From assembly GCF_029873635.1 (NCBI RefSeq), contig NC_080422.1, positions 13,051,936-13,115,935 on the forward strand: a DNA stretch of 64,000 bases. Reading direction: 5' to 3'. This DNA is from Malania oleifera (taxonomy: Eukaryota; Streptophyta; Magnoliopsida; Santalales; Ximeniaceae). Position 1 is the first letter of the stretch. Every line of letters begins with the position of its first letter. A program made the position numbers and the translations under genes. Under the pieces are notes generated by a model that saw nothing but the letters and a program-made list of their open reading frames with translations, made no database searches and was not told the DNA's origin. Of the stretch, positions 1 to 64,000 are shown one piece after another.

Positions 1-124
1 AAATAATTAAAAAAATAATAATTAATTAATTAATCAGATTTAAAAAAAAAAGAAAAAACAAATTTATTAATTAAAATTTATTTTTATTTTATTTATAAAA
101 TATATTATTATTAATATTAATTAA

Positions 125-162
<38 letters not shown>

Positions 163-2395
163 GTGATTCTAATTGAATTCACGCGCGCCCCCCCCTCAGA
201 TTATCTTCTATCTTCTTCTTCTTTTATTTTCTTTTTTTTCCTGTAAGTCTCTGAACTCTCTCTTTCTCCTCACGTTCTCTCTCCCTCTCTCCTTGATTTC
301 GTGACGGATTTTCGTCCGATCGAAAATCCGAAGATACCATTGGACTCCATTCGCCGCTGCCGTCATTTCTATCGGAGCGGATCGGTGGTAGGAGCGGCGT
401 AGGCGTATTCCCTAGGGTAAGCCATTTTCCCCTTTTTCTTTAATTTCTTGTAAAATATAAGCCCAATTGACGAACGGACAACTCCACGAGAATTTAGGGA
501 TGATTCTCTACAAGTCTAGTGGGATGGAATTCTCGTGGGAGTGTCGGACCAAAACCTCAAATTTAGGGTGCGGCTATTATTAAGGGGCTTATTTTTAATT
601 AGTTAGTATTAATTTAGAAATGCTAAAATATTAAGCATTTGGGACTGAAGTAGGATTTCTAGAATTTAGGGCCCGGGTGAGCACCGCGGGTCTAATTTTG
701 GGACCCGCAGGCAAAACTTGGAAAATTAAGTGGGGATGTTAAATAATAGTTTAAATATTAATTTGAGATATATGGAGCCTAGGGAAGGCTAGATGAGTAT
801 TATTTTGGAGAAATAAATTAATTAATCTGGGAAAAATGTAAATTGCAGGAATTAAATTTCGGGCGCCAAGGGAGTGAAATTTTGGGTCCTAAGGAATTTC
901 TCAGTAGGCAGGTAAGGGAATAAACTAAAGCAGTAATTTTCCATACAAATTATTATTGATTATGAGTAAATTTATTTTCAGAAAAGCATATGTTATATTG
1001 TGTATTACGAATGAAATGTACGATTGGGAAAATACTGCTATGATGATTAAAATGTATATGTATGTATGAGATGTAAGGAATTCACGATTTTAGAATATGA
1101 AGTATGACTTTTAACAGCATATGTGTGGCATGAATATTATTTTATGTGAAATATATTATGATGTGAAAGATTTTACGAACCAAGCAATTATGAAAATATG
1201 AGTTATGTTGTGATAAATGATGTATTTTCAGTATATATATACCTGAAACAATTTTGGCGCGAGGCCATATATTTATGTTATCGGCACGAGGCCGTATTTA
1301 TGTTTTTGGCGAGAGGCCATATATTTATGTTATCAGCACGAAACCGTATTTATGTTATTGGCGCGAGGCCATGTATTTATGTTATCAGCACGAGGCCGTA
1401 TTTATGCTATCGGCGCGAGGCCGTAATTATATTATTGGCGCGAAGCCATATTTACTATGATTTTGGCGCGAGGCCATATGTATGATTTCGGCGCGAGACC
1501 GTATCTATGTTTTCAGCACAAGGCCGTAATGATGTTACGTATAATCATGTATTATATATTTTCACAACCAGAATGTTAGTTTAGTTCAGATTAGGAGCTC
1601 GGTACCGTAGCTATGGGTTAATTTTGGCACAAGGCCTTATTAATGCTACTGTCCCACGAGGGGATAGGAGATGGATAGTCGATGTGACTTTCAGTAGAGT
1701 GTGGACGTCCACCTGGCAGTCCGGACCAGGGTGTGGCGGGCTCATCGTACTTACAGACATATTTGATTCGGCAGTGGTCGGCCAGCCATTGTTGGGCCCC
1801 GCCTTCGGGCTGCATAACCTGACATGGGGGGTAATACATAACACCAGCTAGCTAGTCATCCTGAGTTTGTTTTCAGTACTACAGTTATAACAGATGATTT
1901 TATGTATGATATGATTTATTAACAGATGTGAAAATATATGTTTACCTAATACGATATGATTATGTTTATAGAATTATGAAATGTACTGTATACGTACAAA
2001 TGCATTAAATATTCATGTTGTCTCACAGCTGTATTTAGTTTATTTTCCCTTATTGAGAAGTGTCTCACCCCCAAACTTAATTAATTTTTCAGGAGCTCCT
2101 GAGAGACTGGCGGGTCAGGGCCACCGTTGAGCTAGTGAGATTACCCTGTGAGAAGGGTAAGATTTTGTAATAGCGTCAGAGTTATTTTGTATTTGACCCT
2201 AGATATATTTGGCTGTATGTGAGGATGTATAGAATGCTCTGGTATTATATTTTATGATTGGATGTTTGAGATTTTATGTTTACTGCTGTTAGGTTTTCCA
2301 CTGTGTTTGACAGGTGTCCCCGCTACCCACGGATTCGAGTTGACCATTTTATTTATTATGTGATATTTTATGTTAAGAAATTGAGGGACGTTACA
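1..2395 (+). mobile_element. Long LTR of a Tekay/Del-like Ty3/gypsy element
   Basis: The left edge of the window cuts into this LTR. It ends at a gacgttaca terminus near 2395, like the cgtcaca ends at 57406, 61695 and 63603. The stretch 290-420 matches the corresponding part of the LTR at 59430-59560, and 770-930 matches 61696-61850. No tRNA primer-binding site follows it, so on this strand it is either the 3' LTR of an element lying to the left or a solo LTR. No coding sequence was recognised in it. It carries an internal tandem array at 1252-1534. Confidence 0.8.
1252..1534 (+). repeat. Tandem array of about 26-bp units inside the LTR
   Basis: Eleven degenerate units are present, each with a core like ggcgcgaggcc or agcacgaggcc followed by a short A+T-rich spacer (tatttatgtt-like). 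Cores ending in cat and cgt alternate in much of the array, suggesting that a two-unit block was amplified. Related units, in reverse orientation, occur in the LTR fragment at 20477-20575. Open frames across the array are by-products of the repeat. Confidence 0.85.
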
Positions 2396-2800
2396 TAAAG
2401 CAATCAGCAGGGTGCTTTTAAACCATGTCTTTTTTAACTTGCTCTCTTTTTTCCTTTTTTTTTTTTTTTAATTCTTTTCTCATATCTATGTATTAGAATG
2501 GATAAATATGGGTTACCCTTGTGGTAGTGGTAGTAACAATGCTCAGATGGAATCACTAGTCTCTGCTTTCTAGTAAGATGAAATATTAGAGGGGTGTAAA
2601 GTTTGGAGACGTAAGAAAGATATAAAGTGAAAGAAGAGGGAAAATGTTTTCTTTCACAATCATGTGTTTGGTGAGTTGAACAATTTTTATGAACTCAAAT
2701 AAAAGACAACTTTTTGGCTAGGTAAGTTGACAAGGAACATGATTCTCTCTCTCTCTCTCTCTCTCTCTACTTTCTTCCTTTCTCTTTCATCAAGCATGGG

Positions 2801-2838
<38 letters not shown>

Positions 2839-3574
2839 TTAAAAATATAAATTTGAAGAAAATTAGAAAAATTTACACAATTACACCTTATTGAGATTGA
2901 TAATAAATGAGATTCTTGGGAGCCCACAAATGAAGCCCAATTTTCTTCCATACAAGTCATGTGCTTGCTTCAAAGACACGAAAGCTTAATGAACACCTAC
3001 CCTTATACAAATATGAAGGATGGTATAATTTGCATCATCTATCTATGTCTTCCACTTTCCTTTCTTTTCCCTTTTCCAGTGCAGTTACAACTCCAATGAC
3101 TCAGCTAACTTGAATACCTTCCCTGGAATACTTGCTTTCATTAAGCCAAAGTTTGAAGAGAGATTGGATGATCTTTTGATGAATTAGTTCTATCTGATTT
3201 TAGCTAGCTATAGGTTTAGCCTAGCTGTATCTTTTGTTTTTTTGTTTCTGGACAAGATGGGCGAATACGTGTGCTCAGTTTCCTGTCTTCACCTTTTTGG
3301 GAATTCATTAATTGGGTATGTCATCTTTCTAATGTACTCCAACCATATAATAATATATGTGTATCTTTCTTTTCTGTTTTTCCAATCAGTGCCAAATGTG
3401 TACCCTGTGGACTTGTTCGAACATATATGGGATTTCTCGATACTTTCAATCTGAAATTAAAGAGGACGTAAATTACGTTTATAAGTAAAACACTATCTTA
3501 TTGTCTTTTGTTTTACTTATTTTGTGAAAGCTTATAGTCATTTTAATTTTATATTTGAAATTGTGTGAATTTAA
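2396..3574. other. A+T-rich intergenic DNA without a recognised gene
   Basis: The stretch holds a CT dinucleotide run (2742-2769), an AT run (2801-2835) and a poly-T tract near 2456. The portion 2890-3000 resembles 3935-4040 and 43530-43580 (a shared gagattc...cccacaaatgaagcccaa signature), so it is probably an older partial duplicate of the block described next. No coding frame looked credible. Confidence 0.6.
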
Positions 3575-5175
3575 CAAAAATTACACCAACTTGGGATCAC
3601 AGTATATATTTAGTAAATTTTTTAGTAATAAATAGTAAATAAATTGGTATTTGCCTAGCTAAATAAATATATAATCATTTACCTAATTTTAAAAAAATAA
3701 AATGTAACAAAAATTGCACGGAACTTCATATCACAATAGTAAACATTTAAATTTAAATTTAAATTTAAATTTTATTTTCATTCCAGCCTTTGTTCCGCAG
3801 ACCAATCCAAATAATTCTTATGATATTGAGAATTAATGTTATGATTAGACTTGTGGAACCAATGAGGGAGCAGCTGCGCGAACCAACGAGGAAGCTAAGA
3901 GAAGGAAGAGCTCACTGTGGGAATGAGACTCGTAAATGAGATTCATGGCGGCCCACAAATGAAGCCCAATTTTCTCCCTTTGGGTTCACACCATAAGTCA
4001 TGTGCTCGCCTCAAAGACACGAAAGCAAGCTTAATGAATGCCAAGGCCCTCCCTAAAAAGAACTGTTGTAAAAGGAAGTGAAAATTTTCTTTCTTTTTAT
4101 TTTTTAATTAGCTAGCCCCCCACACAAAATTGGGCGTCTATAATAATAAAAATTTAAATTAATAAAACAAATAACAATAAACACTACAATATATATATAT
4201 ATATATATATTAATTACTTAATCATGATATGTAAAATAAATAATAATGTATTATTATTCTCATTATATTAAAATTAGTCATCAAAGCAATTAATAATAAT
4301 CAGAGTATTGAAACTTTATTATTATTATTATTAAACATAATAGGCATTTTAATCCAAGAGAACAAGTAGTAGAGATATTTTTATCCCCCACAAAATTAGA
4401 TTACCATGTGAATCCAGATTGTCCAAAGAGATGTATTGAATATCCATATTTTGGATATGAGTGCGAGTGCGAGTGCGAGTGTGAGTGCGTGCTATGCATA
4501 TATATATATATATATTTGAGTGCGGGCCACAAATGGGGACTCGCGTAGGAATCTTCATGCTTCCTTTATATAGGAGCATCGATAATTTTGATAAGTCGTT
4601 ACTAGGAGGAGTAAGAGCTAAGTAACATTCAGGAGCAGAGCAGGATAAAAGTCATATCAGATCTTAGGCGTAGATCTTCAAGACAAAAGTGCGTGCTACG
4701 TATGAATGGAGGTCAATTTCCTTCAACCCCATACTATTGTTATTATTATTATTATTATATACGTGCCATGTTTGCTCTACCTACGTACGTGTATAGTATC
4801 CACTGGTCAAACGCATGCGTGCATCCACCTCATCCTTCATTTCTATATATATTTATATTTATAAGGGGTTGCCCTGCCCACTTGCACAATGACGTCAATT
4901 TTTATTTTAAGTTTTTTTTAAAAATTTTTTGATAAAATTGGTGCATTTTTAATAGCTTTTTTAAAAAAAAAAAAACAAAAAAAATTGACTAATTTATAGA
5001 ATATTTAAATTTATTCAGATTAATTAGGTAATTGGACGGAGAATTTAAACTATAGATCAATCGACCAAGAAATTTTATTTCTATGGATCTATAGGTTGAA
5101 ATCTATTTGGATGCACACTAATCGGATTTTTTAATCAATTTTTAATGAATACTACTTAATTTGGTAAATATAGCT
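3575..5175. repeat. Duplicated block A (ancestral upstream flank of the transporter gene)
   Basis: This non-coding block is collinear with 42885-44225 plus 46008-46710. Markers found in both include the ttacaccaacttgggatcac stretch (3579 and 42885), the atcatgatatgtaaaataaa stretch (4215 and 44060), the cccacaaaattggattacca-like stretch (4387 and 46011) and the ttgccctgcccacttgcac stretch (4869 and 46415). The matching copy on the right lies directly upstream of the intact NPF transporter, so this block is inferred to be the distal upstream flank of transporter copy 1, now displaced by insertions. Confidence 0.8.
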
Positions 5176-5942
5176 CATTTAAAAATCATGCACTGCACCA
5201 CTGCCTACTCTGGCTAGGTCAAGTCTTAAATTATGATTATACAAAAGGTGGTATATTTTCATGGAGAGAACTATTCAAACAAATACCTAAACATACATCA
5301 GCAATCATAAACTTCAATTTCCCACTCCCCCTCCCTTTCCCCCATGCCAGCCACAGGGTGAAACAGGCTATCTTTGCGAACTCATTGTGGTGTAACAAAT
5401 CAAATTAGTGCACTTTTTTGGTCACTGAATCATTTAAAAATTTTCATCCTGTTCACTGTGATATTTATGATCACAATATATTATAAATCATTATAAATTA
5501 ATTTCTGATTATAGTGATTTTTAAATCATGCGTCTGAATCTTAATTCTGATTATGAACAGTGTTGCATTGAACATAATAATATTATAAGGTGTTCTATTT
5601 CATGATTACATAAGTATCCAAACAAAGACCTAAAAATAATCATCAAGCAATTGCGAACATCAAGCCCCCCCAAACCCCCTCACCTTCCTTGGCCCAAGTG
5701 CCAACTCGATATCTTTACCAACTCATTATGGTGTCGAAGTCTAGTTTAATTTACTTTCTGGTGATTAAACCGGTCACCATTGTGGGCGCGAACACAAACC
5801 GGTCGACTGAACTGCATAGAAAAGAAAAATAGCCTTTGGGATACTATGTTCGGTCGACCGAACTTCTAGTTCATCTCTTATCCGGTCAATCGAACTTGCA
5901 CAAACTCGGTCAACTGAACCTGACTTCGGTCGACCAGTGTTC
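5176..5942. other. Intergenic DNA with a palindromic ggtcgaccg cluster
   Basis: No gene is seen. The stretches 5280-5440 and 5618-5775 are weakly similar, both having C-rich runs followed by tttgcgaactcattgtggtg-like text, suggesting an old local duplication. From 5770 to 5940 there are six or so copies of a ggtcgaccgaac-like motif, several of them perfect or near-perfect palindromes. This may be a remnant of an older LTR into which the Copia element at 5943 inserted. Confidence 0.45.
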
Positions 5943-6701
5943 TGTTGGGAAAAAATATAATATATATGAACAAATTCCCACAAGTAAATCAATGGAGTAA
6001 TGGAAACAATAAAAAAAAATTGAGACACAAGAAATTTAACGTGGTTCCCTCAAATGTTGAGGTATGTCCACGGGGCACGGCGGTCCAAATTCACTATCAC
6101 CAAATATGTTGTACAAAGTGGATACAAAAGGCATATGCCTTACAAATACAAAAGAGTGTATTAACAAATGTAGCAAGATGGAAATGCCTCACCAAATATT
6201 CTGAACAAAGCTCCAAAGAACCAACCAAAACGAGCACAACCAGAATAACTCAATATGCTGTTAATAATATGCAGCCGGAGACACACGAAGATAAAGGTAA
6301 CAACAGGTTGTTGCACTGGAGAAGATGACCGGCGCAGGTATGGTCGTGCTGCAGGTGCTGGCTACAAGTGTTGGCTGCTGTAGGCATTGGGAGCTAGTAT
6401 TGAAAACAGAGAGTCCAAAATGGCAGCAAGTTGGAAAAATGGAAAGGACAAGTGGCTCTAATACTGGCTGCAGGCAAAGGAAGCTGTATTTGAAAAACTG
6501 ACAGTGAAGTCACAGCTGGCAGAAAGAAATGCAGATGAAACAAAAAAGGAGATGAAGGGGCAGCATGCTACCCTTGTGCGTGAGGCCTTGGAGCCTAAAT
6601 CAACAAACATGCTGCAGTTGTTTTCCTTTCTGGGAAGCCACCAACATGAAATAATGGTGCAGCTTTCAAGTCAAGGGCCCCACAAGGAGGGACGCCCAAC
6701 A
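5943..6701 (-). repeat. 3' LTR of the Tork-like Copia element
   Basis: It begins tgttggg and ends cccaaca on the plus strand and pairs with the LTR at 10714-11472. The polypurine tract lies immediately inside it at 6702-6716 (ggagggggagat on the minus strand), which fixes both the orientation and this boundary. Confidence 0.92.
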
Positions 6702-6819
6702 AATCTCCCCCTCCAGACTTATGGGGACGACTCCACCAAATCGGCCAAAACTCGACACTTCACATGTTTGTCCCTTGACAATGCTTTAGTCATCATATCC
6801 GAACCATTATCATCAGTGT

Positions 6820-7430
6820 GAATTTTGTCAAACTAGAATAATTTCTTATCCAACACATCCCAAATCCAATGATATCTAACATTAATATGTTTTGACTTTG
6901 AATGGAAGATAGAATTCTTACTCAAATGAATTGTACTTTGGCTATCACAATAAAGAACATACATTTCCTGTTCCATCCCCAACTCTTTCAAGAATCTCTT
7001 CAACCAAAGCAGTTCTTCGCAAGCTTCCGTAATGGTTATAAACTCGGCTTCCGTAGTAGATAGAGTAACACATTTGTATAATTTAGATTGTCATGCCACA
7101 ACTCCTCCTGCAAAAGTCATCAAATAACCCGAAGTGAATTTTCTAGAATCAACATCACCGGCCATGTCGGCATCCGTGAATCCATGGAGTGTAGATTTAC
7201 CATTTCCAAAACACTAGCACACCTTTGAAGTGCCTCTAAGGTATTGGAAAATCCATTTTACCGCTAACCAATGCTCCTTTCCTGGATTAGAGAGAAATCG
7301 ACTAACAACTTCAACAATATAAGCTAAATTCTGTCTTGTACAAACCATTGCATACATTAAGGAACCAATGGCCAAAGCATAAGAAATTTTCTTCTTCTCT
7401 TCCTTGTCTTTTTCACTTGTAGGACTTTGT
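6820..7430 (-). pseudogene. Copia RNase H region (fossil)
   Basis: Reading the minus strand gives typical Copia RNase H text: a TLSTTEAEF block (about 7050-7075), EACEELLWLK, and YCDSQSTIHL with a later SKHINVRYH block. It lies downstream of the reverse transcriptase and directly before the polypurine tract, as expected for this superfamily. It belongs to the element at 5943-11472. Confidence 0.75.
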
Positions 7431-8199
7431 TATGAACTAAACTTGAAGTGACTAGCAAGTGGGCAACCAACGGGTTTTGCTTTATCCATATTAAACTTCT
7501 CAAGCACTTTTTCAATGTAACTTTCTTGAGACAACCAAATTTGTCTTTTTTCACGATCACGAACAATTCTCATGCCAAGAATTTGCTTTGCTGGTCCCAA
7601 GTCTTTCATAGAAAAAGACTTGCTTAACTCTAACTTCAATTTGTCAAACTTGGAGAAGTCCTGTCCTACAATGAGCATTTCATCAACATAGAGTAAAAGA
7701 ATAATAAAAGTACCATCCAAAATTTTTTTCACAAACACACAATCATCTGAAGAGGTTTTTGAGTAACCATGATCAATCATGAAATAATCAAATTTCTTGT
7801 ACCATCTTCGTGGTTCTTGCTTTAACCCATATAAACTTTTCTTTAATTTGCACACTAAATTCTCTTTCCCCTTTTGTTTGAAGCCTTCCAGTTGTTCCAT
7901 GTAAATTTCATTTTCCAAGTCACCATATAAGAAAGCACATCTAGTTGCTCAACTTCTAAATTCAAATATGCTGCCATGCCAAGAACAACCCGAATAAATG
8001 ACATCTTTACAACCGGGGAGAATATTTCATTAAAGTCAATTCCCTTTTTCTGACCAAAGCCTTTTACCACAAGCCTAGCCTTGTATCGAAGATTCTTTCC
8101 ATCATTTTTCAGCCTAAACACCCATTTATTTTTCAAAACTTTCTTTCCAGGAGGAAGTTTAACCAAATCATAAGTGTGATTGTCAATTATGGAATTCAT
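7430..8199 (-). pseudogene. Copia reverse transcriptase region (fossil)
   Basis: The minus strand shows the Copia RT landmarks in order: a W.F..K.DG....YKARLV.KGF block near 8080, the LEVEQLDV block near 7950, an SLYGLKQ-like block near 7825, and the catalytic YVDE-like box (LLLYVDEMLIVG) near 7690, followed by FSMKDLGPA and the ILGMRI block. This is the polymerase of the 5943-11472 element. Confidence 0.88.
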
Positions 8200-8205
8200 T
8201 TCCTC

Positions 8206-9441
8206 TTATATAGCCTCTATCCATTCAACTTTATTTTCATGGTTCATGGCTTCTTGATAATTTTCGGGTTCCCCTTGATCCGTTAGAGTAACATAGTCAC
8301 TTGATGGATATTTAGATGAAGGTCTTGGCTCTCTTGAAGACCTTCTCAATTGAGCTTGCTCTTGAACTTGTTGCTCCCCCTCATTTTCATCCTCAACATC
8401 ATTAGGAATTTCATCATTTCCAACATCTTCAAAAGGTGGAAGAACATCTTCCATATTTTCATCATGTGCCAAAGGTGGAGAAGGTAAGTCTAAGTCAACA
8501 AAATCATTCCCATTAGATTGTGGTTGCTCAATCGTGCCAAAATCTTCAATTGTTTGATCTTCAAAAAATACAACATCTCGGCTTCTAACAATTTTCTTGT
8601 CAACTGGATCCTACAATCTATATCCAAATTCATTATGCTCATAGCCAAGAAAAATACATTGCATTGTCTTGTCATCAAGTTTGGATCTTTAATCTTTTGA
8701 AATGTAAACAAATGCACGACAACCAAACACTTTCAAGTGATCATAAGTGACATCCTTACATTTCCAATTTTTTTTAGAAACTTCACCAAGTAAAGGAGTT
8801 GAAGGAGACAAATTAACCAAATCCACCACAGTCCTCATTGCTTCACCCCAAAATGATTTTGGCAACTTCGCATTAGAGAGCATACATCTCATTCTCTCCA
8901 GTATAGTGCGGTTCATCCTTTTAGCAATACCATTTTGTTGAGGGGTTTTCTTGACGATCTTTTGATGTCTAATTCCTTGGCTGTAACAATATGCATCAAA
9001 TGGGCCAATGTACTCTCCCCCATTATCCGAGCGTACACATTTCACCTTGTTTCCAGTCTCCCTTTCAACTTTAACCTAAAAATGCTTAAACACATCTAAG
9101 ACTTGATCTTTAGTCTTCAAAGTATAAGTTAAAACTTTTCTTGAACAATCATCAATAAAGGTAACAAAATAAAGTGCACCACCATGAGATTTAACTTTCA
9201 AAGGATCACATACATCTGAATGTATCAAATCTAAAACATTAGATTTTTTAGTAACAAACTTTGTACGAAAATGAGCTATATGTTGCTTACCGGCCAAACA
9301 ATGAACATAAGCTTTAAGAGAGGTACCTTTCATCCTGGGTAGGAGCTTCTTTCTGAACAAAAACTGTATTCCTTTTTCACTCATGTGCCCAAGCCGCTTA
9401 TGCCACAAATCGGTGGAAGAGTGACTTTCAATTGCATTCAT
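8206..9441 (-). pseudogene. Copia integrase region (fossil)
   Basis: Minus-strand pieces give the GAG-pre-integrase HKRLGHMSEKG block (about 9400), the catalytic-core segment with DLIHSDVCDP and FIDDCSRK (about 9200), the DNGGEY block (about 9030) with TPQQNGIAKR, and the acidic linker before the RT (8206-8472). The D, D and E positions of a retroviral-type integrase core can be recognised. It belongs to the 5943-11472 element. Confidence 0.85.
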
Positions 9442-9462
9442 AACACCATTACCAATTTTACC

Positions 9463-10599
9463 TTACATCATATAAAGTGTACCGATTTTCTTGCCTTTAG
9501 CCACCACCAAATTACCCTTTGTGAGCTTCCATTTTCCATTACCAAAATGGTTGTCAAACCCTTCATCATCAAGCTTTCCGATAGATATCAAATTTGGTCG
9601 AATATCGGGTACATGTCTCACATCTTTGAGCACCAACTTGCATCCCAAATTTGTTTCCAAACAAATATTTCCCATGCCAACAATTTTTGACAAACCTTCA
9701 TTTCCCATCCGAACAACTCCATAATTTCCTTTGGAATAAGAAGTGAAGAAATCTCCCTGAGAAGTGACATGGAATGACACACAGGAATCAATAGCCCAAT
9801 CAGTCTCTTGACTTGTCAAATTAATGCAACTTTCATCACAAACAACCATGAGATCACCATTAGATGCAACTGAAGTTGTGTCTTCATGCTTTTTCTCTTT
9901 GTTTTGCTCCTTAAATTTCAATTTTCTACACTCCCGCTTCATATGCCCCTTTTTATGACAATAGTGGCACTCAATATCTTTTTTCGAAACCGAGCTGGAC
10001 CGACCTTTTGATTTATCATTATGGTGAAAATATCTGCTTTTACTTTTGCCTCTCCCCCGATTTGCTGTCACAAGTGCCTCTAAATGAGAAGAGCCAACTG
10101 ATTTTCTTCTAATTTGTTCATTCAACAAGCTGCTAGTTACTTGGTTCATAGTAACAATTCCATCGGGAGCCGAATTACTAACAATCACAACCAAAGTCTC
10201 CCAACTTTCCGGCAAAGAGTTAAGAAGCATTAAGGTTTGCAATTCATCATCAAAAACTATTTTCATAATAGCAAGCTGATTGATAATATTTTTCATCTCA
10301 TTCAAATGCTCAGTAATAAGACCACCATCTTTATATTTCAAATTCGCCAATTTTCGGAAAAGAAAAACTTTATTTGTAGCCAACTTTCTATCATAAAGAC
10401 CCTCCAGTTTTTTCCACAATTCATATGTCGAAGTTTCGGTAGAAACATGATGAAAAACACTATCATCAATCCATTGTCGGATAACACCAACGGTTTTCCT
10501 ATAAAGCCTATTCCACTCATCATCACTCATGTCTTTAGGCTTTCGGCTATCACCTTCAATAAGCCCATCCAAATCTTTGTAAAATAAAAGATCTTGCAT
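9463..10599 (-). pseudogene. Copia gag-protease region (fossil, long open stretch)
   Basis: A 378-residue open stretch matches Tnt1-type Gag (ELWKKLEGLY, LLNSLPESWE). It is followed by a CCHC zinc knuckle (CHYCHKKGHMKREC, about 9930-9970) and the start of the aspartic protease (WAIDSCVSFHVT, about 9770-9800). It is the best-preserved part of the element. Confidence 0.88.
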
Positions 10600-10700
10600 T
10601 TTTGTTTTCCAAGTTACCTAAGTGCTTCCATTGAAGCTAATCATACGGCCAACATTACCATCCATGATTTATACAAACTTAATGCGTACAAATAACATGT

Positions 10701-10711
10701 CTCTGATACCA
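10701..10711 (-). other. Primer-binding site of the Copia element
   Basis: On the minus strand the sequence tggtatcagag follows the 5' LTR within a few bases. This is the usual plant retrotransposon site complementary to initiator methionine tRNA. Confidence 0.85.
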
Positions 10712-10713
10712 CT

Positions 10714-11472
10714 TATTGAGAAAAAAATATAATATATATGAACAAATTCCCACAAGTAAATCAATGGAGTAATACAAACAATAAAAAAAAAATTGAGACA
10801 CAAGAAATTTCATGTGGTTCCCTCAAATGTTGAGGGACGTCCACGGGCACGGCGGTCCAAACCCACTATCACCAAATATGTTGTACAAAGTGGATACAAA
10901 AGGCATATGCCTTACAAATACAAAAGAGTGTATTAACAAATGTAGTAAGATGGAAATACCTCACCAAATATTCTGAACAAAGCTCCAAAGAACCAACCAA
11001 AATGAGCACAACCAGAATAACTCAATATGCTGTTAATAATATGTAGCCGGAGACACACGAAAATAAAGGTAACAACAGGTTGTTGCACTGGAGAAGATGA
11101 CCGGCCCAGGTATGGGCGTGCTGCAGGTGCTGGCTGCAAGTGTTGGCTGCTGTAGGCATTGGGAGCTAGTATTGAAAACAGAGAGTCCAAAATGGCAGCA
11201 AGCTGGAAAAATGGAAAGGACAAGTGGCTCTAATACTGGCTGTAGGCAGAGGAAGCTGTATTTGAAAAACTGAGAGTGAAGTCACGGCTGGCAGAAAGAA
11301 ATGTAGATGAAACAAAAAAGGAGATGAAGGGACAGCATGCTACCCCTGCGTGTGAGGCCTTGGAGCCTAAATCAACAAACATGCTGTAGTTGTTTTCCTT
11401 TCTGGGAAGTCAACAACATTAAAGAATGATGCAGCTTTCAAGTCAAGGGCCCACAAGGAGGGACACCCAACA
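10714..11472 (-). repeat. 5' LTR of the Tork-like Copia element
   Basis: It is the partner of 5943-6701 and differs from it by scattered substitutions. It is followed on the right by the 5-bp flank tgctc at 11473-11477. Confidence 0.92.
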
Positions 11473-11477
11473 TGCTC

Positions 11478-12065
11478 TTGGATTGTTCCAATATTTTTAT
11501 CGCGATGAAAATAATAAAACGACATTAATTTGGTTAAATTGTTTTAAAACATTTATAATAATTCTCCATGTGTCTTGAACGACCATAATTAATTTGGGGC
11601 ATCTATCTTTTTCTTGGGGAAAATGATCAAATTCAGTTGCACTCATCATACCCCATACATGAGAAACTGCTTGGAGATACCAGTAAATAGCAGAAACAGA
11701 GGGCTATAGTGTCTCTCTGTTCTTCTATGTTGAAGATGCAGGCTAGTGTTAGTGGCAGAGGTCATTTTGGAGCTGCATATTTCATGTCCTTCCCAGCCCC
11801 CCATGGTGTCACAGCCTTGTGCACCAAGTGTTGCATTTTAAATGATTTTCCATTGATATTGGATCCTCCTGCCTTGGCTCATTGTCGTGGACATGAGTCA
11901 TTTGAATGCCATCTTTGTTGTTCTGCTTGCCATGATTGTTAAATTGCCTTTCGACTGCAATATGGAAATGGATTCAGCTGTCGTAACTTTGGTAAAATTT
12001 TAATGGTTTGACTATATAAACCATGAAGAAAACACCACAAGTGCTTTTAGCGTAAAAGCACAGAA
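11478..12065. other. Intergenic DNA, no recognised gene
   Basis: A short frame at 11709-11942 (77 codons, cysteine- and histidine-rich) is less A+T-rich than its surroundings and could be a gene scrap. I recognise no family and see no splice-consistent continuation. The stretch ends abruptly where duplicated block B begins. Confidence 0.4.
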
Positions 12066-13060
12066 TAGCTGCAGTATCCACCGGTCAAACACATGCATGC
12101 ATGCATCCACCCCATCCTTCATTTCTATATATTTATATTTATAAGGGGTCAAAACTCAAAAGGGGGTTGCCCTGCCCACTTGCACAATATCGTCAATTTT
12201 TATTTTATGTTTTTTTTAAACGATAAAATTGGTGCCTTTTAAATAGCTTTTTAAAAAAAAAAAAAAAAAACTAAAAAATTACTAATTTATAGAATATTTA
12301 AATTTATTCAGATTAATTAGGTACTTGGACGGAGAATTCAAACTATAGATCAATCGACAAAAAAATTTTATTTCTATGGATCTATAGGTTGAAATCTATG
12401 TGGATGCACACTAATTGGATTTTTCAATCAATTTTTAATGGTTACTACTTAATTTGGGTATGAAATAAGATAAGCTCAGTTATACTAAAAGATAGAAAAG
12501 AATATCACACTCATAATCTAAGTCAATTTACAATATTTTATAAATTTATCAGTGGGATACACACAATAATTTATCGATCGTTTACTTGTATTGAAATTTA
12601 GAATCAATTCTGTAATAATAAGCGCATTATTTTTCCTTAGAGCTTTGATAATGGCTAGTTGACCTTAAAGATGATAACCCAAAAGCTAATATAAAAATAA
12701 AAATTAAGATGTTCATGATTTTATATTGAATTTAATGAGATTGGATTGAATTAAACTATTTAGATGGACCAACTACTATTTCTTGTAGATTTAGATAAAG
12801 GCATCAAATATCAAGCCATTAAGTGAGCCCAATATGAGCAGGCAAGAGGTAGCAGTCCACAGATTAATCATGAAGAACGAATACATATATATAGAACTTG
12901 GATACAAGCTGACCATGGAGAAATTAATTAATGGTAAAAAAAAAAAGTAAACATATAGGGGAGAGAATCACGCACCAAATCATGGTCAATTTCAAATTTC
13001 ATTTTCAAGCAAAACCCAGTATATATATGGTACGTGCTCTAGATCTATTAAAGACAGATA
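12066..13060. repeat. Duplicated block B (matches 46325-47320)
   Basis: This stretch is collinear with 46325-47320. Markers include the agtatccaccggtcaaacac stretch (12073 and 46329), the ggcaagaggtagcagtccac stretch (12840 and 47126) and the ctgaccatggagaaattaat stretch (12909 and 47198). Its first 380 bp also match the end of block A (4793-5175), so that piece is present twice in the left-hand unit. A short marker, gcagcacaacacgcatgc, continues the match at 14164-14181 and 47400-47417. Confidence 0.85.
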
Positions 13061-13396
13061 TTTCTAGCCTGTCCCAATCAATTGTTGTGTATAATATAAC
13101 ACATCATAAAATTTGAATGGTCTAGATTTTTTGAACCTTACTTTCTTGCAATTTTCAATTTTTATTTTTTTATTTTTTGAGATCATAGTGTTTGAGATTC
13201 TTTAGCGCCCAATTAGTTCACTAAAATATTGGGTGCTTTCTCCACTTAAATATCAAAATATTATCTCAATTAATAGAGAGTTGTAACTTTCAAGATTCGA
13301 ATCCTAACCAATTAACAAGAAAATTAAATCTTGAGTTTATCACTTAAGTCACCCCTGAATGATCAAGTTTTGAATAAATTGACTACATTTTTATGA

Positions 13397-13875
13397 CCCC
13401 CCTCCCCCCAAATATAATCAAATAATAAAACATATATTATTTTAAATTTAAATAATTATAAAATATATATTATTTTTAAAATTTTAAAATTTAAATAGAA
13501 ATTTGCAAATAAAAAATATATTTTTAAGTGTCATTTAATATAAAAAAAATATTTTCTATGTAATTTGGATGTAAGATGTCTTTTTTTTTTGTCTTAATAT
13601 TCCTAAAAGTAAATTATTTCAAAATGTTTTGTTATTGTATTCATTTTTATATAATATTTTGAAATTAAAATTAATTTACTTTTTTTAATTCATTTGAAAA
13701 AAAATAAAAAGTATAAAATATTTTTTATATTAAATGACACTTAAAATATATTTTTTATTTACAAATTTATATTTAAATCTTAAAATTTGAAAAATAATAT
13801 ATATTTAATAATTATTTAAATTTAAAATAATATATTTTTTTTATTATTTGTTTATATTTGGGGTGGGGGGTTTAA
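13397..13875. mobile_element. Palindromic A+T-rich foldback/MITE-like element
   Basis: The left arm (about 13397-13565) and right arm (about 13705-13875) are near-perfect reverse complements. Each ends in a C-rich or G-rich tip (ccccctcccccc versus ggggtgggggg) followed by aaatataa. The loop is about 140 bp. No coding sequence is present. It lies in the part of block B that is absent from the matching position near 47320-47400, which fits an insertion. No clean target duplication was found. Confidence 0.7.
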
Positions 13876-13940
13876 GGGGGATTTGATTGTGGGTGGGGTG
13901 GGAGGTAGGCGGCTTTTGGAAGAGGGGGGGGGGGGGGGGG
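13861..13940 (+). other. G-rich tract with a 17-base G run
   Basis: Several runs of three or more G (gggtgggggg, gggtggggtggg) lead into a homopolymer of 17 G at 13924-13940. It is a candidate quadruplex-forming sequence on the plus strand. The long homopolymer length may be unreliable in an assembly. Confidence 0.6.
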
Positions 13941-14206
13941 TTGTTTGTGCATGTGAAGAACCGATTTTTGACAAGTCAGTTTTTTTTTTTTTTTAAATTT
14001 TGACTAACAAGAGTTAATGATTGACATTTTTTTTTATAATTTTAAAATCCAAATTGACTTTTGAAAAGTCAGTTGCATACATTTGTGTAAATTTTTTTCA
14101 TTTCCTTCATATTTGTGTTTTTTGATTTTTTTTTAATATTTCCATAAAAAACTCATATGAATGCAGCACAACACGCATGCATCAAATATCTAGTTTTTTT
14201 TGGATA

Positions 14207-14470
14207 TTTAATGAAGAGGCACAAAATTTTCCTAGAATTTTAAATTTTTTTAATGAATTATACCTGATGAAGAGAAGTAAATATTTCTTAATATGTGGGA
14301 AAATACAAATTTAGAGATTAATAGAAGTGTCGAAAAATCAAATTTTAGAAGAGATCTATAAGAAGTTTTTGAATTATCAGAGGTCAATTAAATGTTTGAA
14401 ATTTTAAAGGAGGGTGTGTATTTGTGCGGCAGTGCAAGAGGCATTTGTGTGTTTTTACCATATATAATAT

Positions 14471-14546
<76 letters not shown>

Positions 14547-14957
14547 AAATGTGAACTCTTAATTTTTTAGTCTTGATTTTATCAATTTTAAAATTTGCAC
14601 AACACACTTTAATGAAGAGGCGAATTTTTCTTGAAATTTCAATTTTTTTTAATGAACTGCACTAGAATTTGATGAAGGGAAGTAAATATTTCTTAATATG
14701 TGAGAAAATACAAATTTAGAGAAGGATAGAAGTATCGAAAAATCAAATATTAGAAGAGATCTATGTAACTTTTTTAAAATATTAGGAAGGTCAACTAAGT
14801 GTTTGAAATTTTAAAGGAGGGTGTCTTTTTACTACAGTGCAAGAGGCATTGGTGTTTCTTATCATATATAAAATCTGTGTTTGTGTCTTAGAGAGAGAGA
14901 GAGCGAATGTGAACCCTTAATTTTTTAGTCTTGATTTTATATATTTTAAAATTTTCA
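14207..14957. repeat. Direct tandem duplication, two copies of about 330-420 bp
   Basis: Copy 1 (14207-14626) and copy 2 (14627-14957) share the tttaatgaagaggc start, the agtaaatatttcttaatatg, aaattttaaaggagggtgt and gtgcaagaggcat stretches, and the cttaattttttagtcttgat tail. Copy 1 is longer because of a GT then GA dinucleotide run at 14467-14543; copy 2 has only a short GA run. Non-coding. Confidence 0.85.
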
Positions 14958-15479
14958 CAAACCTATTCTAGAACAATTTCCTAGTTTTTAATTATTGCTA
15001 GTGCATCATTTAGTGTATTAAAAAAAGGCTTTAATAATGACAATAATAACAATGATGACGAGCACCATATATTTATATGCGGACATTAACATTTTTAGTA
15101 TTTGGATAGAATGATATGCCTCTAAGTGATTATGAAAGAGAAGAAAGAGAAAAAGGAAATTATAATTAAACTTAGATATGAAAAGATTGTTATTGGACAT
15201 CAAATCATCCACTCAATTATAATAATTTATCCATAATCATGTGATTAGTAGTGAGCAACTTTGATATTTTTAGTACTAACTTTTTAAAAATTATAAATTG
15301 CTCAATAAATAGTTATAATGTTAATAAATTAATTTCTCCATTAATGGAAAGAATATTCAAATATATCCTTACCATCAAAACCTAACAATTTGCCCAATTG
15401 ATGTGTGTGTAACAAATTTAAAATTAAAATAAAATTCTCAATTAAGGAGTAATTTGTTAACTACCTATAAGCCCTTAAC
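14958..15479. other. A+T-rich spacer, nothing recognised
   Basis: There is low-complexity A+T-rich sequence only. No coding frame, repeat ends or RNA gene were recognised. Confidence 0.5.
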
Positions 15480-16965
15480 TCTCCCATTATTTTTTCATAG
15501 TGGACTCATTATTATACCCCTTTTTATTTCCCTTTTGTCCCTATTTTATTATTATTTAATTACCATTATTCTTCGGGTTATTACACTCGCTCCTCCTTTT
15601 AAAATTTCGTCCTCAAAATTTGCTATTCGTATGATTCATCATCCCTTGAAGCAAAGCGTTCTACTTATTTTATTAGTTACCCTCACTTATGGCGAAAGAA
15701 TACCGTGGTTACATTTCAAGTTCTGGGAGATTACATATACAAAGAAAATTCCTCCAAAACAAAAATACTACTTACTAACTATTACATGTACCTGCGAAAG
15801 AAATATTACCTAAGTACTTAAGCCCCTTGAAATAATTGCGCATACTTCTGCTTCATTTGCTCCTCGGATTCCCAAGAAGCCTCTTCCACTGTATGATTCC
15901 TCCACAAAACTTTTACTAGAGGAATGTTTTTGATACGTAACTCCTGTACTTTCCTATCCAGAATCTGTATGGGCACCTCCTCATACACTGGTGAATCACT
16001 GAACTCTAATTCACTATAGCTGATAATATGAGAAGGGTTTGGGACGTATTTCCTCAACATGGAAACGTGGAATATGTGTTGGATCCGGGATAATATAGGT
16101 GGCAATGTTAGCTTGTAGGAAACCGGCCCCACTTTCTCTAGATCTCAAAAGGACCGATGAACCTAGGGCTGAGTTTACTTTTCCCCCCGAATCTTATAAC
16201 CCCTTTTAACAGAACTATCTTCAAAAATACATGATCACTGATGTCAAACTCCAATTTCCTACGATGGGTATCAGCATAACTTTTCTGTCGGCTCTGAGTT
16301 GCATTGATTCTCTCTCTGATGAGTCGAACTTTATCACACACTTGCTGCACCAGCTCTAGCCCCACAACTCGCCGCTCACCCATTTCATCCCAAAATAAAG
16401 GAGAACGACATCTCCTACCATACAATGCTTCAAATGGTGCCATGCCAATGCTAGTATGATATTTGTTATTATATGCAAATTCCACAAGTGGCATGAACTG
16501 AGTCCAACTACCCCCAAAATCTAATACACACACTCAGAGTATATCTTCTAATATCTGTATCGTCCTCTCAGTCTGCCTATCTGATTGAGGATGGAATGTC
16601 GTGCTAAACAATAATTGAGACCTTAGAGCTTCTTGCAAGCTCCCCTAAAAACGTGATGTAAAGCGTGGGTCCCGATCTGACACAATAGATATTGGCACCC
16701 CATGTGAACAAACTATCTACTGAATGTAAATCTCTGCCAACCTGTTGAGGGAGTAGCTGATCTTGATAGGTAAGAAATGGGCAGTTTTAGTCAAACGGTC
16801 AACAATTACCAAGATGACATTCTGGCCACGCAACGCCGTCAGAAGTCCTAAAACAAAATCCATTGATATATGATCCCACTTCCACTCTAGGATAAATAAC
16901 GGCTTCAACTGCCCTGTCGGCCTCTGGTGCTCAGCTTTCACCTACTGACATGTCAAACATTGGGC
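15480..16965 (-). mobile_element. Tekay-like chromovirus fragment: LTR edge and 3' half of integrase
   Basis: On the minus strand a partial LTR begins tgtaataaccc at 15585. Upstream of it is the end of pol: integrase core (SMDFV and VIVDRLTKTAHF, about 16717-16941), the integrase C-terminal part (EFAYNNKYHTSIGMAPFEALYGRRCRSP split over 16400-16480) and the chromodomain-like tail (LVKVLWRNHTVEEASWE, 15818-15960). The right edge is joined directly to LINE sequence inside the integrase zinc-binding region (CLTCQ, near 16950). The coding region is broken in a few places. Confidence 0.82.
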
Positions 16966-17640
16966 TACATACTCAACAATTCCTCCATCTATAGTCTTTA
17001 CACTAGTCATTACTCCATCATACATATCCTTAATGACATCGATATACCTACAACATACACCTTTTTTTTCTAAAACCCACCATAAAACTTCCTTAGGTAT
17101 CTTATCATATGCTTTCTCAAAGTCAATAAATATCATATGCAAGTCCCTCTTCTTTTCCCTAAACTTTTCCGTTAATCTTCTTAAAAGATAAATAGCTTCT
17201 GTGGTAGATCTCCCGGGCATAAAACCAAATTTATTTTCTGAGATCTTCGTTTCTAACTTTAATCTTTGTTCAACTACTCTTTCCCATAGTTTCATCGTAT
17301 GACTCATAAGTTTAATTCTACGATAGTTATTACAATTTTGAATATTTTCTTTATTTTTGTATATAGGTATTAAAGTACTTTTCCTCCATTCATTTGACAT
17401 TTTCTTAGTTTTTACAATTGTATTAAATAATTTAGTTAACCATATAATTCCGTTATCACCCAAGCATTTTCGAACTTCAATTGGGATGTTATCTGGTCCC
17501 ATAGCTTTCTCATTTTTCATATTTTTTAGTGCAAACTTAACTTCGTTAATTCTAATTTTGTGAATAAATCTTATATTTTTAGTCTTTTCCTCATTTGACA
17601 ATTCTAAATTTAAGCCTTCTATTTGATTTTCATTAAACAA
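16966..17640 (-). pseudogene. LINE reverse transcriptase, N-terminal half
   Basis: The frame shows KAMGPDNIPIEV (RT motif 1), YRRIKLMSHTMKLWERV (the RTE version of the NWRPI block), FGFMPGRST and motif A FIDFEKAYDKIP. It then reads YIDVIKDMYDG before the sequence changes to chromovirus integrase text (EYVAQCLTCQ). The last dozen residues of the open frame therefore belong to another element. Motifs B to E are absent. Confidence 0.88.
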
Positions 17641-17718
17641 CTTACTAAAATAACTTCACCATCTTTCTTTAATATCTTCGTCCTTAACCAAGACAATATC
17701 ATCCTCACTTTTTATACA

Positions 17719-18228
17719 TTATACATTTCCTAAGTCCTTGTTCTTCCTTTCTCTAGCTTTAGCAAGTTTAAATATATCTCTTTCCCCTTCTTTTGTACCT
17801 AATCTATCATACAAACTATTAAATGATCTATATTTAGCTTCACTAACGGCCCTTTTTGTATCTTTTCTTGCCTCCTTATATTTTTCAAAATTATCACTGT
17901 TTCTACATTTTTGCCACGTTTTATACCAAATTCTTTTTGTCTTTATGATTTTTTGTACATCTGTATCCCACCACCAACTTTCTTTGCTATATGAGAATCT
18001 TCCCCTTGATTCACCTAAAATCTCTTTTGCTATCTTTTTAATAGAGCCAGCTAATCTATTCCAAAGAGTATTTGAATCTATCCCATCCTCTAAGGTCCAA
18101 TCCCCATCTTTGATCATTTTATCTTTAAATTTTATTATATTTTCTCCTTTTAGGTTCCACCATTTAGTTCTCCTACACTGGTTTATTTTATCCTTTTTCT
18201 TCCATTTTTTAATACATATATCTAACAC
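17719..18228 (-). pseudogene. LINE linker between endonuclease and RT
   Basis: This lysine-rich open stretch (WWNLKGE, KESWWWDTDVQ, WQKCRNSDNFEKYKEARK) matches the region that joins endonuclease and RT in plant RTE elements. It is in the same frame as the RT piece to its left and out of frame with the endonuclease to its right, because of a one-base difference in a run of T around 18310. Confidence 0.8.
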
Positions 18229-18338
18229 TAAGACTCTATGTTGTGTGGTTTGACTTTCACCTGGAATAACTTTACAATCCTTACATGATAAACGATCTAC
18301 CCTCCTAGTTAAAAAAAATCTATTTGACTTCTATTTTG

Positions 18339-19169
18339 TCAACTTTTAAAGGTTATTAAGTATTCTTCGCTCTTCTTAAAGCAAATATTCATTATACTAA
18401 AATCATATGACATAGCAAAGTCTAAGATCATCTCCGCAGACTCATTTTTTTCTCCATATCCATATCCTTTATATATCCTCTCATAATTTTTATTATCTCT
18501 TCCAACGTGTCCATTCATATCTCCTCCTATAAATATTTTCTCAGTCCCTGGTATGCCTTGTATAATACTATCCATATCTTCCCAAAATTGTTTCTTAAGA
18601 TTTTCTGCTAAGCCAACTTGAGGAGCATAAGCACTAATGATATTTATTATCTCTTGTCCTAATACTATCTTGATTTTTATAATTCTATCCCTTGCTCTAG
18701 TTACATCCATAACGCTATCTTTTAAGTTTTTGTCTATAATAATGCCTACTCCATTCTTTTGTTTTTCTTTTCCAGTGTACCAAAGTTTAAATCCTGATTT
18801 ATAGATTTCTCTAGCTTTCTCCCCCACCCACTTAGTTTCTTGAAGGCAAATTATATTAATTCTTCTTCTAATCATTGTATCCACAATTTCCATGCTTTTA
18901 CCCGTAAGTGTCTCTATATTCCAAGTTGTTAATCTAATCCTAATTTCCTGAACTAACGTCTTTACCTGCCCACGTCCAAAATGATGCAGGAACCCTCGCA
19001 TATTTGACACCGTACCCAGGCGCCGACACGGCGCGTCGCTTCGGGGCGACGACCTAGCCCACCCTCGCCCACTTTTCGCTACACACGGGTGGTTCAAGTG
19101 CAACGTGTCACTCGTAGGGGACGCCCTAGCAAATATTCGGTAAAGATTCATATCATAGTGATCTGACAA
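18339..19169 (-). pseudogene. LINE AP-type endonuclease
   Basis: The open stretch of 276 residues contains LTTWNIETLTGK, the metal-binding IICLQETKW, a SAYAPQVG block, GGDMNGHVG and FSIMNICF, i.e. the exonuclease-endonuclease-phosphatase fold of RTE LINEs. The first 70 or so residues read through the leader and are probably not protein-coding. The frame meets a stop just after LITFKS; recognisable endonuclease text (QNRSQIDFF) continues beyond it. Confidence 0.87.
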
Positions 19170-19234
19170 ATTTTACGCCGACTATTAGCTACCTAACGCA
19201 ACCCTCCTCCTTAACCCAGGCTTAGGACCGACTG

Positions 19235-20437
19235 TGTGTGAAAAAATAAGGACATTAAGTGCATCACAGGCGGAGTTACAGATTGAAAATATACCATTAA
19301 GAAAATTTCTCCAGTGTTTTTTATCTTGTGACTTCGAATATCCATCCACTCATACTTACCTGCAACTATTGTCTAAACACGCTGTAAGTCGATTGAGTGT
19401 TTTGCTTGGAAATGTATGTTCTCCTTGATTTGTTTGATTGACACGATTTTCTTGGGAGCCAAACCAAAAAGGATTCTTAGGGAACTTTTCTAATTAGTTC
19501 ATCCTAAGAAGACTTTATTTGATCTTCTGAGAATTGCACTTTCATTGCAACATCTTAAGAAGATTGTATTTGTTTTTGGTTGTAAAATATTTTCAAAATA
19601 CTTTCAAATATCTAGTGTGCTTTGTTTTGATAAATCTTTGAGTAGATATTTGTTTGTGTGATTAAAATTTTTGTGACAAACATTCCTTGAGTTATATCTT
19701 TTATTGGATACAAAGATTTAAACCTTTTTGCAAACCAAACTTATACAAAGCTTCATATAGTTGTATATATTGAGAGAACTTGTTGATTAAAACATATGAA
19801 GTGTGATTGGCATCTTTGTGTGAACACGATTGCTTGAATATCTTGAGATTCAAAGATTGTTTGTTGATACTCTCACACACTCATTACACTGATAGTAAAC
19901 ATACTTGAGAGTTAAAATATAAGATCACATTGAGCTTACATATTAAATCATATTGTGGTGTATGTGATTGAGCTTATTTGGGTACATATTCGCTTTACAT
20001 GAAAGCATTCTGATTGTACCATTTGATTGTAATTTTAAGCGTTCCAGGCGTGGTCTAAGGGGGTGGTATCCAGCCCGGTAAGGATTGTGTTGGTTGAGGT
20101 CAGCTCTGTGATAATCTGACCTGGTTTTGTATAGGTGCTTCCACCTGTTTAAGTGAGCAAGTTATAGTGGTAATCCTTGTGCTTGTTAGCCAAGGTGGGG
20201 ACGTAGGCAATTGGCCGAACCTCGATAACATTTCTGTGTGTCACCCTTACTTTACTGTTTTCTGGTGCATGTATGTTTGATTAAATTGCTTTATCTACTT
20301 TATGGTATACATTTACATTACTTGCACTAGATTGACCATAGGGTTGTGAATATACTGGTATTAGGTGATTGACCTAGAGCTTAAAATTTAAAAACACCAA
20401 TTCACCCCCCCTCTTGGGATCACGGTAAAGCTAACAC
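19235..20437 (+). repeat. SIRE/Maximus-type Copia LTR (solo or truncated)
   Basis: The right-hand part has the typical end of this LTR type: a gtggggacgtaggcaattgg segment followed by ccgaacctcg (about 20195-20225) and an attcaccccccctcttggg tail (about 20400-20420), ending near 20437. No primer-binding site follows, because chromovirus LTR sequence begins immediately. The left boundary is uncertain and no coding region is attached. Confidence 0.55.
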
Positions 20438-21904
20438 AAATATATATGTATATATATAATCATGAAAATCATTGGCTCGTATGCCGTCATTTTATATTTT
20501 AACATAACTCAACCCGTATGCCGACAAAACATATCCATAACTTGGCCCGTACGCTGGCAAAACATATCCATAGCATTATCATATTCTTAAAAAGCAGTAA
20601 TTTATCTTATATTCTACTTATGCCACACAAAACAGGTTTATCTTATATTCAGAATATCTCATCAGTTTTAGTAGTATTTTCCAACACAATACATATTTAT
20701 ATACATACATTTTCTGAAATCAAATGCAATAAAATTATATTTATATTTTCATAAATATCTAGCTTAGTTTATCCCCTTACCTAGTTCCTGAAAAGCCCCT
20801 AAGAAAAATAGTCCTGCACCTGTAGGGTTCCCCGATCATCACCTTGAAAATGACATTCCCTAGAACTAAATTTCAATATTTCTATGTGTACTATGCTTTC
20901 TACAACTGTCAGGAAGTCAAATATTGAGTAGAAAGCTTTACCCTAGATTTGGGATGGATTCAGAACTAGCCCCACCAACGATCTACTCTGGCAGATATGT
21001 AGAGAACTTCCCTAGGAGTGTCGTGGTGGCTTCAGATTGTCGAACCGGCAAGAATCCGGTCTGAGATCTTAGAGAGAAGGAAGGAGGGACGAAAATCTAG
21101 AGAGAGAAAGAGTTTCTCACGTAATTTCTGCTGAAAAATATGATTTTAGCATACTTATACACTCGCCTTCGTCGACGAGCCACATCACCTCGTCGACGAG
21201 GTCATGAAGACAACTCGTCGACGAACTCTCTTCTCGTCGACGAAATTCAGAATCACCCAAAATCCTCTCTTGGTATTTTCTCGTCGACGAATACTTACTG
21301 TACCCCCTTTTATTTCCCTTTTGTCCCTTTTTTCTTATTATTATTTAATTAACATTATTCTTCGGATCATTACATTCTCTCCTCCTTATAAAATTTCGTT
21401 CTTGAAATTTGCTATTCGTATGATTCATCATCCCTTTAAGAAAAATGATTTACTTATTTTACTACTTACCCTCACTAATGGCGGAAGAATACCGTGGTTA
21501 CATTCCGAGTTCTGGGAGATGACATATACAAAGAAAATTCCCCCAAAACAAAAATACTACTTACTAACTATTACATGTACCTACAAAAGAAATATTACCT
21601 AAGTACTTAAGCCCCTTGAAATAATTGCGCATACATCTGCTTCATCTGCTCCTCAGATTCCCAAGAAGCCTCTTCCACAGTATGATTCCTCCACAAAACT
21701 TTTATCAGAGGAATGTTCTTGATACGTAACTCCTGCACTTTCCTATCCAGAATCTGTACTGGCACCTCCTCATACACTAGTGAATCACTGAGTTCTAATG
21801 CACCATACCTGATAATATGAAAAGGGTCAGGGACGTACTTCCTCAACATGGAAACGTGGAATATGTTGTGGATCCTGGATAATATAGGTGGCAAAGCTAG
21901 CCTG
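20438..21904 (-). mobile_element. Tekay-like chromovirus fragment: LTR and chromodomain end of pol
   Basis: On the minus strand the pol tail (21607-21904; ILDRKVQELRIK and LIKVLWRNHTVEEASWE) is followed by about 230 bp of untranslated sequence and an LTR starting at 21374 (tgtaatgatcc). The LTR continues to about 20438, where a SIRE-type LTR abuts. It matches the fragment at 15480-16132 closely, so both are of one family. The LTR contains five copies of a cgtcgacga palindrome (21171-21290) and a short ggcccgta..tggc array (20477-20575). Confidence 0.82.
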
Positions 21905-23633
21905 TAAATATATACAATATGGTACCAGAGTGCTAGGTTATTCTCAAAATACACATACATAATTGAACTAGGCTACCAACAGTACTCCCTTCCCCAAAAA
22001 GACTCTCCTTACTGATAGGCCTACACAGTAACCCCCTCTATCTGCGAGCTTGATCTGCTCGCCTAACTGGATCACTTGAAAAATGTCAATTTATTGGGAT
22101 GAGACGATGCTCAGTAAGATGAAATATGTTATTACTAGTGTGTGGCAAGTGAGTTACATTTCTATAAAATTCGATTCTATATATTCATGAATAATTGAAT
22201 CTGAGAATACAGGTATATACAACACAACCTTTATCTACATTGCTTAACATATCTGTCTTTATAGATTTTCTATTCATAATAGTTCTGATTTACATAAATA
22301 CATTCTCTGTTTTTGTAAAACTGAATATACATATAATTACTGGAAAATTTCCCTAGATGGATAACTGTATGTCATGATTTAACACCTCATGACAGGGTTG
22401 TGCGGCCCGTAGGTGGGTCTATCACTGGTTGGCCTACCAGGATAAATCACCATGCTCCGACAGTCAGATCGGCCCCCTCAACCCATATCTGATGGGGAGC
22501 GTATCCACAACATAGGCACGATCGACTTTTGAATACCACATATTATCTGAATATGTGGTTGCACTCTGAACTGTATATAGCTACTGTACCGTGTTCTGTA
22601 AAATGATTTGTAATGGTCCATCAGTGTCTGATACTATATAATACGTTTCTATATATCTGTTTCATCATGATTTTGTTTTAGCTGCTTTAACCATGACGTT
22701 GTAATAAACTATATCTATATCAACTTTATTTTTGAGATAATCTGTAAATCTGTATGTCGTGGTACTGAAAAATTTATAATCATGGTATTATAAAAATACT
22801 ATAAAACATGTTCCCTGTTTGTATATTCTGTAAAACAAAATCCTGAAAATATTGTAAAACATGTTTCTGTACTATATTCATATTCTCATGCCACACAGTA
22901 TATTTAATCATCTTAAACACAATTAATAAATTGTATAAATTTCTGTTGTGAATAATAATCTAGTAAAAATATATAATTTATACTGAAATCATACTAGTAT
23001 TGTCTAGTATAGCATATTTCTCTTACCCGATTCCTGCTAAAATCCCCTATTGTGACGGGTCCTACACCCGCAGGGTTCCCCACTCAACACTCTGAAAACA
23101 ATATATCCTAGAACAAAATATCATTATTTCTTCAACTACTACATTTCCTATAACTGCTAAAAAACCAAATATTGAATAAAAAGTTTTACCCTGAATTTGA
23201 AACGAAATTCAACTTAGTCCCACCGACAATCTGCTCCAGCAAACTTAGAGAGAACTTCCCTAGGAGCGTCATAGTGGCCTCAGATCGTTGATCTGGCGTA
23301 TGATGGAGTTGAAATTGAAGAGAGAGGAAAGAGAAACCGTGGAGGAGAGAGAGAAATTTTTTTTATGATTTTCTTGCATAAAAATTTGGGTTTAAGACTA
23401 TTTATACTATGGGCTTCGTCGACAAGCAACGTCACCTTTTCGACAAGATCAAGAAAAAGGTTCATCGACGAATGCCTTCTCCTTGTTGACAAAATTTAGA
23501 ACCTGAAAAAGCAGTCTCTTGGTATTTCCTCGTCGATGAAACCTGCCTTCATCGACAAGATCCTCTTTACCCTCGTCAATGAATCCCCTGTGTTCGTCGA
23601 CGAGTCCCTAATTAAATTCCTTGAGTTATTACA
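21905..23633 (-). repeat. 3' LTR of the Tekay-like element
   Basis: It begins tgtaataac on the minus strand at 23633, directly after a G-rich polypurine tract. It is collinear with 28787-30507 and ends abruptly at 21905, where the pol tail of another chromovirus abuts. It carries degenerate cgtcgacga motifs at 23410-23605. Confidence 0.9.
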
Positions 23634-23899
23634 TTCTCCCCCCCTTATGAAAATTTTGTCCTCGAAATTTACTTATCCATGTGGCTCCTCATCCTTTAAG
23701 ATAAACGGTCTACTTATTTTATTACCTGCTCTCACTTATGGTGGAGGAATACCATGGTTACATAGGTAGTTCTAGGAGATTACAACTATAAAAGAAAATT
23801 CCTCCAAAACCAAAATACTACCTATCCTATACTTTATATTACAATTGCACTGTACTAAACAAAATAAAAATCATTACTACCAAAACTTATACATCACTG

Positions 23900-24337
23900 C
23901 TATAATCCACTGAACAAATGGGGGTATTTCTGTTTGATCTCATTTTCAAACTTCAAAGAAACTTCTTCTATCGCGTGATTCCTCCATCGAACTTTTACTA
24001 ATGGCATCTTCTTGCTACGCAATTCTTGTTCTTTTCTATCTAGGATCTGTACTGAAGCTTCCTCGTATGCTAAAGCATCACTAAGTTCCAATTCTGCGTA
24101 GCTGATAATATGGGAAGGATTTGGGACGTATTTCCTTAGCATAGAAATATGAAATACGTTATGAATCCTGAATAGAGATGGTGGTAAAGCTAGCTGATAG
24201 GTAACTGACCCAATCTTCTTGAGTATCTCAAATGAGCCAATGAACTTAGGGCTCAACTTACCCTTCTTCCCAAACCTCATAATTCCCTTCAGTGGTGCTA
24301 TTTTCAGAACTACACGATCTTCCACTTCAAAATTCAA
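23900..24337 (-). pseudogene. Chromovirus integrase C terminus with chromodomain-like tail (fossil)
   Basis: The open stretch has KGKLSPKFIGSFEI (GPY/F-type module), FHISMLRKYV and the terminal ILDRKEQELR...LVKVRWRNHAIEEV segment that resembles a divergent chromodomain. This arrangement identifies the element as a chromovirus of the Tekay/Del group. Confidence 0.85.
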
Positions 24338-24376
24338 TTCCCAACGGCGAGTGTCTGTGCAGCTTTTTTGCCAACT

Positions 24377-25220
24377 CTATGCTGCACTGATTCTATCTTG
24401 AATAAGTCGGACTTTATCGTATGTCTGTTGTACCATTTCTGGTCTCAAAACTCGCCTCTCACCTAGTTCACTCCAGTATAAAGGAGAACGACACCTCCTA
24501 CTGTAAAGCGCTTCATAAGGTGCTATACCTATGCTCACCTGATAGCTATTGTTGTAGGCAAACTCCACCAGTGGCAAATACTAGGTCCAGCTACCCCCAA
24601 AATCCAATACACACTTGCAACATATCCTTAAGAACCTGGATCTTTCTCTCTGTCTGACCGTCTATCTGAGGATGGAAAGTGATGCTAAATGCCAACTGAG
24701 TCCCCAAAGCCTCCTGTAAAATCTTCTAGAACCGCAATGTAAAACGTGGATCACAGTATGAGGCTATGGATATATGCACTCCATGGGGTCGAACAATCTC
24801 CTGTACATAAATCTCTACTAATCTTTTCATAGGGTAGCTAACTTTAATGGGCAGAAAATGAGTTGTCTTCATTAGCCTATCTACCACTACCCAAATGGCA
24901 TTCTGACCATACGGCGCTAGCGATAGCCTAGTAATAAAATCCATGGATACTTGGTCCCACTTCCATTCAGGAATGAAAAGTGGTTGCAACTGTCCTGCTG
25001 GGCTCTGGTGCTCAGCCTTAACCTGCTGACACGTCAAGCACTGCTGCACAAATTCTGTAATTTCCCTCTTCATGCTGTTGCACCAGAAATACTCTCGCAG
25101 ATATCTATACATTTTCGTACTATCAGGATGAACCGTGTATAGCGGTCTGTGAGCCTCCTCTAAAATTGTTCTCATAATATCATTGTCTGCAGGCACACAC
25201 AATCTAGAACGGAACCTCAA
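24377..25220 (-). pseudogene. Chromovirus integrase core (fossil)
   Basis: Landmarks on the minus strand are the zinc-binding CLTCQQVKAEHQ (about 25020-25050), the core start WDQVSMDFI (about 24950), VVDRLMKTTHF, and the distal EFAYNNSYQVSIGIAPYEALY block (24500-24570). Confidence 0.85.
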
Positions 25221-25538
25221 CGCCCCGTCATCATATATGCTGAATTCCTCTCCTTGACCATCCTGTATTCTGGCTATTACTTCTGCTAATTGTGGATCAT
25301 CTCCCTAAGCTGCTTTAATCCTTTCATATAGTGTAGGCTGCCCAATCATACTAGCAATAAACGCCTAAGGATTATCTCCTACTAACTCCACGCCGAGCCT
25401 TTCCAAGTCCATTTGAACTGGGTGCTGAATTATTGCTACTAACTGGGCTGAATCTTCTGATTTACGACTTAGTGCATCAGCCACCACATTTGCTTTACCT
25501 GGGTGATAGCTGATGATACAATCATAATCCTTGATGAG

Positions 25539-25913
25539 TTATAACCATCTCCTTTGTTGCATATTCAACTCTTTTTGTGTGAAGAAATACTTTAGACTCT
25601 TATGATCAGAAAATATTTCACATCTCTCACCGTATAAGTAATGCCTCCAAATCTTTAGTACATGCACTACTGCAGTTAATTCCAGATCGTGAGTAGGGTA
25701 GTTATTTTCATATTCTTTCAATTGCTTGGAAGCATATGCTACCACCCTACCATACTGCATCAGTACACAACCGAGCCCTTTCAAAGACACGTCACTGCAA
25801 ATTACATAACCATCGCCTCTTGATGGAATCGTCAGTACTAGTACAGTGACAAGCTGCTGCTTTAATTCCTGAAAAGCTCTGCTTGCATTCTTCATCCCAC
25901 ACAAGTCTGGCAT
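25539..25913 (-). pseudogene. Chromovirus RNase H (fossil)
   Basis: The open stretch shows [51 protein letters not shown] and [12 protein letters not shown], the usual RNase H blocks of Ty3/gypsy Pol. Confidence 0.88.
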
Positions 25914-26118
25914 TCTTCCTGGTCAAACGCGTGAGAGGTCCTGATAAGACTGAAAACCCTTAAAAAAAATGACGGTAATAGCCTGCCAGTCCCAAGAAAC
26001 TTTTGACTTCTTGCACGTTCCTCGGCCTGGCCCAATTCACCACCGCATCAATCTTGCCGGGATCCACTGAAATACCATCTCCTGAGATTACATGGCCAAA
26101 AAACGCAACCTTCTTAAG

Positions 26119-27237
26119 TCAGAACTCACACTTGCTAAACTTGGCATAGAGCTTTTCCTCCCTGAGCGTCTGCAGTACCTGTCTCAAATGCACCTTATGA
26201 TCCTCAAAACTCCTCGAGTAAACCGGTATATCATCAATAAAAACTACAACAAACTGGTCAAGATACTGATGAAAAACTCTATTCATCAAGTCCATGAACA
26301 CAGCTGAGGCATTTGTCAGACCAAATGGCATAACGAGGAATTCATAGTGCTCATACCTAGTCCAGAAGGCTATCTTCGCAACGTCCTCTGCTTTCACCCT
26401 CACTTGATGATAACCTGATCTGAGGTTGATCTTGGAATACAACCGTAAACCCTAGAGCTGGTCAAATAAATCGTCTATATGGGATAGAGGATATTTATTC
26501 TTAATAGTGACCTTGTTTATCTCTTTGTAATCAATACACATCCTCATAGACCCGTCCTTCTTCTTTACAAACAACACTAGAACTCCCCATGACGATACAC
26601 TGGGTCATATAAATCCCCTATCCAGCAAGTCTTGCAACCGATCCTTTAATTCTCTTAATTCAACTGGAGCCATACGACAAGGAATCTTAGAGATTGGTGT
26701 TGTCCCTATAGGTAAATCTATGGCAAAATCCACCTCACGTTCGAGAGGTAACCCTGGTAGCTCCTCTGGAAAAACATCTGTAAATTCTCGTACTACTGAT
26801 GTACTGTCAAACTTCAATTCATTCTCTGACACTTCTTTTACAAAAAACACAAACCCCTGACTTCCATCTAGGAGCAATCTGCTAACCTGTGTGGCTGACA
26901 CTAACTGCGACGGAGCACATACACATGAACCAACGAATCTGAACTCCTGTTCACCTGGGGGTCTGAAAATCATTTCCTTCTGATGGCAATCAACACTAGC
27001 GTAATTTATTTCTAACCTGTCCATACCCAGTATTACATCAAACCCACACATATCCAACACGATCAGGTCATATGGTAACATTCTCCGCTGTATTTCTATT
27101 GGAAAGCCTCTGCGTACCCTTTGACACCTCATCACTGACCCAGATGATGTAGCTACTAATAATTCTATATCTACTAACTGAGTCTCACTTTCAGACAATT
27201 TTAACATAGGATGTAGAGACAAAGGAATGAATAACAC
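26119..27237 (-). pseudogene. Chromovirus protease and reverse transcriptase (fossil)
   Basis: The right part (26605-27237) contains the protease domain (VLDMCGFDVILGMD) and the RT approach PISKIPCRMAPVELRELK. The left part (26119-26442) contains [33 protein letters not shown] and the catalytic box [11 protein letters not shown]. Together they give the order protease then RT expected in Ty3/gypsy. Confidence 0.88.
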
Positions 27238-28183
27238 TTAAATCAAATAAATTAATAACGGAATGTGATAAAATAAAAGTACCTGTCACCACATCCGTAG
27301 CAGCCTTAGCATCACCCCGCGTCAAGGCGTAAACCCTCGCTGGGGCTATATTCCTTTGCTGGCCTCCACGAGGCACCTGATATCCTCCTCGATAAGGCCT
27401 GGGAGTTGGAACCTGGTCTGGATCACCTAGGCATGCATGCGCCATGTGGCCGAGTCTCCCACAGTGGTAACAAACATCTCTCCTTACCCAGCACTCCACC
27501 ATATGTCATCTCCCGCATGTCTGACATACCGGGTAGGTCTGCATACCTTGATTCTCTTTAGGTTCTGTTGTCTGTCTCTGATCTCCCCTATCATGGCCTC
27601 CTCTTCATGGGCCCTTGATGGAGCCAGTCTGAAAACCCTAAAGCGTAGGTCTCTTCCTCTGACTCTGAGCTGCAATACCTCTTTGTATACCACTCTCAAT
27701 AATCGCAGCCTTATCTACAACCTCCGCAAACATATAAGCCCTAAAACCAATCACCTACTCAAACAAGTTCTGCCTCAGACCCTCTTCAAACTTCCTTTCC
27801 TTTTTCTCTTCATTTGGTGCTAGATGTGGGGCAAAATGCGACAACTCAATAAATCGAGCTGCGTACTGAGATACGGTCATCTGCCCCAGTATCAGGTACA
27901 TAAATTCTATTGCCTTCGCGCTCCGAATGATAGCGAGGAAATATCGCTCAAAGAACAACTCCTTGATTCGGTCCCAAGTCACTGGCACTGGAACAGGCCT
28001 CTGCTCCTTAATCAGTCGCGCTAACCTCCACCAGTGCTTCGCCTCCCCTGTCAGTGTAAATGCTGCAATTACCACCTTCTGCTCATCCACACATGGAAGC
28101 ACAACCAGCGTCTCTTCAATGTCCTGAACCCAGTTTTTAGCTATAATTGGGTCATCTCCTCCAACAAAATATGGGGGCTTCAT
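27191..28183 (-). pseudogene. Chromovirus gag (fossil)
   Basis: The minus strand gives the retrotransposon Gag core (WVQDIEETLVVL, FTLTGEAKHWW, ELFFERYF, MTVSQYAARFIELS) and a CCHC knuckle CYHCGRLGHMAHAC (about 27430-27475). It lies next to the primer-binding site side of the element. Confidence 0.85.
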
Positions 28184-28640
28184 CCGCGTAAACTACTTTA
28201 TTGTGCAGCTACGCTCTCCAGAGCTCTTGGCCATTTTAGCCATCACCTGCTGGGTGACGCTGCGCAGTACAACGTTAGTATCTCCACCTCCTATGCTAGA
28301 GGGTCCTGGCTTATCTCCCCTAGCATTCATGCCACTGCTTCTTGGATCCATCCTGAAAAACAAGGAACATACATTAAGAACCTTATCTCCTATACAATCC
28401 TAACTTGAATCTCATATTCATAATCAACTACCTTCCCTGATCTTAATTCAAAATCCAATTCGGCAACCCAGACATATGACCCAACGATAGTTTATTATGA
28501 CTTTCCTAAAATTGTCACCCCAAGAAAAACACAGAAACCACCACGAAAATCCTGTACCCAGACTACGGAACAAATCTCAAATCCCTTCCTATACTTTGGT
28601 ATTGCTTCCGCTGCACTCTAAAGTTTATAGAACCTAGCAA

Positions 28641-28658
28641 CCTAGGCTCTGATACCAA
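28641..28658 (-). other. Primer-binding site of the Tekay-like element
   Basis: On the minus strand ttggtatcagagcctagg follows the 5' LTR end at 28661 and is complementary to initiator methionine tRNA in its core. Confidence 0.85.
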
Positions 28659-28660
28659 AC

Positions 28661-30507
28661 TATAACAACCTACTGGAAATTTTTTTTTCCATATATATAC
28701 TGACGTTTACTCTGCTCCGATACCTACTAATTCAAATCTAACTGACAATCTAAGCAGCGAGAAGCTAAATTCATATTTCCACAACCATAAATATATACAA
28801 TACGGTACCAGAGTGCTAGGTTATTCTCAAAATACACATACATAACTGACCTAGGCTACCAACAGTACTCCCATCCCCAAAAGACTCACCCTACTGACAG
28901 GCCTGCACTGTAACCCCTTTATCTGGGAGCCTGATCTGCGAGCCTAACTAGATCACCTGAAAAATTTTAATTTATTGAGATGAGACGATGCTCAGTAAGA
29001 TGAAATATGCTATTGCTAGTGTGTGGCAAGTGAGTTATATTTCTATAAAATTCGATTCTATATAATCATGAATAACTGAATCTGAGAATATAGGTACACA
29101 CAACACAACCTTTATCTACATTGCTTAACATATATGTTCTTATAGATTTTCTATTCATAATAGTTCTAATTTACATAAATACATTCTCTGTTTCTGTAAA
29201 ACTGAATATACATATAATAATTGGAAAATTTCCCTAAGTGGGTAACTATATATCATGATTTAACCTCTCATGACGGGGTTGTGCGGCCCCCCGTAGGTGG
29301 GATTTATCACTAGCTGGCCTACTAGGATAAATCACTATGCTCCGAAAGTCAGATCAGCCCCCTCAACCTATATCTGATGAGGAGCCTATCCACAACATAG
29401 GCATGATCAACTTATGAATACCATATATTATCTGAGTACGTGGTTGCACTCTGAACTGTATATAGCTATGGTACCATGCTCTGTAAATTGATCTGTAATG
29501 GTCCATCAGGGTCTGATACTATATAATACGTTTCTATATACAACTATATATTTCATCATGATTCTGTTTTAGCTGCTTTAACCATGACGCTGTAATAAAC
29601 TATATCTATATCAACTGTATTTCTCAGATAGTATGTAAATATGTATGTCATGATACTGAAAAATTTATAATCATGGTATTTTGAAAATACTATAAAACAT
29701 GTTCCCTATCTGTATATTCTATAAAACAAAATCCTGAAAATACTGTAAAACATGTTTCTGTACTATATCCATTTTCTCATGCCACACGGTAATTTTAATC
29801 ATCTTAAACATAATTGATAAATTGTATAAATTCCTGCTATGAATAATAATATGGTAAAAATATATAATTTATACTGAAAGTATGCTATTATTGTCTAGCA
29901 TAACATATTTCCCTTACTTGATTCCTACTAAAATCCCCTACTGTGACGGGTCCTACACCCGCAGGGTTCCCCACTCAACATCCTGAAAACAATATATCCC
30001 AAAAAAAAATATTACTATTTCTTCGACTACTACATTTCCTATAACTGTTGAAAAACCAAATATTAAATAAAAAGTCTTACCCTGAATTTGGGATGAAATT
30101 CAACTTAGTCCCACAGATGATCCGCTCTGGCAGACTTCGAGAGAACTTCCCTAGAAGTGTCGTGGTGGTCTCGGATCGCCGATCTGACGAACGATGGAGC
30201 CAAAATTGAAGAGAGAGAGAGAGAGAGAAGAAATTTTTATAATTTTCCTACATAAAAATTTGGGTTTAAGACTATTTACACTATGGGCTTCGTCGACGAG
30301 CCACGTCACCTCATTGATGAGATCAAGAAGAAGGTTCGTCGATGAATGCCTTCTCCTCGTTAACGAAATTCATAACCTAAAAACGCAGTCTCTCGACATT
30401 TCTTCATTGACGAAACGTGCCTTCGTCGACGAGATCCTCTGTACCCTCGTAGACGAATCCCCTGTGTTCGTCGATGAGGCCCTGATTAAACTCCTTGGGT
30501 TATTACA
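28661..30507 (-). repeat. 5' LTR of the Tekay-like element
   Basis: This complete 1.85-kb LTR begins tgtaataaccc at 30507 (minus strand). It has eight degenerate cgtcgacga motifs at 30290-30475, at positions collinear with those in the partner LTR. Confidence 0.9.
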
Positions 30508-33500
30508 AGTTACATAACCTTCTTGTAAGTCATGATGTGTACCTTCGTTGCCTTAAAGCCACATCCCAGCAACTGGTCACCTCCGCGAACTACTATACTC
30601 GGCGATCTAGCTCTGATTCCTCTTCTAGAGGTCACTCTTCCACATGCTTCTCAAAACCAAATGGTTTTGACCATAGCAATGAAGCCCAATACTAAAAAAC
30701 CAGCAATCCACAAGACAATAGGAAGCCTAGGCTCAATGGCCAGCGGCGTTACACACCCAAATGCCAACTATGTGAACAGTTGGGCCATACTACTAAATAT
30801 TGTGCTCGTGTCCAATTTCTTGCAGCAATGGCCAACTGTGCCTCCACTATACCAGCCCCAAACACAAAGTGGCTTATAGACTCCGTAGCCTCCCACAATA
30901 TCACCTGTAATTTGGCTAATTTATTTGTCCATAATGAATACAATGGCACTGACGAGGTTGTCATCGATGATGGTTTAGGTTTGCATGTCTCTCATATTGG
31001 TTCATTGGTTCTTCACTCATCCACACTCTCTTTTCATTTAAATGATACCCTTCGTGTTCCCAATATTCAAAATTTGTTTATCTCTGTTCATTATTTTACC
31101 ACTCACAATCATGTTTTTGTTGAGTTTCATCCCTCTTTTTTTCTTGTCAAGGATCAAACCACGGGGGCGGTTCTACTCAAAGGTGTGTGTGAAAATGGTG
31201 TTTACACTCTTCCAGAGTCAATGGTGATGTCTTCTTCACCTATGGTTGCAAACGTACATGAAAGGACCCCCATTGAAGGGTGGCACAAATGTCTTGGACA
31301 TCCTTCTCATAAATTTGTCCAACACCTTGTCAACTCTTTTTCTCTTTCAATAAAAAAAGAAAAAAAGTTGTCTCTCCTCTTTGTACTTCCCATTAATAAA
31401 GCTCACAAGCTCCCATTTTGGCAAAATAGTCTTCAAAGTCATGCCCCTCTTGACTTAATTTATACTGCTGTTTGGGGAAACTCCAATACTATTGGCATTG
31501 ATGGATCCCGTTATTATCTCATTTTTGGTTGATCATTTCACAAAATATATTTGGTTTTATCCTATGGAAACAAAATCTAGTGTCAGCACAATATTTCCCT
31601 AATTTAAACATCTTGTTGAAACCAGATTTCAATCCAAAATCAAAACTATATATTCAGATAATGGTGGTGAGTTTACGACTTTAAAAAAATATTTCTCCAT
31701 TCATGGAATAAGCCACTTCACAACCACTCCTCATACACCACAACAAAATGGTGTTTCTTTGCGTCGTCACCGTCACTTAGTGGAAATGGGCCTTACTCTA
31801 TTACATAATGCTTCTCTACCATTTACATATTGGCCCTATGCATTTTCCACTGCGGCATACCTTATTAACCGTCAACCAACTCCTCTCCTTCAAAACATAT
31901 CTCCATTTGAAGCATTATTTAAACAACCACCAAACTATTTGAAGCTAAAAAAATTTGGTTTTTTATGGTTTCCACTCACTCGTCCGTATAATACAAAAAA
32001 AATGCAGCCCAAAGCAGTTCCTTGTCTCTTTGTGTGCTATTCTTTGACCCAAAATACCTACAAATGCCTTGATCCATCAACCAAAAAAATATATCACTCC
32101 AAACATGTTCTGTTTGATGAAACCCGAAATGGTCTCTCTGAAAAATCAGCATCATCGTTGTCCTCAGCAAGTGCTTCATCCCTTCCCGGCGCGCCTCCAT
32201 TCATTCAGAAGCCTTCACTAGTGACTTCGGTAGAAGTGAACACCTTTGCATAACCCCCAGGTACCGCCTCTCTCATTTCTTCTCTTCATTCCCAACATCT
32301 TAGCTCTTTTTTCTCATGCCCTAACTCCCTTGCATCGCATGACATTGCGTCATCATCCTCACATTCGCATGAACCCACTAATTTGAACCTTGGTCACATA
32401 CCAACTACCTGTGACTCGTCTGCACAATAGCCTATACGAACCCACTGCATGACCACTTGGTCAATGAATAACATCCATAAAACCAAACAACTAAATTCCA
32501 CAACCAAACATCCCATTCCTAGCACCACTGAACCAACTTGTGTGGGATAAGCTCTTCTTGAACCACACTGGAGAACAACCATGTCAGAAGAACTCATTGC
32601 CCTTATGCGCCATGGCACATGGGAACTGGTCCCTCCCCCACCTAATTGTCAACCCGTAGGGTGTAAATGGATATTCTAGGTCAAGAAAAAACCTGATGGG
32701 TCTATAGATCATTTTTAAGCATGACTTGTTGCCAAAGGCTACAATCAACGTCTTGGGTTAGATTACAAGGAAACCTCTAGCCCCGTTGTGAAGCATGCAA
32801 TAGTTTGAGCTGTTCTAACAGTTGTTGTAATGCAGGGATGGCCCTTAAGACAACTTGAGGTTAACAATGCTTTTTTGCATGGCCAGTTAACTGAAACAAT
32901 TTATAGAGCCCAATCCCCGAGATTCAAAGATGCATCGACACCTAATTATGTTTCCAAGTTAGGTAATTTATGGCCTAAAACAAGCTCCTAGAGCATGGTA
33001 CTCGGCACTGAAAATGGCTATCGTGAGTCTCGGATTTTAAAATTCAAAGGCAGACTCATCCTTGTTTATCTACCAACAAAACTCTGTTTTATGCTATTTA
33101 TTGGTATATGTGGATGATTCGATCATCACCGACAGCGATTCGATTTTTTTATCTCATATCATTAAACAACTTGAAATTCAATTCTCCATAAAAGACATGG
33201 GCCAGCTTCATTTCTTCTTAGGCACGGAAGTCATTCCAAAAACATCCGTTCTCTTCCTATCACAACACAAATACAATCGAGACCTTCTTTCAAAAACAAA
33301 TATGATGGGTGCAAAGGAAGTATCTACCCCGATGTCTACAAGCATGGCTCTAAAGCTGGTTGATGGAACCACATCATTTGATAGTATCGAGTTTCGAAGT
33401 GTTATTGGAGGCCTTTAGTATTTATCCCTCACACGCCCAGGCATTTGTTTCTCAGTAAATAAATTGTCACAATTTATGCATAAACCCACTGTTTAGTCCA
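30508..33500 (+). mobile_element. Ale/Retrofit-like Copia internal region, LTRs not seen
   Basis: Plus-strand order: gag CCHC region (CQLCEQLGHTTKYC, about 30755-30800), protease (WLIDSVASHNIT), GAG-pre-integrase (GWHKCLGHPSHKFVQ), integrase (31440-32000, with a TPHTPQQNGV block), RT (32580-33400) with catalytic LLVYVDDSIIT near 33090-33120 and FSIKDMGQLHFFLG. The left end abuts the Tekay-like LTR and the right end meets a Copia leader in the opposite orientation. It is broken in many places. Confidence 0.85.
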
Positions 33501-33717
33501 AATATATGTGCACAGTGAACATGCATGCAAGTTTTAGTGCAACCATCAGTACCAAGAGTATTTGTCATAATCAAAACTAGGTGTGACCTATCAAGTCAAC
33601 AATTTGCATCCTCCAGAATCCAAAGTCTGTGCCATCAAACTTTTCTATCCCAGGCACCTTTCCTGCTTCCTCTTTCATTGCTCCCACTCAAGCCTAACCC
33701 TAGGCTCTAATACCAGT
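33501..33717 (-). mobile_element. Leader and primer-binding site of a minus-strand Copia element
   Basis: Minus-strand actggtattagagcc (33702-33716) follows the LTR end at 33718 and is a tRNA primer-binding site variant. About 200 bp of internal leader remain before plus-strand Copia sequence begins. Confidence 0.65.
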
Positions 33718-34395
33718 TGTAAAAGGGAATATACAAATATGCGGAAATTCCCAGAACACAAAACCTGTGAGAAACAAGATAGAGACAAGCAAATGCCAAA
33801 GAAAATAATCACACGCTTGCACAAGACAATATTTACGTGGTTCGGCAATGTTGCCTATGTCCACGGAGTTGCAGGGATTTCATTACTATTAGGGAAGAAT
33901 ACATAGTGCAGCAATTACAATTTTTCTCACTCTCAACAAGGAAGAAACAATGTGCACACAAGAGTCTCGCACTCTCTCCATGCTGCTACAACACTTTATG
34001 CCACTCTACACACATAGACGAACCCTAGAAATATATATCTTAGGGTTTACAAGATCATAACTTTCAAAATAAGAAAGTTTTGTCGAAATCTCGCATAGAA
34101 GATCATTGCCATCAACCTAGTCGCACCCCTGTTCCCCATGGTCGCCACCTAGTCGAGTCTCACCAGAAATCAGGAATCTTGAACTTCAGCATCCTCGACC
34201 TAGTCGCACCATTATGTCTTGCTGGTCGAGATGATGGTCGAGCCTCTCGGGATTTCTTCCTTTAGGAAATCTCAAAATCTCGACTTGGTCACCCTTCAGG
34301 GTCTTCATGGTTGAGTACTTGGGCGAAACTCTCCGTATTTCTAGTCAGGTATGGGCCTATGGATTAAACATAACTAGACTCCACAAAACCCAACA
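33718..34395 (-). repeat. Copia LTR (5' LTR in minus orientation)
   Basis: The 678-bp sequence is bounded by tgtaaaa on the left and cccaaca on the right and followed on its inner side by a primer-binding site. It contains the acgtggttcggcaa... segment common in plant Copia LTRs. No partner LTR was found in the window. Confidence 0.75.
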
Positions 34396-34729
34396 ACATT
34401 TACTTAACTTGGTGAGAGAGAGAGAAAGAGAGGTTTACTCATATTCAACAATATTACTCTATTAGACTGAACTAACATAAGCATCTCGACTCTTAAACGT
34501 GGCACATGTGTTGAAAGTCTTTTCTTGATTTTGAAGTGAGCTCACATAAATTATAAAGCAAGAGATACTCTTGATAACCTTTCCTTGGAACTGAAATATA
34601 TAAATAAACATGCCAGACTAAACCACCCAACCTCCAAAGGGCTGCAATGATTCTAATCCAGAGAAGAGAAGGTGATGCCTTTCTAACCAAAAAAAAAAGA
34701 AAAAGAAAGGCTATACAAAAGGTTGTTTG
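34396..34729. other. Short spacer, nothing recognised
   Basis: Non-coding sequence with a GA-rich stretch near 34415-34430 and an A-rich tract near 34690. Its last nine bases (34721-34729, ggttgtttg) are the left target duplication of the element that follows. Confidence 0.6.
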
Positions 34730-37238
34730 GAGTTTTTTCCCGTTTTATTATTAAATTAAAATAAAATATTAAATAATACCTTATTTAGGAAAAAAATTTC
34801 TCAAACTAATACTCACGTAATCTTGCAGGACCAAGCTGCGAGATATGCTTCAATTCCTACAAAATTTGTTTCCCCATTAACTTTCTTATCCAATTAAATC
34901 TCGCAGGAAGATCCTGCGAGATTTGCCAGGCATATATATTTAAAATTAAAAATGCATTAAACCCAATTAAAGAAACAAAATATTTTTTACCTTCTAAAAA
35001 AAGACAAGTATTTTTAGAAATAAACTCTATTTAATAAAAAAATAAACTCTGTTTAATAAAAAAAAATGTAAACAAAATATTATTACCTTCTAAAAGAAAG
35101 ACAAGTATTTTTAGAAATAATAATTTCAATAAAATTAGATAAATCAACTTTTAAAAAATTTATTTGAATCTAGCAAGACTATACCTAAAAAAATCTATTT
35201 TATTCAAAAAAATAAATGCAAAAAATTTATAAATGTTAAATAAAATGCAAGCTACCCTATCCAATGAATGCTTAGTTGAGAATCTCATATATATCTAACT
35301 AAGATCTAATTTGTTCATTTTTTCACTTTTTTTTTTTAATTTTAATCATTTTTTTAATAGTTATTTGATTAAAAAAAGCATCAATTTAATTAGGTTTTTA
35401 ATTTATTTTAGTTTTCAAAATACTAAGAAAAAAAATTTGCTAATTTTTAATTTTTTCTTTTTATTTCTAATTTTTTAGTTCTTGTTCCTAATTTTTAGTT
35501 TCATAATTCTTGACAATAATACCAAACAAATTGAAGATTTTTCATTGTTATAATAATATTTTAATATGTAAAATTGGTTTCTGGAGATTAATTTATTTAA
35601 TTTATATAGAAAATTTAATGGAAATTAAAATAAAATGACCATGTGTCAAATAAACATATTTACAAAATTTTAAAGAATTTTTAAAATAATAAAAAATATT
35701 TTTTTTACTATTTTTCAATTGTCTGCAAGGTTATTTTTTGTAGCAGTTAAATTTTGAAAATAATTGCAATACAAAATAATTATAATTAATATCTATTTTT
35801 ATTATAATATATTATGATTTTTATTATCTTAATCATGTTTTCTAATTTTTATTTAGTTCAAATTAAAGACAAAAACTAACATACATTCAATTATGTGTTT
35901 TTGTTTACTAGTTAGGGATACATGTGTTGCCCATGGAGTAGATTTTATGCATTAGAAGTAATAATACATAGATTATAGGAATAATTTATTATCTATTTAC
36001 ATAGGAACTCTAACCAATTACCATACAAATTAATGGATTTCAAAATTAACTCAAGTGAATATAAAACTCAAATTACATTGGGATGAATAAAATAACTTTT
36101 ATTTAACTAAATAGTGAAAGATTAAGAAAATTGGAGTATTAATCAAAAGAACTTGATATTTACAAACATTTAAAAAAAATTTTAGAAGATATTAATAGAT
36201 ATTTAATTAAATAATATATATAAGAATGAATGTTGTGCACAACTGCTTATGCAGCTACACGTATAGTAAAAAAAAATTTTTTTTATTATTTTTAAAATTC
36301 TTTAAAATTTTACAAATATGTTTATTTGAATTATATTTTAAATTCACATGATCGTTTTATTTTAATTTCCATTAAAATTTCTATATAAAATCAATAAATT
36401 AATCTCCAGAAACCAATTTTACATATTAAAATATTGTTAGAACAATGGAAAATCATCAATTTGTTTGGTATTATTGTCAAGAATTATGAAACTAAAAACT
36501 AGGGACAAGAATTGAAAAATTAGAAATAGGAAGAAAAAATTAAAAATTAGCAAATTTTTTTTTGTTAGTATTTTGAAAACTAAAATAAATTAAAAACCTA
36601 ATTAAATTGATGCTTTTTTTAATCAAATAACTATTAAATAATATGACTAAAATTAAAAAAAAGAAGAAGTGAAAAAGGTACAAATTATATCTTAGATATA
36701 TATGAGATTCTTAACTAAGCATTCCTTGGACAGGGTAGCTTGTATTTTATTTAACATTTATAAATTTTTTGCACTTTTTGAATAAAATGGATTTTTTTTT
36801 TTAGGTCTAGTCTTGCTGGATTCAAATAAATTTTTTAAAAATTGATTTATCTAATTTTATTGAAATTATTATTTCTAAAAATACTCGTCTTTCTTTTAAA
36901 AGGTAATAATATTTTTGTTTACATTTTTTTTATTAAATAGAGTTTATTTCTAAAAATACTTGTCTTTTTTTTAGAAGATAAAAAATATTTTATTTCTTTA
37001 ATTGAGTTTAATGCATTTTTAATTATATATATATATACACTTGGCAAATCTCGCAGGAAGATCCTACCAGATTTAATTGGATAAGAAAGCCAATTAGGAA
37101 ATAAATTTCACAGGATTTGAAATAAATCTGACAGCTTGGTCCTACGAGATTACGTAAGCATTATTTTGATAAATTTTTTCACAAATAAAGTATTATTTAA
37201 TATTTTATTTTAATTTAATAATAAAACGGGAAAAAACT
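34730..37238. mobile_element. Mutator-like non-autonomous foldback element
   Basis: The 2.5-kb element has inverted arms of about 1 kb each (34730-35720 and 36260-37238) around a loop of about 540 bp. Its end is gagttttttcccg; the other end is the reverse complement except for the last base or two. Nine-base flanks ggttgtttg and agttgtttg agree at eight positions, the duplication size of Mutator-like elements. A smaller palindrome (aaatctcgcagg and its complement, about 34897-34925) lies inside each arm. There is no coding sequence. The end sequence and inner aatctcg palindrome are shared with the element at 44226-45997. Confidence 0.85.
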
Positions 37239-37262
37239 AGTTGTTTGTCTCCTCCCTTTCAA

Positions 37263-37482
37263 CCCTTTTCCCTTTACTTTTTTTTTTTCTTTATTTTCAT
37301 TTTTCGGTCTTAGCGCGTCCATGTCTCTTCCCTCCCCTGTTCCTTTTTTTTTTCTAATTTTGTTAACAGCCTCCTTATTTATTTATCACTGCACTTGGTC
37401 TTGGGCCAAGCTTGCCTGCGCCTGAATTTGAAAACCTCTCTCTCTCTCTCTCTAGCTCTGTCTGTACAAGAACTAAGAAGAG
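37263..37482 (+). promoter_or_regulatory. Proximal upstream region of transporter copy 1
   Basis: This stretch matches 47421-47644 upstream of the intact copy almost throughout, including an A+T-rich ttatttatttatcactgcac segment about 110 bp before the ATG, which could serve as a TATA region, and a CT-dinucleotide leader. Homology to copy 2 stops just left of it and the Mutator-like foldback element ends 24 bp away, so only about 220 bp of shared upstream sequence remains. Confidence 0.55.
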
Positions 37483-37765
37483 ATGCCAGAAGACTCTGCA
37501 TTGGAGAAGCTTGAGATGGAGATTTCTTCAGATCAGAGCAAAAATGAGCAGCCCCAGGCTCCGGGAAGAAGGAAAGGTAGCCTGATAACCATGACATTCA
37601 TCATAGGTACACATTACTGCAACTGGGTCTGTGAGATTTAAGCGCTTTGACTTCAGAAGTACTGTGTGTTTTTAGTTTCTGAATCAATTTTTTTTTTTTT
37701 TTGGTTCTGCGAAATGAAATTAAACAGCAAATGAAGCATTTGAGAAGGTGGCAAGCTATGGGCTG

Positions 37766-38582
37766 CTTCCCTCATCCTCAACCTTTGTGCCTTGTTCAAC
37801 ACAAGGTCCGTAGGCCCAGCTGCAGAGAAGGAAATACCCTAAATTAATGAAGCTTATTATGGCAAGAAGCCAATAGTAATTTTCATAATGACCCCTGTTA
37901 ATGTTAATAGAAACCCAACTCTCCTTTCCTCCTCTATTTGTAGCATTATCCACAGTGCTCAGTATGACACTGGCCAACAGATTTGCCACAGCCATTCCCA
38001 ATCCGAAAAGAGATGAAGCAATGCTGGACATACTCTTGGGAAACTCCGAATAGTAGAATTCTGTCTGGCCTATCGCATTAAAAGCTTCAGCTAGACCACT
38101 CAAGCAATGTTGCGGTACGAGCCACATAGCCGACATACCCACTAGTCCATGAGGATTATTCAAAAATCCTTCATGAATTGCTCTTCTCCGGCCAATATGC
38201 TCAACAAGTCCTGAAACTACCATGGCCATGCAAGAAAAAAATAGCCCAATTCCCATTATTTCTTTTGTGCTAAGCCGCACAGGTTTTCCTCTGAGTTTTG
38301 ATGCCAAGGGAAGGAGCACACGATCGTAGATAGCAATCCATATTGTTAAAGCATTGATTGTAAACATTCCAAATGAACCTGCAGGAATTTGGAAGTTTGA
38401 AGTAATGTGTCTATCCATAGAATTAGCTTGCAGTAGGGGAAATGAGCTTTGGCTTATGTTTGTTGACATCATGATCCCAGTTGACCACAGTGGAATGACC
38501 TTGATGAGTGCTTTGAGCTCTTCTACTTGCTCTACAGTGCAGAGTCTCCATGGATTTGAGGCTAATCCATCTGGGTCTATGT
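37766..38582 (-). pseudogene. Inverted copy of transporter exon 4
   Basis: Read on the minus strand this gives the C-terminal half of an NPF transporter, from DPDGLASNPWRLCTVEQ to SWAYGPCVEQGTKVEDEG. It is uninterrupted across the exon and keeps the Trp codon lost in the sense copy. It is almost identical to 39083-39894 and shares variants with it that copy 2 lacks (for example the segment after the first SMDRH-proximal residues, NISQSSFPLLQ versus NTTQRLFFLVQ in copy 2). It therefore arose by local inverted duplication after the two gene copies separated. No 5' exons accompany it on this strand, so it is not a gene by itself. Confidence 0.92.
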
Positions 38583-39082
38583 ATAGAGAGAAAGAGAGAG
38601 ACAGAAAAGCAAGACCCACGAGGTCTGCACATGGATATTCTCTTCTTTATTGTAGATGGCAGAAGTTCAGAGTCTCTTCCCCCGGCCTTCTGCATTCAAG
38701 ATCACTTGGGATGGAAAGTGGGTTTTGGAGTTCCAGCAGTTCTCATGTTTTTATCGGCCTTCCTTTTCCTCCTGGCTTCTCCATTTTATATTAAGCACAA
38801 ACCCAGCACAAGTTTGTTCACTGGCTTTGCCCGAGTACTCGTTGTTGCTTACAAGAACAGAAAACTTGCATTCCCACCATCAAACTCGGACGGATGGTAC
38901 TACCATGACAAGGACTCAAAGCTTGTTGTGCCAACTGATAAACTAAGGTACCATTTGATTGAAATCATTTTCATTGCCTTCTTGGTCAATTTAAAGTTCA
39001 TGCAAGAATGTTCATTGAGTTCCTTTTCAATTTCTGCTCAGGTTTTTAAATAAAGCTTGCATAATTAGAAGTCCTGAAAAAG

Positions 39083-39894
39083 ACATAGACCCAGATGGAT
39101 TAGCCTCAAATCCATGGAAACTCTGCACCGTAGAGCAAGTAGAAGAGCTCAAAGCACTCATCAAGGTCATTCCACTGGTCAACTGGGATCATGATGTCAA
39201 TAAACATAAGCCAAAGCTCATTTCCCCTACTGCAAGCTAATTCTATGGATAGACACATCACTTCAAACTTCCAAATTCCTGCAGGTTCATTTGGAATGTT
39301 TACAATCATTGCTTTAACAATATGAATTGCTATCTACGATCGTGTGCTCCTTCCCTTAGCATCAAAACTCAGAGGAAAACCTGTGCGGCTTAGCACAAAA
39401 GAAAGAATAATTGGGCTATTTTTTTCTTGCATGGCCATGGTAGTTTCAGCACTTGTTGACCATATCTGCCGGAGAAGAGCAATTCATGAAGGATTTCTGA
39501 ATAATCCTCATGGACTAGTGGGTATGTCGGCTATGTGGCTTGTACCGCAACATTGCTTGAGCGGTCTAGCTGAAGCTTTTAATGTGATAGGCCAGACAGA
39601 GTTCTACTATTCGGAGTTTCCCAAGAGTATGTCCAGCATTGCTTCATCTCTTTTCGGATTGGGAATGGCTGTGGCAAATCTGTTGGCCAGTGTCATACTG
39701 AGCACTGTGGATAATGCTACAAAAAGAGGAGGAAAGGAGAGTTGGGTTTCTTTTATCATTAACAGGGGTCATTATGAAAATTACTATTGGCTTCTTGGCA
39801 TAATGAGCTTCATTAATTTAGGGTATTTCCTTCTTTGCAGTTGGGCCTACGGACCTTATGTTGAACAAGGCACAAAGGTTGGGGATGAGGGAAG
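39083..39894 (+). repeat. Sense arm of the exon-4 inverted repeat
   Basis: This is the partner arm of 37766-38582. The arms are about 812 and 817 bp and the spacer is about 500 bp (38583-39082), consisting of an intron 2 scrap, an exon 3 fragment and intron 3. The few differences include the 2-bp and 3-bp length changes and scattered substitutions. RNA crossing both arms would form a long, nearly perfect stem. Confidence 0.9.
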
Positions 39895-40006
39895 AGGTTT
39901 TAAGCAGGAAGAAGAGCTTTCTGAACTAAAGAATGCAGTGTTGGATGAAAAGGAAGGCCCAAAGGAGGTAGAGGGGTTATATAAATTAAGAGAATTGCCA
40001 GCATAA

Positions 40007-41857
40007 TTTGTGCCGAGTGTTAGCCAGATTGTTGTACTAAATATATAGAACTACATGGTTTGAGCAAATGAAGATACGATTGTAAGTTTGGAATTAGAGG
40101 AATTCAAATAGCCACCAGTCTCATACACTCTGCAGATAATGCATGGTTGCTGCTCAACTCTCTTATGCACCACCATTTACGACATAATTCTCGAGCTTTA
40201 TGTGGGTTTTTCTCCTTCCACTGGGATAGTCATGTCAAAATTGTAGTTGTGTTGTGTGAAGTGAAACAAAAGCTGCATACTCATTCTAGTATAGGGGTAA
40301 AGACCTTGCTTTGACCAATTTCTACTGTCTATTCAAAAATTAGTGAAAAAAAAAAATTAGAGTAGGGCATTTTATTTTATGAAATTAACAAGGGAGTTTG
40401 TTGATCTGTTGATTATAAAAATGTTGGCTAAAATGGGAAACTTCCGGAAGTTACAGAGTGTTGGCTTTTTTTACTTCCATTCGGCTTAAATTTCAGACCA
40501 GCTTTGTGTGCAAATCCTGCATATTCTGGTCTCCGATCAACGGCCGTGAAGTCATCGTCGTTGGGAGTCTCCGTCCCCGTTAGTCCCTTAATTTGTGGAC
40601 CCCACGAGTCATGGGTCCCGGCCAAACCTGACCATTGATCGAGAAACCATCAACGACCCAGAAACTGAAAATTAAAACAATCCAGAAAACAATGAACAGC
40701 AGCAAATGGGTTTGTCACCAATGATGAGAAGAACTTTGGTCGGCCCGTGACCGTATGTTCTGTAGAAGATTTTGAACCCATTGCTCGCACCTCCATCGCC
40801 ACCGACCTCACAGAAGGGCATCTTCAGAGAGAGAGAGAGAGAGAGGATAAGAATTACAGAAGCCAGAATGCAGATTCCAGAAAGGGGAAGAAAAGTTTGG
40901 ATTACAGTTTATCAGTTCTATATGATGGGTGATGTTCGTGAAATTTGGGCGTCTTCTTTTAATGAGTTGTGGGTCGGCAATTTACACGTGGTCTGAAAGT
41001 CAGCTGGAGTAGGCGAGGTCAAAGTTGACAACTCGTTAAAACAAAATGGCAGGAGAAAATAAAAATAGAAAGAGCTCCTCACTTTAAGTTTTTAGTTAAA
41101 AGATCATTTTATATTTTATTTTTCAATTAAATTTGGTGTCTATATTAAGATTTGTGTAAATTTAATAAAATATAATATAAATAAATTTCTCTTAAATTTA
41201 AATACATTTAAATCCAGAGCATAAATTTCATATTTTTAAATACAGTCTTTGAAGTATTTAAACAGTTTTTACTTTGAATAATTGATTTGAAAATTTTAAG
41301 TTATTAGAGCTTAATTATGGGTCATTAATTGGTAGATAAGTAAAAATGTGAAACCTTGTAATTTTTAAAGGATGGATAGGAGCCCAATTATTAAATTCCT
41401 AACTTTAGGTAAGTTTTTTTAAATTGGTTATCATTCAATTTTTCAACATTTGTTCAAGTGAGTCTTATCATCGCACCTTACGTGCATCCGAACCAATCTT
41501 ACTTCCTATGTTTTGACTCTATTCGGATCCATCTTCCAAGCCTAAATGATCTTTATTGATTTCGGTTACACATTTAATGTTTCAAATATTAGAAATAAAT
41601 TTCACGTCTTGATTTTTTTTATAAAGTCGCCCACCTGTTTGGCTCTGAAACCACTTGTGATTAAATATTTAATCATCATTTTATGATTCAATTATATGAT
41701 TAAGGCGATCTTCATCAACCCTATGTTCAGAGATGGGTTGAAATTGAATTTGTATAGATTGTAATATATTCATATACCAAACATTAGGAAAAAATAATCT
41801 CACAGTATCATATTCTGTGTAGCTCAGGATAGGGACGCGGATTTGATAGAAACATGA
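40007..41857. other. 3' region of copy 1 without an identified gene
   Basis: The segment 40430-41000 is less A+T-rich than its surroundings and includes a GA run (40830-40853). Short frames on both strands are present (40428-40625 minus, 40747-40996 plus) but match no family I recognise. The rest is A+T-rich. This whole stretch is absent from the equivalent place after copy 2, where the shared 3' flank starts within 10-20 bp of the stop codon. Confidence 0.45.
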
Positions 41858-42240
41858 AGTAATAGAAACATTTGCAAGTTGGTTGGACAAAGCACCAAAA
41901 AGGGAATTGAAATCATTTAGTATATATAATATGTACACACGCGCGCAACAAATATCTTGGACCATATTAGTTCACCCTCTCATTTCTTTAAAATATAAAT
42001 AAATATATTATGGAATATCTTGAAATCATTGGTTTAAAACCATTTACACTATTCATTTGTTTATTCTTAAGTTTAAAATTTATTCGATTTGACATTGTTG
42101 CCGTAGCATATAAACATTTCTCATAGAAACAATTTGTGTCTTATTTTAAAATAAGAAGCTTGTATATTTCTACTATATCATTTAACTATTTATGCATTTA
42201 TTTTTATAACATAATTATAAACATTCAAGATATATGTTGA
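41858..42240. repeat. Shared 3' flank of the transporter copies (matches 50870-51365)
   Basis: Both stretches share the aacatttgcaagttggttgg, ttcaccctctcatttcttt and atatcttgaaatcattggtt stretches in the same order. This marks the right end of the duplicated transporter unit in copy 1. Confidence 0.85.
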
Positions 42241-42884
42241 AAAAAAAAAAAAATAGGGTGAAGGAAATTGATCACCCCTAATTGATGAAAAGATGCTCCT
42301 AATATTTCAAAATTTTCTTAAATCTCTCTTGATTGTACATCTTTCAAAAGCAGAAAGATGAGACTTTTGCTTCCCCTTTCACATTTATCGTGCCCTTTTA
42401 ATGCATTGCAGGTTAATTTCCTCATCAAATTTGGCAAAACTCAATAATGATGAATACCATTTCTCCTTTTATTAATTAATAAATATTGTTACTCAATTTA
42501 ATTTAATTGTATTGGTGTTCCTCTCTGTCTGATTTAATTCAATTGTTACTGATTCACTTGAGGGTCATGACTCCTGTCATCAATATGAATTAAATAATAC
42601 AGAATTAGAGGCCCATTTAAAATAAGATTATTATAAGAAGGGAAGAAATTGCGAGAGAGAAGGGGAGAGATGAGGAGAATTAGCGAAAGAAAATAGAGAT
42701 AGAAAGTGACTGGCACAGCGGTGATGTTGATCCAAATATAGAATGGTAAAGATTGTTAAGTTAGTCATTTTTCTGTTGATTTCAAATTGTCACTTGCACA
42801 ATAGTAGTTTTTAACCTACTTACTGTTTGACGGCGGTCTAAAAAATAATTATCTTCTACAAATATATTCATATCCTTAACAAAA
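42241..42884. other. Spacer between the two transporter units
   Basis: A+T-rich sequence with a purine-rich patch (42630-42700, ggaagaaattgcgagagaga-like). No coding frame or repeat end was recognised. The junction of the two duplicated units should lie here. Confidence 0.45.
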
Positions 42885-44225
42885 ATTACACCAACTTGGG
42901 ATCACAGTATATATTTAGTAAATTTTTTATTGATAAATAGTAAATGAATTGGTATTTGCCTAGCTAAATAAATATATCATTATTTACCCATTTTTAAAAA
43001 GATAAAATGTAACAAAGATTGCACGGAACTTCATATCACAATAGTAAAAATTTAAATTTAAAATTTATTTTCATTCCATCCGCAAACCAACTCAAATAAT
43101 TCTTATGATATGAGAATCACTCCACATTACTTAAAATGAAGAAGCATGTAATAATACCCCTAAGGTGTGGTTCAGGTGATAGTGCGAGCTGTGGGAGTGC
43201 CTTTCACGAGATCAGGTGTTCAAACTCTTCCGAACTCGTTTCCGCTCTTGGACTCCTGAATTTACCCTCCCTTTGGACTTGTGAGGTCAACTTCAAGGGG
43301 CGCAGGATTAGTCACGTGAAGTGTAAAACGAACGCGTGCATACCTATTCCAAAAAAAAACAAAAAAGATGCATGTAATAATGTAATGGGCACGCAATAGT
43401 GTTCGGAGGAATGCAATGCAATGAATGGGGACCGGACTTCCCAGCCTTTTGATTGAATTAGTAGGGAGCAGCTGCGCGAACCAATGAGGAGGCCACCTAA
43501 CCGTGGGAATGAGACTTACAAAAGACAAGGAAGAGAATAAATGAGATTCATGGGGGCCCACAAATGAAGCCCAATTCACTGTGGGAATGAGACTTACAAA
43601 AGACAAGGAAGAGAATAAATGAGATTCATGGGGGCCCACAAACGAAGCCCAATTCACTGTGGGAATGAGACTTACAAAATGGGCAGTTGGTAAGTAAGCA
43701 CATGACTTGTATTTACAATAGGTTAGTCATTTTTCTATTGATTTCAAATTGTCACATGACTTTTGTTTTATTTTTGCATGTTGGGATTCGGAATGGATGA
43801 CTCGGACTTTAGAGACTATTTAATTGTATTTTCACTTTTTCCTTAATTTTTCTTGGAATGTGGGACTCTTTATGGATGATTTTATTATTTTTTTTATGGA
43901 TAAAGTATAAATGGTCATCCCAAGGCCCTCCCTGTTGTAAAAGAAGTGAAAATTTTCTTTCTTTTTAATTAGCTAGCCCCCACACAAAATGGGGTGTCTA
44001 TAATAATAAAAATAAATAAATTAATAAAACAACACTACAATATATATATTAATTACTTAATCATGATATGTAAAATAAATAATAATATATTATTATTCTC
44101 ATTATATTAAAATTAGTCATCAAAGCAATTAATAATAATCAGAGTATTGAAACTTTATTATTATTATTATTATTAGACATAATAGATATTTTAATTCAAG
44201 GGAACAAGTAGCAGAGATATTTTTA
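42885..44225. repeat. Duplicated block C, left part (matches block A)
   Basis: This stretch is collinear with 3575-4380. It contains a local tandem repeat at 43503-43680. It is interrupted at 44225 by a Mutator-like element and resumes at 46008. Confidence 0.85.
43503..43680. repeat. 78-bp tandem repeat, two and a third copies
   Basis: Units start at 43503, 43581 and 43659 with gtgggaatgagacttacaaa and include the gagattcatgggggcccaca segment. The corresponding part of block A (3908-3975) holds a single unit, so the amplification is specific to this copy. Confidence 0.85.
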
Positions 44226-45997
44226 GAGTTTTTTCCTATTTTAACCCTTTATTTTTTAAATATATTAAATAATACCTTTTTCGGAAAAATATTTTCCGGA
44301 ATAACTCTGACGTAATCTCGCTACTTGGAATAACGAGATTTAAGCAAATCTCGTTATTTGAAGTAGCGAGATTTGCCACGTGTCATTTCCATAAAAAATA
44401 TATTATTTAATATATTTTTAAAAAAAATGATAAATTAGGAAATAAATTATTCTGCGTAATAAATTATTTCCCGATTCATTACGCAGAAGAATTTATTACG
44501 CACAATAATTTTTTTAAAATATATATTTTCATATTAAATATAAAGATAAATATATATATTTTTTAACAAATCTAAAAATTTTAAAATATATATTTTTATA
44601 TTTTTCACTAAATCTCAAAAGCACTATCTTCTGTTTAAAATTTTAAATTAAAGCGATTCACATATTATTTTAGATACCACAATTTAATTTTTAAAAATTG
44701 CTATCAAATGATCATAGTTTAAATGTCTTGTTGATAATTAGGCGGAATTATATTTAATAAATAATAAATTAACAAAATGTAAAGAGAATTATTTAGAGTT
44801 TGAAATGATTTTTATTTACCGTCCCGCGACAAATCCCCAAAACTGTCACCGGTTTTCTCTCCTCTCCATAAAATCGTCGCCGATTTTTCTCCTTTCTCAA
44901 CCAAAAATTTATTTTTTTAATTTTTTTTTATTATATTTTCTGAGTATTTACACCCAATTCTATACCTTTTTTATATGTATATTCAAAATATTTTTTTAAA
45001 AAAGCTAAATTTTTATAACTTTTTAAAATTTTAAATATTAGAAAATAAAAAATATCTTCCACAACTAAGCAAGTCTTTAACATTTTTTTTTCTCATCTCT
45101 TATAATAAAGATAATCCATCTTTACTTTGAATAATAAATGTATACATAATTATCATATCTTAATCTTCTCTTTTTTTTTTTTTTTTATTAATTGAACAAA
45201 ATAATAAGTTGAAACACCTAAGAAGTAGTCTTAGAAAGAGTATCCCACATAATTAGAATCCACAAATAAATACATTAATTACATAAATCTTTGACTTAAG
45301 AATATTTAACCTCAAAAAAGCCAACACACTTTTTTTTTTTGTTTCTTAAAAAGAATCAACTTTTTACTTTGATTTTTTTATTCATTGATCATAAAAAATC
45401 AGTTAATAATTAAAATGAAAAATTATATTTGAGAATTTGAATTCGAGAGTCAAATTTAAATTTGGGTAAAATTATAAAAAAAAATATTTATTTTTTATAC
45501 AAATACATAAAAATCATATTCATAATTTAAATTTCAAACTCTAAATATATATTATTATTTTTAAATATTTTTTAAAAATGAATAATATTTTTGAATGTTA
45601 TATTTTCTGTCCCTTTAACAAACTGTCAGTGTATATATATATATATATATATTAATTTCAGGTACAATTAAAATTGGTAATTTAAAACAAAGTTCAAATT
45701 TTCAATTTATTATACAATAAGTTTTTTTAATATATATATTTTAAAAATAATAAATTGAGAAATAAATTATTCTGCATAATAAATTATTTCCTGATTTATT
45801 ACGCAGAATAATTTATTTTCTAAATTTTTATTTTTTTTAAAAATATATTAAATAATTTTTTTATGGAAATGACACGTAACAAATCTCGCTACTCCAAGTA
45901 ACGAGATTACATCAGGATTATTTCAGAAAATATTTTTTTAAAAAAGATATTATTTAATATATTTAAAAAAGAAAGGAATAAAATGAAAAAAAAACTC
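44226..45997. mobile_element. Mutator-like non-autonomous element with long inverted ends
   Basis: The 1.77-kb element has a perfect 10-bp target duplication gatattttta (44216-44225 and 45998-46007). Its absence from block A at the matching position (4370-4385) proves insertion after duplication. The inverted ends run about 290 bp and start gagtttttt. Inside each end is a palindromic aaatctcg...cgagattt segment. The interior (44530-45740) is A+T-rich without a transposase frame. Confidence 0.9.
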
Positions 45998-46007
45998 GAT
46001 ATTTTTA

Positions 46008-46199
46008 TCCCCCACAAAATTGGATTACCATGTGAATCCAGATTGTCGAAGGAGATGTATTGAATATCCATATTTTGAGTGCGAGTGCGGGCTATGTATA
46101 TTTGAGTGGGGCCCGCGTAGGAATCTTCATGCTTCCTTTATATATATAGTGTGTATGTGTGAGTGCGAGTGGAGGTCAATTTCCTTCAACCCCATACTA

Positions 46200-46242
<43 letters not shown>

Positions 46243-47420
46243 CAGATACGCATACGGGGCTGTTGGGGGGTCGTCCCTTCACGTCAGTTACTCTCATGCC
46301 ACGTTTGCTCTACCTACGTACGTGTGCAGTATCCACCGGTCAAACACATGCATGCATGCATGCATCCACCTCATCCTTCATTTCTATATATTTAGGGTCA
46401 AAACTCAAAAGGGGTTGCCCTGCCCACTTGCACAATGACGTCAATTTTTATTTTTATTTTAATTTTTTAAAATTTAATCGATAAAATCGGTGCATTTATA
46501 ATAGCTTTTTTTTTTTTTTTTACAAAAAATTGACTAATTTATAGAATATTTAAATTTATTCAGATTAATTAGGTAATTGGACAGAGAATTTAAACTATAG
46601 ATCAATCGACCAAAAAATTTTATTTTTATGGATTTATAGGTTGAAATCTATTTGGATGCACATTAATTGGATTTTTCAATCAAATTTTAATAATTACTAC
46701 TTAATTTGGGTGTGAAATAAGATAAGCTCAGTTATTAAGTTATACTAAAAGATAGAAAAGAATTCAGTCAGAATCGCACTCATAATCTAAGTCAATTTAT
46801 AATATTTTATAAATTTATCAGTGGGATACACACAAAATAACTTATCGATCGTTTACTTGTATTAAAATTTAGAATCAATTCTCTAGTAATAAGCACGTTA
46901 GTTTTTCTTAAGACTTTGGCAATGGCTAGCTTACCTTAAAGATGATAACCCAAAAGCTAATATAAAAATAAAAATTAGGATTTTCATGGTTTTATATTGA
47001 ATTTAATGAGATTGGATTGAATTAAACTATTTAGATGGACCAACTATTATTTCTTGTAGATGTAGATAAATGCATCAAATATCATGTCATTTCATTTTCA
47101 AGCCATTAAGTGAGCCCAATATGAGCAGGCAAGAGGTAGCAGTCCACAGATTAATCATGAAGAATGAATACATATATATAGAACTTGGATAACAAGCTGA
47201 CCATGGAGAAATTAATTAATGGTCAAAAAAAAGTAAACATGTAGGGGAGAGATGGTTTCAAATTTCATTTTCAAGCAAAGCCCAGTATATATGGTACGTG
47301 CACTACATCTATTAAATCATGGTCTTCCTTGCATAATATTCGGCTTTTTAAAAATATGAAATATGAATATCTACTTGCGAGTGCATGCTATGTATGAATG
47401 CAGCACAACACGCATGCAGC
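46008..47420. repeat. Duplicated block C, right part (upstream flank of the intact transporter)
   Basis: This stretch matches the end of block A (to 4445, then 4680-5175) and block B (12066-13060 and 14164-14181). It includes an ATT-type trinucleotide run at 46200-46239. Because it leads straight into the promoter-proximal region of copy 2, it identifies blocks A and B as former transporter upstream sequence. Confidence 0.85.
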
Positions 47421-47644
47421 TTTTCCCTTTCCTTTTTTTTTTTCTTTATTTTCATTTTTCAGTCTTAGCTCGTCCATGTCTCTTCCCTGTTCCTTTTTTC
47501 TAATTTTGTTAACAGCCTCCTTATTTATTTATCACTGCACTTGATCTTGGGCCAAGCTTGCCTGCGCCTGAATTTGCAAACGTCTCTCTCTCTCTCTCTC
47601 TCTCTCTAGCAGACTAGCACTGTCTGTGCAAGAACTAAGAAGAG
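47421..47644 (+). promoter_or_regulatory. Proximal upstream and 5' leader of transporter copy 2
   Basis: An A+T-rich ttatttatttatcactgcac segment (about 47520-47540) lies 110-125 bp before the ATG, at a plausible distance for a TATA region with a short leader. A CT-dinucleotide run (47583-47608) sits in the presumed leader. The transcription start cannot be fixed from sequence. The region is conserved in copy 1. Confidence 0.5.
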
Positions 47645-48547
47645 ATGCCAGAAGACTCTGCATTGGAGAAGCTTGAGATGGAGATTTCTTCAGATCAGAG
47701 CATAAATGAACTTGAGATGGAGATTTCTTCAGATCAGAGCATAAATGAGCTTGAGATGGAGATTTCTTCAGATCAGAGCATAAATGAGCTCGAGATGGAG
47801 ATTTCTTCAGATCAGAACATAAATGAGCTTGAGAAGGAGATTTCTTCATATCAGAGCATAAATGAGCTTGAGATGGAGATTTCTTCAGATCAGAGCATAA
47901 ATGAGCTTGAGATGGAGATTTCTTCAGATCAGAGCATAAATGAGCTTGAGATGGAGATTTCTTCATATCAGAGCATAAATGAGCTTGAGATGGAGATTTC
48001 TTCAGATCAGAGCATAAATGAGCTTGAGATGGAGATTTCTTCATATCAGAGCATAAATGAGCTTGAGATGGAGATTTCTTCATATCAGAGCAAAAATGAG
48101 CAGCCCCAGGCTCCGGGAAGAAGGAAAGGTGGCCTGATAACCATGCCATTCATCATAGGTACACATTACTGCAACTGGGTCTGTGAGATTTAAGCGCTTT
48201 GACTTCAGAAGTACTGTGTGTTTTTAGTCTCTGAATCAATTTTTTTTTTGGTTCTGCGAAATGAAAAACAGCAAATGAAGTATTTGAGAAGGTGGCAAGC
48301 TATGGGCTGCTTCCCAACATGATCCTATATCTGATGACAGATTACAACATGGGCATAGCCAAGGGGACCCACTTGCTATTCTACTGGACTGCAGCTATCA
48401 GTTTCTTGCCTCTTGTTGGAGCTTTCCTCTCAGACTCTTACCTGGGTCGATTCCTCACCATTGGTTTTGGTTCCATCTCTAGTCTCCTGGTAATTAATTT
48501 CACCTTTCTAGGATTTTAATTTATGCCTCATTAAAATTTATATATAG

Positions 48548-48630
<83 letters not shown>

Positions 48631-50860
48631 AACAGAAAAGCAAGACCCACGAGGTCTGCACATGGATATTCTCTTCTTTATTGTAGATGGCAGAAGTTCA
48701 GAGTCTCTTCCCCCGGCCTTCTGCATTTGTAAATTGTGAACACCTTTATTGTGGTCACTGAAAGGTCCCATGTCTTTGTGATCTGGCCGGAGCGTGTAGG
48801 ACACGCGCCGCAGGGGTCGGATTCTTTGTAGCTCCTCTCAAAACAGGCGTTAACCCCCCAACATGGTCTTCAGAGGCCTTCACAATAAACTAATAAATGA
48901 GATTTGTCCAAGATACTGATCTTTAATTAAAAGTGAGTGATGACTTCTGCTTATTATTATTATTATTATTAGTTATTAATATTGTTATTAATAAGTCCAC
49001 ATTAAAGTGAATTAAGAGAAAGCCTCTCTTGAAAATGCTGGACTATGGGATCTACTTATTTCATTAATTAATGCCATGCGCTTGGAGTTTTCCTGGTTTC
49101 TTCTTCATTTGTTTACTAGACCCTTCATACAAATAATAATGCTAGACTTTGTTTTCTTACTGCATTTTGTCAACTGTAAAATCAGTGAATTAATCATTTT
49201 TTCTGTAATGAAAACTCATCACAAGCAATTTGAATTGGGCTTAAAAAAAATAATTTTTGAAGAAACCTGTTCTTGCCAATGGATTAATTGAAATAAATGA
49301 CCCTAAATATTAACTGTTTATAGGGTATGACCCTCCTCTGGCTGACAGCCATGCTTCCCCAAGCAAGGCCGCCTCCATGCAACCAATTAGCCACTAACTG
49401 CGAGTCCCCGACATCTGCCCAATTTGGTCTTCTAGTTTCTTCATTTGCTCTCATGTCCATTGGAGCTGGTGGGATTAGGGCATGTTCTTTAGCATTTGGT
49501 GCAGAACAGTTGGATAAAAGTGAGAACCCAAAAAATGAGAGGGTCTTGGAGACCTTCTTCCGCTGGTACTATGCTTCTACAGCTCTTCCTACTCTGGTTG
49601 CTTTGACGGGCATCGTTTATATTCAAGATCACATGGGATGGAAAGTGGGTTTTGGAGTTCCAGCAGTTCTCATGTTTTTATCGGCCTTCCTTTTCTTCCT
49701 GGGTTCTCCACTTTATATTAAGCACAAACCCAACACAAGTTTGTTCACTGGCTTTGCCCGAGTACTCGTTGTTGCTTACAAGAACAGAAAACTTGCATTC
49801 CCACCTTCAAACTCGGATGGGTGGTACTACCATGACAAGGACTCAAAGCTTGTTGTGCCAACTGATAAACTAAGGTACCATTTGATTGAAATCATTTTCA
49901 TTGCCTTCTTGGTCAATTTAAAGTTCATGCAGGAATGTTCATTGAGTTCCTTTTCAATTTCTGCTCAGGTTTTTAAATAAAGCTTGCATAATTAGAAGTC
50001 CTGAAAAAGACATAGACCCAGATGGATTAGCCTCAAATCCATGGAGACTCTGCACTGTAGAGCAAGTAGAAGAGCTCAAAGCACTCATCAAGGTCATTCC
50101 ACTGTGGTCAACTGGGATCATGATGTCAATAAACACAACTCAAAGACTATTTTTCTTAGTGCAAGCTAATTCTATGGATAGACACATCACTTCAAACTTC
50201 CAAATTCCTGCAGGTTCATTTGGAATGTTTTCAATCATTGCTTTAGCAATATGGATTGCTATCTACGATCGTGTGTTCCTTCCCTTGGCATCAAAACTCA
50301 GAGGAAAACCTGTGCGGCTTAGCACAAAAAAAAGAATGGGAATTGGGCTATTTTTTTCTTGCATGGCCATGATAGTTTCAGGCCTTGTTGAGCATATTCG
50401 CCGGAGAAGAGCAATTCATGAAGGATTTCTGAATAATCCTCATGGAGTAGTGGGTATGTCGGCTATGTGGCTCGTACCACAGTATTGCTTGAATGGTCTA
50501 GCTGAAACTTTTAATGCGATAAGCCAGACAGAATTCTACTATTCGGAGTTTCCCAAGAGTATGTCCAGCATTGCTTCATCTCTTTACGGATTGGGAGTGG
50601 CTGTGGCAAATCTGCTGGCCAGTGTCTTACTGAGCACAGTGGATAATGCTACAAAAAGAGGAGGAAAGGAGAGTTGGGTTTCAAGTAATATCAACAGGGG
50701 TCATTATGAAAATTACTATTGGCTTCTTGCCATAATGACCTTCATTAATTTAGTATATTTCCTTCTCTGCAGTTGGGCCTATGGACCTTGTGTTGAACAA
50801 GGCACAAAGACTGGAGATGAGGGAAGAGATTTTAAGCAGGAAGAGGAGCTTTTTGAGTAG
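47645..50860 (+). CDS. NRT1/PTR family (NPF1-type) transporter, intact, four exons
   Basis: Exons 47645-48158, 48272-48489, 49324-49874 and 49969-50860 have GT-AG introns and keep frame, giving 724 residues. Proton-coupled NPF (POT) carriers move nitrate, peptides or hormones across membranes; the sequence resembles the NPF1.1/1.2 group, known in Arabidopsis as low-affinity nitrate carriers of the phloem. Visible features: ExxEK (EVFEK, residues 174-178) in the first membrane segment, FLSDSYLGRF after it, the PTR-signature region ETFFRWYYASTALP and GWKVGFGVPA, the PDGLASNPWRLCTVEQVEELK loop region at the start of exon 4, and EFYYSEFPKSMSSIASSL late. The N terminus is enlarged by 11 copies of a 13-residue unit; with one unit it would be 594 residues, the usual size. 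The C terminus is shorter than that of copy 1. The substrate is not predictable. Confidence 0.93.
47672..48100 (+). repeat. 39-bp coding minisatellite, 11 units, in transporter exon 1
   Basis: The stretch is exactly 429 bp, eleven 39-bp units, each encoding LEMEISSDQSINE or a close variant (D/Y alternation at one position, one N for S, one K for M). It covers residues 10-152 of the transporter. Copy 1 has a single unit in the same place. The unit length keeps the reading frame, and the encoded segment is acidic and predicted to lie on the cytosolic N-terminal side before the first membrane segment. Confidence 0.97.
48540..48626. repeat. TA then GA dinucleotide microsatellite in intron 2
   Basis: A TA run (about 48540-48571) passes into a GA run (48572-48626) shortly after the intron 2 donor site. 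In copy 1 only a short GA remnant remains (38583-38600), right at a rearrangement breakpoint. Confidence 0.9.
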
Positions 50861-51365
50861 CTCAGGAAGGAACAGAAACATTTGCAAGTTGGTTGGACAA
50901 AGCACCAAAAAGGGAAAATAGAAAGACACAAACAACAAATACCTTTTTTAGCTTTTCTCCGCGGGCCCATCTCTCTCTCTCTCTCCATGATTTACAGTTG
51001 TATAACGGGCCCCTACAAAATTTCTTTCATTTCATTTAGTATAATATGTACACACGCACACAACAAAACTCTTGGACCATGTTAGTTCACCCTCTCATTT
51101 CTTTAAAATATAAATAAATATATTATGGAATATCTTGAAATCATTGGTTTAAAACCATTCACACTATTCATTTGCCTATTCTTAAGTTTAAAATTTATTC
51201 CATGTACTGGTTGGTGACGTTGTTGCCTTGACATATAAACATTTCTCATAGAAACAATTTGTATCTTATTTTAAAATAAGGAGCTTGTATATTTCTACTA
51301 TATCATTTAACTAATTATGCATTTATTTTTAAAACATAATTATAAACATTCAGGATATATTTCTA
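50861..51365. repeat. 3' flank of transporter copy 2 (matches 41858-42240)
   Basis: The match to copy 1's distal 3' flank starts about 10 bp after the stop codon. About 100 bp (50920-51020, including a CT run) are extra here. Relative to copy 1, a stretch equal to the last coding 30 codons plus about 1.85 kb of 3' sequence is missing, so a deletion ending the C terminus early in copy 2 is inferred. Confidence 0.75.
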
Positions 51366-52477
51366 TTAATCTGATTTTTTTTTTTAAAGAATTCCATTAT
51401 TCTATTTTAATACGCAGTTGCAACTTCTAATTCTTTTCCTTCGCTCTATTTTTTTTAACTTGCGTTATTTTATTTGAATATTTTGACCTTCGGAACATAA
51501 AATTAGGGTCATGAAGTTGAATTTGTGTGAATTTAAGTAAAAACTTATTACCAAAATTTTTTAATTTTATTTCAAATCCACACAAATCCAATTATGCTTC
51601 CAAACATTACCAAAGTTTAATTTAAATTCATAATCAAACACTTAATCTAATTAGATCCAATTCATCCCCCTCTGAGTTGATTTGAAACGATAACCTCCCC
51701 CTCTGCATTAAACGTATTAAACTTTAAGAAACTATCAACATTATACTGATTTTTTTTTTAGTTAAGAATAAAAGGCAATATTAACACATCTAATATTAAT
51801 CAGAGACAGCACTTTAATTATCCACAAAAGTTTGTGTTTTTTAACCAAGTGGTTGTCACTAACAGTAGTGTGTTTCAACATGAATTTTCAACAGTAGTTT
51901 TAACTAGCCAACAAATATATATATTACTTAATAGTTTTTAACTTCACTGCAGTATTACAAGTGGGACAGAGTCCATGCCATATCCATTGGGCAAGCAAAC
52001 ATGAAAAAGTCACGTGAAACATACACTAACTCGTGGCTATTAGGGTTTTGGATTTAGATTTATATCAAATTTGAATAAAATGGAATATAAATTTGTATTA
52101 AAATTTGTCTACATCCACTCAAACTAAATCTAAAATCTGAAATTCATACTCCCAAATACAACATGAGGAAAGAAATATGTGTAAGTTGCCAAGGATACCA
52201 CAATTTACGTCTTAAGCCATGTTTTATTCAAATGTTCACAATGGAAAAGGGATTAAATATTCGACACATCTAAGATATACAATTCAACTTTCAGGATCCT
52301 CCCCCACAATTTAAATGTTTGATTTCCTTCCAGCTAAACTAATATCTGGCTTAAGATAGTTTGAACTGTCTTACGAGATTTAACAACAAAAAATGGCACA
52401 ATGGCACAATTGAAGAGTGCTAGAAGAAGAGACACATTTCCAAGTTATTAAAGTATGGACATTCTTGCAAAAGCAAG
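51366..52477. other. Intergenic region between two convergent genes
   Basis: Mostly A+T-rich DNA. The part 51505-51610 has an imperfect inverted repeat (gaatttgtgtgaattt against aaatccacacaaatcc), and 52040-52165 is weakly palindromic; either may be an eroded MITE. The right end should contain the 3' untranslated region of the minus-strand ligase gene. No other gene was seen. Confidence 0.45.
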
Positions 52478-53873
52478 TCAATGCCCTCCAGCAGCAAGCT
52501 TTTTCTTCAACTCCTTTTTATTGACCTGAAATTAGACATGACACACCCTTATGAGATAACATTCCAATGAGACAACCTACACGGAGATAGACCAATTAAG
52601 GGTAAGAAAATAAAACAACTCTCCTCTTGCTGAACAAAAACACAGTTAAATAGCTTACCTTTCCCATAGCATTCCGAGGCAGTGCGTCCCACAGGAACAA
52701 TTGAGTTGGTAGCTAAGAAGATAAGAAGTTAAATTTGTATACTAGCTGAAATGAATGCTCAAATATAACTACAACTATTATCCAAAACATTCCATATTAT
52801 AGTATGGATAAATCCAATCATTGACATCTAGCATAAAGTTGAGTATTCTAGAAGCCTAGGTAAAAGGGAAATATATAAGAGAAAAATCAACATAATGTCA
52901 GATAAATGGGCCAAACAGAGCAGCTGGTTAAAAATATTTTAGAAAGGAACAGTTGGTTCACATCATGTGCTATGAAAGCTATTAGAAAGAGAGAAAAATA
53001 AAAGACGGGCATTTCTTCAGAAGGCTTAGATCAATGAAACAGCAGCTTACAACACATGGAATCAAAATTTGATAAAGAAGAAGAAAAAAGTAAGAAGCTT
53101 TAGAAGTCCCGGATATTGGGCAGGGCAGTTTCAATAAAGAACTTGGGGAAAAACTAATGTTTTTTTTCCCCGCTTTGTGTGTATGAAAAGTGGGGAGGGT
53201 GCCAAATAAACTAGTTCTCACAGCCAAATGGCTTGGGCCTTCCATTGCAAAACATTAACTGCTTGAAAAGTGGTTTGTTTTGAGTCCATATATGGCTGCA
53301 ATAAGTTGTTTTGGAAGTCCGAAACCATGTCAGCCTCGTTGTCTACGGCTGATTAGTCAGACTTTTAAAACAACTCCACCAGATGGTTTTCATTTCAGAA
53401 TTTCATTTATACGGAAATTATAAAGAGCAAGGAGCATGATTTGATATGAATATTCAAAAGAAGCTCTTCCAATAAAATGGAAAAGGAAATAAACAAGCAT
53501 GTAGCAATACCTTGTAAGGGGCAAGTTTATCTTTAGCCCAAGTGCAAAGTTCTACCAAACTTATAGCAGGCTTCAACTCTTGTGCTCGTCTCTCCTTTAC
53601 ATTAAGTTCTGGCACAATTATTGCAGAAACAGCTTCACCATAGTCCTTGTCCGGTAAGCCCAAGACACAGCACTCCGACACAGCAGGATGCTATAGGAAA
53701 TAGGATGGTTTAATTGTCAACATTTTCTTCATTGCTACAAAAGAACATTTATCATGAACCAAGCACTGCTTTGTAGAACAAGAATAAACTGAACAATACC
53801 TCTAAAAGAGTTGCTTCAATTTCTAAAGCAGATAACTTGTATCCACCAACCTTCATAATATCAGCACTTGTAC
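52478..53873 (-). CDS. AAE13: Malonyl-CoA synthetase (AAE13-type), last four exons only
   Basis: Minus-strand exons 53800-53873, 53511-53690, 52659-52712 and 52478-52525 join in frame with GT-AG introns and end in TGA after LKKKLAAGGH. They encode the C-terminal subdomain of an ANL-superfamily acyl-adenylating enzyme: SADIMKVGGYKLSALEIEATLLE (adenylation motif A8 and hinge; 20-residue limit met by splitting: ADIMKVGGYKL, SALEIEATLLE), HPAVSECCVLGLPDKDYGEA, the CTWAKDKLAPYK block and PRNAMGK with the catalytic lysine. The closest known family is plant AAE13, which makes malonyl-CoA from malonate, CoA and ATP in cytosol and mitochondria. The first exon here starts mid-codon, so upstream exons must exist. 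None was seen to 55950, beyond which retroelements lie. Confidence 0.85.
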
Positions 53874-54901
53874 CTGATCGGTAGAATCAAACGATTAAGA
53901 AGCTTCATTCAGATATGATCACTCATATATATTGATTATTTGGTTGTATGAATAAATTCTGCTCCATGCACATTCACCAATAATATGAACCAGATCAACT
54001 ATTAGTGCTGAAGCCAGTCAAAAAGGCAATAATCATATATGGAATTGAAAAGATACAAAATTTATTCACTTACAAGAGCACATACCCAAAAGATTACAAG
54101 TGTATTAGAAAAAAAGAAAAGAAAAAGAATATCTTGTGATATGTTAGTTCTTATGAAGCGAGGACATATATATATATATATATATTTATTTATTTATTTA
54201 TGCTAATAACATTTTTTTATCCAAATATGGACCATTTAAAAAGTAAATAAAAACAGTATTCAAGCATCATTGAATCTGCATCAAATGTTCATAAATACAG
54301 TTCTTTTTTTTTTTCAGAGTCTTCGTTTATTGATGCAAGTTTTTTTGGGTGATGTGATCAATGCAAGTTAGAACTTACAAGTTCATTAATGCATAAAAAA
54401 ATGTCTGCAGTAAAATTTAAGAAATCTCTCAAATTTTCATAATGACAACTAGGCCACCAAGATTTTAACTTTTTCCCCCCTTAACGTTAGATTTTCCATG
54501 TCCAACATGTCCAGAAATTATTTATAAAAAAGAGGAAGAGGGGGAGGGGGAGGGGGAGGGGTGGTGGGGAGGAAGGGGGGACAGCATGCTATAGAAGCGC
54601 TTGACACATATCAGAGGTGTTTTAGTGTATGAGAGGTGTGGGACGCTGATGCTTCAAGGTTCATGCCCTGCCATAAAGCAAGGATAGTCCAAAGCCACAA
54701 AAACAAAACCCTCCTTCATATGTGCCTCCTATAACTTATATATAAAATTACTTGTCAAGAATTTATGGGGAAATTCCAATAAAAAACATGCTTCAACAAC
54801 TTGACAAAGTTTAGAATAGCTAGCAGATAATTGGAAATTGACGGTCCAAATACAATTAATCAGCTCAGGAGGTCAATAGAGCATAAAGCAAAAATTAAAC
54901 C
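53874..54901. other. Presumed intron of the AAE13-type gene
   Basis: No exon was recognised. The stretch has an AT run then a TTTA run (54170-54200), a T-rich tract (54303-54316) and a polypurine patch of gggga-like units (54535-54582). It continues from an acceptor site at 53874 on the minus strand. Confidence 0.5.
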
Positions 54902-55539
54902 CAATGTTTTAAAAGGCACAGGCGTAAGGCAAGGCGTTTTAACCCTCAAGAGGCGAGATGAGAGCCTTAAGCGTTGAGCGTAAGCCTTCTAAGAATTTTA
55001 TTTTTAGATAACAACATGTAAACAAGTTACATATATGCTAGAAAGAAATTAAGAAACTCACAAATAATGTTAAAAAGGGGAAAATTTTCAAAAGTATAAT
55101 GTTAAAAAAACAATCAAATATAGTTTGCAAGCTACTAGTTGTCCATTCAAAAATGGCTAACTTGAATTTATTACATAAAACATGACAAGAGATAGCCATA
55201 CAAAGTTCAAATTGTTTTTAGATCTTAGATACAACTCTCGATTATTTTGGAAACATTGATGTTCAAGACTTTTAGAATCAACACAAATTATGGCATCTCT
55301 TTTTATATAAACATGGAGTTCAACATTTCTAGCTAAATCTAACTTAAGAATCAGTGAATCACACACCCAAAATGCATAAGCCTCAACTAAAAAGGCGCAA
55401 AAGGTGTGCCTTTTGTACAAATACGTAAGTCTTAGCGTCTAACATGTTGGCCTTTTGGAATTTGGCACTTTAGATTGAGCCTCAAAACATTTTAGGCTTG
55501 TCCTTGAGGCAAGCCTCAATTGAGCCTTTTAAAACATTG
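54902..55539. mobile_element. hAT-like non-autonomous element
   Basis: Terminal inverted repeats caatgttttaaaaggc and its exact complement gccttttaaaacattg bound 638 bp. The flanking 8-bp sequences attaaacc and atcaaacc agree at seven positions, the hAT duplication size, and the CAATG start fits hAT ends. Subterminal gcgtaaggc/gaggc-type motifs are repeated near both ends. No transposase frame was recognised. It lies in presumed intron sequence. Confidence 0.82.
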
Positions 55540-55959
55540 ATCAAACCCATAAAGGGGAGCCAGTGAGTGGTCCAAGAATTACATGAACACTATTTCAAAT
55601 ATGAAAGTATGTTATGTGTGTGTGTATTTGGAAAATATAAATTTAGAGCACGACTTCAAACATTTCAAGTTACAGATTTCAAAATACCAAGACCAATTGC
55701 AGCTTCTTTTTTTTTTTTGGATAGCAAAAGAAATTCATTAATAGGAAGAGAATTTATAAGGGGGGAGAGTAAGACATCTCACAAAAATATCTGGGACAAA
55801 CCAGAAAAAAAAAAACAAAACAAAAAAAAAAAAACATAAATAAATCCAACCAATTCTTTCAATCCCTACGCAAGTCCTAAAAGCTAGCTTCCCTAAAAAT
55901 TCCAAACCCGATTCACCATAAAGAATGTTGAGCAATTAGGTAAAATGGAAGACCTAAGC
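55540..55959. other. Presumed intron remainder, nothing recognised
   Basis: There is a GT run near 55617-55624, an A-rich tract (55805-55835) and otherwise unremarkable sequence. No exon of the ligase gene was found. Confidence 0.4.
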
Positions 55960-57247
55960 TCACTGATAGGTCTCTCCCTATGTAAGTACAATAGGAATGA
56001 CCACAATACCCTTACTAACTCACATATTACTAACAAAACTTTAACACATAATAATAATGCTAAAAGACTATATAACCATTGACAGTACCCTTCAAGTTGG
56101 ACAAAGATACAATACCCGGTTGTGGATCTTCGATCAAAAGGTGATTCGGCTCAATCTGCATCTGTAAATCCTTGAATATGAGTGTGCCCCGACCCTAATA
56201 TAAGAGACCTTGCCTTGGTGCACCTTTGAGATATCTCAAAATGTGAATTACTGCACCCCGGTGACTTGTTCTCGGGGAATCAAGAGAAAAACTCACAGCA
56301 CTTGTTGCGAAGGATATATCTGGTCAAGTGACTATGAGATAATTCAACTTTCCAACAAGTCTCCGGTACCAACCTGGGTTAGGCAACAAATCATCCATAT
56401 CTGGCATTATCTTACTATTGGGATCCCTCGGTGTATTAACAAGTTTGGATCCCAACAACCCCGTCTTATCTAAAAAATCAAGAACATACTTCCTCTATGA
56501 TAAGATAGTTCCCATAAAAGATCTCAATACTTCGATACTTCTATACCCAAGAAGTACTTCAATAAGCAAAATATTGTCCGATAGAGTATGACGATAAAAT
56601 ACAGAGTGATCTATTGCGCACCGATGAAGATCAAACTCAAGTACTACAATAATCTAACGGCCAAACCATGCTCTTGGAGATTGTTTTAATCAATTAATCC
56701 ACGCAATGATTTCTTGAGCCCACATACTAAGCCCGACTCCCTCTGAGCAACAAACATAGGAGGCTGCTCCATATATACCTCCTCATGAAGATCACCATGT
56801 AGGAAAGCATTCTTCACATCTAATTGATGTAGAGGCCAATGACAAGTGGTTGCTAAAGAAATGAACAAACATATTAACTTTCAAATTGTACATCCAGCAA
56901 CAACCAACCACAGACTTGTCAGGAGGAAGAGGTACCAAATCCTAGGTATCATTAGAATGTAGTGCACGCATCTCTTCAACCATTGTCGTCCTCCAACCAG
57001 AATGCGATAGGGCTTCGGAAATATATCTTGGAAGAGCAACAAAAGACAGAGCACTAACAAAACAATAATAAGAGGATGATAAGAAAACATAACAAACAAA
57101 ATTAGAGATCAGATGTTGGGTACAAGTGCATTTATCTTTTCGAACAGCTATTGTAGGATCAACATCATGACAAATAAGATCATCCAACGAGGGAACTAGA
57201 GGTACAATAGTAGAAATTGGAGGAGGCACTTTCTCCTTGAGTCACCG
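55960..57247 (-). mobile_element. Copia fragment: reverse transcriptase and RNase H start
   Basis: Minus-strand text includes RYISEALSHSGWRTTMVEEM (about 56970-57030), the RT block WPLHQLDVKNAFLHGDLHEE (about 56780-56850), YMEQPP and a LKKSL block, with more distal RT sequence towards 56100. Neither LTR is attached. The right edge is joined to a chromovirus LTR end at 57248. It is broken in several places. Confidence 0.78.
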
Positions 57248-57809
57248 TGTTGTAGTATTTGTTTTTGGATTGTTATATAGAACTCTGGTATTTATTTGAG
57301 GTTATTTATTTATGTTCCATTACGAGCATATTAATTATGGTATCAGATACAGGTGATTGGAACACGTGGCATCCGGGCCCCACTTGGCGGGTTTCGGGGC
57401 GTCACATTGTGGTATAAGAGCATTAGGTTTTAGATTCTGCAGACTTTAAGATTGATTAATACCAAAGTATAGGTACGAATAAGAATAAGAATAGGAATGG
57501 GTAGATTAGGATGTTGATAGGAGATTTTGAGTTTTGATTCGTAGCTTAGAGGCAAAAATCCCTTGATGAACTTTTGTGAGTTTCTAAATCAGGCCAGTTT
57601 CAGAAAACCACAGCAAATCCGTTGACGGTGATGTTTCTGAGCAGATAGACTAGAACTCAGAATTCGAACTTGAGAGTTAGGTTGATTTGAGGATAAACTA
57701 GTTGTTTGATGTTTTAATTGAGGATTTAAATGTTAAACTAATTCGTTGTTCTATAACTGTATTTAATGTGATATGAAGGTTCTAAATTGGCTTTTGTCCT
57801 GTCTATAGG

Positions 57810-58795
57810 ATGGATTCCAGGGGAAAGGACGTTGATGCTAGAGAGGAGAATGATGTAGGAGCCACTAGTGTGGGAGAGATTGATACCTCCACTCTACTGC
57901 GGGGTTTAGCTCGGCAGGTTCGGGAAGAAATTAGGTGAGACTTTGAAGGACAGAACTGCCCACCTGTGAACCAAGGCTGTTCGATTGACCAATTTACTCG
58001 CTTGAAACCTTCTGCATTTGCGGGCAATGTTGACCCACTTGTAGCGGAGAGCTGGGTACAAGAAATGGAGAAAATGTTGGCAGTGTTATCTTGCACTGAG
58101 GCACAGAAGGTTCTCTTTGCTACCTTTAAGCTAACAAGGGAGGCCGAATGCTAGTGGCAAGCAGTAAAGCTATTAGAGGAACAGCGGGCAGTACCCACAG
58201 ATATGACTTGGAGTCGATTTAAGGAACTTTTCTATGATCGGTATTTCCCTACCACCACCAGGGCTGCGAAGGCAGAGGAATTTTTTCACCTGAATCAAGG
58301 GCAACTTACTGTGCAGCAATACGCTGCGAAGTTCATGGAGCTCTCTCGTTTTGCACCTTTTATGGTTCCAGATAAGTTCCAGAAGGCGAGGTGGTTTGAG
58401 AGGGGATTGAAACCGAGAATTCACAAGCAAGTGGCAGTTCTGAAGGTACAAAACTTTTCAGAACTGGTGGATAGAGCCACCGTGGTAGAATTGAGTTTGC
58501 AGAGGAGTGCAGAGATGACGGAGTAGAGGAAGAGGCCTATGCCTCCCAGTTTTTTTGATGATGCCAGACAGGGCTCGTGGAAGAGGGACAAATATGTTGG
58601 GGGACAGAGATCTGATAGAGGTAATCAAGGACGTAAGAGCGATTCGTCACCTCCCTATTGTGCTCGTTGTAAGTTGAGGCTTTGGGGAGAATGCCTAGCC
58701 AAGAACATTAAGTGCTATCGGTGCGGAAAATACGGCCACATGGCCCGAGATTGTCGGGGACTGCCGAACAATGCACTTGCTCCTGATCAACACTA
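57810..58795 (+). pseudogene. Chromovirus gag (fossil)
   Basis: The plus strand gives the retrotransposon Gag core (ESWVQEMEKMLAVLSC, KLTREAECYWQAV-like, [33 protein letters not shown]) and a CCHC knuckle CYRCGKYGHMARDC (about 58710-58755). It is the same type as the gag at 27191-28183, but on the other strand and diverged from it. Confidence 0.85.
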
Positions 58796-59049
58796 GAGGA
58801 ATGAGCTACTGCCTCGTGGTGGTCCAACGCGTGTGTATACCATGGTTCCGGCTGATAGAGATATTGCTCGTGGTGCAGGAGCAGGTATGATTTTATATTA
58901 AAGATTGATTTGATTTTAGATTCATATGCTTACTTAGAATTGTGGAGTATATTGAATTTGTGGTGTAATGATGATTAGGTAATTTTAGAATTTTGTAAAA
59001 AGATTGATTAGCGAATTTCGAGAACGAAATTCTTTTAAGGAGGGGAGAA

Positions 59050-61695
59050 TGTAACGACCTAAAAAAAAAATAAATAAATAAATATTAATTAATTAAAAAA
59101 ATATTATTATTTAATTAATTATTACTAAGAAAATTAATTAAATTAAGAAATTTGAGGATTGTGGATATATATATATATATATATATATATAAGTATATAT
59201 GTAACTAATATATATAAGTATATAATAAAGTAAGTAAAGTAGGATAAAGGAAAGAAAAAAAAAAGAAAAAGAAAAAGAAAACTTAGTGCTTAAGTTTTCC
59301 TGTTGGAACAAAACAGAAGGAAAGAAGAAAAAAAAAAAAAGATTCACGCACAGAATAGGTAAAGAAAGAAAGAGAAAAAAAGAAGAAAAAAAGAACATCT
59401 CTCAGCTCACATTCTTCACTCGTCTTCTTTCTACGATTTCGGGGCGGATTCTCGCCCAATTGAAAATCCAAAAAAACCACCAGACTCCATTCTCCGCCAC
59501 CGACATATCTACTAAAGTGGATTTGTCGTAGGAATAATGTGGACATATCGCCTGGGGTAAGCCAAATTCTCATTATTGTCTCAATTTTTCCTAAATTTTA
59601 AGTCAAATGGGCAATCAGACACCACCACAAGAATCTAGGGATGATTTTTTACAAATCTAGCGGAGTGAAATTCTCGTGGGGTTGTTGTAGAAATAGCCCA
59701 AAATTAGGATAAATGAGTTATTTAGAAATTAATTGGTATTTAATTATTATAAATTAGGAAAGGTTAAAATAATATTTTATTGGGATTGATTTGATTGAAT
59801 TAGGGTTCGGGTGAGCGTCGTAGGTATAAGTTTGGGAGCCCTGCAGGCATGATTCAGAGAATCAGGTAAGGGGGAATAAAATTATATCAGTATTTTATTA
59901 AGATGAATCGGTTATTTACGAGCATATAAAATTTATTATTTATCTATATGATTTTTAGAATAGCCTAATTACTAAAAAAATGATGATTTTGTTTAAGATT
60001 TATATTTGGGATAATTGCATATGATATTAAATTCGTGTGACATGGGAATAATTTTTCCTAATAAATTGAATATAAATTGTTGTGGCATTTAGATGTGCAT
60101 GTGGGGATGTTTGGAATGATTATGACATGATGAATGAATTGTTTTGTTTGACTCATGTGTGGAAATGTATTGATCTGTTGGGATACTGTGTGGGAAATGA
60201 ATTGATCTATTGGATTCTTGTGTGGAAATGCATTGATACGTCTGTGTGAACTAACTGGTGTGGTTATTCGTATGCATCTCAATATAACGTTGGCATGAGG
60301 AGGTTGTTATATTGTCTAAATATAAATCATGATATGACGTTGGCAGGTCGAGAAACTCGTCATATTGTCATTTATATGGGGTAGGACATTGGCAGGTCGA
60401 TGAGCTTATTCTACTGATGTATGATGGATAGGTCATGGGGATTGGATATTGGTGAATAATGGCGCCTGTGTGGGCCATGTTATATACCCTGTGTGGGTCG
60501 TGGTGCCTGTGTGGGTCACGTTATATCCTGTGTGGATAATGGCGCCTGTGTGGGCCATGTTATATACCTTGTGTGGGTAGTGGTGCCTGTGTGGGCCACG
60601 TTATATCTTGTGTGGATAATGGCGCCTGTGTGGGCCATGTTATGTACCTTGTGTGGTTAGTGGTGCCTATGTGGGTCACGTGTAGATAAGAAGTACGTAG
60701 GTGCCTATGTGGGCCACGTACTGACATATATGTAGTTGCTCTGTGTGGGCCACGTACTGAGGACATTGGAAGATGAAGTATGAGATGCATGATTCCTGTG
60801 TGGATGTGTTGTGCGCATGTGAATTTAATTATAGCATAAAAATAATGGTATAACATATTGTGAATGCACGTGTGTGCATGCGGCGAGGTAAACATACCAC
60901 CGGGGGCTTGTTGAGAAAGGCGAGTGCTCTGCTAGGTAGTTTCTTGGTATCAGTGCAAAGGGATGCTACTTGTATGGGCGAGTAGACATCCCAATCCTCA
61001 GAAACCTTTGCCTTTAAAATAATAAAGATTTGTATACTAGCGGCGAGGTAATTCTTCACCTAAGGGCTTACTGAGTAAGGTGAGTGCTCTGATAGGTAGT
61101 TTTTAGTACCAGAGCAGGGGGAAGCTACTTGCATGGGCGAGTAATCTTCCCTATCCTCACAGACTTTTGCCTACATAAAAATTATGTACTTGTGCATATT
61201 GGATGTGTGTATGACATTAGATGTCGGGGATGTTATTAATGGTACATTTTCTTAGTTGTTATTGATATTATGTGAGAAACAGTTTATTTTGATATGTAAA
61301 GATTAAAACTCATTGGTCACACACTGTTATAATTTATTCCACCCTTACTAAGAAGTGTCTCACCCTAATGGATTAACAATTTTTCAGGTTCTTCTGGAGA
61401 CCGGGTTTGAAGGCCTAGGCTGGGACTATTTTTGCTGGTTTCTTTTTGGGGGTATTGTGAGATACTGATATATGTATAGATATATATTTGTACGAGATTA
61501 TGTTTTAAATACTGGTTGTGGATATGGATATTTGGATGTTGTAGTATTTGTTTTTCGATTGTTATATAGAACTCTGGTATTTATTTGAGGTTATTTATTT
61601 ATGTTCCGCTGCGAGCATATTAATTATGGTATCAGATACAGGTGATTGGAACACGTGGCACTTGGGCCCCACTTGGCGGGTTTTGGGGCGTCACA
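59050..61695 (+). repeat. 3' LTR of the gag-only chromovirus
   Basis: It starts tgtaacgacc right after the polypurine tract and ends gggcgtcaca. It includes an AT run (59166-59190), a leader-like stretch matching LTR 1 (59430-59560), a tandem array at 60461-60760 and two copies of a 130-bp module (60890-61020 and 61040-61165). Confidence 0.88.
60461..60760 (+). repeat. Tandem array of cctgtgtgggccacgt units inside the LTR
   Basis: About nine degenerate units carry a core gcctgtgtgggcca(t/c)gtta, alternating with a shorter tgtgtgggta-like or tgtgtggata-like unit. It sits at a position comparable to the ggcgcgaggcc array of the LTR at 1-2395, but its unit sequence is unrelated. Confidence 0.82.
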
Positions 61696-63603
61696 TATAT
61701 GGAGCCTAGGAAATGTTAGATGAGTATTATTTTGGAGAAATAGATTAATTAATCTGGGAAAAATGCAAATTGTAAGAGTTAAATTTCAGGCGTCAAGGGC
61801 GTAGGATTTGGGTCCTAACGATTCTCTTAGTAAGTCAGGTAAGGGGAATAAATTATAATAGTCTTTTTATGAAAATTATGGATTGAGAAATATGTGAAAA
61901 TGACGTATGTTATTTTACCTGAAATTTATTTTGATATAAATATGAGATGAATTTGTGTGGCATATGATTTATATTGAGAAATGTTTAAACTGAGTTAGAT
62001 GATTTACCCTATGAAATATGTGATGCTGAAATGTGTTTTAATATGAGAATTGAAATGTGTGAAAATGATGAAAGTGAAATGTGCAAGAAATGTATTTTCT
62101 GAGAAAATGAAGAAAAGTGAAATATGGAATGTGTTTTGAGAAATATTGAGTAATTGTAAAATAAGATATGTGTATGATAGTATGAGATGAAATGAATTAT
62201 GAGTTGAGAAAATATCATTTAAATGATGAAATGTGTTGAGTATACTGATATTGAAATGTGAATATGTGAAATGAAAATATTGCAATGTTAATTCTACAAT
62301 AAGAAAATGAGAAATGTGAAAATACGTGAAATATGAATGGTAAAATACCAATACTACATAATGATTGTGATAAACCTTGTTGGATGGTTATGATATTGAG
62401 CACGGTATCATTGCTAGTGGTGTTAGTGCAACCACATGGACTTTTGGAGCGTGTGGCGTGACAGTCGATTGTACCATTGTGTAGGGTTGTTGGGCCCCTT
62501 AAGTCCGAATCAGGGTTATAGGTCGGCCAGTCGTACTACAGACATGATTTGTGATATGATATTTGATCTAACTGGGTCGGCCAATCGCAGTTAGATCCAG
62601 CCTTTGGGCCGCACAACCTTGACCATGAGGGGAAGCATGACGTGTATAGAAAGATCCTCAGGGTGACTATGACTTACAGACGCGATGTTGGTATTTGATA
62701 CCGATGATACTCATGAGTCGGAAAGTAAAATGGAAACGAAAAGTGAAAGAATGATAACATTGGCTAAAATGAGAAATGAAAGAAAGTATGGAAATTGAGA
62801 AATAAAGAATGTTAAATATGAGAAATGAACTGTATGAGTTAATGACATATATAATTAAGGCGAAGTGAAACTCTCCGCCTGAGAGCTTACTGAGTAAGGT
62901 GAGTGCTCTGATAGATATCAGATGTGGTCATACCCGGCTGTATAATGTGTCAGGGCAGAGGGAAGCTACTTGTATGGGGGGGTAATCTTCCCTATTCTCA
63001 GGAATTTTGCAGGTAAAAATGTGTTGGAATGATTGATTTTGAGAAATGATTTTTAAAACTTATAAAACTTGTGTTATATATCTATATGATTATGAGAATG
63101 TGTATATCAATGTATTTTCGCAAATGAAACGATGATTTGAAAAGTAAAGGATATTGTAATTGAACTCATATGACCACACACTGTAAATAATTTATTCCTT
63201 CTTCTTGAGATGTGTCTCACCCAAATTATCTAAATTTTTCAGGGGACAGAGATAAGCCAGGTGGTAGAGCTCCGTGATCATAGGGAGCTGAGACCCTGAT
63301 ATATAGGGTGAGTTTGGACCAGGGAGTTGTGATTCCCTAGAGTTGTATTATTTTTGGATATGAGATAGTATTGTGTATTTATGTACGTTGATACTCTGGG
63401 TATTGTATTCTAATTGATATGTATATACTGTCTTCCGCTGTTAGGTTGTATTATAAAATAACTTTTTACTTGATACCCAATGCGGGTCGGGTCGTATGAA
63501 TGATAGTAGGATTGTTGACGTGACTAATTTGTGAATGTTATGGATGACGTGTAATTATTTATTATTATTGGAAAAAAAATTGTACGAAAATCGGGGCGTC
63601 ACA
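61696..63603 (+). repeat. Chromovirus LTR fragment of the same family as 1-2395
   Basis: The left edge (tatatggagcctagg) matches position 770 of the first LTR, so the first third is absent. The right edge ends gggcgtcaca at 63603. It includes one copy of the cttactgagtaaggtgagtg module (62885-63005) that is duplicated in the LTR at 59050-61695. Confidence 0.82.
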
Positions 63604-64000
63604 ATTGCTGTCAGGCAAGACACCAATTTCGAAAGCTCCATATCGGATGGCTTCAGCTAAACTTAAAGAATTGAAGGAGTAGTTGCAGGAACTACTGGAT
63701 AAGGGCTTTATCCGACCTAGTGTTTCACCTTAGGGAGCTCTAGTATTGTTCGTGAAGAAGAAGGACGGGTCAATGAGAATGTGCATTGATTACCGTGAGA
63801 TCAACAAGGTAACAGTGAAGAACCAATACCCGTTGCCTCGTATAGATGATCTGTTTGACTAGTTGCAGGGAACACAGGTCTTTTCGAAGATCGATTTACG
63901 GTCAGGGTATCATCAGGTGAAAGTTAGGACTGAGGATGTTGCGAAGACTGTTTTCCAAACCAAATACAGTCACTAAGAGTTTTTGGTTATGCAATTTGGG
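63604..64000 (+). mobile_element. Chromovirus reverse transcriptase fragment, continues beyond the window
   Basis: The plus strand reads [48 protein letters not shown] and [15 protein letters not shown], the N-terminal half of a Ty3/gypsy RT. It follows an LTR end directly without a primer-binding site, gag or protease, so this is a rearranged junction. It shows a few breaks. Confidence 0.85.

Follow-up and report, generated by a model that had tools for sequence, protein, structure and literature searches.

Does a transporter pseudogene that carries the same exon in two facing orientations work as a natural RNAi locus, or does it merely have the anatomy of one? The question is raised by a locus in the garlic-fruit tree Malania oleifera (Santalales), a species with a genome of 1.49 Gb that is called a root hemiparasite in the available text of PMC12310656. 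We analysed a stretch of 64,000 nucleotides (C6:13051936–13115935, hereafter the window), for which an initial annotation had proposed that a damaged gene (copy 1) could produce small RNAs against an intact neighbor (copy 2). In our assessment, copy 1 is probably an inactivated tandem NPF1.2-like paralogue in which an inverted exon 4 was joined in at microhomologies, and which, although now capable of forming a hairpin, is most likely a neutral relic.

Copy 1 opens with exon 1, intron 1 and 44 bp of exon 2; an exon 4 in antisense orientation follows, then what is left of intron 2, the 3' end of exon 3, intron 3 and finally exon 4 in sense orientation. Its parts are as follows, compared with copy 2 and with a second intact-frame relative, C0:

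37240–37482, plus strand: retained proximal promoter and 5' UTR of copy 1 (243 bp; 89% identical to C0 over 37240–37463)
37483–37606, plus strand: exon 1, with ATG and donor site intact and junctions as in copy 2 and C0
37728–37771, plus strand: initial 44 bp of exon 2, up to and including a 6-bp microhomology with the antisense arm (junction 1)
37766–38582, minus strand: antisense arm, which repeats most of exon 4 in inverted orientation and has an uninterrupted reading frame on the minus strand
38583–38696, plus strand: remnant of intron 2, of which 38585–38696 corresponds to 48616–48727 of copy 2 (97%) and to C0 (99%)
38697–38947, plus strand: 3' part of exon 3, upstream of which ~890 bp spanning intron 2 and exon 3 are gone
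38948–39041, plus strand: intron 3 (94 bp), with donor and acceptor both present
39042–40006, plus strand: sense exon 4, closed by the stop codon at 40006; compared with C0 it has deletions of 2 bp and 3 bp and a single premature stop
39083–39894, plus strand: sense arm of the inverted repeat (812 bp)

The region from exon 1 through intron 1 to the start of exon 2 (37483–37771) matches both copy 2 and C0; relative to these two genes, copy 1 is missing the greater part of exon 2, the start of intron 2 and the ~890 bp noted above. Copy 1 is a transporter pseudogene that is unable to encode a transporter, because its exon 1–exon 2 frame ends after 69 codons, the ~890 bp are missing and exon 4 contains a stop and a frameshift. 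Both the stop and the frameshift (the 2-bp deletion) fall in the sense arm, while the antisense arm is open throughout, with a stop-to-stop frame of 296 aa at 37756–38646. On anatomy, the initial annotation was right: it had described a pseudogene with inverted exon-4 arms, a retained first exon, core and proximal promoter and the first splice sites.

The inverted repeat itself is well defined. Comparing the window with itself using BLASTN, we aligned 37766–38582 with 39894–39083 at 96.2% identity over 817 columns, with 26 mismatches, two gap openings and an E-value printed as 0.0, far beyond chance. The spacer between the arms is 500 bp, in agreement with the facing exon-4 copies reported earlier, and a separate repeat search of the window recovered the identical arms. 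As a background control, we screened 20 pieces of 10 kb from the same scaffold (200 kb, a small sample) for inverted arms of at least 300 bp, at least 80% identity and a spacer of at most 3 kb. A comparable repeat was found in 0/20 pieces, so the inverted exon-4 structure is not commonplace at that scale. By the same criteria there was none in the 20 kb around C0, and the window contained two such repeats: the exon-4 arms and a transposon-like element upstream of copy 1:

34730–37239, no strand assigned: multi-copy transposon-like element with inverted arms of ~1 kb at 34731–35711 and 36263–37238 (86.6% identity)

This 2.5-kb element lies ~245 bp 5' of the start codon of copy 1 and splits the proximal from the distal promoter. 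It sits between 8-bp direct repeats, GTTGTTTG, at 34722–34729 and 37240–37247; at the C0 site the element is absent and a single GTTGTTTG is found. The family has at least 62 matches in its own genome, both of the element's own arms included (40 candidates scored of 2598), and its relatives occur on many scaffolds, several of them as paired arms. Other repeats in the window include a further pair of facing arms, more diverged than the first, between copies 1 and 2 (44229–45993; pieces of 69–113 nt that are 84%, 79% and 91% complementary) and a 78-bp tandem repeat at 43503–43679 (2.3 copies, 98% match). At 7430–10617, 16942–19172, 24726–28192 and 30696–33418, the translations of open frames resemble what remains of copia-, LINE- and gypsy-type retroelements.

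The inverted arm could instead be an artefact of a chimeric or misjoined read set, inverted duplications being a familiar class of chimera. According to the accessible portion of PMC10199050, the assembly was developed from an earlier PacBio-based draft, the gaps of which were filled with long reads, and has a heterozygosity of 0.12% and a base quality of QV 34.9 (~1 error in 3,000). An assembly error at the inverted repeat nonetheless seems unlikely, because the arms differ by substitution at 26/812 positions, in excess of what heterozygosity or base quality would give, and because the junctions show losses and microhomology instead of a simple fold-back. The antisense arm also has private substitutions, and 36000–42000 contains 0 N. 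On balance, we give the artefact very little credence.

Which intact gene is closest to the arms bears directly on the proposed target. The initial annotation had named copy 2, which has the following features:

47645–50860, plus strand: copy 2, an NPF1.2-like gene, with exons at 47645–48158, 48272–48489, 49324–49874 and 49969–50860
50010–50826, plus strand: the part of copy 2 exon 4 that matches both arms (repeat search and BLASTN)

Both arms do match copy 2 exon 4, as had been claimed: the antisense arm (37766–38582) aligned with 50826–50010 at 94.1%, and sense copy 1 (38694–39924) aligned with 49621–50856 at 94.2% (BLASTN). However, searching the whole genome for DNA similar to the sense arm returned 10 matches, consisting of the two arms, copy 2, C0 and six weaker pieces (67–77%), and ruled out copy 2 as the main relative by revealing the closer C0. 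The C0 exon-4 match lies at C6:12949448–12950262 (97%), ~140 kb upstream and outside the window, in a gene that runs from C6:12947453. The four exons of C0 join into an intact frame of 621 aa, and the M. oleifera NPF1.2-like database protein P0002 equals C0 at 100% over a 239-residue exon-4 stretch. Across exon 4, the antisense and sense arms differ from each other at 26/812 positions, from C0 at 20/817 and 23/812, respectively, and from copy 2 at 49/817 and 56/812, with 43/817 differences between C0 and copy 2. Judged by these identities (97.2–97.6% to C0 compared with 93–94% to copy 2), the closest intact relative of the arms is C0, not copy 2.

The PTR2 domain (PF00854) was matched by copy 2 (E = 1.8e-79), by the antisense arm (7.9e-41) and by the sense frame (1.4e-20). 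Of the 120 matches listed out of 2190, the named top ones were mostly NPF1.2 or NPF1.2-like, and relatives with solved structures include NPF2.10 and NPF6.3. These matches point to membership of the NPF1 / NRT1-PTR (POT) transporter family and bear out the NPF1-type transporter proposed at the outset.

Copy 2, by comparison with C0, looks loosely constrained. Its open frame of 724 aa has an expanded exon 1 and a shortened C-terminus, and dN/dS relative to C0 was 0.74 over exons 2–4; in exon 2 all 7 changes were nonsynonymous, and the ratios in exons 3 and 4 were 1.11 and 0.49, respectively. C0 and copy 2 differ at 49 amino acids; there, the commonest residue among 60 relatives (taken in id order from the top of the listed proteins with 570–640 aa) was kept by C0 in 31 cases, by copy 2 in 10 and by neither in 8. 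Copy 2 is not the best choice of target, since the match of C0 to the arms is closer and C0 has retained conserved residues at more positions.

Three further observations concern copy 2. Its exon 1 contains an in-frame 39-bp tandem repeat (47670–48101; 11.1 copies, 96% match) encoding ELEMEISSDQSIN-like units, of which C0 and copy 1 have one, and its N-terminus has ~130 extra residues, mostly acidic units (exon 1 of 514 versus 124 bp). In exon 4, 10 copy 2 changes are clustered in 24 bp (50136–50159; alignment columns 127–150), where a conserved stretch reads ISQSSFPLL in C0 and TTQRLFFLV in copy 2; this cluster may reflect gene conversion or an altered functional site. Synonymous divergence between C0 and copy 2 was 16.5/195 sites in exon 4 versus 5/~182 in exons 2–3 (P = 0.02, rounded counts), which suggests uneven gene conversion.

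We then consider how the rearrangement arose. At sites 470, 674 and 676 of exon 4, the two arms are alike and differ from C0, copy 2 and more distant paralogues, and they grouped together with 74% bootstrap support (200 replicates) in an analysis in which one paralogue locus (L008) was without a usable exon-4 match and another (L006) matched over 62 columns. Because of these three common sites and the bootstrap value, the antisense arm probably derives from copy 1's own exon 4. Support for the grouping is moderate, given two conflicting sites: 485, which joins the sense arm to C0, and 278, which joins the antisense arm to copy 2. Junction 1, between exon 2 and the antisense arm, has the 6-bp microhomology CTTCCC; junction 2 sits at the position of a (TA)n(GA)n tract in intron 2 of C0 and copy 2; and junction 3 has the 3-bp microhomology ATT. 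We infer repair by microhomology-mediated template switching, following a break near the intron-2 (TA)n(GA)n tract. An inverted exon 4 of copy 1 would have taken the place of most of exon 2 together with the start of intron 2. In the same or a separate step, the remainder of intron 2 and the beginning of exon 3 would have been lost. This reading relies on short microhomologies at two of the three junctions, and several events are possible. Using the rate in the available text of PMC11417964 (2.5e-8 per site per generation, with 10-year generations, or 2.5e-9 per year), the 26/812 differences (~3.2%) would date the arms to ~6.5 million years ago, assuming neutrality and no conversion. With the parent exon, two intact-frame relatives and three junctions readable, the step from gene to hairpin is largely reconstructable.

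What RNA might such a locus produce? Copy 1 still has the donor of exon 1 and the acceptor of exon 2, as well as both splice sites of intron 3. The original donor and true acceptor of intron 2 are absent, so a transcript would probably keep the antisense arm; if the core promoter fires, this would yield a stem of ~0.8 kb. The predicted spliced RNA (2,436 nt, assumed start at 37400) has a minimum free energy of –1703 kcal/mol, a value with no shuffle control, and 792 of the 817 antisense-arm bases pair with the sense arm because of the inverted repeat itself. The RNA stem of ~810 bp expected in the initial annotation, if the locus is transcribed, therefore agrees with the predicted fold. The arms contain 16 perfect runs of at least 21 bp, the longest being 122. 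Long, near-identical inverted arms lie downstream of putative promoter sequence, as in a hairpin locus.

Exact matches of small-RNA length to intact relatives were also abundant in a comparison covering C0, copy 2 and four further paralogue loci. In C0 we found matches for 446/797 antisense-arm and 434/792 sense-arm 21-mers; in copy 2 there were 289 and 245, respectively, consistent with the earlier statement that both arms share runs longer than 21 nt with copy 2. At L005, L006, L007 and L008, the antisense arm had 0 matches each and the sense arm had 4, 0, 0 and 0. Because these next four paralogue loci already share only 0–4 21-mers, matches to genes of other species would be rarer still, and we rejected the idea of small RNAs acting against more distant NPFs or host plants.

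These properties favor a working natural hairpin-RNA locus, in which the copy 1 promoter drives a ~0.8-kb stem that DCL cuts into 21–24-nt RNAs silencing C0 and, to a lesser extent, copy 2. The core promoter and splice sites needed are kept, the predicted RNA pairs almost throughout its arms, and the exact 21-mers in C0 and copy 2 are nearly lacking in the other paralogues. In addition, the accessible text of PMC9263138 reports that perfect hairpin transgenes self-silence by methylation and that mismatches prevent this, although the mismatched designs described there (1 in 4, 2 in 10, all C to T) are far denser than the 3% found here. Because perfect hairpin transgenes are methylated and self-silenced (PMC9263138, same portion), small RNAs at copy 1, if any, may act mostly on copy 1 itself. 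Against a working locus, the multi-copy inverted-repeat element so close to the ATG may itself attract silencing, and splicing of exon 1 to a cryptic acceptor, TTGTAG, read in the sequence at 38650–38655 would remove the antisense arm.

The pattern of substitutions also weighs against it. Differences between the arms showed no bias toward G:U compatibility (8 compatible and 18 not, plus 5 gap columns), and 8/17 arm transitions were G:U-compatible, equal to the chance expectation; selection for pairing was unsupported on these counts. There was no CpG loss (11 in each arm, 11 in C0 and 10 in copy 2), and with counts so similar in arms and relatives a methylation (C-to-T) footprint was likewise unsupported. 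The sense arm has drifted from C0 to the same extent (2.8%) as the sequence before it (12/386, 3.1%) and after it (17/630, 2.7%). Relative to C0, the most diverged part of copy 1 is the proximal promoter, with 16 mismatches over 226 aligned bases (7.1%) plus 39 gap columns (37248–37482), compared with 3/283 (1.1%) for exon 1–intron 1–exon 2 and 1/112 (0.9%) for the intron-2 remnant. This uneven divergence suggests gene conversion or an uneven history. Synonymous changes made up 10/27 of those on the branches of the two arms versus 22% expected (P = 0.10), so that weak coding constraint may have acted on part of these branches; with few changes, the neutrality tests have low power.

Searches for other small-RNA features gave no matches: 0 Rfam families reached the gathering score in 36000–52000, a test for MIRNA genes in which a new family would not show, and no tRNA or tmRNA was detected in the whole window. 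A literature search by titles and abstract starts found no Malania small-RNA dataset among the papers listed. The available text of PMC12310656, which reports RNA-seq of roots and haustoria (twelve samples), contains no mention of NPF, NRT1 or nitrate transporter, and 'small RNA' appears there a single time, among the references.

Taken together, a working hairpin-RNA locus is unlikely in our estimate. The initial annotation is supported in its anatomy, but its interpretation of copy 1 as an RNAi locus regulating nutrient transport gained no direct support: the arm differences show no G:U bias, CpG counts are alike and the sense arm drifts like its surroundings. Still more doubtful is the bolder version, in which a local repair event in this hemiparasitic tree made copy 1 an RNAi locus, with exon 4 turned into a ~0.8-kb hairpin behind the promoter of copy 1 itself, and C0, along with copy 2, has received small RNAs from it ever since. 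If this were true, the hairpin would be long-lived, at ~6.5 million years, and its mismatches may soften self-silencing.

Alternatively, the antisense arm could be a separate minus-strand gene for a small protein amounting to half a transporter. Its 296-aa open frame retains the PTR2 match (7.9e-41), and a 238-aa database protein (P0121) has exactly that sequence. Among 125 exon-4 columns at least 90% conserved in the 60 relatives, it departs from 3, compared with 2 for C0 and 5 for copy 2, so the antisense arm shows no more visible decay than the intact genes do. However, the start would lie inside exon 4, the N-terminal half of the fold is absent, no upstream exon of its own was seen within this gene's structure, and P0121 may be a mechanical prediction. 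The open antisense frame also needs no selection, because the chance of its staying open is ~0.64 (12 substitutions, stop fraction 3.7%, indels not counted). We therefore rejected a functional minus-strand gene as barely credible: its openness is expected by chance, although residue conservation does not count against it.

Overall, we regard copy 1 at present as most likely a neutral relic, one that may locally carry some 24-nt small RNAs and methylation. It could also regulate C0 or copy 2 in trans, but this is the less likely alternative. If copy 1 does silence, it would provide a nutrient-transporter case in a parasitic tree; if it does not, it would be a clean example of hairpin anatomy alone being insufficient for an RNAi locus.

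Inverted duplicates that silence their relatives are familiar from rice Low glutelin content1 and the Arabidopsis PAI1–PAI4 inverted repeat, the functions of which are known by genetics, whereas copy 1 is known from sequence. A miRNA foldback is far shorter than the 0.8-kb near-perfect arms described here. Young MIRNA genes are nonetheless similar to copy 1 in their origin by inverted duplication: in the available portion of PMC3237417, pseudogene-related miRNA genes are reported to have arisen mostly in this way, and new small-RNA regulation has been proposed to originate, among other sources, from inverted repeats of pseudogenes. Maize Mu killer, as described in the accessible text of PMC3440606, is likewise a partial inverted duplication for which a long hairpin RNA was proposed, but it derives from a transposase gene, and its transcripts favor short antisense RNAs, with the hairpin model as a possible extra. 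The soybean i-i locus (the CHS1-3-4 inverted cluster) also consists of inverted gene duplicates, with siRNAs against relatives (PMC3804491, available part); its arms span 10.91 kb and whole genes (PMC13051633, available part), whereas those of copy 1 cover most of one exon.

Among the cases compared, copy 1 most closely resembles soybean GmIRCHS in anatomy. As far as the available text of PMC13051633 describes it, GmIRCHS is the candidate I allele, an inverted repeat of pseudoCHS3 with detected dsRNA, a phenotype and revertant deletions. Both loci have an inverted pseudogene repeat downstream of a promoter, an intact relative near and a predicted dsRNA transcript. They differ in repeat length (1,087 bp versus 812–817 bp in copy 1), in promoter (from another gene, GmJ1, versus copy 1's own) and in arrangement (tail-to-tail with a 78-bp gap versus head-to-head with a 500-bp gap); moreover, the dsRNA, phenotype and revertants are reported for GmIRCHS, whereas the hairpin of copy 1 is predicted from sequence (all GmIRCHS details from PMC13051633, same part). 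Seen against these systems, copy 1 is, on its anatomy, a transporter pseudogene with hairpin potential and a new example of an already known type of structure.
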